From assembly GCA_963971405.1 (NCBI GenBank), contig OZ020488.1, positions 31,267,089 through 31,331,088 of the forward strand: a DNA stretch of 64,000 nt, given 5' to 3'. Each line of letters opens with the position of its first letter. The first letter of the stretch is position 1. The notes beneath the pieces were generated by a model that searched no databases, was not told the origin of the DNA, and saw only the letters and a list, made by a program, of their open reading frames with translations. The stretch is from Psococerastis gibbosa (taxonomy: Eukaryota > Arthropoda > Insecta > Psocodea > Psocidae). Made by a program: the position numbers and the translations under genes. Positions 1 to 64,000 of the stretch are shown here, in pieces.

Positions 1-211
1 GACCAGGTCGATCTGATTGACTTGCCATTGAAGGACATGATAGCGTTGGGCTTTGCTATCAATGTTAAGCTGCTGTTTTTCGACAGTTTATTAATTGGCA
101 ATGAATGATTGGGACGTGATCCCATTTAAAAAAAAAAAAAAAAAAAAAATGCTGTTCAAATAAGGGTCCCAAGACTGAAGACAGCTAAATTTAAGTAAGC
201 TCAACTGTCTA

Positions 212-247
<36 letters not shown>

Positions 248-853
248 TACTGTTGGGTGCCCATTGTTAAAAAATAACTTTGTATAGTTTTACAAAAGAC
301 TATTAGTTTTATACTGCTGGGTGGGTAACGAGTCTTCTTATATTAAAAGTTCAGAATTCCTGTTATATAGTCACCCCATCATCTTGTTGAACAAATTGAA
401 CGCTTCGCCGCCTCAGAAAAGAATTTGCATTACTCGTATGTGTGTAATAAATTGTTCCTTACAAATCTATCCTTTGTTGTGGAAACAGTGGACCACACCT
501 AAACCGTTCGCGTCTGGTGTTGTGGTAAATGGTTCCTGAACAACCATGCAGTAAGAGGATAAAGGGGGTCACGGTTTGCTACTCTTTGATACATCAAAAA
601 TCTTGCAGTACGATACTTAACGAAGCATACTTCCAGCGGACGAATTACGGGGTTCCAGTCATAGGTACGGTAACACCTACTCGACCTATGACGTACCCCC
701 AGTGATCTCATCCAGCTATGCTTGTGATGTCATTGTTGTTTTCATTGGACGATATTGACTGTCCTCCTATTCGTGGATTGTTTGCTGGCAATGCTCAAAT
801 AACCAGTGACCTGTCATGGTTGGAATGCATATTGTGTAGGCCAGCGGTCCCCA
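1..853. other. Non-coding, with microsatellites
   Basis: Contains an A run (127-149) and a TAA/AAT trinucleotide repeat (about 212-247). A 35-codon open frame touches the left edge and ends with TGA at 106-108; I do not recognise it. No gene is supported here. Confidence 0.5.
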
Positions 854-1038
854 CAGGGACGGATCCTTGGGGGGCGGTCGCCACCACCCCCCCCCCCCCC
901 ACCCAGAGAGAAATAGCTTTTTACTAGATAGAATGGAATTTTGATGGAAGTTAAAAAAAATTATTACTCAAGTAAATGAAACGCGATATTTTTCAGGCCA
1001 CCCCCCCCCCCCGAAAACTTTTTCTGTAACCGTCCCTG
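854..1038. mobile_element. hAT-like MITE 1 (185 bp)
   Basis: Ends CAGGGACGG...CCGTCCCTG, flanked by a perfect 8-bp duplication GGTCCCCA at 846-853 and 1039-1046. C-runs of 10-14 bases lie near both ends. Length, inverted ends and 8-bp duplication fit a non-autonomous hAT element. Confidence 0.8.
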
Positions 1039-1189
1039 GGTCCCCACCCTATGATTTTCGTGGGTCCCAAAAACTTGGAGTTTTTCTTAGAGTCTCTAAG
1101 TTACGCATGCAATTATTTATTTACTTGTCCCATGTCTGTAGTTTGGCCGGTAGTGTATATATATATATATATTTATATTTTTTTTCTTT

Positions 1190-1352
1190 TTAATAAAAGC
1201 ATGTAAACAATTTAATGAATGTATCCGATTGACCTCTTCAGTCGCCTCTGTAGGTTAGTACCAATGTTGAGGCACGACACGTCTCCGATCGCATGGCTTT
1301 TAGAGACTCGCACAAGTACAAGCAAGCTACCACCTTGCTATCGTAGTCGATG
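1190..1352 (+). repeat. Repeat family C, copy 1
   Basis: Begins TAATAAAAGCATGTAAACAA and continues through CCTCTTCAGTCGCCTCTGTA and CTCGCACAAGTACAAG. Similar copies at 14321-14490 (+), 54157-54293 (-) and 57958-58035 (+, short). Class unknown; possibly a SINE. Confidence 0.7.
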
Positions 1353-1459
1353 TCTAACCCGCAGGTCTTGTTTTTAGGGCCCATTAAACTCCAACGTACT
1401 TGGCGTTTATTATTATTTTATTATATTATTCGGCTAGTTTCCATGCTGCACTACCTACA

Positions 1460-1642
1460 CAAGGGCGGATTTTAGGGGGTGCAGAGGGTCCGGACCCCCC
1501 CCCCCCCAAATAAATTAACTTACACTATAGATAACAATGGGTTTACAGTGGGAATTAAATATCATGTTTTTTAATGTTACAATCCACTGAACCTGCCCGC
1601 TGACCCCCCCCCCCCCTAAATTGGAGGAAAAATCCGCCCTTG
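1460..1642. mobile_element. hAT-like MITE 2 (183 bp)
   Basis: Ends CAAGGGCGGATTTT...AAAATCCGCCCTTG (one internal A differs), flanked by TACCTACA (1452-1459) and TACCTAAA (1643-1650), an 8-bp duplication with one mismatch. C-runs of about 14 bases occur near both ends. Confidence 0.8.
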
Positions 1643-1932
1643 TACCTAAATTGTATTGGCCGCTGCCCGCTGGCATTCACCCGCATTAGTCCCAGTAAAC
1701 AGTGGGCAGAAGCACTCGAGAACTCATGTATCGTTGTATTGAGGAATGCAAATAATCTTATGTTTGTAGAAATACGTCTATCGTAAGTTAAATATCGAAA
1801 TATCGTAGATGCAGAAATCTATTGCTGCGCATTTCAACAAGCTATAAATACTCGTATGTAATAGGAACATAGTCCACATAAGAAATGTAAATTGTACGCC
1901 GTAAAACTGATACGTTTCGTACCTATTGCCTT

Positions 1933-2209
1933 GTCGGCCGCCATACCAAGTTGAATCTAGCGGACCAGAGCAGGTTCAAAGCTGCAGATAACTTGGTCGT
2001 GTGCACAGTGCCAGTAGGGAAACATGGTAGGACTTGTCCTGGTCACCTTCGAACTAATCGTGTGACTTCACTGTGTTTCCCAAGTGGTTCGGAATCCACT
2101 ATAATCAGGAGGTCCACTGTCCTATGGGCTGGCATAGGACAGTCAAGTCGGGGTCGCTCTATAGGCCCAAATATGAGGCCTAAGTCGTTATTAACCCGAC
2201 GAACACTAC
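1933..2209 (+). mobile_element. SINE family A, copy 1
   Basis: Flanked by a perfect 13-bp duplication TACCTATTGCCTT (1920-1932, 2210-2222). It begins GTCGGCCGCCATACCAAGTT and ends in an (ACT)n tail. A possible pol III B-box (GGTTCAAAGCT) is near 1972. Other copies at 19037-19324 (-), 38397-38610 (-, degraded) and 50286-50528 (+). Confidence 0.8.
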
Positions 2210-3018
2210 TACCTATTGCCTTCTGGGCAAAACGATAGAGCAGTCGGCGAAACTGCCAGCTTATGTTTCTAAATTCTACTGATGATAACTAATTTTTATA
2301 TAGCATCCAAACTGCTCATATATACAATAGTAGTAAGGTAAGTTATATCAAGTAGGTACCAAAAATATATGATTCGACTGAGTTGGCTAAAATAATTGGC
2401 CTATATTGATTTCATCACCATATGGGTCTAACGGTATGGCACTCGAACGCGTGGGTAGCCAGTAGGTGTAGGTCAATAAGCTCTTATAAGGCCTAAACTT
2501 TTAGTACGGTAATAACCTAATACTCAGGCGGTTATACTGTATATTTTCAGAACTAACGTAGTGACATAGTCTAGGTATACGTAATACTAAAAAGAACCGA
2601 TTTTATTTTAAATAATTATATACTGTATGTAAACTGAGTCACCATATATCTGTTTCAACCAATCCCGAAGCGAAGGCCTAGCCTACTTGCATTCAAACAG
2701 GTTCGGACCTTGAAAAAATCTCAGGTGGGAGAGATAGTTCGCAGGGACGGACTGGTCCGATACTCGTTCCTATTCTTCCATAGTGGGGCTGAATTTCGAC
2801 AATTTTTCCCTAGGCTGTTGGCCTACAGACTTTAACAACGAATCTTTTGCTATGATAGCTCTGTTGACCTGTAACTTCGGCAACCAGTAAAGCAATTTAT
2901 TTATTTATGAACAAGAAGGCCTAAGTTGCAATTTCCCAATAAAAATACGAAAAGAGACTTCAACTTTAATACAATTATATATTAATAAGTAAATATATCA
3001 ATAATGACTATTTATTAT

Positions 3019-3118
3019 ATTACTAAGCCAACCTAGCGAAGAAGGCCCGGGACCGCCTGTTTTACATGCAAAATGTAGGAAGTGTGGGACTCCAACAACC
3101 TTTCAGGTTCTCAAAAAG
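3019..3118 (-). mobile_element. SINE family T fragment (tRNA-related)
   Basis: Shares ACTAAGCCAACCTAGCG, AAGGCCCGGGACCGCCTG and GTGTGGGACT with the fuller copy at 4147-4368, with internal deletions. Confidence 0.6.
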
Positions 3119-4117
3119 TAGCTTATTTCCCCGATCGACTTCAATCAAATCGGTGTAATGCACCTTATCGGGATTGTCAGAAGTAAAAACATTTTAGACG
3201 GTAAAATATTTCTATAGAATGCTTCCTTTTTTTATATCTTAATTAATAATAAAAAAACCGTCCCTTGGTAATTTCATTTGTTTATCCAAAATATCTTTAA
3301 GTCCCTCCCTGAAGCAGCGGTCTGTTTTGGTGTCCTATGATCAGCCCTTCATTAATCATTATAGCTAGCTACTGAGAACTGAGTAAAGTAATAAAGTATC
3401 ACATAACCCATCACACTCCCTCCCCAAAATTATCCAGCGATGATGCATATAATTTGAGAATTGAGAAAAGAAGTCTGCTATAGGACTGTTTTCCGGGCCA
3501 GGGTATGCTGAATATTGAATATCAGATCGTATAATTTCAGAGGGATGACATGTACAATATAAAATTAATGCCTCCAGCAGCAAAGCACAAGGCACCCCTT
3601 GTTGGAGGGTCACAACGCCATCTGCTCAGTGCTTATGGACCATATTGCGCTCTGCCCATCTAGATTGTTAATAAATCTTGATCCGGCCCTGTTGGCTTGG
3701 CATCCATAGATGGATTGTTCAGTGTGGCAGGCCGTGCCCGCTTGCCCATTCCAGACCTGCCATGCTAGTTGCCTCATCGGTTTATTTAGTTGTGCGGCTT
3801 GTGCCCGTATTGGGATAGTTGGGTGCAGTGAACGCTACGCTTTTCTATTTCAACGTGCTTGTGTACAAGTGGGTTCGTAATGCATGTAATGTGATTTTTT
3901 TTTTCATTTTCTTTCAATCACAAATAAGGCAAGTATCAATTTTATGATGTATTATATACAATAGCTGCTAATTTTATTTTTCTGTGGTAAAGGCTAGGTA
4001 CTTTATATAAACTTGACAAACTTGCCTATTTTTATATGCGTACATATATCGTGGAACATAAATATAGTTTGATCCAAAAAAAAATAATGAAAGTCCAATC
4101 TATTCAGTGTTCAAACT

Positions 4118-4433
4118 CAAATAAATTTATTTAAATTCTTCAAACAATAATAAATAAATAAGGACTTTTTATTGTTTCTATTACTAAGCCAACCTAGCGG
4201 AGTTAGGGCTATAAAGGCCTCTCTTACACTCAACTAGGAAGGCCCGGGACCGCCTGCTTTACATGCCCTCCGAAGCATGGCCAGAAAATGTAGCCAGTGT
4301 GGGACTCGAACCAACAACCTTTCGGGTGAAAGTCAGAGTCCGTACCACTACGCTACATGTCCTGACAATACAGGTTTACATAGAAAAAGTATTTGGGGGG
4401 GGGCGGGTGGTCCTGACCCCTGGGCACGGCCAT
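4118..4433. mobile_element. MITE fragment interrupted by a SINE
   Basis: Sequence on both sides of the SINE (AAATTCTTCAAAC to the left; ATACAGGTTTACATA, a G run and GGGCACGGCCATG to the right) matches the continuous interior and right end of the hAT-like MITE at 33305-33484. The left end is missing. Confidence 0.6.
4147..4368 (-). mobile_element. SINE family T, tRNA-derived, nearly full length
   Basis: Read on the minus strand it starts TAGCGTAGTGGTACGG (A-box-like), then has GGTTCGAGTCCCACA (a good pol III B-box). It then has a tRNA-unrelated body (GGCATGTAAAGCAGGCGGTC, TAACTCCGCTAGGTTGGC) and an AT-rich TTTATTTATTATTG tail. Fragments at 3019, 38005 and 59627. It is not a functional tRNA gene: the cloverleaf is not intact. 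Confidence 0.75.
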
Positions 4434-5099
4434 GGACTGGTTCCACCGTGATTAATTTTTATTTAGAGAACGACATGAAACGTATATTCTTGAAACAATG
4501 CATAGCTGGTATCATCCCTTATAAATAATACAGGATACTATTTTTTTTAAACCCAACTTTTGTGGCCATTTAACTATAGGAGGGGAAAAGCATTTGCATG
4601 AAAATAGGCTATAGTATGCATTTCAACAGAAAATGAACAATTTTTGCTCCAGTGGCGAATCCAGGGTTTTGCACTGTTTCAGAAACGAGCAACCTTGTCC
4701 GCTGTCGCTACTCGCATATTCATTGACTTATCTAACCGATTTTGAAAGCTAATAAATGGGCTATAAAATATATTATTTATTATTTTTCAATTATTTCGCT
4801 TGGGGTCAATTCTCCCCAACTCGTTTATTGGCTATCAAAAATGCTTCCTTGTGTCAATAAAATTTCAAAATTGTAAAATATTAGCTTCGTAGTCAATTTT
4901 ATTATCTCTCAAAATCAGTGGTTTAATGTGAAATCGGTTTGCTAGTTCGATGACAAGGTGCTCGTTTATGGAAAATATAGAGCAGAATCCTGGATTGACC
5001 ACTGGAGTGAAACCGTATATGTTTTCCTATTTTCAGCAATTATTAGTATATACTGTATAGGTACCGAGATAGATAATATGAGTAATTCCAAACGGGTAA

Positions 5100-5262
5100 A
5101 AATACTCCCGAGATAAGATGTTTTTGAACCTGGATGCCATACTTCATCAAAATCCACCGAATCGTTTGCCCACAAATCGAGGAACAGATAATATAGACAT
5201 TTCGTAAAAACGAAATCTCTAATTTGAAAATGTCGACCATCACAAAGTTTTCCTTATATAGG
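5100..5262 (-). repeat. Repeat family B fragment
   Basis: Shares CATCAAAATC, GTTTGCCCACAAATCGA, ACATTTCGTAAAAACGA and GACCATCACAAAG with the copy at 52826-53674, with an internal deletion. Confidence 0.6.
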
Positions 5263-5423
5263 CCTATTATATATAGTACTTATACTATACCTAAGTAAAT
5301 AGGAAAGCTATTAAATTTGAGCGAACTCGTTAGCTATGGCAGCTGCATAATACGGTGTGAAGAATTTAAGCCCCAAACATCACACAAGATATCGCAGTAG
5401 GCTACAATAGGTATCCCTATAAG

Positions 5424-5679
5424 CAGGGCCGGTTTCACCAGGCGCGGGGCCTGTGGTGGTTCCATGGCGCGGGGCCCCTGCCTTAAGATACTGTATATTG
5501 TCTCGGGTAAGCCGGTGGGGGGGGGGGGGGGTTAAACTGTCAACAATGTAGCCACGTCACTCATGGACGAATTTAGTCCTTATTTTCAGTAACTTAAAAA
5601 AATATATTATTATTAAAAATTGTGCCAAGCGCGGGGCCTGTGTTTTTGTCACACTCGCCACATGGTAAAACCGGCTATA
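5424..5679. mobile_element. hAT-like MITE 3 (256 bp)
   Basis: Left end CAGGGCCGGTTTCACC pairs with right-side GGTAAAACCGGCTATA (outer bases decayed). A perfect 8-bp duplication CCTATAAG lies at 5416-5423 and 5680-5687. A G run lies at about 5517-5531, and GCGCGGGGCC recurs near both ends. Confidence 0.78.
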
Positions 5680-6684
5680 CCTATAAGCCTTGAGAGAAAT
5701 GATGGCTCTAGACTTAGTTCTTAGGGGCCAGGGCAGAGCAATAGAGATGGTGGTCACGGATTGGCTCACCTGGCCATCATCCATGCAATTGTTCCAGCAA
5801 TCCAGGACTCCAGGTAGACCAAACAACCTATAGCCTACCCACCAATATAGAACGCCAGACCCATCCTTTTATTCACATTTAAAATAATTACAATAAAGGA
5901 ATTATGTTGGTATTGTTTTTTTTAAATTAAAATATTTGTTTCTATAATTTAACATCTGCAGGAAGACATCAATATCGCCCCTTTTTTGTAAATTTCTCAT
6001 CAATTAGTGATTGTAATGTAACCTCAATTCTATGGAAAGAGGGCCGTTCGTATTTTGTAGGCCCTCCTATCCGGGCTATCGCAATCTACCGCGTAGGCAC
6101 TTCCTTTGTTCCTCGATCTCATCTTTCTTCATAGTTCATCCAGAATGCTGGGTCTTCCAGGTCCAACATTCCAATGCCTGCTTCCAAATTACTCTCCAGT
6201 TACGCCTCTCCCATATCTTCCGGCTGAAATGAAGTCTTTTTATACCTTAATGAGATTTCGAATTCGATGCAATTGTGTTGCCTCTTTTCTTATCTAAACT
6301 TATATACAGGGTTAGGTATGCGCAAAATCAGTTCCATAAGGTTGGTAGTGCTGTTGACACAATTTTAACGGGGAGCTTGGAAATTTCCTGCTTCGGTCAT
6401 TGACCCTACAGTGCAACAGGTGGCTTCAGATTTTCCCAAGGGCTGTTATTTTCATTCCCTCTAAAAATATGGCCTAATCCTCATTTCTGCTTTTTACCCT
6501 TAGTCTGTAGGTACCTAACTCAAGTCTAAACGTGGCCTATTTTTTGTGGGGGATGTATTTAGGCTTCTTTATACAAGTTACATGTCATGTAGTAATTTAA
6601 TGGGAACCGCGTCTTCTTGCTCCCCTTGTAAAATGTAACAATGAACAAACCAATAGTTTATATTACTATTATTTTTTTTTTTAG

Positions 6685-6923
6685 GTTGAACGATGGCAGA
6701 TGTTGTGGCCTACAAAAATTTCACCCCTGACTACTGCAACCCTGGACTGTTTCTCCCACTTCTTGACGAAGGGGGTTGGAACAGACCTCTGCGTGCATTC
6801 ATCTACTTCATAGCCCTCTTGTACTCCTTTGTAGGAGTCTCTGTCGTCACAGATGTCTTCATGTCAGCAGTTGTGGCTATTACCAGTCAAACCAGAAAAG
6901 TATATCTGGCAAGAACGAAAAAG
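6685..6923 (+). CDS. Calx: NCX exon 1 (coding from 6693)
   Basis: Preceded by a T-rich tract and TAG acceptor at 6682-6684, so at least one upstream 5'UTR exon is expected. Eight UTR bases, with an in-frame TGA, precede ATG at 6693. It encodes aa 1-77: the extracellular N-terminus with a CNPG motif, the first membrane helix ([20 protein letters not shown]) and ITSQ, as in the family. Donor AAG|GTAAAT at 6924. Confidence 0.88.
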
Positions 6924-9900
6924 GTAAATCATATTGCTGAGCTAATGCGTCAGCAACTGCTTTATACCTAAAGCAGTGGTAAAATTGACATTGTATTGTG
7001 TTTTAGCCCTTTTCAACAGAGAGACATTATACAATACCATATCGTTTCATGTAATTTTATTATTATTATTATCATTTATTATTATTATCAATTAACTTTT
7101 TCTGAGTCTGAATTAAGAGCTAGTTATAAATTCTAATGCGTGTAAAGTTGCCTGCGAAGAGAAAAAATTGCAATTTTCAAAGTTGGGCGTTATTATAACT
7201 TTTGAGTACTGTTACCTCAATTTAGCTCAATTATGCTGTACATCCATTTGCAAGTGTCCATGTTAAATGAATGTGCCGTTTGTTTTACAGAACGGAAGTT
7301 ATAGCTCTGTGGGAGGCGTAGTTGCAGGGCTACGAGAAGATGAACCTGAAGTGATTGAAGTCCAAGTATGGAATGATACCGTTGCAAATTTGACTTTAAT
7401 GGCGCTTGGGACTAGTGCTCCTGAGATCTTGCTCGCCTGCATCGAAATCATCGGCCACAACTTTACATCAGGAGCTCTGGGGCCTGGCACCATCGTGGGC
7501 TCAGCGGCTTACAATTTATTCATTATTACCGCAGTCTGCATAGCAATCATACCCGCGGGTGAATCCCGCCGAATTCGCCTTTTTAAGGTGGGTGCAATGT
7601 ATATGCTTTAACCTACTCACATTTGTCCAATTTAAAGCCAGCAACCTTTTGACTGCGAGTGAGTTTGTGCAGTCTGAATCATGTTGTCCGAAAGTAACTC
7701 TATAAAGACTTTGCTGTCAATGCAGTAGAGTTTTATACTTTTATAGGCCTAGTTAAATTTGTAAATTATTAGTCATCTACAAACACCATTGTAAGAGGAC
7801 ATGAAAATTTTGATTTCTCACATCTCTGAGCTTTGATTTACAATTACTAAAATCCTTGATCGTTGACATTGTTGTTTCAGGTATTCATCGTAAACACAGC
7901 CTTCAGCATTCTAGCGTATATCTGGATGTTTTTAGTGGTGAGCGTTAATACCCCCGACGTTGTGGACGTATGGGAGGCAGTAGTGACGTTGCTGTTATTC
8001 CCTGTGCTTGTGTTTGTTGCCTTCAGCGTTGACAAAGGATGGTGCGGGCTAAAAACTTTTCAGCGCAATAAAAACAAGCGACAAATGGAGCTAGGATCAA
8101 TGCGCCCAGAAGAGAGTGAGTAGGCTACTTTACACCTTCATCGCGATATTCTACTATAATACCACTTACAGCTTTTTTTTAAAGTCTAGCTTTTTAGACA
8201 ATCTGGATGGAATTCTGGATGGACTAACGTAAACGTATCTAAGTAGAAAGTCACCATTTGTTTCAATTCTGTCTCTCTCAGCAACTCATTAGCTGCTACC
8301 GACGTGAGGGCTTAGGTAGGCTAGTTAAATTCGAAGATAGGTATGCCTGTGGCATACTTCCGTTTGCAGTCCGATAGTACAACTGCCTAGTATTCAGGCT
8401 TATCTCCAATAATTAATTTTAAGGATTGTATCAAAATTTCCTCTTGATTATATACTTTTAGTTTGGCCTACATTTTTCTTGTTTTCCACTAGAAAACCAT
8501 TTTATTTGGCCGGTAAAATTGATCTCTAAGAAGAGTGATCATGATCTAGGTACTAATTTGACCCCATTCCAGTGAATGATACGGCGATGCTGCTTTGTTT
8601 CAGATGAAAAGATGTTAATTGAGAAGAAATTCTTCAAAGACGGCAAAGTAGACAAGGAAAATTTGGTTGCCTTTGTTAGAGAAGTGAAAAAATATCCCGG
8701 ATTGTCTAGCGAAGATGCGGCTCTTCTTGCAGCTTCTAAGTATGTTTGTTATAACTTCATAATTTATGGAAATTTTTCCTCTTTTACTGTTGGTTTGTCT
8801 ATCAGAGAAGATATTGTATTATCATTGAATTGTAGGCTATGAAACATGTCCAAAATGTTGTGATGTAGATCTTTGCTCCGTACTTCGTTTTAGTAACCCG
8901 TTAGCTCTTTTCATTAAAATGCGTCAACACTCCGCCGAATCTTTAACAAATATATTTTCTATGTTATGGCAGGATTGCGGATGCACAGCCACATACCCGG
9001 ATGCACTATCGTATTGGCGCCGTTCGTGACATGACTGCAAGCCGCAAACTGAAACCTCAGCTTTCTCTCAAATTAAAAGAAGTCTATGACACTATCAATG
9101 AACACCCGGGAGCCCCAAACATTGGAGAGCCTCCATTGAAATTCGAAGACGCCCACGCTGTTGTGGAATTTCATTCCGCTACTTGCGCCGTTCGCGAGAA
9201 TATTGGCTCATTTCCTGTCACTATTTGGCGTCATGGGAACCTCGAACCTGTTGTGAAAATAAGGTATTCACTCAATGAAGTCTATATGCTATGGTTACAT
9301 AATAGCCTAATCCATAAATAACCCATATTCTCCAGAAGATTTGGCACATTAGATAATCCTTGAATGCAGGGTACCAACCTCGATATACTACTATATATAT
9401 ACATACCTATAATGAAGTAGGATGGGAATGAATTTGTATTATCAGGTACGGTACCTAATCATTGCAAACTGCTATACTTCCAGGGTTGTGAGCGTAGATG
9501 GGTCTGCGAATTCTAAAGAAGACTACGTACCTGTCGATGAAGTCATAACATTTCAGTCTGGCGAGCGAGAGAAAAAAATTACAGTAAAAATCATAGACGA
9601 CAACAAATGGGAACCAGAGGAAGAATTTTTCCTGAAATTGATGTTATTGAACGATGAAGACGAAGAAAAGAAAGATATTATTCAGCTGGGAAAGATTAAC
9701 ATTTTGGAAATCACCATTATTGATGATGATAGTGGGTTCTTTTTCTTTAAGCTACTATAGATTTTGTAGGCCTATAATAAAATTATTGGACTAAGATAGG
9801 CCCACTTGAAGTAAAGAAGGTTATTCATATTTCACCCTACTTGTTGATATGGGCTGTACAGCCCGACTCTTTTTAGAACTGAAGGGTTTGAATTAATTTT

Positions 9901-12073
9901 ACCATACAGGCGTACTGCAATCTATCGACGAACCCAAACTTGCATGACAAAGCCATCTATTCAAATGACTTGATTTCATTTCAGACCCTGGTATTGTATT
10001 CTTTGAAAAGAGAGGCCTTCTAGTGAAGGAAAGTGCTGGGAGAATTGATATTCATGTAATTCGAAGAGGCGGTTCTGATGGAGAGGTCACTGTTCAGTGG
10101 CGTACAATAAATAAGACTGCTGTTTCTGGCCGAGATTACATTGGAGGCTCAGGAGAACTTGTGTTTGGACACTTGGAAGTTCGACAGGTAGGTGAAGTCT
10201 GATAGTTTCAATTTGTGATCATTAACGCTACGTTTTACTTGTGTAACGTGCATGTTCTATATTCATTTCAGATTCTTTCAATTCCGATTATTGACGATCT
10301 TCGCCCTGAGCGAGATGAGCATTTTGAAGTTGAACTCTTCGCTGCCACTGGGGGAGCTCGCGTTGGGAATATCAATAGGGTTGCAGTTACTATCACCAAT
10401 GACGACGGTTGGTGCTTTCTTAGCAGTCATTAACAAAATATCATACAATGCTAGTGAAGGATTCCTTTCTTAATTTATTCCAGTGGCTTTATTCGAGGAA
10501 GCCATGACAGAAATCTGGAAATTGAACATTACCGGGGCTTCACGTTTAAAACATGGATTGACAACATGAACGTACAATATAGGTTATATGTAAGACGATC
10601 AACTTGCACACTAGTGCCCAGGACAGAGTTGCGTACCGTAGTATCAGCACTGCCGTGCCCGATCCATAACTGTTTTTCCCTGTAATGTATGCATCATATC
10701 CTGCGTTTTTCTTGGTCAGGATTTAAATCGAATAATCTACCTTACTTGATCAAAATCAATAATATTCTCATTGTTTTGGAAATTATCCTAGCAAATAGAT
10801 GCAATTATTTAACTGTTCTGAAAGCCGACTTCTATGGTTTAATTCATCATGTCATAGGCCTTCAAGAGCGGATACAGCCCATAGCCCTTGTTGGCAAAAC
10901 TAATCACACTTACCTATGTGGTTTCAGCATTCAATAACATTGTAGAGAAAATGCTTGTTCTAACGAAAACCAACGTGGACGCTATTGCTGTTCATCGTAA
11001 CACGTGGATTGGCCAAATGAGGGACGCTCTCAGTGTCAACGGGGGTGATCTGGAAAACGCATCCTGCATCGACTACATTCTCCACCTCCTGGCATTTAAC
11101 TGGAAGGTCATCTTCTCTCTAATTCCACCTCCTTCTCTCTGCGGCGGTTGGGTCTGCTTTTTTGTTTCCCTCGCTTGTGTTGGTATCGTCACTGCCATCA
11201 TTGGAGATATTGCCACAATTTTTGGATGTACTGTTGGATTTTCAGACACTGTCACTGGTAAGTTACTCCTTCTCTATCTTCTCTAAAGGTAGCTATATAA
11301 TACAGTGAGTAAATGAAAGGTTAATTAGAAGACAATGCCATCGCTACTCATTTTTTTTCAGTAGCCGTAGCAGTGTTTTCAAAAATTGCATAGCCAGCTT
11401 ATTACCTACTACAGACACTCTGCTTCTTGTTTTAGCCATCACAATCGTTGCTGTGGGCACTTCTCTTCCGGATACATTCGCCAGTATGACTGCCGCAAAG
11501 ACTGAAAAGCACGCCGATAACGCGATTGGCAACATCACTGGTAGTAACTCGGTCAATGTGTTTCTTGGATTGGGACTTCCATGGGTGATGGCTGCTATAT
11601 ATCATGCTTCAAAGGTATGTCGAGTTTTCTTTAACAAAATCACATTTCGCAGGAAATAGGTCTATCTATTTTAGAACTATCAAAAATGTCCCTTAGAAGT
11701 AGGCTACCTACTCCCCAAGACTGAATTTTAAGAAGAGTTGCAGCTTTTATTTATTTAATGATGCTACCATCGACAAGTGGAAACTTTGGGGTGGACGTGC
11801 TATTGTATTTTTTGTGGAATAACTTGTTTTGTTTAATATATTCTCCTAACTAGTGGAGTAACCAGTTAGGGAAAAAATAAGAAGAAAACATTGATTAGCG
11901 CTGAAGTCACCTGCGGTCTTGAGCATGAATACTTGGCGATGAGCATCATCCTCTGGAATCATGTACCATAATAACTGATTGTGTGTTCAATTCTCTCTCT
12001 GACCAGCTTCATTTAATTTACTTTTTCCGATAGGCGATAATATGTGTACAAATGTGTATGTATAGATGCTGTA

Positions 12074-12105
<32 letters not shown>

Positions 12106-15100
12106 CAGGGAACTCAATTCGATGTGCCTGCAGGATCTCTGGCGTTCAGTGTAATGCTGTTCACTGTTTCAGCAGCTGCGGCCGTAACATTGCTTCTCCT
12201 TCGCCGATATGTTCCCTTATTCGGAGGCGCTGAACTTGGAGGTCCTCCTGTTGCCCGTTATGTGTCTGTGACTTTCTTTATTATTTTGTGGGTTCTTTAT
12301 ATTACGGTATCTGCCCTCCAAGATGCTAAAGTTATTCAGGTATCTTTTTAATTAAAATATAAGTAGCCTAACGGCATTAATAATGCTGTTTTAAAAGAAT
12401 TATTAATCTAATAGATTAATATATTGCTTTCCAATTTATACGTAGTATAAGGAAAGCTTTGTGATGGTCGAAATTTTGGATTCCGAGATTTCAACGGATT
12501 TACACGTTTTGAGGTCCCAGGAACCAAAAAAAGTGGTTTTTACGAAATGTCTGTCTGTCTGTCTGTCTGTATGTCTATTCATCGATTAACGGGCAAACTA
12601 CTCGGCCGATTAGGATGAAATTTTTCATGTAGGTTCACAAAAATCATACCTCGGGACCGTTTATTTTTTTTATTTTGGGCTAACTCAATTTGGGGGGTTT
12701 TATTCTCAAAAAACTCCGAAAAAAACGTCTAAAAAAATTATTTCTGAAAAACGGCTAGAACGATTTCTTTTAAATGCACATATATTGTAGTCGTTATTGA
12801 TGTTGACAAAATGCGGGGGGTCGCTTGCCCCTTGATAGTTTACTTCTGCGGGTAAAAAAATAAAAATAACTCAATTTTCATGAAAAATGACTAAAAAATA
12901 ATTTTTCTGCGACACCTTTCTATCGATGATTTCTACCTTCAGGCATATTTTAGGTGTTAAATTGAGTAATTGCTTACCCAAAATATTATTTGGTTTTGTG
13001 CAAAAAAATTTTTTTTTTTTTGAAAAATGATAGAAATTTACGCTCAAATTCATTGCGTGCCCTGCCATTATTGCTGGGTGGTATTGCGTTGGTCTGACCT
13101 ATCTAGAATTTACCTCACCTCTAGTGACGTCAGCTGGACAAACCTCCTCTCTCTGCCCCCCCCCCCCCCCCCCCCCGAGATATCGGAAATTTAACCATAG
13201 GAAAATGATTTACCATGAAATTATTCATTTTCCCTATCTACTAATTTTGATAAATTGGAAAGCATGTTCGAGTAGAGTACACTCGGACCGGTTCTTTATA
13301 AATGTAGCCCTATCTAGACGAGATTATGTCTACTTAATCTAAGTTAAATTTTATAATTTTTTAACATATTTATTCAATATTTAGTACTGCAGACTGATTT
13401 TGTTTAGTAGATAGGAATTTTTCTCTAAATTTAGTAGGTCAATATGTAACCCAATGTTGAGTGACTTTCACAAATAGGCCTATCTATTGAACCTTTTTTG
13501 CATTATTATTTCTTGTAGTACGACCACTTAGATATTTTTTAGTCATAATTAATCATGATTTTATACAATACTCTATTAGTGCAGTACTGTTAAGTTATCA
13601 TCCAATAGCCCTCTGCATATTTGACTTCCTCGAGGATTAACAGTTTGACACCTAAAGGCGGTTTCCATCATCCCTTGAAAAGTCTCGGAAATGAATACTG
13701 TACGGCACTGTCATACATTGGGATATAAGGGCGCCGTCCATTATTCCTTGACTCCACTTTTCAAGCTATGTAGGGACCCCTCCTTAGTTCGAAATAGAAA
13801 AGGTAGCTGGTAAATAGGTTTCTTTTCAAGGCTATAATAGAGCTAAGATTTTCTCATCTTACCCCTAAGGAGAGTCGGGCTATATTGACAAGATGTTGGT
13901 CCAAATTATTACAGCATCAATTAAACTAAGTTAGAGTACTCGTATATTTTCAAAAAGGTTCTGAATTTCTGTAAAGTTCTTCTCCTGGTTAAAACTATGG
14001 GGTGGGATAAAACCTATATCGGTACTATGCTAAATACAGCTCATTCATTTCATTGCAGTTAGCCTACCTACATATTTTATTTAAATTCAATATACTGTAG
14101 GTACCTTAGATATAGTAATTAGTTACTCTTCCGATTTTATGAAGTCGATGGATTAGGATAGGCCAGTCCAAATTTTGCAGAGGTCGTTTAAACTTTCTAG
14201 GCTTGGCCTGCCCTACCTAGACTTATGTAGGCTACTATCATGTTCGCACTTTTGACTATTTATTCGTCAACTACTAGTATTATAATTTATATCAGTCTGA
14301 TAATTGGTCCATTTTTTTTTAAATAAAAGGTTAATCGCATGTAAACAATTAAATGAATGTATTCCATTGATCTCTTCAATCGCCTCTGTAGGTTAGGACC
14401 CATGTTACTTTACGACATCTTTCCGATCGCATGGCGTGTTGGCTCGCACAAGTACAAGTACACTACCGCCTTGGGACCCAAGTCGATAGTATCGAAGCCG
14501 ATATTATGACTATAAGTTAATTAATAGGCCTAAGCTATTGCAATATTGACTTACCATCCACGTCTTTTGTGAATATCTGCCCAATCGCCCAAAGTTGCTG
14601 ACTGTAAGCAGTGACGGCGGGTGTTTTCATGCTGAACACACATTTGCTGAAATTGCTCACGTTCTTTCCAACCGACTGCTGTGTAGTAAATGTCAGGGGT
14701 GGGCCCGCAAGTCCGATGATCGTGGCCAAACCGACCATTGCAAAGAGTGTGGCAAACAACACAACAAATTCACGCTTGTGCATCGCATAAAGACGCATAT
14801 GGACTGAACGTTCACATCGGTCATGATGGTAAGCAGGGGCTATGTATTTATTGAACTCACTAAACATATCGCTAAATTGGGCAAAAGCGTTTCTGACTTT
14901 TAGGCGCAGGCCACCCGAAGGAAGGTGATAGGAGTATCCCAAATTCACATCTTCTTTAGCCGACATTGTCTGATAGCCTATACTCACCAAACTTCTGCAT
15001 GAATATTAACCGATCAATGGAGCCTTGCGGCGCATGACTCAACATTGACTGACTGACTCTACCCGCTAGGTATAGGTGTACCCTCTTATTTTTAGTGCGG

Positions 15101-18100
15101 GAAACCCGACAGTAGATATTTTCTAAATACCGCAAACTGCTAACTACATTACAATAATAATATTTTTTAACTTGTTTTGAGGAAAGCTGCGTTATAGGTA
15201 AGTTATAATCAAAATGTAATAGGCCCATGGAGTATCCATTGTAATGTAATTAAACTCAACCTTCTGTATTCTACCAGAGATACATGTGAAATATCTTATG
15301 AAGTGACTTTTACCACTTAAGTTTGAAACTATTAAAGCGAGCCATATTTAACATGCAATGGAAAGGTAATAACTAATAATAGAAATACTTGCTGAAACTA
15401 TTTAAACTAACTAAAAATAGCGGGAATATTTTTATTTTGGATTTGTTTTGTTGGTCAAATTGCAGTTATGGCCGCCGGGAGTCGAAATATTTGGAAGCAG
15501 GAATTTCCTTGTTTTGGAATTATTTTAATTGAGTTTTTATATGTTCTTTAAGTAATATTGGTAAGTAATTATTCAATCAATTTCATATTGTTATTACGCA
15601 TTGAAGAAATGAATGGTAGTAGCTATGATATATTATAAACTTGTTGCAAGCACAACTACGCCCTAGTACCCTGTTCAGTTCTTATTGATATTATCATTAG
15701 TGATAAATTGATATTCCATAAGGTTTTGCTATCTATGTAATTTAATAAAGCTACAACTAGGCCTAAATTATTATAAAATGAAACTTTATATTATATCTTC
15801 GTAACGGGTTTATGTCCATGTTGTAATCATAAACCTTGAATCAGTTTCACAAAAATGAAGATAATTTGTGTATTGTAAGCCAATTGCTTTCAAAAACTCG
15901 GTCCTCCTGTCCTGCATTGCATTGCAACCGAGAGAACTACTGCTTTATTCTTTTTTTTTGTTGCGAAAATGTACTTGTGCAAGGTGACTTGTAAACTCCA
16001 TGGGGACCCAGAAAAATAATTGGAATTCAGATCCTCTACTTGCTCGGTGCTTGGGCTAGAGGTGCAGTGTGTAAGGCAATTTTAGACTGTCGTTAGGCCA
16101 ACTTAGTACTGACTGCAGATTTAATAATAAAACAGCAAAATATGGACTTCGAACCCCAGTACAGTGGTCAATTAAAGAAATAAAATACTATTGACTTACT
16201 CAGTCACATTGATAAGGAAAGTGTATTTGGATATCACGATAACAATAAAACAACTACAATGAAGTAAGTTAGGGGGATTAACCCTCGAGCTAACATTACG
16301 AGATAACTTCACTGTCATGCTTACGTTTAAGTGATGGTAGAAGAGAATCTTAAGAGGATATGTCACTTAGAAAATTTGCCCCCCAAAATTAAATACTTTT
16401 CATTTTTTATTTAATTAACTCAGCAAGTTATTAAAAATTTGGATCATCTAAGTTGTGGAAGACTACTTCGTGCATCATATAATCGGGTATTTTTACTTTT
16501 CGATTTTGTACTTCCTCCAAAAATCCCAGAATACGCGTAATCTTAGTCCGTTCTGGTATTTATGAAAGAACTAAGGTACTAAAAATTTAAAATGTCCTAT
16601 TAAATGATGCATGAAGCAGTCTTCTACAACTTCCATGAGCCAAGTCTTTAATGACTTGCTTTGTTAATGAAATAAATATCAATAAAAACAACAAATTTTG
16701 GGGTGCTCATTTTCTACGTTGCATATCCTCTTAATTGAAAACAATATTGTGTATTAACTTAAGAGCCTTAAATAATAATAAATAAATAAATAAAATAAAA
16801 ATTATTAACTGTGAAAGATACGTTTAACCCTTTCTTACCTCTAACTTTTACTTTAAAATTGGTGGGTTGAACATAACAAAATTGAAGACTATTAGTCGCT
16901 AATTCCAGGCTCATTTTTTAAGGGGGGGGGGGGTTGTAATGTAACATGTTTTTTCTTATTTATATATTTATTCTTATTTCTGGTAGCATGCAACTTTCCA
17001 AATTTTGACATGTTAAATAAGCTGGGCCATTAAGACGTATACCTTTGAATTCAAATGTACGCTAACAGGGGTTAAAAACCCCTCCCAAGTGTCAAGAAAC
17101 TAAAACGATTTTTGCTAACACCACGTTAACGGAGGGTCGAGATTCAAAGCTTGACATAAAAGGAAAGACTTCCCGCCTGGCCTAGGTCCACTCGACCCTA
17201 GTGGGTACATTAATCCGTAGAGGAAAAACTCAGCTGCCGGCATGTTGCTACCTGCTGATCACAACAACCCGAATAGAGCAGTGGTCCATAGAGAGGATCC
17301 TTTCACAGGGGATCCTTTTCAGAGAGGATAAGTTTCACAGGACTTGTACGAAGGAAACACTTTGCCCAATGTAAACACGGAATGACAAGATTAACCTGTT
17401 TATTTTGTGATTGACCTGCTCCTGCACCCGCTTGCTATAAAAGGGCCCTTAGGGGTCCAAATTAATATTATCTTACGGTTAGTGAGGTACATCCTCCAAA
17501 CGAAAGACTCCTCCTATTCAAGTCCATGTTAACCAAATATCCTCCCAAAATAGTTTCGCATTACGATGTTGTTGCTTTCCAATCAATACGTAGTAGGTAT
17601 AAGGAAAGCTTTATGACGGTCAAAATGTTCGACTCTGAGATTTCAACGGATTTACACGTTTTGAGGTCCCAGGAACCCAAAAAAGTGTTGTTTTACGAAA
17701 TGTCTGTCGCTCTGACTGACTGTGTTCATCGATTTACGGGCAAACTACTCGGTCGATTTTGATGAAATTTGGCATGTAGGCTCACAAAAATCAAGCCTCG
17801 GGACCATTTTTTTATATTTTGGGCTAACTCAATTTGGGGGGGTTTTATTCTCAAAAAACTAAAAAAAAAGTCTAAAAAACTTATTTCTCAAAGACGGCTC
17901 CAACGATTTCTTTTAAGTTCACACATATTGTAGTCGTTATTAATGTTAACAAAATGCGGTGGGTCGTTTGCCCCTTGATAGTTTGCTTCTGGGGGTAAAA
18001 AAATAAAAATAACTCAATTTTCATTAAAAATTAATAAAAAATAATTTTTCTGTGGAACCTTTCTATCGATGATTTCTACCTTCAAGTATGTTTTCGGTGT

Positions 18101-18576
18101 TTAATAAAGTAACAAAACGAAACAGGTTGCTTTCCCAAAAAAAATGTTTGGTTCTGTACAAAAAAATTATTTTTTGAAGAAATTATGGAAAATTCACGCT
18201 CCAGTACATTGCGTACCCTGTCATTGTTACTACTGTTACAATGTATTGGTCTGTTTGTTCCAGAATATACCATTGAGTTTTAAGGGGGTTTTGATATATT
18301 GAGGTGGACCCGAAATTTAAATCACAATATACTGTATTGTCAGATATACACTCACACAAATTCATTTCATACAGTGTTTCTGGATATAATCTGTGTTATC
18401 TAAGATATTTCTGGCTCTTATGTTATTTTACGGACCCCCTGCCCCCTCTCTTATCTCTTATCTTATAGGATAGAATTATTGGTGTCAGTCCTTCTATTAC
18501 CATCATTGCTATTTTAAATGCATTTATAGTGTATGCATTGTACATGGCTCGAAAACAGAAAGAGAAAGTTATTTAA
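6693..18576 (+). CDS. Calx: Na+/Ca2+ exchanger (NCX/Calx), complete, 12 coding exons
   Basis: Plasma-membrane antiporter of the SLC8 family, which extrudes Ca2+ in exchange for Na+. Coding exons: 6693-6923, 7291-7587, 7881-8115, 8604-8739, 8973-9263, 9484-9731, 9985-10187, 10272-10407, 10928-11257, 11436-11614, 12109-12339, 18469-18576. Phases agree at every junction and the sum is 875 codons including TAA (874 aa; family usual about 900-970). Domains in order: N-terminal membrane segments with alpha-1 repeat ([14 protein letters not shown], about 113-126); regulatory loop from about 240; Calx-beta domains CBD1 (about 330-479) and CBD2 (about 480-592), each ending in an acidic DDD/NDD calcium-site motif; alpha-2 repeat ([12 protein letters not shown], about 708-719); final membrane helices and a basic tail. 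An in-frame TGA at 6687-6689 supports the ATG. No cleavable signal peptide is evident. A polyadenylation signal AATAAA lies at 18625-18630. Exon coordinates were read by eye from splice sites and homology. Confidence 0.93.
7291..7587 (+). CDS. Calx: NCX exon 2, alpha-1 repeat
   Basis: Acceptor TTTTACAG and donor AAG|GTGGGT; 99 codons, phase 0 at both ends. It carries the ion-binding alpha-1 core with GTSAPE (vertebrate NCX has GSSAPE here) and [14 protein letters not shown]. The loop before the [14 protein letters not shown] motif is acidic. Confidence 0.93.
7881..8115 (+). CDS. Calx: NCX exon 3, membrane helices and start of cytoplasmic loop
   Basis: Acceptor GTTTCAG and donor GAGA|GTGAGT. 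It encodes two hydrophobic helices ([19 protein letters not shown] and the [12 protein letters not shown] stretch), then a basic stretch ([11 protein letters not shown]) at the start of the large regulatory loop, where the inhibitory XIP segment lies in family members. Confidence 0.9.
8604..8739 (+). CDS. Calx: NCX exon 4, regulatory loop
   Basis: Acceptor TGTTTCAG and donor CTAA|GTATGT. It encodes a charged helical loop segment (about aa 255-299) containing [21 protein letters not shown]. Phases match exon 3 (one base carried in) and exon 5 (two bases carried out). Confidence 0.85.
8973..9263 (+). CDS. Calx: NCX exon 5, loop and start of CBD1
   Basis: Acceptor TATGGCAG and donor AATAAG|GTATTC. 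It encodes the [16 protein letters not shown] segment, which precedes CBD1 in family members, then the first CBD1 strands ([32 protein letters not shown]). Confidence 0.88.
9484..9731 (+). CDS. Calx: NCX exon 6, rest of CBD1
   Basis: Acceptor CTTCCAG and donor GATA|GTGGGT. It encodes the second half of the first Calx-beta domain: [22 protein letters not shown], the [17 protein letters not shown] calcium-site helix and terminal TIIDDD. Confidence 0.9.
9985..10187 (+). CDS. Calx: NCX exon 7, first half of CBD2
   Basis: Acceptor ATTTCAG and donor GACAG|GTAGGT. It starts [19 protein letters not shown], the typical opening of the second Calx-beta domain, and continues through [11 protein letters not shown]. 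No duplicated or mutually exclusive copy of this exon is visible nearby. Confidence 0.9.
10272..10407 (+). CDS. Calx: NCX exon 8, second half of CBD2
   Basis: Acceptor ATTTCAG. It encodes [20 protein letters not shown] and ends VAVTITNDD. The donor is weak (GACGACG|GTTGGT), but joining it to exon 9 restores the family pattern DDAFNNIV in phase. Intron 7 before it is only 84 bp. Confidence 0.85.
10928..11257 (+). CDS. Calx: NCX exon 9, end of loop and C-terminal membrane helices
   Basis: Acceptor GGTTTCAG and donor CACTG|GTAAGT. It encodes the end of the regulatory loop ([37 protein letters not shown]), then membrane segments with [20 protein letters not shown] and [18 protein letters not shown] leading to alpha-2. 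Confidence 0.93.
11436..11614 (+). CDS. Calx: NCX exon 10, alpha-2 repeat
   Basis: Acceptor TTGTTTTAG and donor TCAAAG|GTATGT. It encodes the second ion-coordinating repeat ([20 protein letters not shown]), then [20 protein letters not shown] and [13 protein letters not shown], the most conserved part of the family. Confidence 0.95.
12109..12339 (+). CDS. Calx: NCX exon 11, penultimate membrane helices
   Basis: Preceded by an unbroken T tract of about 28 bases and CAG, an extreme polypyrimidine tract. It encodes [40 protein letters not shown] and a further helix. Donor TTCAG|GTATCT, phase 0. Confidence 0.92.
12425..13295 (+). repeat. Repeat family B, copy 1 (about 870 bp)
   Basis: Starts TTGCTTTCCAATTTATACG and has TTTCAACGGATTTACACG and a GTCT microsatellite. 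A C run of about 20 bases lies near its end. It closes with ATAAATTGGAAAGCATGTTC, partly inverted to the start. Copies: 17572-18262 (+), 52826-53674 (-), fragments 5100-5262 and 41438-41675. No coding potential seen; probably a non-autonomous DNA element. Confidence 0.75.
14321..14490 (+). repeat. Repeat family C, copy 2
   Basis: Matches copy 1 through CATGTAAACAATTAAATGAA, TCGCCTCTGTAGGTTAG and GCTCGCACAAGTACAAG. It lies just downstream of the TMEM181 exon donor. Confidence 0.65.
14555..14966 (-). CDS. TMEM181: TMEM181 family protein, first coding exon (partial gene)
   Basis: TMEM181 is a multi-pass membrane protein. The exon reads from ATG at 14966 for 137 codons plus one base, to a canonical donor GATG|GTAAGT (GT at 14554-14553). 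Features: a soluble N-terminus with [35 protein letters not shown] leading into the first membrane helix (about 67-88, ending GLAGPP); then a lumenal region with KNVSNFSK and TAYSQQLW. The signature MRLYxxxKRxFV...GxxGP...YxQQLW is how I recognise the family (from memory, not a search). An acceptor-like CAG lies just before the ATG, so a 5'UTR exon may precede it. No further TMEM181 exon was found in the window; the rest would lie leftwards, antisense to NCX or beyond position 1. Confidence 0.72.
16354..16730. mobile_element. Fold-back element, family E copy 1, TTAA-flanked
   Basis: Arms of roughly 190 bp are inverted copies of each other: GAGGATATG, AATTAACTCAGCAAGTTATT and CATCTAAGTTGTGGAAGAC on the left, their complements on the right. 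TTAA lies at 16350-16353 and 16731-16734. Related copies at 35627-36001 and 39269-39772. Probably a piggyBac-type MITE by its TTAA target. Confidence 0.7.
17572..18262 (+). repeat. Repeat family B, copy 2
   Basis: Same orientation as copy 1 and in the same NCX intron, so the two flank TMEM181 exon 1 as direct repeats about 4.3 kb apart (end to start). It is about 180 bp shorter, missing the C-run end. Confidence 0.72.
18469..18576 (+). CDS. Calx: NCX exon 12, C-terminal helix and stop
   Basis: It lies 6.1 kb downstream of exon 11. Acceptor TCTTATAG, phase 0. It encodes 35 residues: [20 protein letters not shown], then a short helix end and the basic tail MARKQKEKV, with TAA at 18574-18576. 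The hydrophobic helix is what the family requires at this point. Confidence 0.8.
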   Translation, partial: DRIIGVSPSITIIAILNAFIVYALYMARKQKEKVI

Positions 18577-18624
18577 TTCGAGACATTTTGTTCCCTGCTA
18601 TGTTTAACATTATTTGAACTTCCT

Positions 18625-18630
18625 AATAAA
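18625..18630 (+). terminator. Probable NCX polyadenylation signal
   Basis: AATAAA lies 49 bases after the NCX stop codon, in an AT-rich 3' region. Position and sequence fit; the cleavage site is not determined. Confidence 0.55.
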
Positions 18631-19024
18631 CCTCTTTCCTAATTCCTATAGAAATCCATAAGTAAATGACGTCAAATCCCACTGTTGTGATTGGCACGGT
18701 TGGGCAAATTATCTGATTGGTTGGGCGCAAGCATTTCCTAAAGAGGTCTATTAACATATAAACATTAATATACTATCCTTAGGTTTTCTTCTTATCACAC
18801 GGCATTATTTTCATCGCAGGATGTACATTGTATAATTAATTCTATGTCAATAACCCCATTATTATGTAAAGCAAGCCAGCGTATATTTGCTGCCAAAGTA
18901 CTCGTATGCATCGGTACGTCTGTCTTTCATGAAGAAAATTCTTGCATCAAGTAACTAACTTGTTAAGCAACTTTCACAAGGCTTCAAAACGATAACTAGT
19001 TTACCTACAAGGCAACCACCCATC
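18631..19024. other. NCX downstream flank
   Basis: AT-rich, no gene or repeat recognised. Confidence 0.4.
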
Positions 19025-19036
19025 TGTGGCCGCTAT

Positions 19037-19324
19037 GTAGTAGTAGTAGTGTTCGTCGGGTTAATAACGACTTAGGCCTCATATTTGGGCCCATAGAGCG
19101 ACCCCGACTTGACTGTCCTACGCCAGCCCATAGGACAGTGGACCTCCTGATTATAGTGGATTCCGAACCACTTGGGAAACACAGTGAAGCCACACGATTA
19201 GTTCGGTGGTGACCAGGACAAGTCCTACCATGTTTCCCTACTGGCACTGTGCACAAGACCAAGTTATCTGCAGCTTTGAACCTGCTCTGGTTCGCTGGAT
19301 TCAACTTGGTATGGCGGCCGGCTT
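19037..19324 (-). mobile_element. SINE family A, copy 2
   Basis: Perfect 12-bp duplication TGTGGCCGCTAT at 19025-19036 and 19325-19336. The (ACT)n tail appears as GTAGTAGTAGTAGTG at the left edge. Very similar to copy 1, implying fairly recent activity. Confidence 0.82.
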
Positions 19325-19336
19325 TGTGGCCGCTAT

Positions 19337-20454
19337 AGGTTGAGGTACAAAAAATATGGAACATTTTCCCGCTGCAGGCGCACAAGAAGTAACATGTGAC
19401 TGAGGACTCACTAATTGTATGAAATGATGTGAAACAAATTTACTGGAAGCTAGAATGAAAATTGACTAGATCCTACAACACGCCAGGCTGTGCAGGGTTG
19501 TTTGTGAATGTTGCTGATAAGGCAGAATATCAACTGAGATGAGAGTTTAAAGAGTAAAAATATTTTTTGTGAGTTCAGCAGTGCTCATGCATTTATACAA
19601 ATAATAAAAATAAAACAAAAGCTTTTACGATTTTTTTTTGGTTATTATTTTTAAAGGGATAAGTTCGTTTACCAACTGCCTGTATTATTATTATACAGTA
19701 ATTGATTTCAACCAGACAGAATTAATCGCACCACTTGACACCTATTATACAGATGGATGGAATCACACCAAACAACCTATAAAAAAAGGGTATAAAGCCA
19801 AATATAGGCAAGTTGGAGGTATCACTAGCGAGGTTGCGCATAGGACATACACATTTAACTCACTCATACCTAATGGGTAAAGACCTACCGCCCTAATGCA
19901 ACCAATGTGCTTGCCTATTTACTGTGTAACACATGCTCACAGATTGTCCAACCTACCAGACGGCTGGTACAATGTATAATATAAAATCCGCACTCCCATT
20001 AATCATTAATCCTGGGGGGGGGGGGGGGGGGGGCGCGCGCGATACTAACATTGCCATCTCACTTTCAGCCTTTCTCCAGTACACTAAACTCCTATCACTA
20101 TTATGAAACCCCCATACTTCATAGCCGTCGCATTACCTTCGTTAAGTTAGTCCTGGCGCATATGCCACAAAAGTGGCCTAGCGCCCTTACAAAAAAAAAT
20201 ATATATATTTAAATTGATTGAAAAAAAAACTGAATCCTGGACGATCTTACCATAGGAGATAGTATAGGGGTGTCTAACAGTGTAAAAGCCATAATGAGAT
20301 CATCCCTAATATTTATTATTTGCCTGCTCAGTACTAAGTCAAGCTGTACAGTGTATGATAAGGAACACTATTGGTTTAATATAGTCCGACTTATTTAAAA
20401 ACAATAGATACTGTATTATCAGCTGTGTAGCAGTAGACGTGAACAGGCAGAGCG
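19337..20454. other. Intergenic, no gene recognised
   Basis: Contains an 80-codon open frame (19638-19880, plus) that I cannot assign, and a G run of about 18 bases at 20015-20032 followed by CGCGCGCG. Confidence 0.35.
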
Positions 20455-21853
20455 CAGTGGCGTGGCGTGCGAGATGGTCTCTATAATCAGTACTCAGTAG
20501 TCAGTGGACGGTCGCCTAGGGAGCTGAGCGGTCACCCAGGTGTGGCTGGAGTTTAGTGAAAGTTGCGAATACATACAATTTTCGCAACAAGCAGTGTGGT
20601 AACAGTGTTTTGTTTCTGTGCGTGTGTGTGAAGCCATATCTGTTTGGCTATAATCCTTAGTTTCCAAAGACTTTCGTTGTTCTCATTGGTGAGTAGTTTA
20701 TATATGCTGCTGGTTATTTCATGGCGCTTGGGTTGAAATAATATTAGTGAGGAAAATCGTGAATGTTTACCTCGAAATGTCCGACCCCACAGGATTCTTT
20801 GGCACCTGGCCAATGTTTCCCATTCATAACACAATAGACTAAGCTGATCTCCCCCTTACAAATGAATTTACAAAATATTATATTTTCCCATGTTCTGTTC
20901 AAGATTAATCGGTAATAATATTATAATTATTTTCTACGGTCCGCCCCGGCCGCCACATCGCGTAGGGTCGCCAAATTTGACAAAAACTAGTCAACATGCA
21001 TTTATGCAACAAAAAAATTACAATATAAAACTAAGTTAACATTGAAAATTAAAAATAACAAAATATACTGTAATTATTAGGATTCCATTGTGGGTTTATA
21101 TGGGCAGCACCAACCTGCAATAACGCTGGCTTATAAACGTTTTGACACTTTCTCTATCATTGCCTAATGTGAGAGAGGTCTTTCTGTAATTGGCAAAAAA
21201 GCTATTTTCGAACGTCAATGTCTACAGGCTGAACTCTCTTTTGTATGCATGGGCGCCTCGTCCATTGAACGAACAACTGAATAAGGCGACCCCTTAAAGC
21301 CCCGCGCTTTTGTAAAAACTCATTATTTTGCGCCTATTTATTGAAAAAGTTTCCTCCGTTTCCAGTTTTGTTAATTAAAGCCTTCGTCTGAAAAATAAAA
21401 TAAAAATTCCTGATAAAATGCGTTGAACCCCATTGAAGCATTAAAAATGTCCCATCGGTGTAACTCTTAGACCCTCTGTTTCGACCACTTTAGGTATAGG
21501 TCTGTAAATTTTAAATTTGGCTGCTGTCAAAATTCGTGCCTATTTTTTCGGGAAATTCCCCCGGGGAGACCCCCGAATCCCCATTTTTCCAATTGTATTC
21601 TTTGCTTGTACAATCTAAGCATTGCTGCGGTCAAAATGCTTGAAACTCCAATATTTCAGGCCAATTTTATCAAACTATTTCCCCGAGGGAGGCCCTCGGG
21701 CACCAGCGGAAGGGACACTGAGGTCATACCTCCTAATTTTAAAGCTGTACACGTCCATCAGAATGGCTTTCCCCTTTTTCAACATTTGTATAAAAAGGGG
21801 GGTGGGGCAAATGATACACCGCCCCCCTTCGACAACTTATCGCTTCGCCACTG
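20455..21853 (+). pseudogene. Decayed hAT transposon with relic of transposase C-terminus
   Basis: The left end CAGTGGCG and right end CGCCACTG are inverted, but no 8-bp duplication is visible, so the ends are tentative. Around 21165-21280 the plus strand, allowing frameshifts, resembles the hAT C-terminal dimerisation region (a GAGAGAGGTCTTTC stretch, AATGTCTACAGGCTGAACTC, then TCCATTGAACG). Stops and shifts abound. The remainder is the GC-patchy non-coding tail usual for such elements. The class call rests on pattern memory. Confidence 0.4.
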
Positions 21854-22270
21854 CGTCCAATTAATTGAAGAAAAAAAACTAGTGGTAGCCGGTAGGCATT
21901 GCTAAATAAAGGAATATGATGAAAGCATGGCTGTCTAGTTGTGGGCCTGATGAGCCGTGGTCGAAAGAAACTGCAGCAGACATTTTTAGTTAAAGCCTCT
22001 GTGATTGTTCAAGAAAGTCTATTATACAGGCATAGGGAAGCTGGGAAATGATCCGCAAGAATTTTTTCAAATCTATTGTATGCTTGGTTACCTTTCATTG
22101 TTTTTCTGAGTTACTTCTACATAAATGTGTGTTATGCTTAGAGCTCTCTGGAGGGAGAGACTCGAAGGGCTGCCTTCACGGATCTCCTGCAAGCTTATTT
22201 CAACATTAATAGTAATATGCTGTGATGTAGAAATTAGTTATTTAAGTACTGGTTTCTCATTTTTTTCCAG
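21854..22270. other. PI4KB 5' flank or intron preceding exon 1
   Basis: The promoter and any 5'UTR exon of PI4KB should be in or before this stretch; no specific element can be pointed to. Confidence 0.35.
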
Positions 22271-22614
22271 TGTTGTGCCCGTGACATAATGTGCCCCTCC
22301 TTCGACCGGACGTGGCTGACGCGGTGATGCTGTGGGGATGACGGAGGCGGGCGCCATGTTGGCAGCGCCGCGCGGCGGCAGGGACGCGGTGCCACCCGTC
22401 CACGGCCGCCCTGCAACCGTCCGCTGTAAGCTGACCACCCACCAGCGGAACCTGTCCCTTGACTTCCGGTCCATGGGAATCCTCCTGCCCCCCGTCACCG
22501 AGGTCACCACCACCCACCACCAGCGGAATCGAAGCCTCGACTCTGCACTCCAACGCATTCCCGAGGTTGACATTACACCTAGTCCCGACAGTGAATATCC
22601 GTCCACCTCGTCAG
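22271..22614 (+). CDS. PI4KB: PI4KB exon 1 (coding from 22338)
   Basis: Acceptor TTTTTTCCAG at 22270, so a 5'UTR exon lies upstream, unidentified. It is GC-rich compared with the flanks. ATG at 22338 is the first after an in-frame stop. It encodes aa 1-92, with HQRNLSLDF and HQRNRSLDS, then RIPEVDITPSPD. Donor TCAG|GTCAGT. An antisense open frame here is a shadow of the GC-rich coding sequence. Confidence 0.8.
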
Positions 22615-25600
22615 GTCAGTCCATTTTTTGTTTATTTCCTGTAGTAGGTACTGAAAGTGACTGTTTTCTTGGGTTAGTATTCTGCTTTATCATTCTAGGT
22701 CGCTCTGGTCCTTCTCTGGGATAATTATCTGATTCCAAAATTGCTTTGCCCAATTTTAATTTTTATTGATCTCCGAAGGAAAGCCGTACCTATTGCGCCA
22801 CCCTATTGGCGCCATTATTTATTATTTGCTGAACCCAGCAAATGCAAACAGATCTAAGTCGACGAGTATCCGAAAACACTAACTTTTGGATAACAATTCT
22901 CCACAAAACCCATTAGGTAGTGGTGAAGAAACAAAACTATCCAAACCCGCTCAAGCCGAAGAAGTGTATTACTGATACACCGATGAAGTTTGGTCGTTTT
23001 TTATGCAACTATGTTGATATTTACGCCATTTTATTAGTTATTTTTCCAGAGCATAATTTAAATTAATATAAACATGTTTGCGTAAAGAAAAGACAAAACT
23101 TTATATGTTTTAATATAGCCGTTCTTTGGGCTAGCGTGTCGATCAAGTGTTAATTTGTGCCGTTTTGTTTCCAAGCCTTAAACAAATCCGAATGGTATTG
23201 GTGGCTGGTAAAGGCATTTGACCCATCAAACAATCCTCCTTCTATATGAATGATTGAATGATGTTGTTCAAATCCAATTTCTTAACTTTTAAAGTTCTTC
23301 ATGAATTCACATACAAAATGTTTATAGAGTAATTTGAATTTAGAAGCTTTAGTAATTTTATTATTGTTTCAGTTTGCTATTGATTCATTTCATAACGTTG
23401 AGCTTTCGTAATTTGTTGTCATTTGTAGGATATTATCGCGTGATAATACAATTTGGAGCAGGTTCTACTTTGGCCTATTTCGGCAAGGAACTGTTGATCC
23501 GTTAACACTGTTAGTACAGCGAAAATGGAACTTATGACTCATTGTGTACCTGTATTAAGTAAATGGATATTGTAAGGTTAAACTTGGGAAAAGATAGAAA
23601 ATACCAGCAGGCAACACACAACACCGGATAAACTCCGTGATCTATCTCAATCCAACTCCACCTTAACAAGGTTGGCCTCAGCCGGTGCGTCGGTAGCTCA
23701 GGGACGGCAGAAAATAAAGGGCGTGAGTAATGGGGCTTCAATCCAACAATACAGAGAGTTCCCAACCTTAAGAGATAAGGAAGAAACCACAGAGAACAAC
23801 AGGTTATCCGATATAGTAAACAATATATTAGGCAATTCCTACAAACGACCGACAATGTGGCCGCTGCCAAAATCTCTTCCAGCACAAAACAATATAAATA
23901 GCAAAATTGGCATAACGCCGGAGATCCGACCTGGTTCGCTGAGGGACGGAAAGAGAAGTCCGATTCCATCGGGAGTCCCGGATTCAGAACTGAATCTGGA
24001 CCACTCCCTCCGTCCGTCACCGAACCCACGATCATCCAAATTAACGTGACGAGAGAAAAAAAACAGAGAATAGCTGAGGACTGGACTTTAGTAAGAAAGC
24101 TAAAACTCAAGGTGCCAGTCGACAGTTTCTCCAATAATTTAAATGATTTCCCTAACCTGAGGACTGGACGCCCATCTATTCAGGGAATGGATTATAGCCC
24201 CGGATCGTGAAGAAGAGCGACACGCTCCCTTCACCAACCGAATCCATCCTCCACTCCCGGAACAGCGACGCCGTCCTTCTCACAATTTATAGATCATACA
24301 GCATATTCAAGTAAACAGTTCCTTTCAGGTACAAATTGGTAAAGACACTTACAGGTTCCAGCGGATCTTACTGCTAAGTAGTTATACGAAGTGAAGTAGA
24401 GGGATAATTTGACCCAGGATCCCTCGGTCCTAGCCCATGTCCTTAGCCTCCGTGCCTCATCGGGAACTGCTAGCCCTTTACAGGCCTAAGACGCTCCTCC
24501 CGGACATCCATCTTTCTCCTCGACGTAGCTCCCCATCAGGGGAAATGCGCCAGGACTACGCCTCCTCGGAGCTCCTTGAGTCTTCCTTACGTCCTCTTAC
24601 GACCGCTGGTGGTGGTCCGGATTCAGGACTAGTTGGTTCTTATGCACTCTTATTTATGGAATTTCTTCCCGATAAAATTTGAACTTTACTGCTTAAAGAA
24701 CGCCTCTACTCTGAATCTGTGCCATTCATACTTGCCCAAGTAAACTGTCTTCTGCTACGGCCAATGGAAGAAAAATGGCGCGGAAAAGTTAATAGTTGGC
24801 GCAATTGATATTTTTCTATAATTTCTTCTGTTTGACGATAATAGGACGTTCCTGTGACTCATTTTAAAATATATATTTTATTATTTCGTTAAAAGTTTTA
24901 TGGATCCACCTTACCTCGGGGTATTTTATTAAATTTTGGAAATTCTCGGATTTACCGCCTAATTAGCGCAAAGTTTGCCTTAACCATTCGAGAGTCAGAT
25001 CTTTGTTAGTTTTTATAAATAATTAAAATGGCGAAGGAGGACCTAAACAAGGATTGGATTATTGTAAGTTTTCAGATTTTTGTTTGGATTGTAAAGAACC
25101 ATGCATTTCGACCCCACGGTCGGAATGATTTGAAACGGTGGCGGAAATAACCCGCTACAATATACTGGTGGACTATCTTTTCCTTTATAAAATTGTTCTT
25201 CCTGGCTTTTGGCCTCTACACCTTTTGAGTATCTTTAGCAACATCAAAAAAATCACTAAGATGAACCATTCCATTTTTATTAAAGCTTTCGGAGATGTCG
25301 TCGTTAAAACCCCACTACTCCGGTACAAGCTGAAAGGGTTATAAATACGTGTATAATAAAAAATGTGAGGATAACTAACAGCTGTACAGCCGTTCCAGCT
25401 CCAGCCTACGTTGCATGTGGGCTTGTTGGATTTTTTTGCACGAACCGCATTCCTCAGTCAGTATCTTTGCAATGGCTAGTGCACCCACTCCCCTCCCCCA
25501 GGCCATTGTGTCACGTCTTCCTGGGTCTTGGCCGTATTGGTTATCTATGACAGCGGCCTGGACGGGTTATAGTTCACGCCGACCTTGGCTTAGGTCCATT

Positions 25601-28600
25601 GGAGCGTGCTTTATTATAATGAAGGTCATAGTAGTTACGTATGCGTTCATAAACTAACCTATAACATGGGAATTATGACGTATGTGTTTCGCGTTCATAT
25701 ACTAACCTATAACATGAGAATTATGACGTATGTGTTTCGCGTTCATAAACTAACATGTAACATGAGAATTATGACGTATGTGTTTCGCGTTCATAAACTA
25801 TCCTATAACATGAGAATTATGACGTATGTGTTTCGCGTTCATAAACTAACCTATAACATGAGAATTATGACGTGTGTTCCGCGTTCATATACTAACCTAT
25901 AACATGAGAATTATGACGTGCGTTTCGCGTTCATATACTAACCTATAACATGAGAATTATGACGTATGTGTTTCGCGTTCATAAACTAACCTATAACAAT
26001 AGAATTATGCTTCAAACTATAAGAGTTTCGTTTAATTTGTCATGCATCAGCACTTTTATGCCATTGTTACATTTCCACTGCATCTTGTGCCCGAGATGAT
26101 CAGGCAATTTGAAACACAACAACAAAAAGTACAAAAAGCAAGAACAATGCAGTGACGTTACTTTGTCTCATTTTGCGCTTACTGTGTGTATTTCTGAACT
26201 TTCAACTATGGAAGTTTAGTTTGTTTTAACTATGAATCCGATAGACGCATCACTGCCATTCAAACAGTCAAACTAGTTCACCTCTGGCAAAGTCAGGTTT
26301 CAACAATAATGCGTGAGTTTTTGTGTTTTGAATTATTGTGGCATGCGACACAGGTCACGCTCAGATTGTGCTTTGAACTGAAACAATACGTCACTCCCAC
26401 TAAACAATGGAAATAAAACTGTACTTACAAATGAGCAAAAACTAATCAGTTTATCAGGGTCAACTCTATCTTACGTTAAATTACAATAGACTCTGTTTTG
26501 GCGGCTCCGACCATGTGCCCTGTCAATTTCGACTTCATTTAGTAACTAGACTATCTAGCGGGGTTGGAGGGGGTTGGGTCATTGGGGGAGGAAAGTTTCT
26601 CAGTAAATATGCAAAGGTTTCGAAAGGTACTGTGCGTCTCTCTAGTATTTTATTTGGGAGCGGAGGTTTGTGTCATTGTCATTGCCCTCGAAATCAATGC
26701 CCATGAAATTCTGAAATTTAAGATTAGAGTACCAATCGTGTCATTGGCCATAGCTTGTAGAAACACAGCTCTGAGGCGGCTATTCCACGAGCGAATTTAC
26801 TTCACTTGTGATTTGAGATTTTTTGTTTGTTTTGTTTTAAGGGACTATTATGTAGATACTTAATTTATAATAGATACGTTAAGTATCTACATAATAGTCT
26901 CCTTAAAACGAAACAAACAAAAAATCTCAAATCATAAATGAAGTAAATTCGCCGCCTTATCGGTACTCGACTTGCAGCAAACTGCAGTGCGACCAACCTG
27001 AATACATTGTACATGTTGCTCAATGACCGTGTACATGACAGATATTGCCAGTAACATGTCCGACTTGTCACCCTTGCTGGTCTGATAAGATAAGGCAATT
27101 GTGCTAGGCGGTCATTGAGTTGCAGCGGGCCTACTATGGTGATTATTTTTAATCTTGACCAGGAATTAAAAATGTTAACAAGAATAGTAAGTGCTATTCA
27201 AAATTGTTTGGTGTACATTATCAACCCCCGAATTAAGTTGATATTAAATGACATAGTAGGCCCTGGTGAAACCATTAGTGTAGTGGATAACGATCTGGAC
27301 TAAGTCACGGGTCCCATTCCGCAACTTATTCACCTCTGTCTGGTTAGAAATAATTATTCATGTGAGAGGCCAAGTGTTTCGAAATCCACCATAAAAATGA
27401 TGTCCCTCATTCTTATCACAGCCAGTTCAAAAACACGAAGGCATGAACCTAGAAAAATCTTCAAAGACAGAGATTGTGTTCTGTATGAATTGAGTGTCCC
27501 TTGACTTCTTGATGGGGTCTGACAAGGTAGATAAAGAAGAGTCCCTATCGTTTGGGAGACAGTCAATTTCATTAAAACAATTCTGAGGAGGTTTAATTCC
27601 ACCTCCCTCCATTAAATTAATTTCGTTGTAGTGATGTGGTGTTTTAACATTGGACTTTCATTGAAAGTAATTGTGTACACATTCCACGCAGTCCTGCCAA
27701 CAAAACAGCAATATTTAGCATGGCCTCACTCCACATACACCATCTGCGGTGCTGGAGGCCATGGGCGCAGTCCAGTATCCAGTGCTGGCCGCAAGGTCAC
27801 TCTTCAAAGTATTTGTAATGGCTAACTGTTTAAACTGGCTGACAGGAATTAATTGAAGATGAATATTGCCTAAGGGGATCCTTTAGAGCTGGACAGACCT
27901 CCAATTGAATAATGACGCCGATTACCCGGCTAAATTTAGACAACATCTGTTGTTAGAGGTGCAGTTTCCGAGTGCATTAATGAATGGGCATCCGGCCGTG
28001 GGAGTACGACGTCTAAGCTGAAATAATCATAAGTAGGACATGGGAAAAGTAAGCGGATTACTTAAGTCTCCAACATAATTAAGTATGGACGGCTCGTTCC
28101 AGGGTCCCTCCCCACTCCCCGATACGTCTAATTTTTGGAGAAGAACTGGACGATAGGGTTGTACGTCATTGAACATTTGAAACCCCTAAGATTTTTTCAG
28201 TGGCCCATTTTCTGCTGAATTCATCCGCAACACCTACTTGCATTATTTGTGTAAAATTGAATAATTCAAATAGTGCACATATAATGCAGCGCTACAAATC
28301 GCTTAGCATGTTAGTATCATTGCATCATCACGGAATGGCGAACATGTTGGATTTTCTATTGGAAAGTTCTCCATTCCTACTGCACCCACTACAGTATGTT
28401 GCAATTTTCGTTGTGTGGATGCATTTTTTTTTCTCCCCTTCCATTGTGCGCCTATTGCCTCTGGGTCGGTTGGATAGTTTGATTCGGTTAATTAATTTAA
28501 ATAATTTAAGAATGAACCGGACTAATGTCTCTCATTAGTGACTGTATGGCTCGTCCCCGACGTAAAAAAAAGTTGATTCGGTTAAAGTGCATTTATTGAA

Positions 28601-31600
28601 GGCGTGAAGGTTAAGGGCAAACTGGAGTCGCTGATATTCCATTTCTGTGCAAACTTATTGCGATTCAGCATTTTTTCATTGTTCTGCGTTCCATATTTCA
28701 TGAGAAACTGAAATTTGAAAAGAAAATGGAATATGGGCGACTCCGGTTGGCCCTTAATGATTTTTTGATATGCAAGCTTTTCCTCCACGCCAAAACAATT
28801 TATTTATAATTTACACCCGATGCGGTTTGTTATATATATATTATTTTCAGCCTTTGATTTGAATTTGAAATTATGACAGGTTTTTGTGCCAAATATATTG
28901 ATTTAATGTGAATTTGTTAGGCCTACCATCGTATAACTAGCCGATGCCTACACGTTTAATAGTTCTTAGAGTGTGCATTAAATTTCATTTAGATATTAAA
29001 ATATCATCACAAACCATTTCGACCACCCAAAGCTGCATTTCCCTTTATTGCTGGCCACTAGAACAGCCACAATAAACCCTTCAACTTGAATGGAATAATA
29101 ATAGCATACTCTAGTTCTGTCATGAAATTCAGCTGAGCGTTAAAATGTTTTGTGCAATAGCATGTTGTGTGATCGCACTAATGTAGGCCACATATTTCCA
29201 TGCCTTTAAATTTGCTTTAGTCCCCACATGCCATGGGCGTCGACCTTTGGCTACTGTTGTTATTATAGAATGTTTGGGGGGGGGGGGGGGAAGTGTAAGT
29301 CTAGACTGACCCTTTGTAATAGTTCCCTTAGGACTTTATACGCTGTGACCTAATTCAGCAACTTGTTATCTTATGATCTCGACCTAGATGGGTTGATGTA
29401 AATACAATGATTAATTTTCAGTTTGCACTGACCAGCAGCTCGATCATGGCGATTTGGTATTATTGTAATACCGAGGTTTATATAATACCGGGGTTTATTT
29501 TTTAATAACGCAGTAGTAAGGTGTCACGTCGCGGTGTTAAAATATGCGCGGGAAATTCAAATTAATAAATTATTCGAATACATGAGAATGGTGGCATTGT
29601 TTAATAATTGAAGAAAATACTAATAAACATTAAAATTTACATGTATAATTTTGAAATATAATAGAACTTTAATGAATGTGCCAACATCTAAGGGAGAAAA
29701 AAATAAAACTCACCCAAAATATTAATTTATCAATTTGAATTTTCCGCGCATTTTGCACTCATTTGTTTAAATTTTAAAAAAATTAAAAAACCCCGGTATT
29801 ATAATAATCCAAAATCGCCATGATCGGGCTGCAGATGGTTGGAATCGAATCAGTTGTTTTTGCCGATTCTACATCAAGGCTCGCTGTATTTACTTAACAC
29901 TGTGCCGGCCGGAGAATCTGACCTACGTTAACGGCCGTCAGTGTCCATTGGACACTTATGGGATTTCCTATTGTCTTTTCACAAATATACTCAGTCCTGA
30001 TAGCTTTTTCCATTCATTTGATTGAATCTGTTAGGTAGGGGGTTGTTTTTTTATAAACAGACAATTTTATTTGTTTTTTTTAATTACAATTACAGCAAAT
30101 TACTGAGCTATGCTCTTTACATATATTTTTGCCCCATTTTTCGCAGCATGTTTTCGTGGTTCTCCCTAAGTTATTTGGGCAGACGGAACATCTTTTTTTT
30201 TTATTGGATCCTGACGTTTTTTCTGGGTTATCATCAGGGGCAACATCAGGTTGGGAACCATCCTGATGTCCAACCGCACCAATTCTCACATCCTGTTCTG
30301 AGCGTTCAGCCACCAGCCCGGCCAGTTGTTTTCCCAGCTGTATTAAGAACTTGCGTCTTTTCCCGCTTTTCCTTCCCAATTCATTTCCATGGGTGTATAA
30401 ATAGATAATGAAGGCATTGAGAGCGCTAACGTCCACCATGTTTGCGAAAACTACCATTGGCCAACGCCGTGTCTTCCTTTTTTACTGAGTAGTTCCTCAG
30501 TTTTTGATCTGCCCTAACTACCCCAGCTTTAGTTTCGTTATAGGTAATAATCAGATCCGGTTTTTCTCTCTCTGATGTGTCGGAGATTTCTGGCTTGTCG
30601 TGCAGTGTGCTGAGTAGAGTGACAACCTTGTTTTTTTTAGGGCAGTAAGAGGCAATCATCACGTCTTCTTGGAACAAAAATAAAGTAGAGTTTTCCGTTC
30701 TATATTTTGGATTAATGAATTCTAGAGGAAGCGCTCCTTCATTTTTTTTAATGGTCCCTACCAATGTCAAGTTTTTGGAAAGCAGGTAACGAGCTAGTGG
30801 TAGACTAGTAAAGAAATTGTCACAGGTGACGTTTCTTCCACTATTTTCAATTTCTGTTACCAAAGATCGTACAACGCGCTCGCCTTGATTTTTTTCTCTT
30901 GTGCCACCTGGCTCCTTCCCTGTATACACTTGTAATTTCCACACAAACCCATTTGCAGAGTCGCATATAGCCCAAAATTTTATTCCGAATTTCCCAGGCT
31001 TGGAAGGGATGTACTGTCGAAAAGCACATCGGCCTCTAAACGTAACCAACTGTTCATCCACAGTCATACTCCATCCTGGTACATAGGCTTCCTTTAGGTT
31101 TGCGTTCCAAGTATCAAAAATGTGTCTTATAGGCTCCAACTTATCGGGCGAGCGGTGTTTTCTCCTATTTTCTGCGTCATCAAATCTCAAAGCACGCGTT
31201 ATTTCTTTGAACCGATTGCGACTCATCACTTGTCTAAAAATTGGCCGACCACCATTAATTGAGTACATTTCGTCGATGTCTTCATTTTTCGCTTTATAGA
31301 CACCCATCAGGAGAAGTAAGCCTAAATACTTCTTGAACTCCTCTGCTGTCAACTTCTTCCAACCTTCACCAAGTGCTAATGTTCCTTCCTTATTGGTCCA
31401 CTTACAGATTTCTTCTATAAAAGATTGACGAAAAAATATAAAAAAAGCATCAGAAACTGTCTTGCATTGTCGCTCTGCCCATCTCTTTGGACCTGTAAAT
31501 AAAATAATAATAATAAAATAAAACAGTTATGTTTGCATACATTTTTTGTAAGCAATATTTCGCCACCTTTGTGTGATGGGCTTGTTCATTATACGGTATT

Positions 31601-34600
31601 TAAAATAATATTCCAAATTCTACTGTAAAATAAAATACAGCATGTTATAGTACGTACCTTCATTATCCTTCAGAACATTTCGGGAGCTCCTTCTCCCACT
31701 CGCTTGAACCACTGGTTCAGAGCACCATATCTCTTCGCAGTCTTTGGATATGTACCAACGAGCTTCGGCAGTTTCGTGAAAATCTGTGTCCATTGGCTCC
31801 CCCTCCTCCGAACTTTGGGAAGAACTAGAATGACTAGCATGGGGTGGAGAATCTAGCATCTGCTGGGGAGACTCAGACATTCGTCTAGGGGACTCCTCAC
31901 GTAATTCGCTGAATTCTGAACAGTCCGAACTAAAATCGTCTTCTTCGAGAAGTTTGGCGATTTCTGAAGCCTTCAGAGGTCTTGTTTTGTTGTATTTGCT
32001 CATTGCGATGATAAAGTAAGCTATATGGTACGTATATTACACTGTAGTTTGGATAGAAGACAACAGTCAAGTAATGAACTATGAAGTAAATGAATGACCT
32101 GAGCTTTTGCCAATTTGACAAAAAAAATTGGGTCCGCAAGCTAAGTTGAGGTCTATGGCAATAAGAAAGTAAAAGAAATACAATTCTTTTTATATTGTAG
32201 ACGATGAATTACTACCTGAAACAAACCAATAGCCCCGAGCTGGCTGCTGATATAGCAATGACGCAATGCATTCTCCCATAAGAGTCCAATGGACACTGCG
32301 GCCGGCAACGTAGGTCAATATCGTTCCCGGAGAAACCGCTGACTAAATGCAAATTTTTTTTTCATGGACTCAAAGTATGCACATAGTTAGGAAAAGTCAT
32401 GAAAAGCCAACCCCATAAGTGAACGGCAGCTCATGTAACAGAGTTTTGAAAATCAAAAACGGTGTCCATTGGACACTGCGGCCGGCACAGTGTTAAGGGC
32501 AAACCGGAGTCGCCGATATTCCATTTCTGTGCAAACTTTAATTTCTCATGAAAAAATGCTGAATGGCAAGAAGAATTTTTTCTCCTAATTTTGATATATA
32601 GTATGTTGCAATCATCAATACCGATCGGCTGTAGTTTAAGTTAGTGAACTTGATAGGCAAAAAATAACGGTCACCCAGGAGTTCAAGTTGAAGGAGTTCC
32701 TCAACTGTGGCGAATTGGGGTTAGTTAGGGCCGCATACTATATATCAAAATTACGAGAAAAAATTCTTCTTGCCATTCAGCATTTTTTCATTGTTCTGCG
32801 TTCCATATTTCATGAGAAATTGAAGTTTGAACAGAAAATGGAATATGGGCGACTCAGGTTGGCCCTGACAGTAATGTCTGCAATTTAAGATAACAGTCTT
32901 GTGAAAATCCTTGTTCAATAGTTGTAAAATAAAGTCTTGAGAAATAGCAGACGCTAGAAAACACTGTTATGGTACTCAGAGCCAAGTGGTGATAATTTAG
33001 TGTTCTGTACTGTGGACCCATTGAAAGTCCTTCTAAGTGATCATTATCGACGTTTTCCGGTATTTATCGTATTATAGAGCTTGCTAGCAGGACCGGCCAT
33101 ATCCTTCCCGAGCTAGCATTAGCTCCCCTGATTCGGAAAAAAAAAAAAAAGGAGTGAACCTTTCAATTCTTTGCCAAGTGCAATACTTATTCAACTACAA
33201 CATACACATTTGACTAGTTCTTTATTTTTACAGAGAAAGTACAAGCTCAATGAAACTTATTGCGAATCTGAGTGATTGGTATTGCAAATTTATATCATGC
33301 CCACCAAGGCCGTGCCCAGGTTTTGATTTCGGGGGGGGGGGGGGGTGGTGGTGGTCCAATAATTTTTTTAAACGTAATTTATTCCTGAATTGATGGATAA
33401 ATTCTTCAAACCATACAGGTTTACATACAAAATTTATTTCGGGAGGGGGGGTCCAGACCCCATGGACCACAGGGCACGGCTCTGATGCCCACATCAGCGT
33501 GACAGTGACATATGCAGCTAGTACCGAGTAGCGAATCCGTAACGAGCTTACCTGCTTTGCCTGCTTCGTTTCGTCCATATGCATTGTCCGATATTGCTGG
33601 AAATGTTGCCTCCTTTGACTGGAAGCAAAATATCACCTGTGTTGGAGGTCAGGACTCTTCAACCTCTCCTTGTAGCATTAATTCCTGAATCTCCAACAAA
33701 AATTTGAGTAGTGGCTGCTGTGTGCGCCCGAGCTGGGGTGTAGCCCACAATTTAGTAGGCGCTGATTCCAAATTTGGCTTAAACGGGCATTGTTGGAGAA
33801 GACGTTCGTATTTCCTCTCCAAAGCTCACATCATTTACCGAGTTTTCTGGGCTAAGCCAATCTCGGGCACCTACATCATCTATTGAGCATTATATATTGC
33901 TTGAGTGCAGAAATTAAGATTGCATGGAGACGTTGAAGAGTACTCATAAAAGGGAGCATCCAATAGGACGTTGAGCTGCCTTCTGCGCGGCTTCACCATT
34001 GCCTTTATTGTTACAGGCTGCAAGCCATCCTCGGCAAGCTTAGCAGTGAGCAGCTCGGAGTCGGCCAGAGTCCACGAGGACCTTGCCAGCCTCGGGTCTG
34101 ACGACTCGGGGATCCATTGCAGCTCGTCAGAGGGTGACACCGCGGGCACGAGGGAGTCTTCGGTGGAGCAGCTGACTAGCATAGACCACAGTCGGGAGAG
34201 CCTCGACGACCCCGCCCTTAACTCAGATGCTTACCCGGGCAACAAAGGCTTCCTGCTCCGTTTTTTGGAGTCGAAACTCTTTGATATGTCCATGGCTATT
34301 TCCTATCTTTTCAATAGGTAAGATTTTTATTTATAATATATAGTATAAGCTTCTCTTGCAGTAGATATGTTATCTTATTTGCCAAGTTGCAGGTAATTCT
34401 TTAAAACGTAATTAGGGCTAGAATGGCGGAACGGATTTTGGAGGCTAATGGCTTTAACTTAAAGGTCATCTGGTGAAACATTTTTTACATGGACAAATCA
34501 CTGAAGTTAAATTTAATGCTGAGGGACTGCACGGCTCTCACCTACCCGAACGATGACTTGGTGAACCGCTATTGGGAAGCTCGGCGACGAATGGTTGAAC

Positions 34601-37600
34601 TACCACGTTCGGGCGTTGGATAAGGTAAAGTAAAGTAATTGAATGCTAAATAGTGAATCCGATATTGTTAGCAGCGATAATAAACAAGGGAAGCGAAGCT
34701 CTACTGGTTATAATATGAAATTCAAAACGATTTCTATTGTAAAACTCGAGTGTGAACGGTAGTGAATGTGACTTGCATTGTATTTTGCATTCCATTTTAG
34801 GGCCGATCGTACTTGTGTTTTGCATTGTGATAAATTCCCTCGATTATGGCTATTACCTGTTCTCTTCAGGCTGAGCTCCTGTCTATCGTATTTATTTTCA
34901 GCTCTTATCCCATCAAGTGCCCCCACAGTCTAACGCTCTCTCTTGGTTGTTGAAAAGGTCATGATATCTTAATTGGCTCAAGGCGCACCTTTGCGGTAGG
35001 CGTCGTCTGTGCTATAATGGGTCTTTAGGGGGCAGTTAGCCAGCAGTTACTTTGACGTGGGAAGCAGAGAGGCATTCTGTCTAACGGGCCCAGTGGTTTT
35101 GGTCTTAGATTATCTAACTACTAAGTTTAAGCCTAAACCTTTTCCTTTTAGCGGCATGACTACAAAGTTTGGACCCCGTGACAGGCTTTAAAAATACAAG
35201 TTGTGCACACTTCTAAAGTTAATTGCGGTCTTTGGGGACTTGCACAATCTCTTTCGGCTTCCTTGTATCATGAATTCATTGGGTGGTTGAGCACGGGCTC
35301 TAGCGTGGTCCAGTCAAATTCTGAAAAAAAGCTAAAACCCGGATAAAATTCTTTCAGTTATAATTCTCACATTCACTTTGTTGTAATTCGTCATAGTAAG
35401 TAAAATAAAATAACTTTGTCAAATATTACTAAAATATATTAAAGGCGACCAGTTTCGACACAAGGCCATCCTTAGGCTAGTGGGGTAATATTAAGAGTGA
35501 TGCTGTAATTATAATTAGGGTACACCCTCCAATAAAAATTACATATCTGTAGGTAGATCTTTTCGGAATTTCACCCAGATAAAAAAAGTACATTATCCCT
35601 AGCATCCCTGTGAATTTTGTCCAGGTTAAGAGTGTAGGAAATTGGCAGCCCGAAACTTAGTACTCTTTATTTTTTATTTAATTAACTAAGCAAGTTATTA
35701 AAGATTTGGCTCATTTAAGTTGTAGAACACTACTTCATGCATGATATAATAAGGTATTTTTAGCTTTCGAAATTGTAGTTTTTTTTATAAAATCGATTAT
35801 ACGTGAAAAGTTGTTGTTTATAAAATATTATCATGTTTATGAAAAAACTACAATTTCAAAAATTAAAAATATCTTATTATATGATGCATGAAGTAGTCTT
35901 CTACAACTTTAATAAGCGAAATCTTTAATAACATACTTAGTTAATTAAATAAAAAGTATTAAATTTCGAGCTGCCAATTTTCTACGGGCTGTACACTCTT
36001 ATTAACGCCGATTTGTTTTGGTCCATGTACAGTAGGTTTGGAAAAGTGTGTTATTTACGAGAGAAGATCTTTCAGAGAAACATGTTTCCATAGTATTGTT
36101 TAAAATGAAATGTGGAAGGAGAGAATGGATGTAAGCATGGAAGTGAAATGTGGCTCCAGACATGACTCATATTTTTGCATGACCGGCTGCATATTTCACA
36201 CGACTGAGCTTACCTCCTTCCTGCGTATGCTTACAATATTTTATGCGAACTGTTGCCGAGGAATCAGTCTCCGCCAACTCTTGGCAATTGTTTTTCCATA
36301 TGATTAATGCACATTTTCTAATGTTCTTTTTCATTTCTTTACTTCCAGTAAAGAGCCGGGAGTGCAAAGTTACATTGGGAACATGCTGTTCAGTTTCCCC
36401 GTTTCCGAAGTAGACTTTTACCTGCCCCAGTTAGTTTGCATGTACCTGTCGATGCCTGATGTCGCGGAAGTGATTCACCCATACCTGGTGCACCGGTGTC
36501 GAGTTTCAACTAATTTTGCCATAAAGTGCGCGTGGCTGCTGGACGCGTATAGTGCCGACTCACAGTTGCCGTCCAAACGGAAGTCGCACGGCGCCAAACT
36601 TCGGACCAAGATCCTGTCGGACCAGTTGCGGCCCCGGGGCCGGCCCGAGGATCCTGCCCCTGCCCCGCCCCCACCCCCTTTCCCTGTGCAACTGCTCACG
36701 TCGCAGACTGCAAAAACTCATCATCGCTCCAAATCGGACGCTTCTGGGCTCATCCAGAGCAACCAGGCCAAGAAAATTACTACTTTCGGTAAGTTCGTTT
36801 TTATTGAAGTTGTACTTCTTTACGATCGACAGTGAATTTTGAGGATGCGCGCGCAGCTGTAACACCAATATTTCACAGAATGAGGCTGCCAACAAAATAG
36901 AAATAGAACCTCGATATTAGTCGCGCATGTTGGTACACTCGTCACCTCTGATCATTGCTTTCTGGACAGGTATTGTCATCCGCCATTTTGTATCCGGGTT
37001 TTAGTGTATTTATCGACATGTTTCTAGTTTTTATGTGCTAATAAATTATATTCAGTAGTGGTTTAAATTGAATATTTTGATTGATATTATTTACTATTCG
37101 TGAATATTGTTGTTTGCCATTACTAACCAGTTGAAAATGGCCAATTGGTGTTAATCAATGTCGATGTTGAATTAAAAGCTGGAAATTGCCATGCACCATA
37201 AAGATTTTGTCTAAATCTGTGGTAAATTTCAGCTCAATTCATAGGCTAAGCCACACAAGTGTTATTTCAAACCCTCCCTTCGCATTTCCTTTGAGCTTGC
37301 CTCTCCACATATTGGCGGGCAAGCAGAATCTGTTTACCGTTAGTAATGTAACTCCTACGCTTTAATAGTTTCTTCCTCGTACGTAGTGACATTTACGAGG
37401 GAGGACAGTTGTCGTTACGACAGCAGCTGTCGGAGTGTCACGACCGTCTGACACACGTGAGTGTTACCAAGGGCGATTGACTCAGCTCGGGAAGCCCGCC
37501 GGGCAAGTCAACAGCAGTGTGGTCATCGCTAACTGGCGTGCTCTCTGTAATTTTGAAATGGGGATGGAAGCTTGCTCTGTCAGTGACTTGTATCTGTACA

Positions 37601-40600
37601 TAAATATTTAAATAATAGCCAGGCCCAGTCAGCGATAATAAGAAAATTACGTCAGATCCGATATAATCTTATTCCACTATAGAAGTTATACACGTATTAT
37701 TGTCATGGTGGTTGTGGAGTCATTAGACGGTGTTCCAGTTTTGAATTTAGTTGTCAAGTTTTGCTTCCGTCAGCAAGATTCCCCGATTTGCAAAGCAAAT
37801 GTGTTTTTCCGAGTTTTCCCGCTTAATGACCGACCACATCGGTGACTTTTGCTTTTGCATCTTTTATTATCAGTGTCTTACTTCTCTTAGACTTCCGCCC
37901 AACGATACAACAGGAGGAGGGGGAGTTGGGGTCATAACTAAAATCTATTAAATTGAAGGTTGCATCTAAATAATGGCTTAATTAGCAACTATTAAGTTCT
38001 ATGAAGTCCTCTCTTCCCTTTGAAGTGGGCAACCCGCTTTACATGCTATCCAAGGCATGACCACATAATCTAGCAACATGCGATGCAACTAGAATCAACA
38101 AACATGTGTGTGTCATTACTTCTCTTTGGCTTGAGTTTCACTTTGCTCGGGTCTTCATTGCAGAAGTCTCCAAAAATAGTTTAATACATTTTCGGAGTTC
38201 AAAGGAATGATCAGCAGCTTTATAAATAGCAAATTGCAAAATTGAACACAAAAACTTTTGTTTTGTTTTTCCATCGCCTGTTTTCAGCATTTCTGTTTTT
38301 TTAAGCAACGCTGTAAGCCTGGCTGGGGAAGTGAGTGTGTTTCTTAACTTAAGACACCCTAAGAGCAGACTCCTTCACCTCAGGGAGAAGGGAAGTTGAC
38401 TGACCTCCTGATTATTGTGGATTCCGAACCACTTGGGGAACATAGTAAAGTCACATAATGAATTCGGACTCCATGTGCAGTTAGACTGACTGGCAGTCTC
38501 AGTGCGTTACCATATCTCACCATGTTCCACTGCCAACGCTGTGCACACTGCCAAGTTCGCTGCAATTTTGAACAGGCTCTGTTCTGTTAGATTCAACTAG
38601 GTATGGCCGTTGGCGAACACGAAACTAGTTCCCTTTGTTGAGAGTATAGGCCTACGGTACATCTGTTGATCTGTAGATAAATAAAGATAATTCCCCATTT
38701 GAACCAAATGACCAAATTGCTTAACAGGGCCACTCAGCAGGATCTGCTTTATATTCAATTCACAGGGTCGTAACTCTATAGAATTCACTGACATACAGTA
38801 GGTAGCTGCCGAACTTAATTTGGCTTCCTACATATAACTTCCCTCTGTATTGTATTGCTGGATTGAATGCTTACGTTCATTGACATCATTTTTTTAAAAA
38901 TCCGTTCTATCATTTCCAGTTCACGATTTCATTGCTACCAATAGTACAGATTTGCATTTTATTGGACTTCTAGGTCTGTTTGCAAATAAATGCTGATTTA
39001 AGTAATTTATTTCGCTGATTTGAAGCACCAAAAGAGAGACTACGGTGCATTATTACGGGTTAATATTATTTTTCCTTTGATTCAGAAATTTTTTTTAGCA
39101 CTGACTACTTAGCTTACAAGTAATCAAATCTCATCAGTTAAACCAATACAATACAAATACGAAACATCTTTAATTTCCGCAAAAAAATATTTACAAAATT
39201 GATTGCCGATGCTGCAGGGCAACTAGCTGCTTTATTTGCTGACGCCTGGCGGTGATTACGTTCTGTACTAAGAGGATGTGGAACGGAGAAAATTGGCACC
39301 CCATCTGATGTTTTTATTAATTTCTATTTTTTATTAAATTTACTTAGTAAGGTATATTACAAATTTAGTTTATTCAAGTGGTAGAAGACTATTTTGTACG
39401 CCATATTTTAAGGTAATTCTAGGTAGAGCAGTTCTTCCATAAAAGTTACTGGGAACTGAAAATCCTCCTAATAAAGTTCATGGAAAAAATACAGCAGAAG
39501 CAATTAAAACTACTAAAATATATAATATGATGTACGTGAAATGGTCTTAAGAGGGTGTTTACAATAAAATTACAATACGATACAATACAATACAATCAAT
39601 TATATTATCAGAGAGTTTGGTTTTCGAAGTATGGTTAGACAGAGAGGTTAGAGGTTATGGTCATCAACAACTTAATTATACTAAACTTTTAATAACTGGC
39701 TAAGTAAATCAAGTAAAAAATATTAAGCATCGGATTTTGGGGTGCCAGTATTCTATACTCTATATCTTCTTAATTGTGTATAAAAATCAGAAAATTAATC
39801 TGCCCTTTTAAAGTCAACCGTGTTTACGCCAATATTCTGCAGAAGACAGGGAAATATAGCTGGATGACAGGCAAAAAGAAGGGAGGGGGGGGGGGTGAAA
39901 CAGGTAGTCATTTGTCATGTCCCATGTCCACCTACGCGATAGGCTAAAGGTCATAAGATTAGCTAAAACACCGGTATTCTTTTCTCTTGTGACGGTCACT
40001 TATATTCCGTGGTATTTTGCTTTTCCAATATCCTGACAGTGTCACACCTACGTGTGTGTGTGAGTTTAAATTGCTGTGGCTTATGCCGTTGCCTGACTTT
40101 TCCATTTCACTTATACTGTATGCCCAATTTACTCGTAACCCTTGAGTCTAATCGATGTTATGTTATTTTTTTATTATTTATTTTTGTATATTGTTTCCAT
40201 CTTTCACTTAAAACACACTTCTTCTTTTTCTTCTTTACCTACCTTATTGGTACCTCCTTCAGGGTGTCAAAAGGCTCTACATTTATACGTAACACAATCT
40301 CTGTCTATCGTATTTTTGCTTGGGCATGGGTTCAAATAGGAAACATCCATAGCGCCATACTTGTGATATCTACTATGTACACGGTCATTGAGGCCATCGA
40401 ACATAGCAGCATATTGGATGTACAATTTTTCCAAATCGCTAATCGCTAAGACCCCTAATCGCGTGCTTCTTCCTGTTCATTTTAATATTAAAATTCTGTG
40501 GATCATTTACCACGGGGTCGAGGTCAGTGGCAGTTTTAATGGCCGAAGCGAGGGTGCATGAAAAGTGAAAACACAATAGAATTCGTTGCTACAAAAGAAG

Positions 40601-43600
40601 ATTCATTTTGGTAAATGCCAAAGCTACATAAGATCCCATTTGATTTATGTAGGTGCGCTTTGTAAAGAATGACAACTCGATTAGAAAAGATATTTTTGCA
40701 GGTTTAAATTGAAAAAAAAAATGCCTTAATGATGTAAGAGTTCAGTTTGCACCTATAATGAACAATGCAATGCCTATCAGAATAAAATGGAAACCTTTCT
40801 ATATGGATGTGTAATTTTTTCAAAGTACTCAACTATAAACATATAAAATGTTTTGTTTATGGCAATGATTCAGCCTCGGATATTAAGGAATGAGTTTTGT
40901 TAAAGCCGAGCATGTTAAAGAACGTGCGGCTCAAGATAGTAGGTCGAGGAAAATCAACGTGTGTCAGGCAAAAAGAGGCTTCAATAATGTCGCACGTAAG
41001 GCTGTTGGTTGACCTTAAAAAGGTTAGTAGAGCAAGTGCATGTTTCATGATCCACGATAAATTGCTGATTTTTTAAGCGGTTTTATCTCTTCAACCCACT
41101 AGTCACGCTTTTGTTAACTAGACGTATCTTAATTTTTGACCTTCCCCACTTTAGGAGTAGTTAGATGAAATGGGTCAGGATGTCTGGAAGCTCATTTGTT
41201 GAATTGGGTGTCTGTTTCTGGTTGTGGAGGAAAAAGGGAATTTTATGGAGTTGTGCACCAAACTTGGCGTATTGTATAGTGAGTGTTACTGAATAGGAAG
41301 TCGTTAGCATGTTATGGTACGTTGCAAACAATTATTGATGCAGAAGTCCATACATTTACCTATTTAAGCATATAAAATGTCCGTAAAAATACAGCAGTCG
41401 AGTGTCAGTTTCAGTCAGGATAAGAAAAGCTACATATATGACGTTCGAAATTTTCGGTTTTAGGATTTCAACGGATTTACGCGGTCCCATCCCTCTTTAT
41501 AGTTTGGTATTGGGTCTGCAAAATAATAAAAGAAAGACTCAATTTTCATTTTGAAAACAAATGACTAATATAAAATTTTTATGGGACACCATTCCGTCTA
41601 TGTTTCTTAACTTCTGGTTTAGATTTAGGTGTTAACTAGAGTAACAATACCCATATAAATTTTTGAAAAAAAAAAAAACTAACTGAGGGTGTTGGCTGTG
41701 TCACATACCTTAGGTAATGTACTGTTCGCCCAGAAAAGTTTGCAAATGCACAATAGATTTACCCGTAATGGCCTTCCCAAGTCCCGCCTCTCCATGCAAA
41801 AATCCTATGCTGCATTTTCAAATCAGATAGAACTACTTTGCATGTGTTTGTATACACAAAACTTATGGGGTTCCATTCCCAATTTAATGCATTAAGGTCA
41901 CAAGTGGACATTGCTTATTTATTAAGCTAAAATTGACAATCTCTGTTGCACTTTCTAGGAATTTGCTACTCCAATGTCAAAATTAAAATTAAATTTTTTT
42001 GAATGTTAGTTAATTGTCATCAACTACTGTAGCACCGTTAGTGGAACGGTTTTAGGGTCATCATAGAACAAAATCAAAGCAATATTTATTGCTATAAATA
42101 ATATTAGTGCGTTTCTTGAATATGAGAAATTTATAAAATTGTCTTCTTACTACACTGTATTATGAAATGGATCAACTTGAAAGTAGACAGTTAACTTCGA
42201 CGTTAAGAGCATTCAGATCACAGAAAAGAGTGGTAAGTCTTCCTAAAGGAAGCAGACCTAGTAAGAGGAAGATGGATGGCCAAAGCAGTGAAACTGAAGC
42301 AACATTTCCGCATAAACTGTTTGGTAAGGCAAGCATTTCACTAGCAGGCCCAAATGATGATCTTAAACCTTTGCGAATTATTTAAGGAAGTGGGGTAAAG
42401 TTGAAAGTTATATCAGTGATTTATTGCCAGATATTTTTTTTTTTTTTTTTTACCTTCGTGGGGCCTACTCGTTTGAGTTCCTATAAGCGTCGACCTAGAA
42501 GGTCTTTTGCTTCCACGTTTGCCGTCTACGCCCATCTTATAACACCAGTCTTTTTGATAAATTCTAGTGTTTTTGTGATGGGATTAGATCGGATGGTTTC
42601 CTCTTCAGACCTAGGGTGGCCAAGAGTTTGGTATCGAGTTTTTCCCAGCGCTTCACATTCAAAGAGAATGTGTTCAGCTGTTTCTTCTTCAACTTCACAC
42701 AGTCTGCATCTACTGTAGTTTTTCACGCCAACCCTATGCATGTGTTTGTTGAAGTGGCCGTGGCCCGTAAGCGTGCCAACCACCCTTCTAGCTTGCTCTC
42801 TACTTAAAGAGAGAAGCTGATCGGTGGGCTTTTTACTAGGACCCGGAATAACCTTCTTAGCAAATCTGCTTTCCGGGACTTTCTTCCATTCCTCTGCAGT
42901 TTTTCTCTGCACCCATTTTTGTACAGAAGTACGGGCCTGGCAATAAGCCATCCCATACTTAGGTTCTGCACCAATGAATGGCGTTTCTGCACCTTTTCGA
43001 GCCAGCTCGTCGGCTCTTTCATTCCCATCAAAGTTCGAGTGAGCCGGGACCCAAATCAGCGAGACTGAGTTTTCCCGACACACCTTTATTAGGAGGTTGA
43101 TGCAGTGCCACACCATTTTTGATGTGATCTTTATAGCCTCCACAGCCTTAATCGCTGCCTGCGAGTCTGTATAGATAATAATGGTTTTGCCCTTGCTTTC
43201 CATTTCCATACACTCCTCTAGGCATTTTATAATGGCCCCTACCTCAGCCTGAAAGACTGTAGCATATTTGCCGAGGCTTAGGACTATGGATTTGTCTACA
43301 GTTTCCCCATAGACTCCTCCTCCAGCCCCATTTTCCATTTTCGACCCATCTGTATACCAGACTAGGTCATTGTCCCCTGTTTGATGTTCTTCAGCATTCC
43401 ATTCTTTTCTAGCTGGAATTCTAGTGTTAAATGGTTTGCTGAATGAGAGCAGGGGTGTCATTCGGTCTGACGGCATTAAAAGCGTGTCTTCCGATATGCT
43501 TTTAGTAATATTGGAGTGGCCTGACCTATTGCCAGATATGGTTAAATTCTGATATAACAGTCAAGGAGTCCGTCTAAGTATAAAATCAACAAAAATATAA

Positions 43601-46600
43601 AGGAAAAAAGACGTCAAGAATACTACGCGATCTCGACGAATGTGATGAAAGTATGATAAGGATATTATGTATATTCATCCTAGAATGATTGCTGATTGTT
43701 AAGCTTGGACACCCTACGACAAGAAATATTAGAGCTTGATGGTCATTACCAAATGCCCAAGGAGAACCTCCGCGTATTTATAACTATAGACGTCTTCATT
43801 CTTCATTTCAGGTAAATTAACAATCTGTACTCTGTAGTTACCATATATGAAAAGTAGTTCCGAGAGAAATGAATTTCAATTTGCTAGTATTCGTATTTTG
43901 GTCTGATAGATACAATATTTCAAAAGACTTCTCCATAATATAAAGAAATCAATGTAATCAATTAGTACTCACATCAGAACTTATTGTGAAAATATTTTTC
44001 TTTGTAAAGTTATAGCCTACGTACTGTAATAAAATAAATAAACACAACCAGAGGTACAATGTTTCAAAAGACTTCTCCATAATATAAAGAAATCAATGTA
44101 ATCAATTAGTACTCACATCAGAACTTATTGTGAAAATATTTTTCTTTGTAAAGTTATACGTACGGTAATAAAATAAATAAACACAACCAGTTTCGGCTCA
44201 CGCCATCGTCAAGTTGCTCAAGACTATTATGTATACACGCATCAGAAGTGCAGCAGAAACAAAGCAGTCACAATTTCAATACTTCGCAGATTTAAGAAGC
44301 TTAACAAAAAACAACGTCTTGGTCGAGTCGCCACGCACCGGTTCTTGGCGTTATTGGTATTTACAACGAATCCTGAACGCCAGGTCTGAAGGAAAGCGCA
44401 TTGTATACCTTGATGAGACCCTCATTGGTATGATACACAGAAACTCTTTTCTGTGGCCTGAACGCTCTTAAGTTAACTGTCTACTTTCAAGTTGATCCAT
44501 TTTATAATACAGTATAGTAAGAACAAAATGTTATAAAATTCAAGAAACACACCAATAATATTTATAACAATAAATATTGCTTTGAGTTTGTTCTATGATG
44601 ACCCTAAAACCGTTCCACTAACGGTGCTACAGTAGTTGAAGACAATTAATTAACATTCAGAAAATTTTAATTTTAATTTTGACATTGGAGCAGTAAATTC
44701 GTAAAAAGTGCAACAAATCGGCAATTTTAGCTAAATAAATAAGCAATGTCCACTTGTGACCTTAATGCATTAAATTTGGAAAGTAACCTCCATAAGTTTT
44801 GTGTATACAAACACATGCAAAGTATTTCTCTCTGATTTGAAAATGCAGCATAGGATTTTTGGATAGAGAGGTAGGCTTGGGCAGGCATTGAGGGAGAATC
44901 TATTGTGCATTTGCAAACTTTTCTGGACGAACAGTACAGTATATCCGCATTGCATTGCCCGTTGGCCGTTGTGGATAATGGACTCGTTCCATCGAGGAAT
45001 CCAATGTTTTAGGATAGGGAATGTCGAGGAAACCGAAAACCCGTAGGACATTTATTTACTATGGGTCGTCGGAGCCACTCATATTTCCTATTAGGCTCTA
45101 ATTGTAGATAAATAATAGAGCGTGTGCTGATTCACTCGCACTGGTTCTCTCTAGTTTCATACAGGGGAGATGGGACAAATAATATTTTTTTCATGCATTC
45201 CTTCGCAGCTGTTCTTTTTTATTATTAAAGAAATATTTCAAAACTATAATATTTTACCGACTGTTTTCTTAGTTTTAGTTGGGACAGTATTTACCAACCA
45301 ACCAGTTATATTGCATATTTAGAATTTTTAGAATAATACAATATTTTGGTAACCCCGTTACCAAAATATTGTATTGTAACCCCGTTAAGACTGCATGATA
45401 ATAGCAGAAATACCTTTCCAGCCAGGTCTTGTAAACGGCTTCTGAAATCGGTACGTGTGCATGTTTCATGTTTGTGGACACTTTCTTCTCGACACTGCCC
45501 GTCTTGTTTGCGACTGGAGTAGGGCCTATATTCAGTAGATATGAGCAATAATTTCACGGCTATTAGGTGCTGACTATATATACAGTCTGCAGTACCTGCA
45601 CTAGAAACAGGTTATCAGCCTGATTATGGTATCGGGAAAATAACAAGGAACTGAGGCAAGCACGAGTTGTCTGGAGAGCGGCATTATGTTCATATGAGTG
45701 AGCAGATAATAATCAAGTTGGCCCCGGAGACTGCGTCGGTAACCGATCCAGTTCCATCACGACCGCTGCAACGGCAATGGACCATGACTTCCGTTACAAT
45801 ATTTCAATTCACTGAGACAAGTTCGGAAATAAGTCTTTTGTTTCCAAATAGTGAAACGACTGAGAGAGAGACACAATATTATATAAAAATCTGGACAATG
45901 CGGGATTCATATTTATGTCCAGAGCATATTGCCTCTTCAACCCATATCAATTTAATTCTAAAAATAGAGACATAGTACCATTGATTAATTTAAACTAAGT
46001 AGACACAACGAATGTCGACACAAAAATGTATAGAAATTTTAATGTGCTTGCTGTTGGCAACATTATTACACAGAAAGTTGATCTGGGTTGAGGGTAATTT
46101 GTTGAAAGCGGGAAAGGGAGTGACAGAGATTTAAAAGCGAGGAAGGGCGGAGGGCTCCATGGCACATTTGGCTGACGGCCAGGGGGAAATAATTGGGGGA
46201 GAAAGATACATTTGAGAGGATGACCTCATTTTACTCGATTACGGCTAATGCTTTCTGAAAGGTTAGGTGGTTAACAAGGTCTGTTCACCCGCATTAGTTG
46301 TCTGTTTTGTTACTTTTTTAAGAGGCAATCTTCAATTATTCATACACACGTTAGTATGGCCCGTTACCCATAGCTACTATCTTTTTTTCTTTTTCTGGTT
46401 TGATTATACGGGCTTCGATTTCTCATTGACAACTCCCGCATGCATATGTTCAAAAGGTAAAATAAATCGTGGCAGGAGCCACATACATATTTACATATTC
46501 TATCATTCATTATCCTACTTTACACCTAAAAACATGAGGAAAAAAAAGGATTGACCCTCCCGTATCAATGTCGAACGCAAATTGAGTCCAACGGATGTGC

Positions 46601-49600
46601 TGCCAACTCCAATATTTACATCAGCTGGGGGCAGGGAGTGGCTTCATTCTCATGTAATTTGACGTTGACCATCTTTATTCTCTTAGACCGTGTTGAATCA
46701 AGCCACAAGTCCAGCCAGCTACAGTAGGTAGTCTATTTTCAATTCACGGTTCGAAGTCACTTAATTACTACAAGATGATCGCGTTCGATGATTTCACTGA
46801 TGTTTCGCCTAAATTCCTTTACGCCGAAGTAGTCCATGATCCATGTCCATTTTCGATTGTTAGTTGCGGAAATGGCGATTCATAGTGTGGGCCCTGAGGC
46901 AGTTTCGAACTGGACTCGTTCCCAGAAATCGTGACGTAACCTTGTACAGAAATTGTTACTGGTCTTGTTGGCCTTGAGGCCTTGCTGCATCCAAACATCT
47001 TCCGGTCTTAAGAAGCTGATGACTGATGGTCCGTGAAGGAATGCTCCCAATCTTATGCTTATGACTTATGTTGTATTTACATACTGTATATATGCAAATA
47101 ATCTTGAACGTAGAGTTTGGTACCCAACACTAGCAACGTGGGGCTCTTTTGACAGTTTTGACTGGGGAGTTATTCGACTGTACAGAAATATTGATACGAA
47201 AATTTGGCCAAATTAGTCAATACTGAGTAGCTTTGCTCTGGTCCAATTTTTCCTGCATTACTTTTTCTAATTAATTTAGTTCCTGCCAAGAAAGGAATTT
47301 GTCCGTATTAAAATCAATGTTTAGGATAAAATTGGTTAATGTACTTGCCTGTTTGAAAGACAACCGGGTACCGCCACACGGGCTCCACTATCCGTCATTA
47401 TTCTGGATGAGAATCATTTCATAAGGCGCATATTCCACCGACCGGCTAGGGCTAAATACAAATACGGTGACGTGGTAACAGACATTCAAGACTTCAAGAC
47501 TTCAAGGCGGGGTTTCCGTCGACCTCGCATTGCAGAATGCAAATGACATTGACGGAAATGTTTGTTTTTCTTTTTATAGAAATCTATTAAAATATTTGTA
47601 ATTAACATATCCCATGACGCCATTTTTTAATTTTAGTTTGTTTGTGATTTTACTCTATGATCATTGATCAATTTTAACTATGGCATAGACTAAAACAAAC
47701 ATTTCCGTCAATGTCATTTGCATTCTGCAATGCGAGGTCGGTGGAAACCCCGCCTAAGTCTTGAATGTCTGTTACATCGTCGCCGTATTTGTATTTAGCC
47801 CTAGTCGGTCGGTGGAATAAGCGCCTAATAAGTGAATTCCAGGGTTAATAATATTATCGACTTGCAAATTACAATGTGTAATAATGGGTCGCATATGAAG
47901 ACATAGCTTCTCTTCATTATATTATAGGAAGTATGACGATTTATAAGTAGTAGAAGAAAGCAGGTAAACATGAAGAACCAACATTAAATAGCTCAGACGT
48001 GCATATATTAAAGTCAATGAATGCGTTGTGTCGTAACGGACTTATTAGTGATTTTTACAATAGGCGATCTTGTTTATTTATCGTACCTAAAGGGGGTTTG
48101 AATAGTGGAGAAAGACAAATTTTTGCAAATGAAAACTTGTTTCTGTTTGGTGAATAGTATTAAACATGATTCTTGAAAAATAAACAATTACTAAAAGCAG
48201 ACTTAGCGCAGCGAAGAAAGACAGAATAATCCAACGTGAGTACGTCTTCTTTCAATTTAAAAAAAAAGATAAGACCGATGGAACTATGATAACCTTTAAG
48301 AAGAACAAATTTTGAATCCATCAGTTTCTGTCTAGAGAATATGAAATTGTGTATTTTTAAATAATTAACTTTAAAGTGGGAGTGCATTAAAACTTAAACC
48401 TACTTAAATTTCTTCCTAACGTGTTGGAGTAGTAGTTTGCACAAGTACATCTAGGAGTTTCTTCGCCCCAACACGCATTGGATACCTGCGGATACCTAAA
48501 ATAAAAATAGTCGGCTATTTCCAGTTGCTATTATACCCCCTTTCAGACGATCATTCTTCTTGAATATATTTTTTACCGCTCGGAGTTTATTGTATTTCTA
48601 ACCCATAAAATATGCCATAAACGACGAGTTATTTTAATAACGAGGGCCTAACGAACGTGGTAATTGCGTGAAAGCGGTTTTGTTTACATGGCATTACATT
48701 GGCATGTGATCTTCACGGTTGCGAGCGTTATTTTGCCCACAGATACAGAAATTATTACAGTATTAGTTTATTTATCATTGTATTGCATAACAAAGAAAAA
48801 GTGAACTTTGATCGCTTGTGCTAACTTGTCTGTTACACATATTTATTTATCAATGTCCGGGATATTTCCGACATCTGACTCCTAAAGGTTAAGGGATAAG
48901 GACAGTAGAATTATAATTGTATTATTATAGGTCTAAAATAATTGTCTTTAATTCGTATTTAGAAAGTGAAATTACATGGACTGATGATATTTCTCTTATA
49001 CCAATGGAATAGAGTGTGAGTTAGAAGGTTGTAACTTAGCAACTTAGCATTCTAGTTATACTCGTATTAAAAGGAAATGCAATACAAGCGTTATTATCAG
49101 TCACTAGAGCCTATTTTGGGGTTTTATTGTAAAATTTTTACTTTTCTAGTAATTTAACCATTTTACCCTCGGATTGCAGGTTTAGGAATTCATTTGGGAT
49201 CCCGAAATGTTATTCTTCTCTACGTGGGAAGACTAGAATAATTTGTAGAAATAATACATTATGGGCAAATGAAACTTTCTATTATTTGCGCAAAGTCAAA
49301 TTTTTCACGAAATATCGATCACAGAGTCATAAATTACAAAAAGTATTCCTCTACATTTTGAATTTTCATAGACATAGTAAAACTATAGACTCATCGTAAA
49401 CATTCGGATTGAAGCCTCTTGACTTCGGCTATTTCCGTAGCATAGGAGCAGTTTGAGCCGTTTGCCATTTGATACCGTGGTAACATTTTATTTTTTATTA
49501 GATTATTTAAAGATTATTTAGAACGGAAAATCATGCCAGGTAACCAGCAATATTTTTATGCAGAACTTGGAGTACTTTTAATTGATATTTTTAACAATAT

Positions 49601-52600
49601 TTTAAGCAAAGTTTTCCCTACTTTTAGATAAAATTAATTTTTTTTAATTCAGATCTTCCAGTACTTTTAATTTAAATTTCAGACAATATATATAATAAAT
49701 GTAAATAATAAATATAATTATATATGAAACAACAAAGAAAACTATAAAGAAAACATGTAATAAAACTATTAAATTTGAATTTCCCGCCAAAATGCACCTA
49801 TGAGGGGTCGTGGTCGTGGCTTCAGTCCTCCAGCACAGCCGAAATACGACATGGTGGCTCCATAGTTTTATTAGCTCCATGAGAATTTTGTAGCCTTCAC
49901 TAACACCGATTTGCCTCAGTTATTGCACTTGATGGGTAAAAAAATAATCGTCACTGAGAATGACAGGTCGAAGGAGTTCAAAAACCGTTGTCACTTTGGT
50001 GTTAGCCAAACGAATCAAAATGAAGAGCAACATTATTTTATTCTACTTTATGATATCTCATTGACAGACTTTCAGATTTAAATTTCATGAGAAATTTGAC
50101 TTTGTGCAAAAAAAGGAAATCGCGGGGCTAAATTTGCTCTTAATAGGTAGACGCAGAAGATTAGATGTTAATTTATTATAATAAATTTATATAACAATTG
50201 AAATATGTACTGGGGAGTGCTTTCGTGCTTTCCTTAGCAGCTCATGCAGGCATGCAAAAGAAATGGGAAACTTACGCTGCATACCGCCGGCCGCCTTACC
50301 AAGTTGAATCCAGCGGACCAGAGCAGGTTCAAAGATGCAGATAACTTGGTAGTGTGCACAGTGCCGGTAGGGAAACATGGTAGGACTTGTCCTGGTCACC
50401 TCCGAACTAATCGTGTGACTTCACTGTGTTTCCCAAGTGGCTCGGAATCCACCATAATCAGGAGGTCCCCTGTCCTATGGGCCCACACCGTGGCCTGGGA
50501 CTGTGTACAACCATACTACTACTACTACTACGCTGCATACCAGTGCCGGATTAACCCATGGGCACTTGGGGCACGGCCCCTTCAAAAAATGCCTAAAATT
50601 CCCACAAACGAGATTATTGTTAAATTTTAAAAAAATTAAAAGTTGAAGACAATTTCCAAACAAAGTTTTGAAATTGGCGGGAAATTGAACATTTGCACCC
50701 ATGGCCCCCACATATCTTGTGCCCAAGGGCCCCCCCCCTCCCCAGGGGTTAATCCGGCACTGCTGCATGCGTAAAAATGTGAAATTATATATTGAGCCCA
50801 CTATGGAGATTAAATAGGATCCACTTTTGAATCATCATGCAGTTTCACCGCTCTAGCCGATGTTTATTGAAAGGATATTACTACTGTAAGATACAATTAT
50901 TGCAAGTGAATGGTGAAAAGGGTCTGATTAAAATCTGGTAGCGAAGCATTACACAAGTCGGTGCTGTTATCTACTGATTCATTTAATGAAATCTCTAGTA
51001 CAACGGCCTTCATGTAGCTGGAATTATTCAATGACTTCTTTTAATAATAATCAAGCCATGCAGCTAGGTCTCGCTCTGAGAAAGGGTTCTTGATGTCCTT
51101 AAGCTGCGCCGCGCCGGGGAAACGGCTTTCGTAATGACTGTTGTCAATGCGAGGGGGTAACTGATTTAAGTAGCAAGGGGGCGGGGGATTTCTTTGTATC
51201 GGGATTATGTGGGGTTTGTAGAGGTGCTTATTTTAAGCTTTATTTGCGACCTTTGTCGTATAGTTAAACCTAGCGCAGTACAATATGCAGTGTGTTTACT
51301 CGTGTCTCCTGGAGTTTTTGAGGACTTGAGGCCTGACAAATGCTAGAAGGATTATGGGAAATGGCGTTGCATACATCAATGTCAATCGGCTTTGTTGACA
51401 AAAGCGGATTTAATGGATGATATATGGTGGCCTTTAGGTTTGCAGTACATACCTAGTTTCATGCCTAATTTTATTTTGTTTTTATTGTTGTAGTATGAAT
51501 TTCAGTACCAATAGTACAGTACGTATCTTAAACATTTATTATTATTTATACACCTTGACAAGGAATTCCATGTCTTCTTCTTCTTCTTCTTCTTCTGGCT
51601 CGACAGCCCTTGATGAGCTTAGGCTTGCTTAACAGTCATATATGCAGTTCATCGACTATGATTATTATTATTATTATTTACTACTTACAGCGGCAGAGCT
51701 GGAGCTAGTTATAAACATTATATTATTGAGCAGCCTTATAATAACATGCATGGTTATCATTACCTTATAGGGTTGCAATACCCCGAGTATTTAATTTGAG
51801 CTGGATAGCTACCATTACGTAAAGCGGAATTTAGGGGACTAAATAGTCTAACTGATGATTTACATTATACTGGGTTACGAAACTTATCTTAAATTTTCAT
51901 TTTCATTTCACCTTTATATTTTTTATATTTATCTATTATTATCTTTGTTTGTATTTTTGGTGAAACCTGCCTCATGCCCCCTATTGGGCTTACATGCAGT
52001 ATTCCGGTAGTTATATTATTGACAAACTATACAACAAACTTCCCCTTGAGATTAAAACAGCAAAACATTTAGCAATATTTAAAAGAAATTTAGACAATTG
52101 GCTGCGAACAGAAGTTACTAACAAACCTGAATTAACTATTTACTAACTATCTATTATAGCAAACTGATACAACTAACCTGAATTGATTAACTATACTACT
52201 AACCAATAATTATTTAAATATTTGTATTTCGATTTTATTATAGTGTACACTGTATCGAAATTGGATCACTTTTCACTTCACTTTTTTCCTTGACCAGTAA
52301 CCCCGGACAAGGCGCATATTTTGAGAAAAAAATTGGTATTAATCAAAATGCCCCAGTGCTGGGGGAACTGGCTGGATGGAAAAAATACCGGCCAAGGGAA
52401 AATTTAAATAGAGCTCGTAGCCTATACGCAGGTAGGAATAAAGCAATAGGGTAAGAATAATTAGGTTTCGTTCCATAAAAAAGCTTAACTCGTGTCAGGG
52501 TATGAGGGCTGGCTCATCCTTTCGCCCCTTTCTCGTCCATAACACTCTTAATTGATTAAAATCATTGATAGAGGAAAGGTTTACGGGCGTCCTTGAGCCC

Positions 52601-55600
52601 TTTGATTTGATTCGTGTCTTTAATTGACCTTTGTCCCTGGATAGTTTCACCCAAGGACATCACGTCCGCAGGGTTTGACGTTGTTGTGCTTCCCACTCAG
52701 CCTCGACTAGAAGCTATCAGTTTTCCACATGCGCCTTTACAACGGGGAAGGTTATTCCCCAGCCTATAGAGAAGTTAAATAGGTACCTGTAATTGTTTTA
52801 CAATGGTAACAGTATACGATATTGAGAGAACCGGTCCGAGTTTACTCGAACATGCTTTCCAATTTATCAAAATTAGTAGATAGAGAAAATGAGTTTCATG
52901 GTAAATAATTTTCCTATGGTTAAATTTCCGATATCTCGGGGGGGGGGGGGGGGGGGTTGTCCACCTGACGTCACTGGAGGTGAGGTAAATTCTAAATAGG
53001 TCAGACCAACACATTACCACACAGAAATACTGGCAGGGCACGCAATGCATTTGAGCGTGAATTTTCTATCATTTTTTCAAAAAAACATTTTTTTTTACAA
53101 AACAAAATACTTTTCTGGGAAAGCAACCTGTCCGGTTTCGCTACTCAATTTAACACCTAAAACATACCTGAAGTTAGAAATCATGGATAGAAAGGTTTCG
53201 CAGAAAAATTATTTTTTAGTCATTTTTCATTAAAATTTAGTTATTTTTATTTTTTTACCCCCAGAAGTAACCTATCAAGGGGCAAGCGACCCCCCACATT
53301 TCGTTAACATTAATAACGAATACAATATATGTGAATTTAAAAGAAATCGTTGGAGCCGTTTTTGAGAAATAATATTTTTAGACGTTTTTTTGGAGTTTTT
53401 TGGGAATGAACCCCCCCCCCCACAAATTAAGTTAGCCCCCAAATAAAAAAATTGTTCCTAGGTATGATTTTTGTGAACCTACATGCCGAATTTCATCAAA
53501 ATCGACCGAGTAGTTTGCCCGGAAATCGACGCACAGACAGACAGACAGACATTTCGTAAAAACGACTTTTTTGGGTTCCTGGGACCTTAAAACGTGTAAA
53601 TCCGTTGAAATCTCGGAATCGAAAATTTCGACCGTCACGAAGCTTTCCTTATACTACGCATAAATTGGAAAGCAGCGAGAAAGGTGCTTCCCATAACTGT
53701 AGCATTATATGGAAGTACTGTGTATCAATGAAACTATTCCATAAAAGAGAAAAGTTATAACGTATTTATAGATGACAATTTGACAAACGAAGTGGATCCC
53801 TCTAAGATTAAAGTCTGGTACACACGGGCGATTCTCGCAGTGGCGATTTGCCTACTTCTTTTCCATTGTAGACATAGGGAGCTAGCAGAAGATTTCTTGA
53901 GGACTTCGTAACCTGGCGTGAAGCCGACCGCACGAAAGTGCACTGTTTTCCCCTAGACACGCCAGATAAGACAAATATTCTGAATTAGACTCTGTGGTTT
54001 TGCACCGACCATTCACCAAGACCTGTCCCTACAATAGCGTCGGCAAATCGCGACTGCAAGAATCGTCAGCGTGTACCGGGCCTTAGATTAAGAATTTCGA
54101 CGGATTTCGGATTATTTCATAGCTTTACAGTAGCATATTTAGCGACTTCGGTGGAAAGATGGTAGCGTGCTTGTACTTGTGCGAGTCTCTACACACCTTG
54201 CGGTCGGAGTACCTATTAGGTGACTTAGTGAGGCGATTGAAGAGGTTATTCGGATACATTCATTAAATTGTTTGCATGCGATTTAACCTTAAAAAAATAT
54301 ATATATTAATAATATATATATACAATTTGTTGTGCTTAGGTAGTTCTAGTTGACTCTTATGCTCAGATGCATAATCGGATGGTTTAGGGCTGTCCTTGGG
54401 CACTATGCACCTAACAATTGACCTCTGCCCTTGGTTTCACCCAAGGACACGTTCTGCTGTTCACTGTTGTGTTTAAACAGTTTTTGTTGACCGACCACTT
54501 CTGCTTTCTTCTTCTATCGTCCTCGGCTACACTATCATTGCAGGGAATGTGGTCGCCTGTGACGGTCCACTCACTTTCCCCTGGGACAGGTGGAATGCCA
54601 CTTATCTGCTAATGGCTTCCCTTAACTTGCAGTGTAATTTCGCGTAATTTTAGATAACTTCCTCCTTTCTTTGTTATCAAAGGGTAAAGACCGCCATGAT
54701 TATGCCGCTACTTACAGTAGAACTATCAAAATTAATTCTTGGTCAAATTTCCAGTATATGAGTTTCTTAGTCCAATGGGGAAGTTATACACTAGCCACTA
54801 ATGTGTATTAGTAAATTAGTAATTAGCCTGGAATATTTGGGGAGTTGTGAGGATGCGCATATCCTGGAGAGATCGTGTGCCTAATGCTGAGGTCCTGAGG
54901 CCGATAGTGCCGTATATAGACTATATTACTTAAGACGTATCGATACCTAGCTTTAAAGTGAGTGGATAGGTACTCAATTCATTACTATATTGGTATATCG
55001 ATACTTTTACTCTAGTCCGTGAATATAGTACTATAAGTAATGATTTCTCGTCACTTATGGTCGATTGTTATTCTATCCCCGTATTTTGTCCACGATAGTG
55101 CAAAAAAGAACTTTCTATCGGAAAATATGGAATCAAGAAAACATTTGGACAGTGCGTGGATTCGAGTTTTATGTTTTATGATGCAAACCCATAGTATGGT
55201 ACATTATAATGCCTTCTTCAACCTAATTAAGTCAATTTAGTGGTAATAATTGATACACGTAATTGAACTGTTAATATTCTATGAGTTCTATACGGGAGGT
55301 GGTTTATTCAGTGTATTAAACGGTTCGAATAATTATCATTCTGTATCGCTATTGGAGTATACTCTAATTTTATCATTACTATTGTATTTGCCGGAAAATA
55401 AATAGTACACGCTCCATTTAAATTAATGATATGCTAAGACAATATTAAAAAATTCCAGCCATCCATTTTTTTAGAAACAAAATATGATTGAACATTGATT
55501 GTGATGTAGGCCTTTACGTTTGTGTAATCCTCGAGACGTCCACTTATTACGGCTTTTTGCATTCCATAGCTATAAAGATAAAATTTGAGATATGACTTCT

Positions 55601-58600
55601 AATTAGTCGAAGGCTCCTGATTCTCACTTTCACTGGCTAACGAAGCCCATCTGTTGTCCCTTCGTCGCTTCCCTTATTTTTACAGCATAGTCGTGTCATC
55701 AGTGGTATTAATTTTCAGTTGTTCGTGACTTTGCAAGTACGTGCTGTATACGTTTACTGCAATTCATCTCCTTCATCAATAAACAATACAGTCTGGGTCT
55801 GTTCATTTATGACGACATTCCCACTGTAGCAACTGGTACCTAACTGGTACCTACGTGTACCTGTTACTTTCTCGTTGGAGTATTCATCTATACCTCGAAT
55901 AGTTAGCATAGTTTTAAATAGCTTGTCGAAAGAGCTGGTTAATGCAGTTATGTTTCCATGAATTTGATAATTTGGCAAATTTCGGTCCCATACTCCCCTA
56001 TTAATTTCACGAAAAAAAATCACTGCACCAAAACTAAATGCTGCCTTATATATACTAGGTATGATGTAGTCATCTACTAATTGGATAGACCATGTTTGCA
56101 GTAACGTAAATAGTAAATTAAATTAAAAATGTAAACCAACAGATTTTGGAGTTCGTCTTTCTCTTCAACGTTTTTTAAAAATTTTGTTTGAGAAAAGAGT
56201 ACATCGGTTCAAAAACCCCCCGGGCAAACTCCTGATCTGTACCTCCTCGTGATGAGGGACTGGCAACGTTCACTGCAGTGACGGCTAACACAGTGAGGTA
56301 TAAAGTGGGGTCCGGTCAAAGATCCCCTCCCTCTAACTCATTGGAGATAGAGTTGTCCATGGGAGAATAAAAGCTCTCTAAAGGCGTATGACTTGGATTC
56401 TGGCAACAGTTAACGGTCAACGGCATTGGATGCGGAAAGAAAGGGAAATCTACCACATTAAAGGTCCTAGTAACGTCCCAAGAAATCACAAAGATTGGAG
56501 ACATTGCTCTGAAGGGTTGCTACCGACCAGCCGTCGTTCGGTTATGACTTGAAGAAAAGTGTGCATAAACCAAAAAGTATTACATTTGCTATAAAAAAAA
56601 AAAAAAAAAAGGTAAGATATAAGGTGCACGCTGAGCGACACGAAAAAGAGTATGTTTGTTTGGTCACCCTAACATAAGCCTGTAAAATAAATAATAAATA
56701 TATAAATGGTGTATAAGATTTCAATTAAAATGTTGCGTTTAGGATTCTTAGTTTCTGGCCCAATAGACGTATCCTCCGCTGCTGTGCTTGAATTAAATAC
56801 CATTGTTGGGTAACTTCACTTATCTTGCAACGCGCTAATAATAATGTTAGAGGGCAGTGAAGCGAATTTTCGATTGCGTCACCGGTGCCATCGTCCGTTC
56901 CACAAACTCATGCTTTGCGGAATCCTTGAAGAGTTTTAGTGAGACCTTGTGAATTGTTGTGACTCAGATTTGAGGTGTTATGATCGATTTGCGGTCGATG
57001 ATATCATGGTTCAATTGCTCAGTTATATCTAAATTGCGAGATGCGGGATGCTGGTATATTTCCCCCACTGAGACTTCTCAGAAGCAGAATCATGATTAGC
57101 TTCCAATACAAAGATCAAATCCTACACCATATCTATGTTTTGAACAAAATCAAATTTCACTGAAAATATCCATTGTAGAGCTATAAATGATGCCCCATTA
57201 CTTTTTAGTTTATGATATTGTGTAGCCGTCACTAACATCAATTAGCCACCGTTTTTGAACTCCTTCCTCACGACACCTTCGCTTATTTTTTACAAACTGT
57301 GTTCAATAATTGTGGGTAATCGGTGTTAGAAACCGGCATAAGCCATATGGCTCATATGTGTTCCACAAGGTGTTCCAGACGACCTGGACACAGCCTATAT
57401 CTCGGTTATTATGGGGAATTTTGAAATGGGGTAAAAAATGTAATAACAAAGATGGGGTTAAACTATCTTTTGGTAGAACTGAATGTTTTTCGGATAGTGG
57501 GAAAGGGTGTTTAGTTCGTTGACAAGTTCGTATTATTTGTGCCTGAAACTTCAAGGCTAGGCTCAGAATTTTTATACCCAATAAAATCTCTTTCATTTGA
57601 TGTACAACGTGGGCCATGGCGTGCCTTTACATTTGAAAATTCCGACATACCTACTATGCCACCCCTGAAACCTCACTTTCCCTCCGACTCTCCATCCGAA
57701 AAAAAAACATTAAATGCTACCGAAAGATAGTTTAACCCCGACTTTGTTATTAGATGTTTTACCGCATTTTCAACATTCCTCATAATAACGGAGGTAAAGG
57801 GTGTGTCCGGGTTGTCTGAAATACCCTGTATATGTTGTAGAGCATTTCTTCTATGGAATCTGATGTTATTGATAATTCTACGCTCGATATTTTACGTGAT
57901 ATTTGATTTTGTACATCTTAAAGGGTTTTCGTCCTCTAATTTATTTTTATTTTTATTTTTTTTAAAAAGATTATTCGCATACAAACAATTCAATGAATGT
58001 ATCCGAATAACCTCTTAAGTCGCCTCTATAGATTATCTTTGATATTGTATCATAGCATTTTCCATTTTTCTATTATAATAGTTAATCATATTAATTAGTT
58101 TGTAAGCTAATGCGTATGTACATCCATACTTATATGGTACATAATATGTTTACTTTCATTCTCATTGCGCTCGGCACTTGAGAGTTATGAAACTTGCAGA
58201 TCACAAATGTGTGTAATTCAAAAGCGGTACATACATAGAGTGAGTTGTTAAAATAATTCATCTATATTTAACTGCTCAAGGGTTAACTTTTCATGTTTTC
58301 TAAGGTTCAACCCGGTCGCAGACAACTGTTGCTCCGAATGCCATATGTTGTCTAAGGTGCAAGTGCACGTTAACAAAAACCGAGTGGCCATTACAAATTG
58401 TAGCAATTCTAGCTCTTAAAAAAGAGTAGTAGTGTGTTATTTGGTTGGGCAATAATGTGTAATTTTTTAATTAATTTAAAACATTATTAATTAATTTTTG
58501 TTTTCAGGTGGGACCATTAATCACAGCCTGGGAGACATGGGCTCCGGACACGCGTTCGACAGTGGGTGCTGCTGCTTCGACTCCTGTTCCGGAGTCGTAA

Positions 58601-58638
58601 ACCAACTACGCGGAAAAAAGACTGAATGCACTTGTAAC
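22338..58638 (+). CDS. PI4KB: Phosphatidylinositol 4-kinase beta (PI4KIIIbeta), 5' part; kinase domain beyond the window
   Basis: PI4KB makes PI4P from phosphatidylinositol, chiefly at the Golgi. Four coding exons are visible: 22338-22614, 34017-34317, 36349-36788, 58508-58638, giving 383 residues in one consistent phase. N-terminal region: a duplicated HQRNxSLD motif (exon 1) and a Ser/acidic linker (exon 2). Helical domain: FLLRFLESKLFDMSMAISYLF across the exon 2 end into SKEPGVQSYIGNMLF, then DFYLPQL and HPYLVHRCR. A proline-rich stretch (about 295-305) is followed by THHRSKSDAS (about 316-325), matching the PKD-phosphorylated, 14-3-3-binding site of the human protein. Exon 4 is a Cys-rich insert. 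An in-frame TGA at 22317-22319 precedes the ATG. The catalytic domain is not in the window. Introns are 11.4, 2.0 and 21.7 kb. Confidence 0.9.
23665..24230 (+). pseudogene. Frameshifted coding relic, possibly retroelement ORF1
   Basis: The plus strand shows protein-like sequence in two frames. The first (23672-24049) has REFPTLRDKEETTENNR. The second, from about 23930, runs to TGA at 24208-24210 with REKKQRIAEDWTLVRKLKLK and NDFPNLRTGRPSI. Charged, low-complexity content with an FPTL/FPNL motif recurs. I do not recognise a family; an ORF1/gag-like protein is a guess. A 200-codon antisense frame here is judged a shadow. Confidence 0.3.
25638..26010 (+). repeat. 48-bp minisatellite, about 8 copies
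   Basis: The unit contains GTTTCGCGTTCATAAACTAA, CCTATAACATGAGAA and TTATGACGTAT. Most units are exactly 48 bp; two are shortened and the last is diverged. Because 48 is a multiple of three, the array is open in one frame and gives a 16-residue repeat (VFRVHKLTYNMRIMTY), but nothing else suggests a gene. Confidence 0.9.
26775..26956. mobile_element. Fold-back element, family D copy 1
   Basis: Nearly perfect palindrome: GGCGGCTATTCCACGAGCG opens it, TTCGCCGCC closes it, and the centre has TTAAGTATCTACATAATAGT. Right flank TTA, left flank TGA (expected TTA). Family members at 47425, 58887 and 62488. Confidence 0.78.
28615..28753. mobile_element. Family G MITE, TTAA-flanked (139 bp)
   Basis: TTAA at 28611-28614 and 28754-28757. 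Inverted ends GGGCAAACTGGAGTCGC and GCGACTCCGGTTGGCCC continue inward through ATATTCCATTT. It is a small TTAA-inserting non-autonomous element, and a related larger fold-back is at 32497-32873. Confidence 0.75.
28758..29440. other. Intron sequence, nothing assigned
   Basis: AT-rich; contains a G run of about 16 bases at 29276-29291. The nearby CCATGGGCGTCGACC might be one hAT-like end, but no partner was found. Confidence 0.35.
29441..29826. mobile_element. Fold-back element, family H (386 bp)
   Basis: Left CGATCATGGCGATTTGG pairs with right CCAAAATCGCCATGATCG. Inner arms also pair: TATAATACCGGGGTTT against AAACCCCGGTATTATA, and TGCGCGGGAAATTCAAATTA against AATTTGAATTTTCCGCGCA. No clear target duplication. 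Confidence 0.7.
29894..32496 (-). mobile_element. piggyBac element, near-complete, with TIRs and TTAA duplication
   Basis: TTAA at 29894-29897 and 32493-32496. Terminal inverted repeats CACTGTGCCGGCCG start immediately inside both. Subterminal signals include the palindrome GTGTCCATTGGACAC near both ends (about 29941, 32463; diverged at 32286) and an inverted ACCTACGTT/AACGTAGGT pair. It encodes one transposase on the minus strand. The right TTAA abuts the family G fold-back, so the element apparently landed in that element's TTAA. Confidence 0.92.
30080..32003 (-). pseudogene. piggyBac transposase, frameshifted and missing a catalytic Asp
   Basis: DDD transposase that would cut and paste at TTAA. 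Exon 1 is 32003-31658 (acidic, Ser-rich N-terminus). An apparent intron has donor GAAG|GTACGT and acceptor TTTACAG. The body begins at 31492 (PKRWAERQCK) and contains GWSMTVDEQLV (first Asp) and VTCDNFFTSLPLA (second Asp). The third motif reads NETKAGVVRADQ where the family has GVDxxDQ, so the Asp equivalent to D447 of the moth enzyme is Val, by a single GAT to GTT type change. Just after it a T6 run (30478-30483) shifts the frame, and the C-terminus, with its Cys-rich domain (CSVCPNN...CCEKWG...CCNCN), continues in another frame to 30080. Two defects suggest a recently dead copy. Confidence 0.88.
32497..32873. mobile_element. Family G fold-back element (about 377 bp)
   Basis: Begins GGGCAAACCGGAGTCGCC immediately after the piggyBac right TTAA and ends GGCGACTCAGGTTGGCCC. 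Long internal arms pair (CTGAATGGCAAGAAGAATTT against its complement near 32760). Its own right TTAA is lost (CTGA). Confidence 0.68.
33305..33484. mobile_element. hAT-like MITE 4 (180 bp)
   Basis: Ends CAAGGCCGTGCCCAGG and AGGGCACGGCTCTG, with perfect 8-bp duplication ATGCCCAC at 33297-33304 and 33485-33492. G runs lie near both ends. A SINE-interrupted relative is at 4118-4433. Confidence 0.82.
34017..34317 (+). CDS. PI4KB: PI4KB exon 2
   Basis: Acceptor TGTTACAG and donor AATAG|GTAAGA; aa 93-192. A Ser/Asp/Glu-rich linker (DLASLGSDDSGIHCSSSEGD) is followed by the start of the helical domain, FLLRFLESKLFDMSMAISYL, nearly identical to the human protein. Confidence 0.93.
34318..36348 (+). 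other. PI4KB intron 2 (2.0 kb)
   Basis: Bounded by GTAAGA and ACTTCCAG. Apart from the fold-back at 35627-36001 I see nothing assignable. A motif CCAGTTTCGACACAAGGCC near 35449 resembles CCAGTTTCGGCTCACGCC at 44188, perhaps a shared retroelement tail. Confidence 0.75.
35627..36001. mobile_element. Fold-back element, family E copy 2
   Basis: Opens TAAGAGTGTAGGAAATTGGC and closes with GCTGTACACTCTTA; arms of about 150-190 bp share the core AAGCAAGTTATTAAAGATTT with copy 1. TTAA is present on both sides, with a small offset on the right. Confidence 0.7.
36349..36788 (+). CDS. PI4KB: PI4KB exon 3, helical domain and PKD/14-3-3 motif
   Basis: Acceptor ACTTCCAG and donor TTTCG|GTAAGT; aa 193-339. 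It encodes the rest of the helical (LKU) domain, GAKLRTKILSDQLRP, a run of prolines, and RSKSDAS. The open frame continues into the intron, but the donor is canonical. Confidence 0.93.
38005..38105 (-). mobile_element. Degraded SINE family T fragment
   Basis: CCGCTTTACATGCTATCCAA, AGGCATGACCACATAATCTAG and ACTAGAATCAACA align with the 4147-4368 SINE at moderate identity. Confidence 0.45.
38397..38610 (-). mobile_element. Degraded SINE family A, copy 3
   Basis: Shares GACCTCCTGATTAT, GGATTCCGAACCACTTGGG and GATTCAACTAGGTATGGC with copies 1 and 2, but with many substitutions and no target duplication. Confidence 0.6.
39269..39772. mobile_element. Fold-back element, family E copy 3, diverged
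   Basis: Left TAAGAGGATGTGG and AAAATTGGCACCCC pair with right GGGGTGCCAGT and TATATCTTCTTA. About 200 bp in the middle is extra, including CAATACAATACAATAC repeats. Confidence 0.55.
41438..41675 (+). repeat. Repeat family B fragment
   Basis: GACGTTCGAAATTTTCGG, TTTCAACGGATTTACGCGG and CTCAATTTTCATTTTGAAAA match family B with internal deletions. It abuts the left side of the DNA transposon at 41722. Confidence 0.6.
42167..42385 (+). pseudogene. Short open frame in the left arm and interior of the DNA transposon
   Basis: 72 codons beginning in the inverted repeat (MDQLESRQL), then basic (SLPKGSRPSKRKMDGQ). It might be the start of the element's former transposase; no domain recognised. Confidence 0.25.
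42422..42434. repeat. 13-bp target-site duplication of the nested retrotransposon
   Basis: TATTGCCAGATAT here recurs exactly at 43527-43539 on the other side of the insertion, immediately outside the poly(T)/poly(A) tail. Confidence 0.9.
42435..43526 (-). mobile_element. 5'-truncated non-LTR retrotransposon (Jockey/R1/LOA-like) inside a DNA transposon
   Basis: A T run from 42435 is the minus-strand poly(A) tail, and a perfect 13-bp duplication brackets the insertion. Only the 3' end of ORF2 plus a short 3'UTR remain. It lies inside the transposon at 41722-44934, so it is the younger insertion. Confidence 0.88.
42526..43526 (-). CDS. Retrotransposon ORF2 C-terminus: RNase H and Cys-His motif (truncated)
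   Basis: The frame is open from the truncation point, so the Met at 43476 is only the first in-frame one. Numbering from it, the RNase H fold shows all four acidic residues: D43 (WYTDGS), E78 (FQAEVGAI), D104 (IYTDSQAAIKA) and D156 (GNERADELAR). After a basic linker comes RCRLCEVEEETAEHILFEC, the CxxC...H...C motif at the ORF2 end of several insect non-LTR clades. No stops or frameshifts interrupt it, so it is a young copy; reverse transcriptase and endonuclease are missing, so it cannot move on its own. Confidence 0.88.
43912..44190 (+). repeat. Tandem duplication, two copies of about 140 bp
   Basis: Copy 1 (43912-44051) and copy 2 (44056-44190) share TTTCAAAAGACTTCTCCATA through AAAATAAATAAACACAACCAG with a few differences. 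It lies inside the DNA transposon. Confidence 0.88.
44214..44471 (+). pseudogene. DDE transposase fragment
   Basis: An 85-codon open frame has PRTGSWRYWYLQRIL, then EGKRIVYLDET, matching the segment around the first catalytic Asp of arthropod IS630-like DDE transposases (consensus VYLDETW; here Trp is Leu). It runs out in the right inverted repeat with WPERS and stop. The rest of the catalytic domain is absent, so this is an internally deleted copy. Confidence 0.5.
45335..45375. repeat. Perfect 19-bp hairpin, 3-base loop
   Basis: AATACAATATTTTGGTAAC, loop CCC, then its exact complement. TTGTAACCCCGTTA continues afterwards, hinting at a local duplication. Confidence 0.85.
47425..47825. mobile_element. 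Fold-back element, family D-like, nested hairpin (401 bp)
   Basis: Outer ends GGCGCATATTCCACCGACC and GGTCGGTGGAATAAGCGCC, with TAA on both sides (47422-47424, 47826-47828). Outer arms continue through AGCCCTAG/CTAGGGCT and AATACGG pairs. An inner hairpin opens GGCGGGGTTTCCGTCGACC and closes GGTCGGTGGAAACCCCGCC, like a second copy of the same kind of end. Confidence 0.8.
49860..50140. repeat. Diverged relative of the family G fold-back interior
   Basis: Shares TAAAAAAATAATCGTCACT-like sequence, GAAGGAGTTC and TTTCATGAGAAATTTGA with the element at 32497-32873. Another weak match at 57160-57300. Boundaries unclear. Confidence 0.35.
50286..50528 (+). mobile_element. SINE family A, copy 4
   Basis: Perfect 13-bp duplication TACGCTGCATACC at 50273-50285 and 50529-50541, with a clear (ACT)n tail. 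It differs from copies 1 and 2 in its last 50 bases, which read ACACCGTGGCCTGGGACTG. Confidence 0.82.
50541..50762. mobile_element. hAT-like MITE 5 (222 bp), inserted at the SINE's 3' duplication
   Basis: Ends CAGTGCCGGATTAACCC and GGGGTTAATCCGGCACTG. 8-bp duplication CTGCATAC (50533-50540) and CTGCATGC (50763-50770), one mismatch. The left duplication lies within the SINE's own 3' target duplication, so the MITE arrived after the SINE. A C run lies near the right end. Confidence 0.85.
51570..51596 (+). repeat. (TTC)n microsatellite
   Basis: About nine units of CTT/TTC. Confidence 0.85.
52018..52146 (+). pseudogene. C-terminal relic of a LINE reverse-transcriptase ORF
   Basis: Open frame ending TAA at 52144-52146: DKLYNKLPLEIKTA, then FKRNLDNWLRTE. 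The pattern (Y/F)NxLPxEIK...FKRxLxxxL is the common end of CR1/L2/RTE-like ORF2 proteins. Only this end is recognisable. Confidence 0.42.
52826..53674 (-). repeat. Repeat family B, copy 3 (about 850 bp)
   Basis: Reverse-complement match to 12425-13295 over its length, including the C/G run (52938-52956), the GACA microsatellite and both ends (CATGCTTTCCAATTTATC, ATAAATTGGAAAGCA). Confidence 0.78.
53811..54082. mobile_element. Inverted-repeat element (about 272 bp), hAT-like
   Basis: Arms of about 40 bp: AAGTCTGGTACACACGGGC and GCGATTTGCC on the left, GGCAAATCGC and CAGCGTGTACCGGGCC on the right. Flanks TAAGATTA and TTAGATTA form a possible 8-bp duplication with one mismatch. Confidence 0.65.
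54157..54293 (-). repeat. Repeat family C, copy 3
   Basis: Shares CTTGTACTTGTGCGAGTCTC, GAGGCGATTGAAGAGG and ACATTCATTAAATTGTTTGC with copies 1 and 2 in reverse orientation. Confidence 0.65.
57366..57832. mobile_element. Inverted-repeat element (about 467 bp)
   Basis: Left GTGTTCCAGACGACCTGGAC pairs with right GTCCGGGTTGTCTGAAATAC. Inner arms pair through GTTATTATGGGGAAT / CTCATAATAAC and GGTTAAACTATCTTTTGGTA / GAAAGATAGTTTAACC. The TACAGGGT-type end at the right is common in insect DNA transposons. No coding capacity. Confidence 0.65.
57958..58035 (+). repeat. Repeat family C, short copy
   Basis: TTCAATGAATGTATCCGAAT and AGTCGCCTCTATAG match the 5' part of family C. Confidence 0.55.
58508..58638 (+). 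CDS. PI4KB: PI4KB exon 4, Cys-rich insert
   Basis: Acceptor TGTTTTCAG and donor TGTAAC|GTAAGT; 44 codons in phase with exon 3. It encodes SLGDMGSGHAFDSGCCCFDS, then CSGVVNQLRGKKTECTCN, a Cys-rich insert that I associate with insect PI4KB between the 14-3-3 motif and the kinase-proximal segment. Recognition rests on phase and remembered family resemblance. Confidence 0.75.
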
Positions 58639-58886
58639 GTAAGTTGTAGCAACAGTTCATAGGTTAAGCAGTAGAAGTGGCAAATACATGATTTCTATAA
58701 AAGTAAGAATATAGCACTCCAGAAATCCGGAAAATGTCACTTGTTCCCCTCATTTAGTCCGTAAAACACCGCACTGTTCCGACTCTTTCAGAGTTCTAAA
58801 AATGGCCATGTAGCTTAACTTCCTTAAGGTGCCTATACATCTCACAAACGTGGATTAGTATAGGTCGCGCCCGTACTAACTACTTA

Positions 58887-59104
58887 GGTGGCTATTCCAC
58901 AGACGTCGTTTTTCATTGTGCATGTGCATGACGTGGTAGCAGACATCATTAATAAGTCTCTACCATATTATAACTTAATTGATAAAAGATAAGTTAAGTA
59001 TCTACATTATAGTCTCCTTAAAATATGGCAGAGACTTGTTAATGATGTCTGCTACCACGTCATGCACGTGCACAATGAAAAACGACGTCGGTGGAATAGC
59101 CGCC
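58887..59104. mobile_element. Fold-back element, family D copy 3 (218 bp)
   Basis: TTA at 58884-58886 and 59105-59107. Ends GGTGGCTATTCCAC and GTGGAATAGCCGCC. Arms of about 100 bp share TGACGTGGTAGCAGACATCA and its complement, with a centre like copies 1 and 4. The TTA duplication fits PIF/Harbinger-type MITEs. Confidence 0.85.
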
Positions 59105-59283
59105 TTAAAGGTGACACAGGACTGCGCAGTTCCGAAGAGTGCGCCTAACTGCTTCCTCCAACAAGCTGAATCGCGGTTGGCTTAATCCCATAGCCCGTCA
59201 TCAGTGAAAATATGAGATTCAATACCGTCCATTTTTCCATGTCTTCCATTCTCTAAGGATCTCATACTTACCACACCTACCCC

Positions 59284-59426
59284 CAATGGCGGAGGGGGGG
59301 GGGCGTGTCATGAGTAAATGCATAGGAAAAACTAGTAAAACCTACAATAGTAAAAAAAATGAATAAAACTCAACTTTTCAACAAAAAACTTGCCCCCCCC
59401 CTAAATTTTCGCTGGATCCGCCCTTG
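59284..59426. mobile_element. hAT-like MITE 6 (143 bp)
   Basis: Perfect 8-bp duplication CCTACCCC at 59276-59283 and 59427-59434. Ends CAATGGCGGAGG and GGATCCGCCCTTG. G run near the left end, C run near the right; related to MITE 2. Confidence 0.8.
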
Positions 59427-59626
59427 CCTACCCCATGGAGCTACACTCAACAACATTGCAGCAGTCCGCCCGGCCAAGCGCCCTTTTATGCCTGTCACGG
59501 ACGTTCAGTTCGCTCAGATCCCTCTCGACGCCGTTCAGCCATCGTAACCGCGGTCTGCCCACCCATATTCTGCCATGAGGTGTCGTGTGCTATAGCCTAT
59601 ACATGTAATAAATAAATAAATAATGA

Positions 59627-59700
59627 TTTTAATATAGCTGAGACCACCCTAGCGGAGTTAGGGCCATTAGGCCCTCTCTCTTACACTCAACTAGTGGTCA
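59627..59700 (-). mobile_element. SINE family T tail fragment
   Basis: CACCCTAGCGGAGTTAGGGC, CTCTCTTACACTCAACTAG and the adjacent AAATAAATAAATAATGA match the 3' part of the 4147-4368 SINE. Confidence 0.65.
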
Positions 59701-62487
59701 GCAACAAAAACAGTATACATTTGCAGTACAAGGTTCCAAAAATTCAAAAAATTCCCTAAGACTAAAACACTCACTCAAGCATGGGGCGGTTCGAATAAAT
59801 GTAAGGTGCTATGCACGGGTAAGGTCACATCGCATCCCAACCTCATCACCCGGCGCCAATACACAGGCAACAATATGGTGTCAGCAAGATCAAGGCTAAG
59901 ATTACATGATTTCTGTGTAAAAAAAACTTTGAATGACTATGATTATTATGCTATTATCTCAACTTGAAACTGGTGCTGTGGATTCTTTAAAGTTCTTGGC
60001 AATACGTGTCTACTTCAGTACATTATTTCATATTTCCCGACGAATTGTGTTAGCGCCTCCTGAACAGATGTTCTTGAGTGAATTTCCCATTATGGTGATT
60101 TTTTGACAAAATGCCTTTTTATTATTTTTGTCTGTTACCGTTGTGTGACCTTGCCCGGTATCACAGTTTAATGACACTGTCTGTTTTATCAGTACGCAGT
60201 ATTCTGGGATGTATTAACAAAGCGTTCGGTTCGCGCAGCTACTTGTCGTCTTGTCATGTAACGGGTCTGCCACAGATGTTATGCCGACTACCCATGCGTT
60301 AATGTTTGCAGTTGTTCCATTCTGCATGATTGCTGTAGCTCGGAATAAGTTTATGACTGGGTCTTTCGATATGAATTATCCATTACCCTACATTTCAGTA
60401 CCCTTGTCATTGTGTTTTCCGCTGTTGTCACATAGGCAATGTAAAACATGGTTGGAAATCAGTGGGTTTGCACAGGAGACATTGTGAAAATGTTTCATAA
60501 GGCAAAGCATAGTTTAAGAATGTACATATGTATTTTCCTAGGGCAACTTTTATACCGTCAGTAAAATGGGAAATTCAGGAAACTGGGTTATTGTGCTATT
60601 ATAATTAAAACTTAAATAAAAGGCTTTCTCCATGTTGTGTAACTAAAATAAATCTCTGTCAAAAAAAGTTTTTTTAGCCACTAAATAAACACATCCGGAG
60701 TCGTAGAATCACGTTGATTGTAATGGTAGACCTATACAACATGCAACAAGCTTAATATCTGTACAGTACAATGCAGAAATGTTTTCGTATGTGGATTTCT
60801 TATGGACAAGATGGTGACTGCTGTTTTGCTTGGTTAGCGCCAAGAAAAATGGTCTCAGACTCCCAACTACCAAGGGTAACTGTTATTACTAATCAGAGCG
60901 TGATCTTGAAAACGATGACTAAGTTTGCTTTTACGAACACATGCGAGTATTGCTCACGTACAAAGATAATAGATCCGCAGTGAGATAACAAGCAGCCTTC
61001 TATAAATTATGCACTTTGACAGCAATCATTTCATTCTAATGTCGAGAATAAATAAACTGCCTACTTCTACATCTTCTACACTCCTACTGTAGAAGTTCTA
61101 CAGTATGCTTTGTGGTGCGTGGCTCATACAGGAATAAACCTCTTACCACTAGACAAAATGCCCTTAATTGCTGACTGCCGTCTGAAGTTGGGGTAGATTT
61201 GTACGTATGGTCATTCCAATCCTCTGAGACATGCCAAAACAAGGATTTTTGTCCATTAATTTCCCTATTTTCACAAAACATTCCCCATTATAATTTGGTT
61301 TGTCTCGCTAGTTTGTATGAGGCTCGATACAGTAAGGCAAATCAATTACGTATTTAGGTCCGTGAATCAATAATGGGTTGCAGTTGAAAGCTAAAAATTA
61401 GCTTTTATTTTATACCTCTATTATTGCGCAGGGCCCCTAAGGTCAACGCTCTTTCTGGTGTGTGGGTTCCCCTTAGAAATTAGTTACTGTACGTACACCC
61501 ACTTCATACCCTGACTTGAATGGGGGAAATTCCTAGGCTTTTGAAAGGATTGTTTTCGACAATGTGTTTCATGAATTAAAAATCTACCGCGTTTAAAATA
61601 ATTCCTCACACGGAAACGTACTTTTTTTTTTATAAATAAAACCCCGATGTGACACTGTTATTCCAATACACGCATATGCAAACCGTAATTTCTTTCAATT
61701 CCTGCTCGCACTGTGTTTGTTATTTACAGGTACAGGATTTACCTGTATTAGTTTTCTAACACCAAATTACTATGGTGCACTGCACGAATGTCAGTTTGAC
61801 AGGTTAAATAAGGTGAATGTTGGCTTAATAGCCGTGTGAATGTTCGCGCCGAATCCCACGATAATTCAGTGTGCATTTTATTTAAAATACATTTCCCAGC
61901 GTAGTACCGTGGGACAATGGAGTGTGGAACCTTGAATGTCATAGAATGTCTACTAATGCCTATAGGGAGTCCACGGGAAATGATGATTTCATGGAAAGGA
62001 CCGCATATCCTGTGTCGTTTCTGAGAATATGACCCTATCCTGTATTCCTGTTGCTAAAAACCAATTCTTTTTTAAAGAGTGCTGTAGGCAGGCCTGTTGG
62101 GGCTGACGTTTGAGCAATATCTCGCTCTGGTCAGATAACATTTGCTTACGCTACTGCTGTGGTTAACTACAATTTGTTAAATGCTAGTCGGCGAGATTTT
62201 AGCTTTGTAAAATCTCGTTTTTTTTTTCTCCGCTGAGTTTAAAGAGTTTGACTGCAAAATGTTAAAATTAAAATGTTAGAAAGTTCGATTATGATCCGTT
62301 TGCGGTCAATACAGTTGAACGGAAATGTTTTGAGAGACTTGTTTATCAGTAACATATGTGTGACTCACGAGTTAAATATGTCAAGCAGCCCTGGTATCAC
62401 TGTTCGGGTCTCTAACCAAGATCAACTGATCATTTAAATAGTTCAAGTCTGTTGTAGATGGAATATTGCGCCCGTGGCTCAGCCTTA

Positions 62488-62706
62488 TGGCGGGTATTCC
62501 ACCGACCTCGTTTTTCATAATACAAGTGCATGACGTGGTAGCAGATATCATTAATAAGTCTCTACCATATTATAACTTAATTTATAATAGATAAGTTAAG
62601 TATCTACATTATAGTCTCCTTAAAATATGGCTGAGACTTATTAATGATGTCTGCTACCACTTCATGCACTTGAGTTATGAAAAACAAGGTCGGTGGAATA
62701 GCCGCC
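62488..62706. mobile_element. Fold-back element, family D copy 4 (219 bp)
   Basis: TTA at 62485-62487 and 62707-62709. Ends TGGCGGGTATTCCACCGACC and GGTGGAATAGCCGCC. Very similar to copy 3 in arms and centre (GATAAGTTAAGTATCTACAT). Confidence 0.85.
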
Positions 62707-64000
62707 TTATGCGTCCCTGCATGTATAATGGGTCCTCTGAAAGTTTGATGTTGAAGCTGTTTCCATAGTTTTCCCTTAGAGAATAAAAGTGCCCCTCTAA
62801 TTTCCCAATATTTACATCATTGACATCATCACAGTCAGAATTCTATGACGTAGGTGTACAACCATTTTTTGTACCTCTTCCCTTCTATTTTAAATGTTTT
62901 TAAGTCATTTTGTTGCATTTAAGTTGAAGATATTAATGGAGTGATAATAGACCTCTTGTTGCATTAATGACGCTAAAAAATGCGGAATTTCACATGTAGA
63001 AAATTTTGTAAAATGGCCTCCTAATAAGCATACTAGGTTTAATTGCCGCATACACGCGGTACTGTTAATGAATACTTGCCGCCTAGTTGCAGGGACCTAT
63101 ACAATGCTTGAGAATGTTTCTCCTACCCAGCAAGCAGTAGTTAGCTCGTTATTATTGTCTTTGGCTTGACAATGAGATAATGATTCTAGTTGTCCGACTT
63201 CTCATACCGTAACACTGTTAATATTGGAAAATCAGTTTTTCCTTCATTCCTTTTCGGATTAGAATTATGGACTTGACGTGTTTAATATATGCAACTCTTA
63301 TAGTTTTTCTGCGAAGTCTGATAACACTTGAAACATGCTAGCGGGCTGTTTCTGTATTGCTGCACCCAGTCACAGCCATGATGTTGCCAACTCGGAATCC
63401 TCCACTAAATTTTGTATTTTTATTATGAATCACAAGCTTGGTTGGGCTATTGAAAGGGGAAATGGGTCTACCAGAATGTCCCCCTAAATGAGAAAATTTA
63501 AGACAAAATTAACTAATTTAAGTTGTTGTATTGTATAATTTGCTAGATCTAATGGATGCTCGGGTCAACAGTGAGCGGTAATCGGTTTAGTCGATAGAAT
63601 TCTACGTCGGCTCGGGCCTTTGCCCCGACAACAAAAAGTTGATAGATTGAGGCCATAGCCATAACATAACTTAATAAAAAAGTATTCTGCTTATACGCCA
63701 CTGAGGTGTACCATAAGTTTTGTCCAAGATGGTGACTTTAAAAAAATACAACAAAAGACACAAAAATCAAAGTTCATAAACATATGATATAGGCTATAGG
63801 TCCGAAAAACAGCGCATACATTTTATTATGTACGTGAATATTCTGGACCATTCATAATTTGATTTCCCATGAAGCATTGAACTCCTATCTCTGTGTTGCA
63901 TTTATTAATTATTTCCCAACAAATAGTGACGAATCAGTTGCAAACTATTAAACAATAACTGGCTAGTGCTCAATGGAAAATTCGTTTGTTAGTCATCAAT

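Follow-up and report, generated by a model that had tools for sequence, protein, structure and literature searches.

A lone exon-like frame that resembles the start of the membrane protein gene TMEM181, lying on the minus strand beside a plus-strand Na+/Ca2+ exchanger (NCX) gene of Psococerastis gibbosa, raises the question of whether it belongs to an intact gene and how the two genes are then arranged with respect to each other. The stretch of DNA analysed, hereafter the window, comprises 64,000 nucleotides (contig C13:31267089-31331088) of a genome of 409 Mb in 68 contigs. The exon and its splice site are located as follows.

14555-14966, minus strand: coding part of TMEM181 exon 1, 412 bases (137 codons plus one base), encoding the N-terminus, the first membrane helix and, at its end, profile positions 3-26 of the GOLD domain
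14549-14554, minus strand: 5' splice site of TMEM181 intron 1 (GTAAGT), score 9.9

The first-pass annotation had taken this frame for a TMEM181 first exon, and the exon is real. The frame is open and initiated by an ATG, it ends at an ATG/GTAAGT donor whose score is equalled or exceeded by 0.27% of 3730 plus-strand GT sites, and human TMEM181 aligns with it at E 1.8e-8, residues 1-110 of the query reaching 47.8 bits as against a maximum of 26.6 among 300 shuffled queries. The human query was typed in after exon 1 had been viewed; hence, support independent of this query was needed. The Pfam profile TMEM181_GOLD matched exon 1 alone at E 0.011, under the curated cut-off (residues 111-134 of 137, profile positions 3-26), and since one of 119 other ORFs hit an unrelated family at E 0.0068, that match taken alone lies within chance and leaves the identity unsettled. 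As had also been noted at first pass, no following exon is visible in the window: the next matches of the human TMEM181 query had E values of at least 4.9, and none of the same 119 ORFs (minus strand, stop-free, at least 33 aa, positions 1-14554) matched the TMEM181 families at E <= 1.

Inspection of the assembly to the left of position 1, which the first-pass annotation had proposed as a check, uncovered TMEM181 exons 2 onward on the same contig and strand. Three Wntless-like (WLS-like_TM) exons occur on the minus strand of C13, 4.4-6.2 kb left of the window, and a tblastn comparison of this flank with the TMEM181 query yielded a collinear series of exons running from the N- to the C-terminus. 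Exon 1 ends in phase 1, whereas the first flank exon initially found starts in phase 2, a mismatch that predicted a missing exon between them. Fifteen candidate rows passed the filters for length, phase, open frame and splice sites; the exon chosen as exon 2 had an alignment score of 35 (two rows with differing acceptors), and the best candidate independent of it scored 20. One more missing exon was picked by eye among the open frames. The resulting gene has the following parts.

C13:31259713-31282054, minus strand: TMEM181 coding parts, nine exons
C13:31266297-31266399, minus strand: TMEM181 exon 2, in the phase demanded by exons 1 and 3, donor score 11.9
Window position 14554 to C13:31266400, minus strand: TMEM181 intron 1, 15,243 bp, of which positions 1-14554 lie in the window

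Joined together, the nine exons contain no stop and encode a predicted protein of 528 aa, 44% identical to the human TMEM181 query (209 of 477 columns). Both domains looked for in this family, the TMEM181-type GOLD and the WLS-like seven-helix domain, are present almost from end to end: TMEM181_GOLD (PF21885) at E 1.3e-32 (positions 3-111 of 111) and WLS-like_TM (PF06664) at E 1.1e-66 (positions 1-246 of 247). These Pfam scores are independent of the human query, and the whole spliced gene, as predicted, settles the identity of exon 1. The data thus support TMEM181 as an intact nine-exon gene in the form modelled here, its other exons lying just to the left of position 1 on the same contig. 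Exon 1 itself has a single match in the genome, so that the outcome that would have spoken against the earlier proposal, exons 2 onward elsewhere together with another exon 1, was not encountered. TMEM181 is described as a GOLD-domain seven-helix (GOST) protein (PMC9711517), and the domains predicted here from sequence are likewise a GOLD and a seven-helix domain. Further WLS-like_TM exons detected on contig C2 represent another gene.

The second gene of the pair was traced by segments similar to an NCX1 query sequence.

6693-12351, plus strand: NCX coding region, ATG at 6693, stop at 12349-12351
6732-6914, 7360-7590, 7878-8036, plus strand: segments similar to NCX1
8947-9240 (weak, E 0.20), 9497-9736, 9990-10181, plus strand: segments similar to NCX1
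10885-11256, 11435-11611, 12106-12321, plus strand: segments similar to NCX1
12109-12351, plus strand: last NCX coding exon, stop at 12349-12351, ending in KVIQVSF

The segments keep the order of the NCX1 query, and the features by which an NCX (SLC8) exchanger is recognized, two exchanger (alpha) repeats and Calx-beta domains, were all found. The first repeat matched PF01699 at E 4.5e-12 and solved NCX1 at E 1.3e-33, the second appears only as the similarity of 11435-11611 to the NCX1 query (E 2.8e-18), and Calx-beta (PF03160) was detected at E 9.7e-16; one alternative Calx-beta alignment crosses an intron, stops included. Pfam returned no match for 10885-11286 or 12109-12351. Directly before the ATG stands an acceptor-like TTTAG, so NCX may have an additional, untranslated exon to the left.

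Whether the two genes interlock depends on where NCX ends. The first-pass annotation had placed TMEM181 exon 1 inside an NCX intron 11, by a join of 12339 to 18469. The exon 12109-12351 aligns with the solved NCX1 chain 8jp0_A (937 aa) at E 4.8e-12, up to residue 929, 8 residues before the end of the chain, and the frame of the window, read straight on past the aligned part, runs for 9 residues to the stop at 12349-12351. A genome search with the same exon gave one other match, on contig C1, which belongs to a second NCX gene.

C1:45858472-45861675 (locus L011): NCX paralogue, last exon ending in KVIEGF

The paralogue C-terminus reads STLEVYKVIEGF before its stop, as compared with KVIQVSF in the window NCX. 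Because the C-terminus agrees with both 8jp0_A and the paralogue, the NCX protein most likely ends at 12351 on this comparison; TMEM181 exon 1 would then lie 2.2 kb past the NCX stop, with no intron 11 to contain it, and the span 12351-18576 is probably not exchanger. The splice signals say less. The GT at 12340 forms a usable donor (CAG/GTATCT, 5.6), and since the two donors inferred elsewhere in NCX are weaker (4.4 and 4.5), donor strength leaves a further exon possible. A stop within four codons past a GT occurs by chance at 21% of 3698 sites, and one exactly three codons past it, as at 12340, at 5%; hence donor strength at 12339 and the nearby stop are, alone, weak evidence on the end of NCX.

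Given an NCX end at 12351, the exchanger (6693-12351, plus) would fall whole within TMEM181 intron 1, from 14554 to C13:31266400 (minus), and the locus is very probably an ordinary opposite-strand nested pair, in which NCX occupies a 15.2 kb intron of an intact TMEM181. The in-frame nine-exon model agrees with the case considered at first pass, an intact TMEM181 whose transcript would run leftwards over NCX. Of the two-way interleaving proposed at first pass, one half holds, NCX within TMEM181 intron 1; the other, TMEM181 exon 1 within an NCX intron, lacks support, for by comparison of the C-termini no inner-gene intron appears to enclose the host exon. Accordingly, nesting of NCX in intron 1 is well supported, and interlocking of both genes is not supported. 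What the analysis shows is which exons TMEM181 contains, in what order and phases, and that they form an open frame, together with the C-terminus of NCX as judged by comparison.

The nested pair leaves a further segment to be accounted for.

18469-18576, plus strand: last-exon-like open frame of 35 codons plus stop, with one hydrophobic stretch and a K-x-K-x-x end

The K-x-K-x-x pattern is that of a retrieval motif. The stretch 18469-18573 is probably not NCX and may be a last exon from another gene or chance. A third, plus-strand gene that ends with this exon, possibly sharing the divergent start region of TMEM181, is a tentative reading that we consider somewhat doubtful. It would account for a strong acceptor at 18469 (17 of 20 pyrimidines, the most among 30 candidates), the hydrophobic stretch, the stop and an AATAAA at 18625, 49 bases beyond that stop; as one of 27 AATAAA or ATTAAA hexamers between 12340 and 19000, this last signal tells little. 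A comparison of the window with itself at E 1e-5 gave no second match to the candidate divergent region, 14489-16349. Weighing against a third gene, no family match above chance was obtained, the Pfam match of 18469-18573 to FeoB_associated (E 0.19) being at chance level, and the PDB gave no match for the segment. Nor did two-exon models provide a convincing partner: of five phase-0 candidates that combine a start codon with a donor scoring above 2, the one with the best donor (8.2) encodes no more than MYLCK before it. A last exon of VMA21 was also tried and rejected, human and fly VMA21 queries giving no match to the segment at E <= 50. A third gene here and the nested pair would be compatible.

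Considerably less probable is mutual interleaving itself, with NCX spliced from 12339 to 18469, perhaps in a minor isoform, and TMEM181 exon 1 within the last NCX intron. Such a join keeps the frame, and it would make use of the strong acceptor, the 35-codon frame with its hydrophobic stretch and stop, and the AATAAA at 18625. This signal, however, means little among 27 such hexamers, the 35 residues score at chance level in Pfam without a PDB match, the exchanger would gain a membrane helix and a K-x-K-x-x tail, and the C-terminus read through to 12351 agrees with the way in which two NCX proteins naturally end. Likewise, it is very unlikely that a fraction of NCX transcripts skips the stop at 12349 and splices to 18469, so that the exchanger would gain a helix at its C-terminus, followed by an ER-retrieval-like tail, and the genes would be interlocked; if true, the choice made at the NCX 3' end and the use of the TMEM181 promoter would be mutually exclusive. 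Finally, it is extremely improbable that the true TMEM181 first exon lies elsewhere and that the one seen here is a displaced or captured duplicate, or was joined to this place by an assembly error, for although interspersed repeats flank the region (12425-13295 and 17573-18253, with 14312-14488 just past the donor), exon 1 has its single match in 409 Mb here, it shares one 47-Mb contig with the remaining exons, and the phases demand the very link that exon 2 at C13:31266297-31266399 supplies.

In the nested pair, TMEM181 would be transcribed leftwards from a promoter to the right of 14966, and NCX on the other strand from a promoter of its own, within or near intron 1. NCX sequence would leave the TMEM181 pre-mRNA together with that intron. 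Since no coding exons overlap in the model, complementarity would be confined to NCX RNA and the unspliced intron 1 RNA of TMEM181; the coding exons give no reason to expect a stable duplex of the two mRNAs, but polymerases on the two strands might collide.

Genes within genes are common in animals, and NCX/TMEM181 would be a further example of opposite nested pairs, of which hundreds have been described. In Drosophila, about 6% of genes are nested according to PMC3786989, where expression correlation is given as not significant for 109 human and 752 Drosophila nested pairs. The same paper reports that 2mit lies in a timeless2 (timeout) intron, intron 11, in opposite orientation and with no functional relation evident, in every Drosophilidae species examined and in the honey bee (PMC3786989). 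As in NCX/TMEM181, a coding gene resides in one intron of its host on the opposite strand, although the genes are others. In C. elegans, ceh-10 lies within polq-1, its host, which it induced, and a survey in the same study covered 566 other pairs in opposite nested arrangement (PMC12274878). The opposite nested configuration is again shared; in the worm, the influence of the inner gene on the outer one was measured. A later RNA-seq study in Drosophila, as cited in PMC8467205, is said to have found that transcriptional interference drives expression divergence, while in mammals, as cited in the same place, divergence did not increase after nesting (PMC8467205). Reports on other nested pairs thus vary. 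A literature search on TMEM181 together with calcium exchanger and intron returned no report of the NCX/TMEM181 pair.

This locus provides a gene model for a seemingly orphan exon, whose next exon lies 15 kb off, behind another gene. In such an arrangement, TMEM181 may be broken up or missed by automatic annotation, or NCX wrongly extended.

Several other elements were recognized in the window. An interspersed repeat is present in three copies about 84-85% identical, at 12425-13295 (plus), 17573-18253 (plus) and 53674-52827 (minus), the first two of which flank the region of TMEM181 exon 1, and another interspersed repeat occupies 14312-14488, just beyond the exon 1 donor. A self-complementary (inverted-repeat) element at 16350-16734, with relatives at 35634-35984 and 39660-39773, is possibly a small DNA transposon. 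On the minus strand, an open frame at 30426-31526 encodes a DDE_Tnp_1_7 transposase domain (E 2.2e-78), a domain of the piggyBac type, and a retroelement fragment at 42526-43560 carries an RNase H domain (E 1.5e-18) and zf-RVT. On the plus strand, 36308-36835 is a probable exon of phosphatidylinositol 4-kinase beta (PI4KB-PIK1_PIK, E 1.3e-33).
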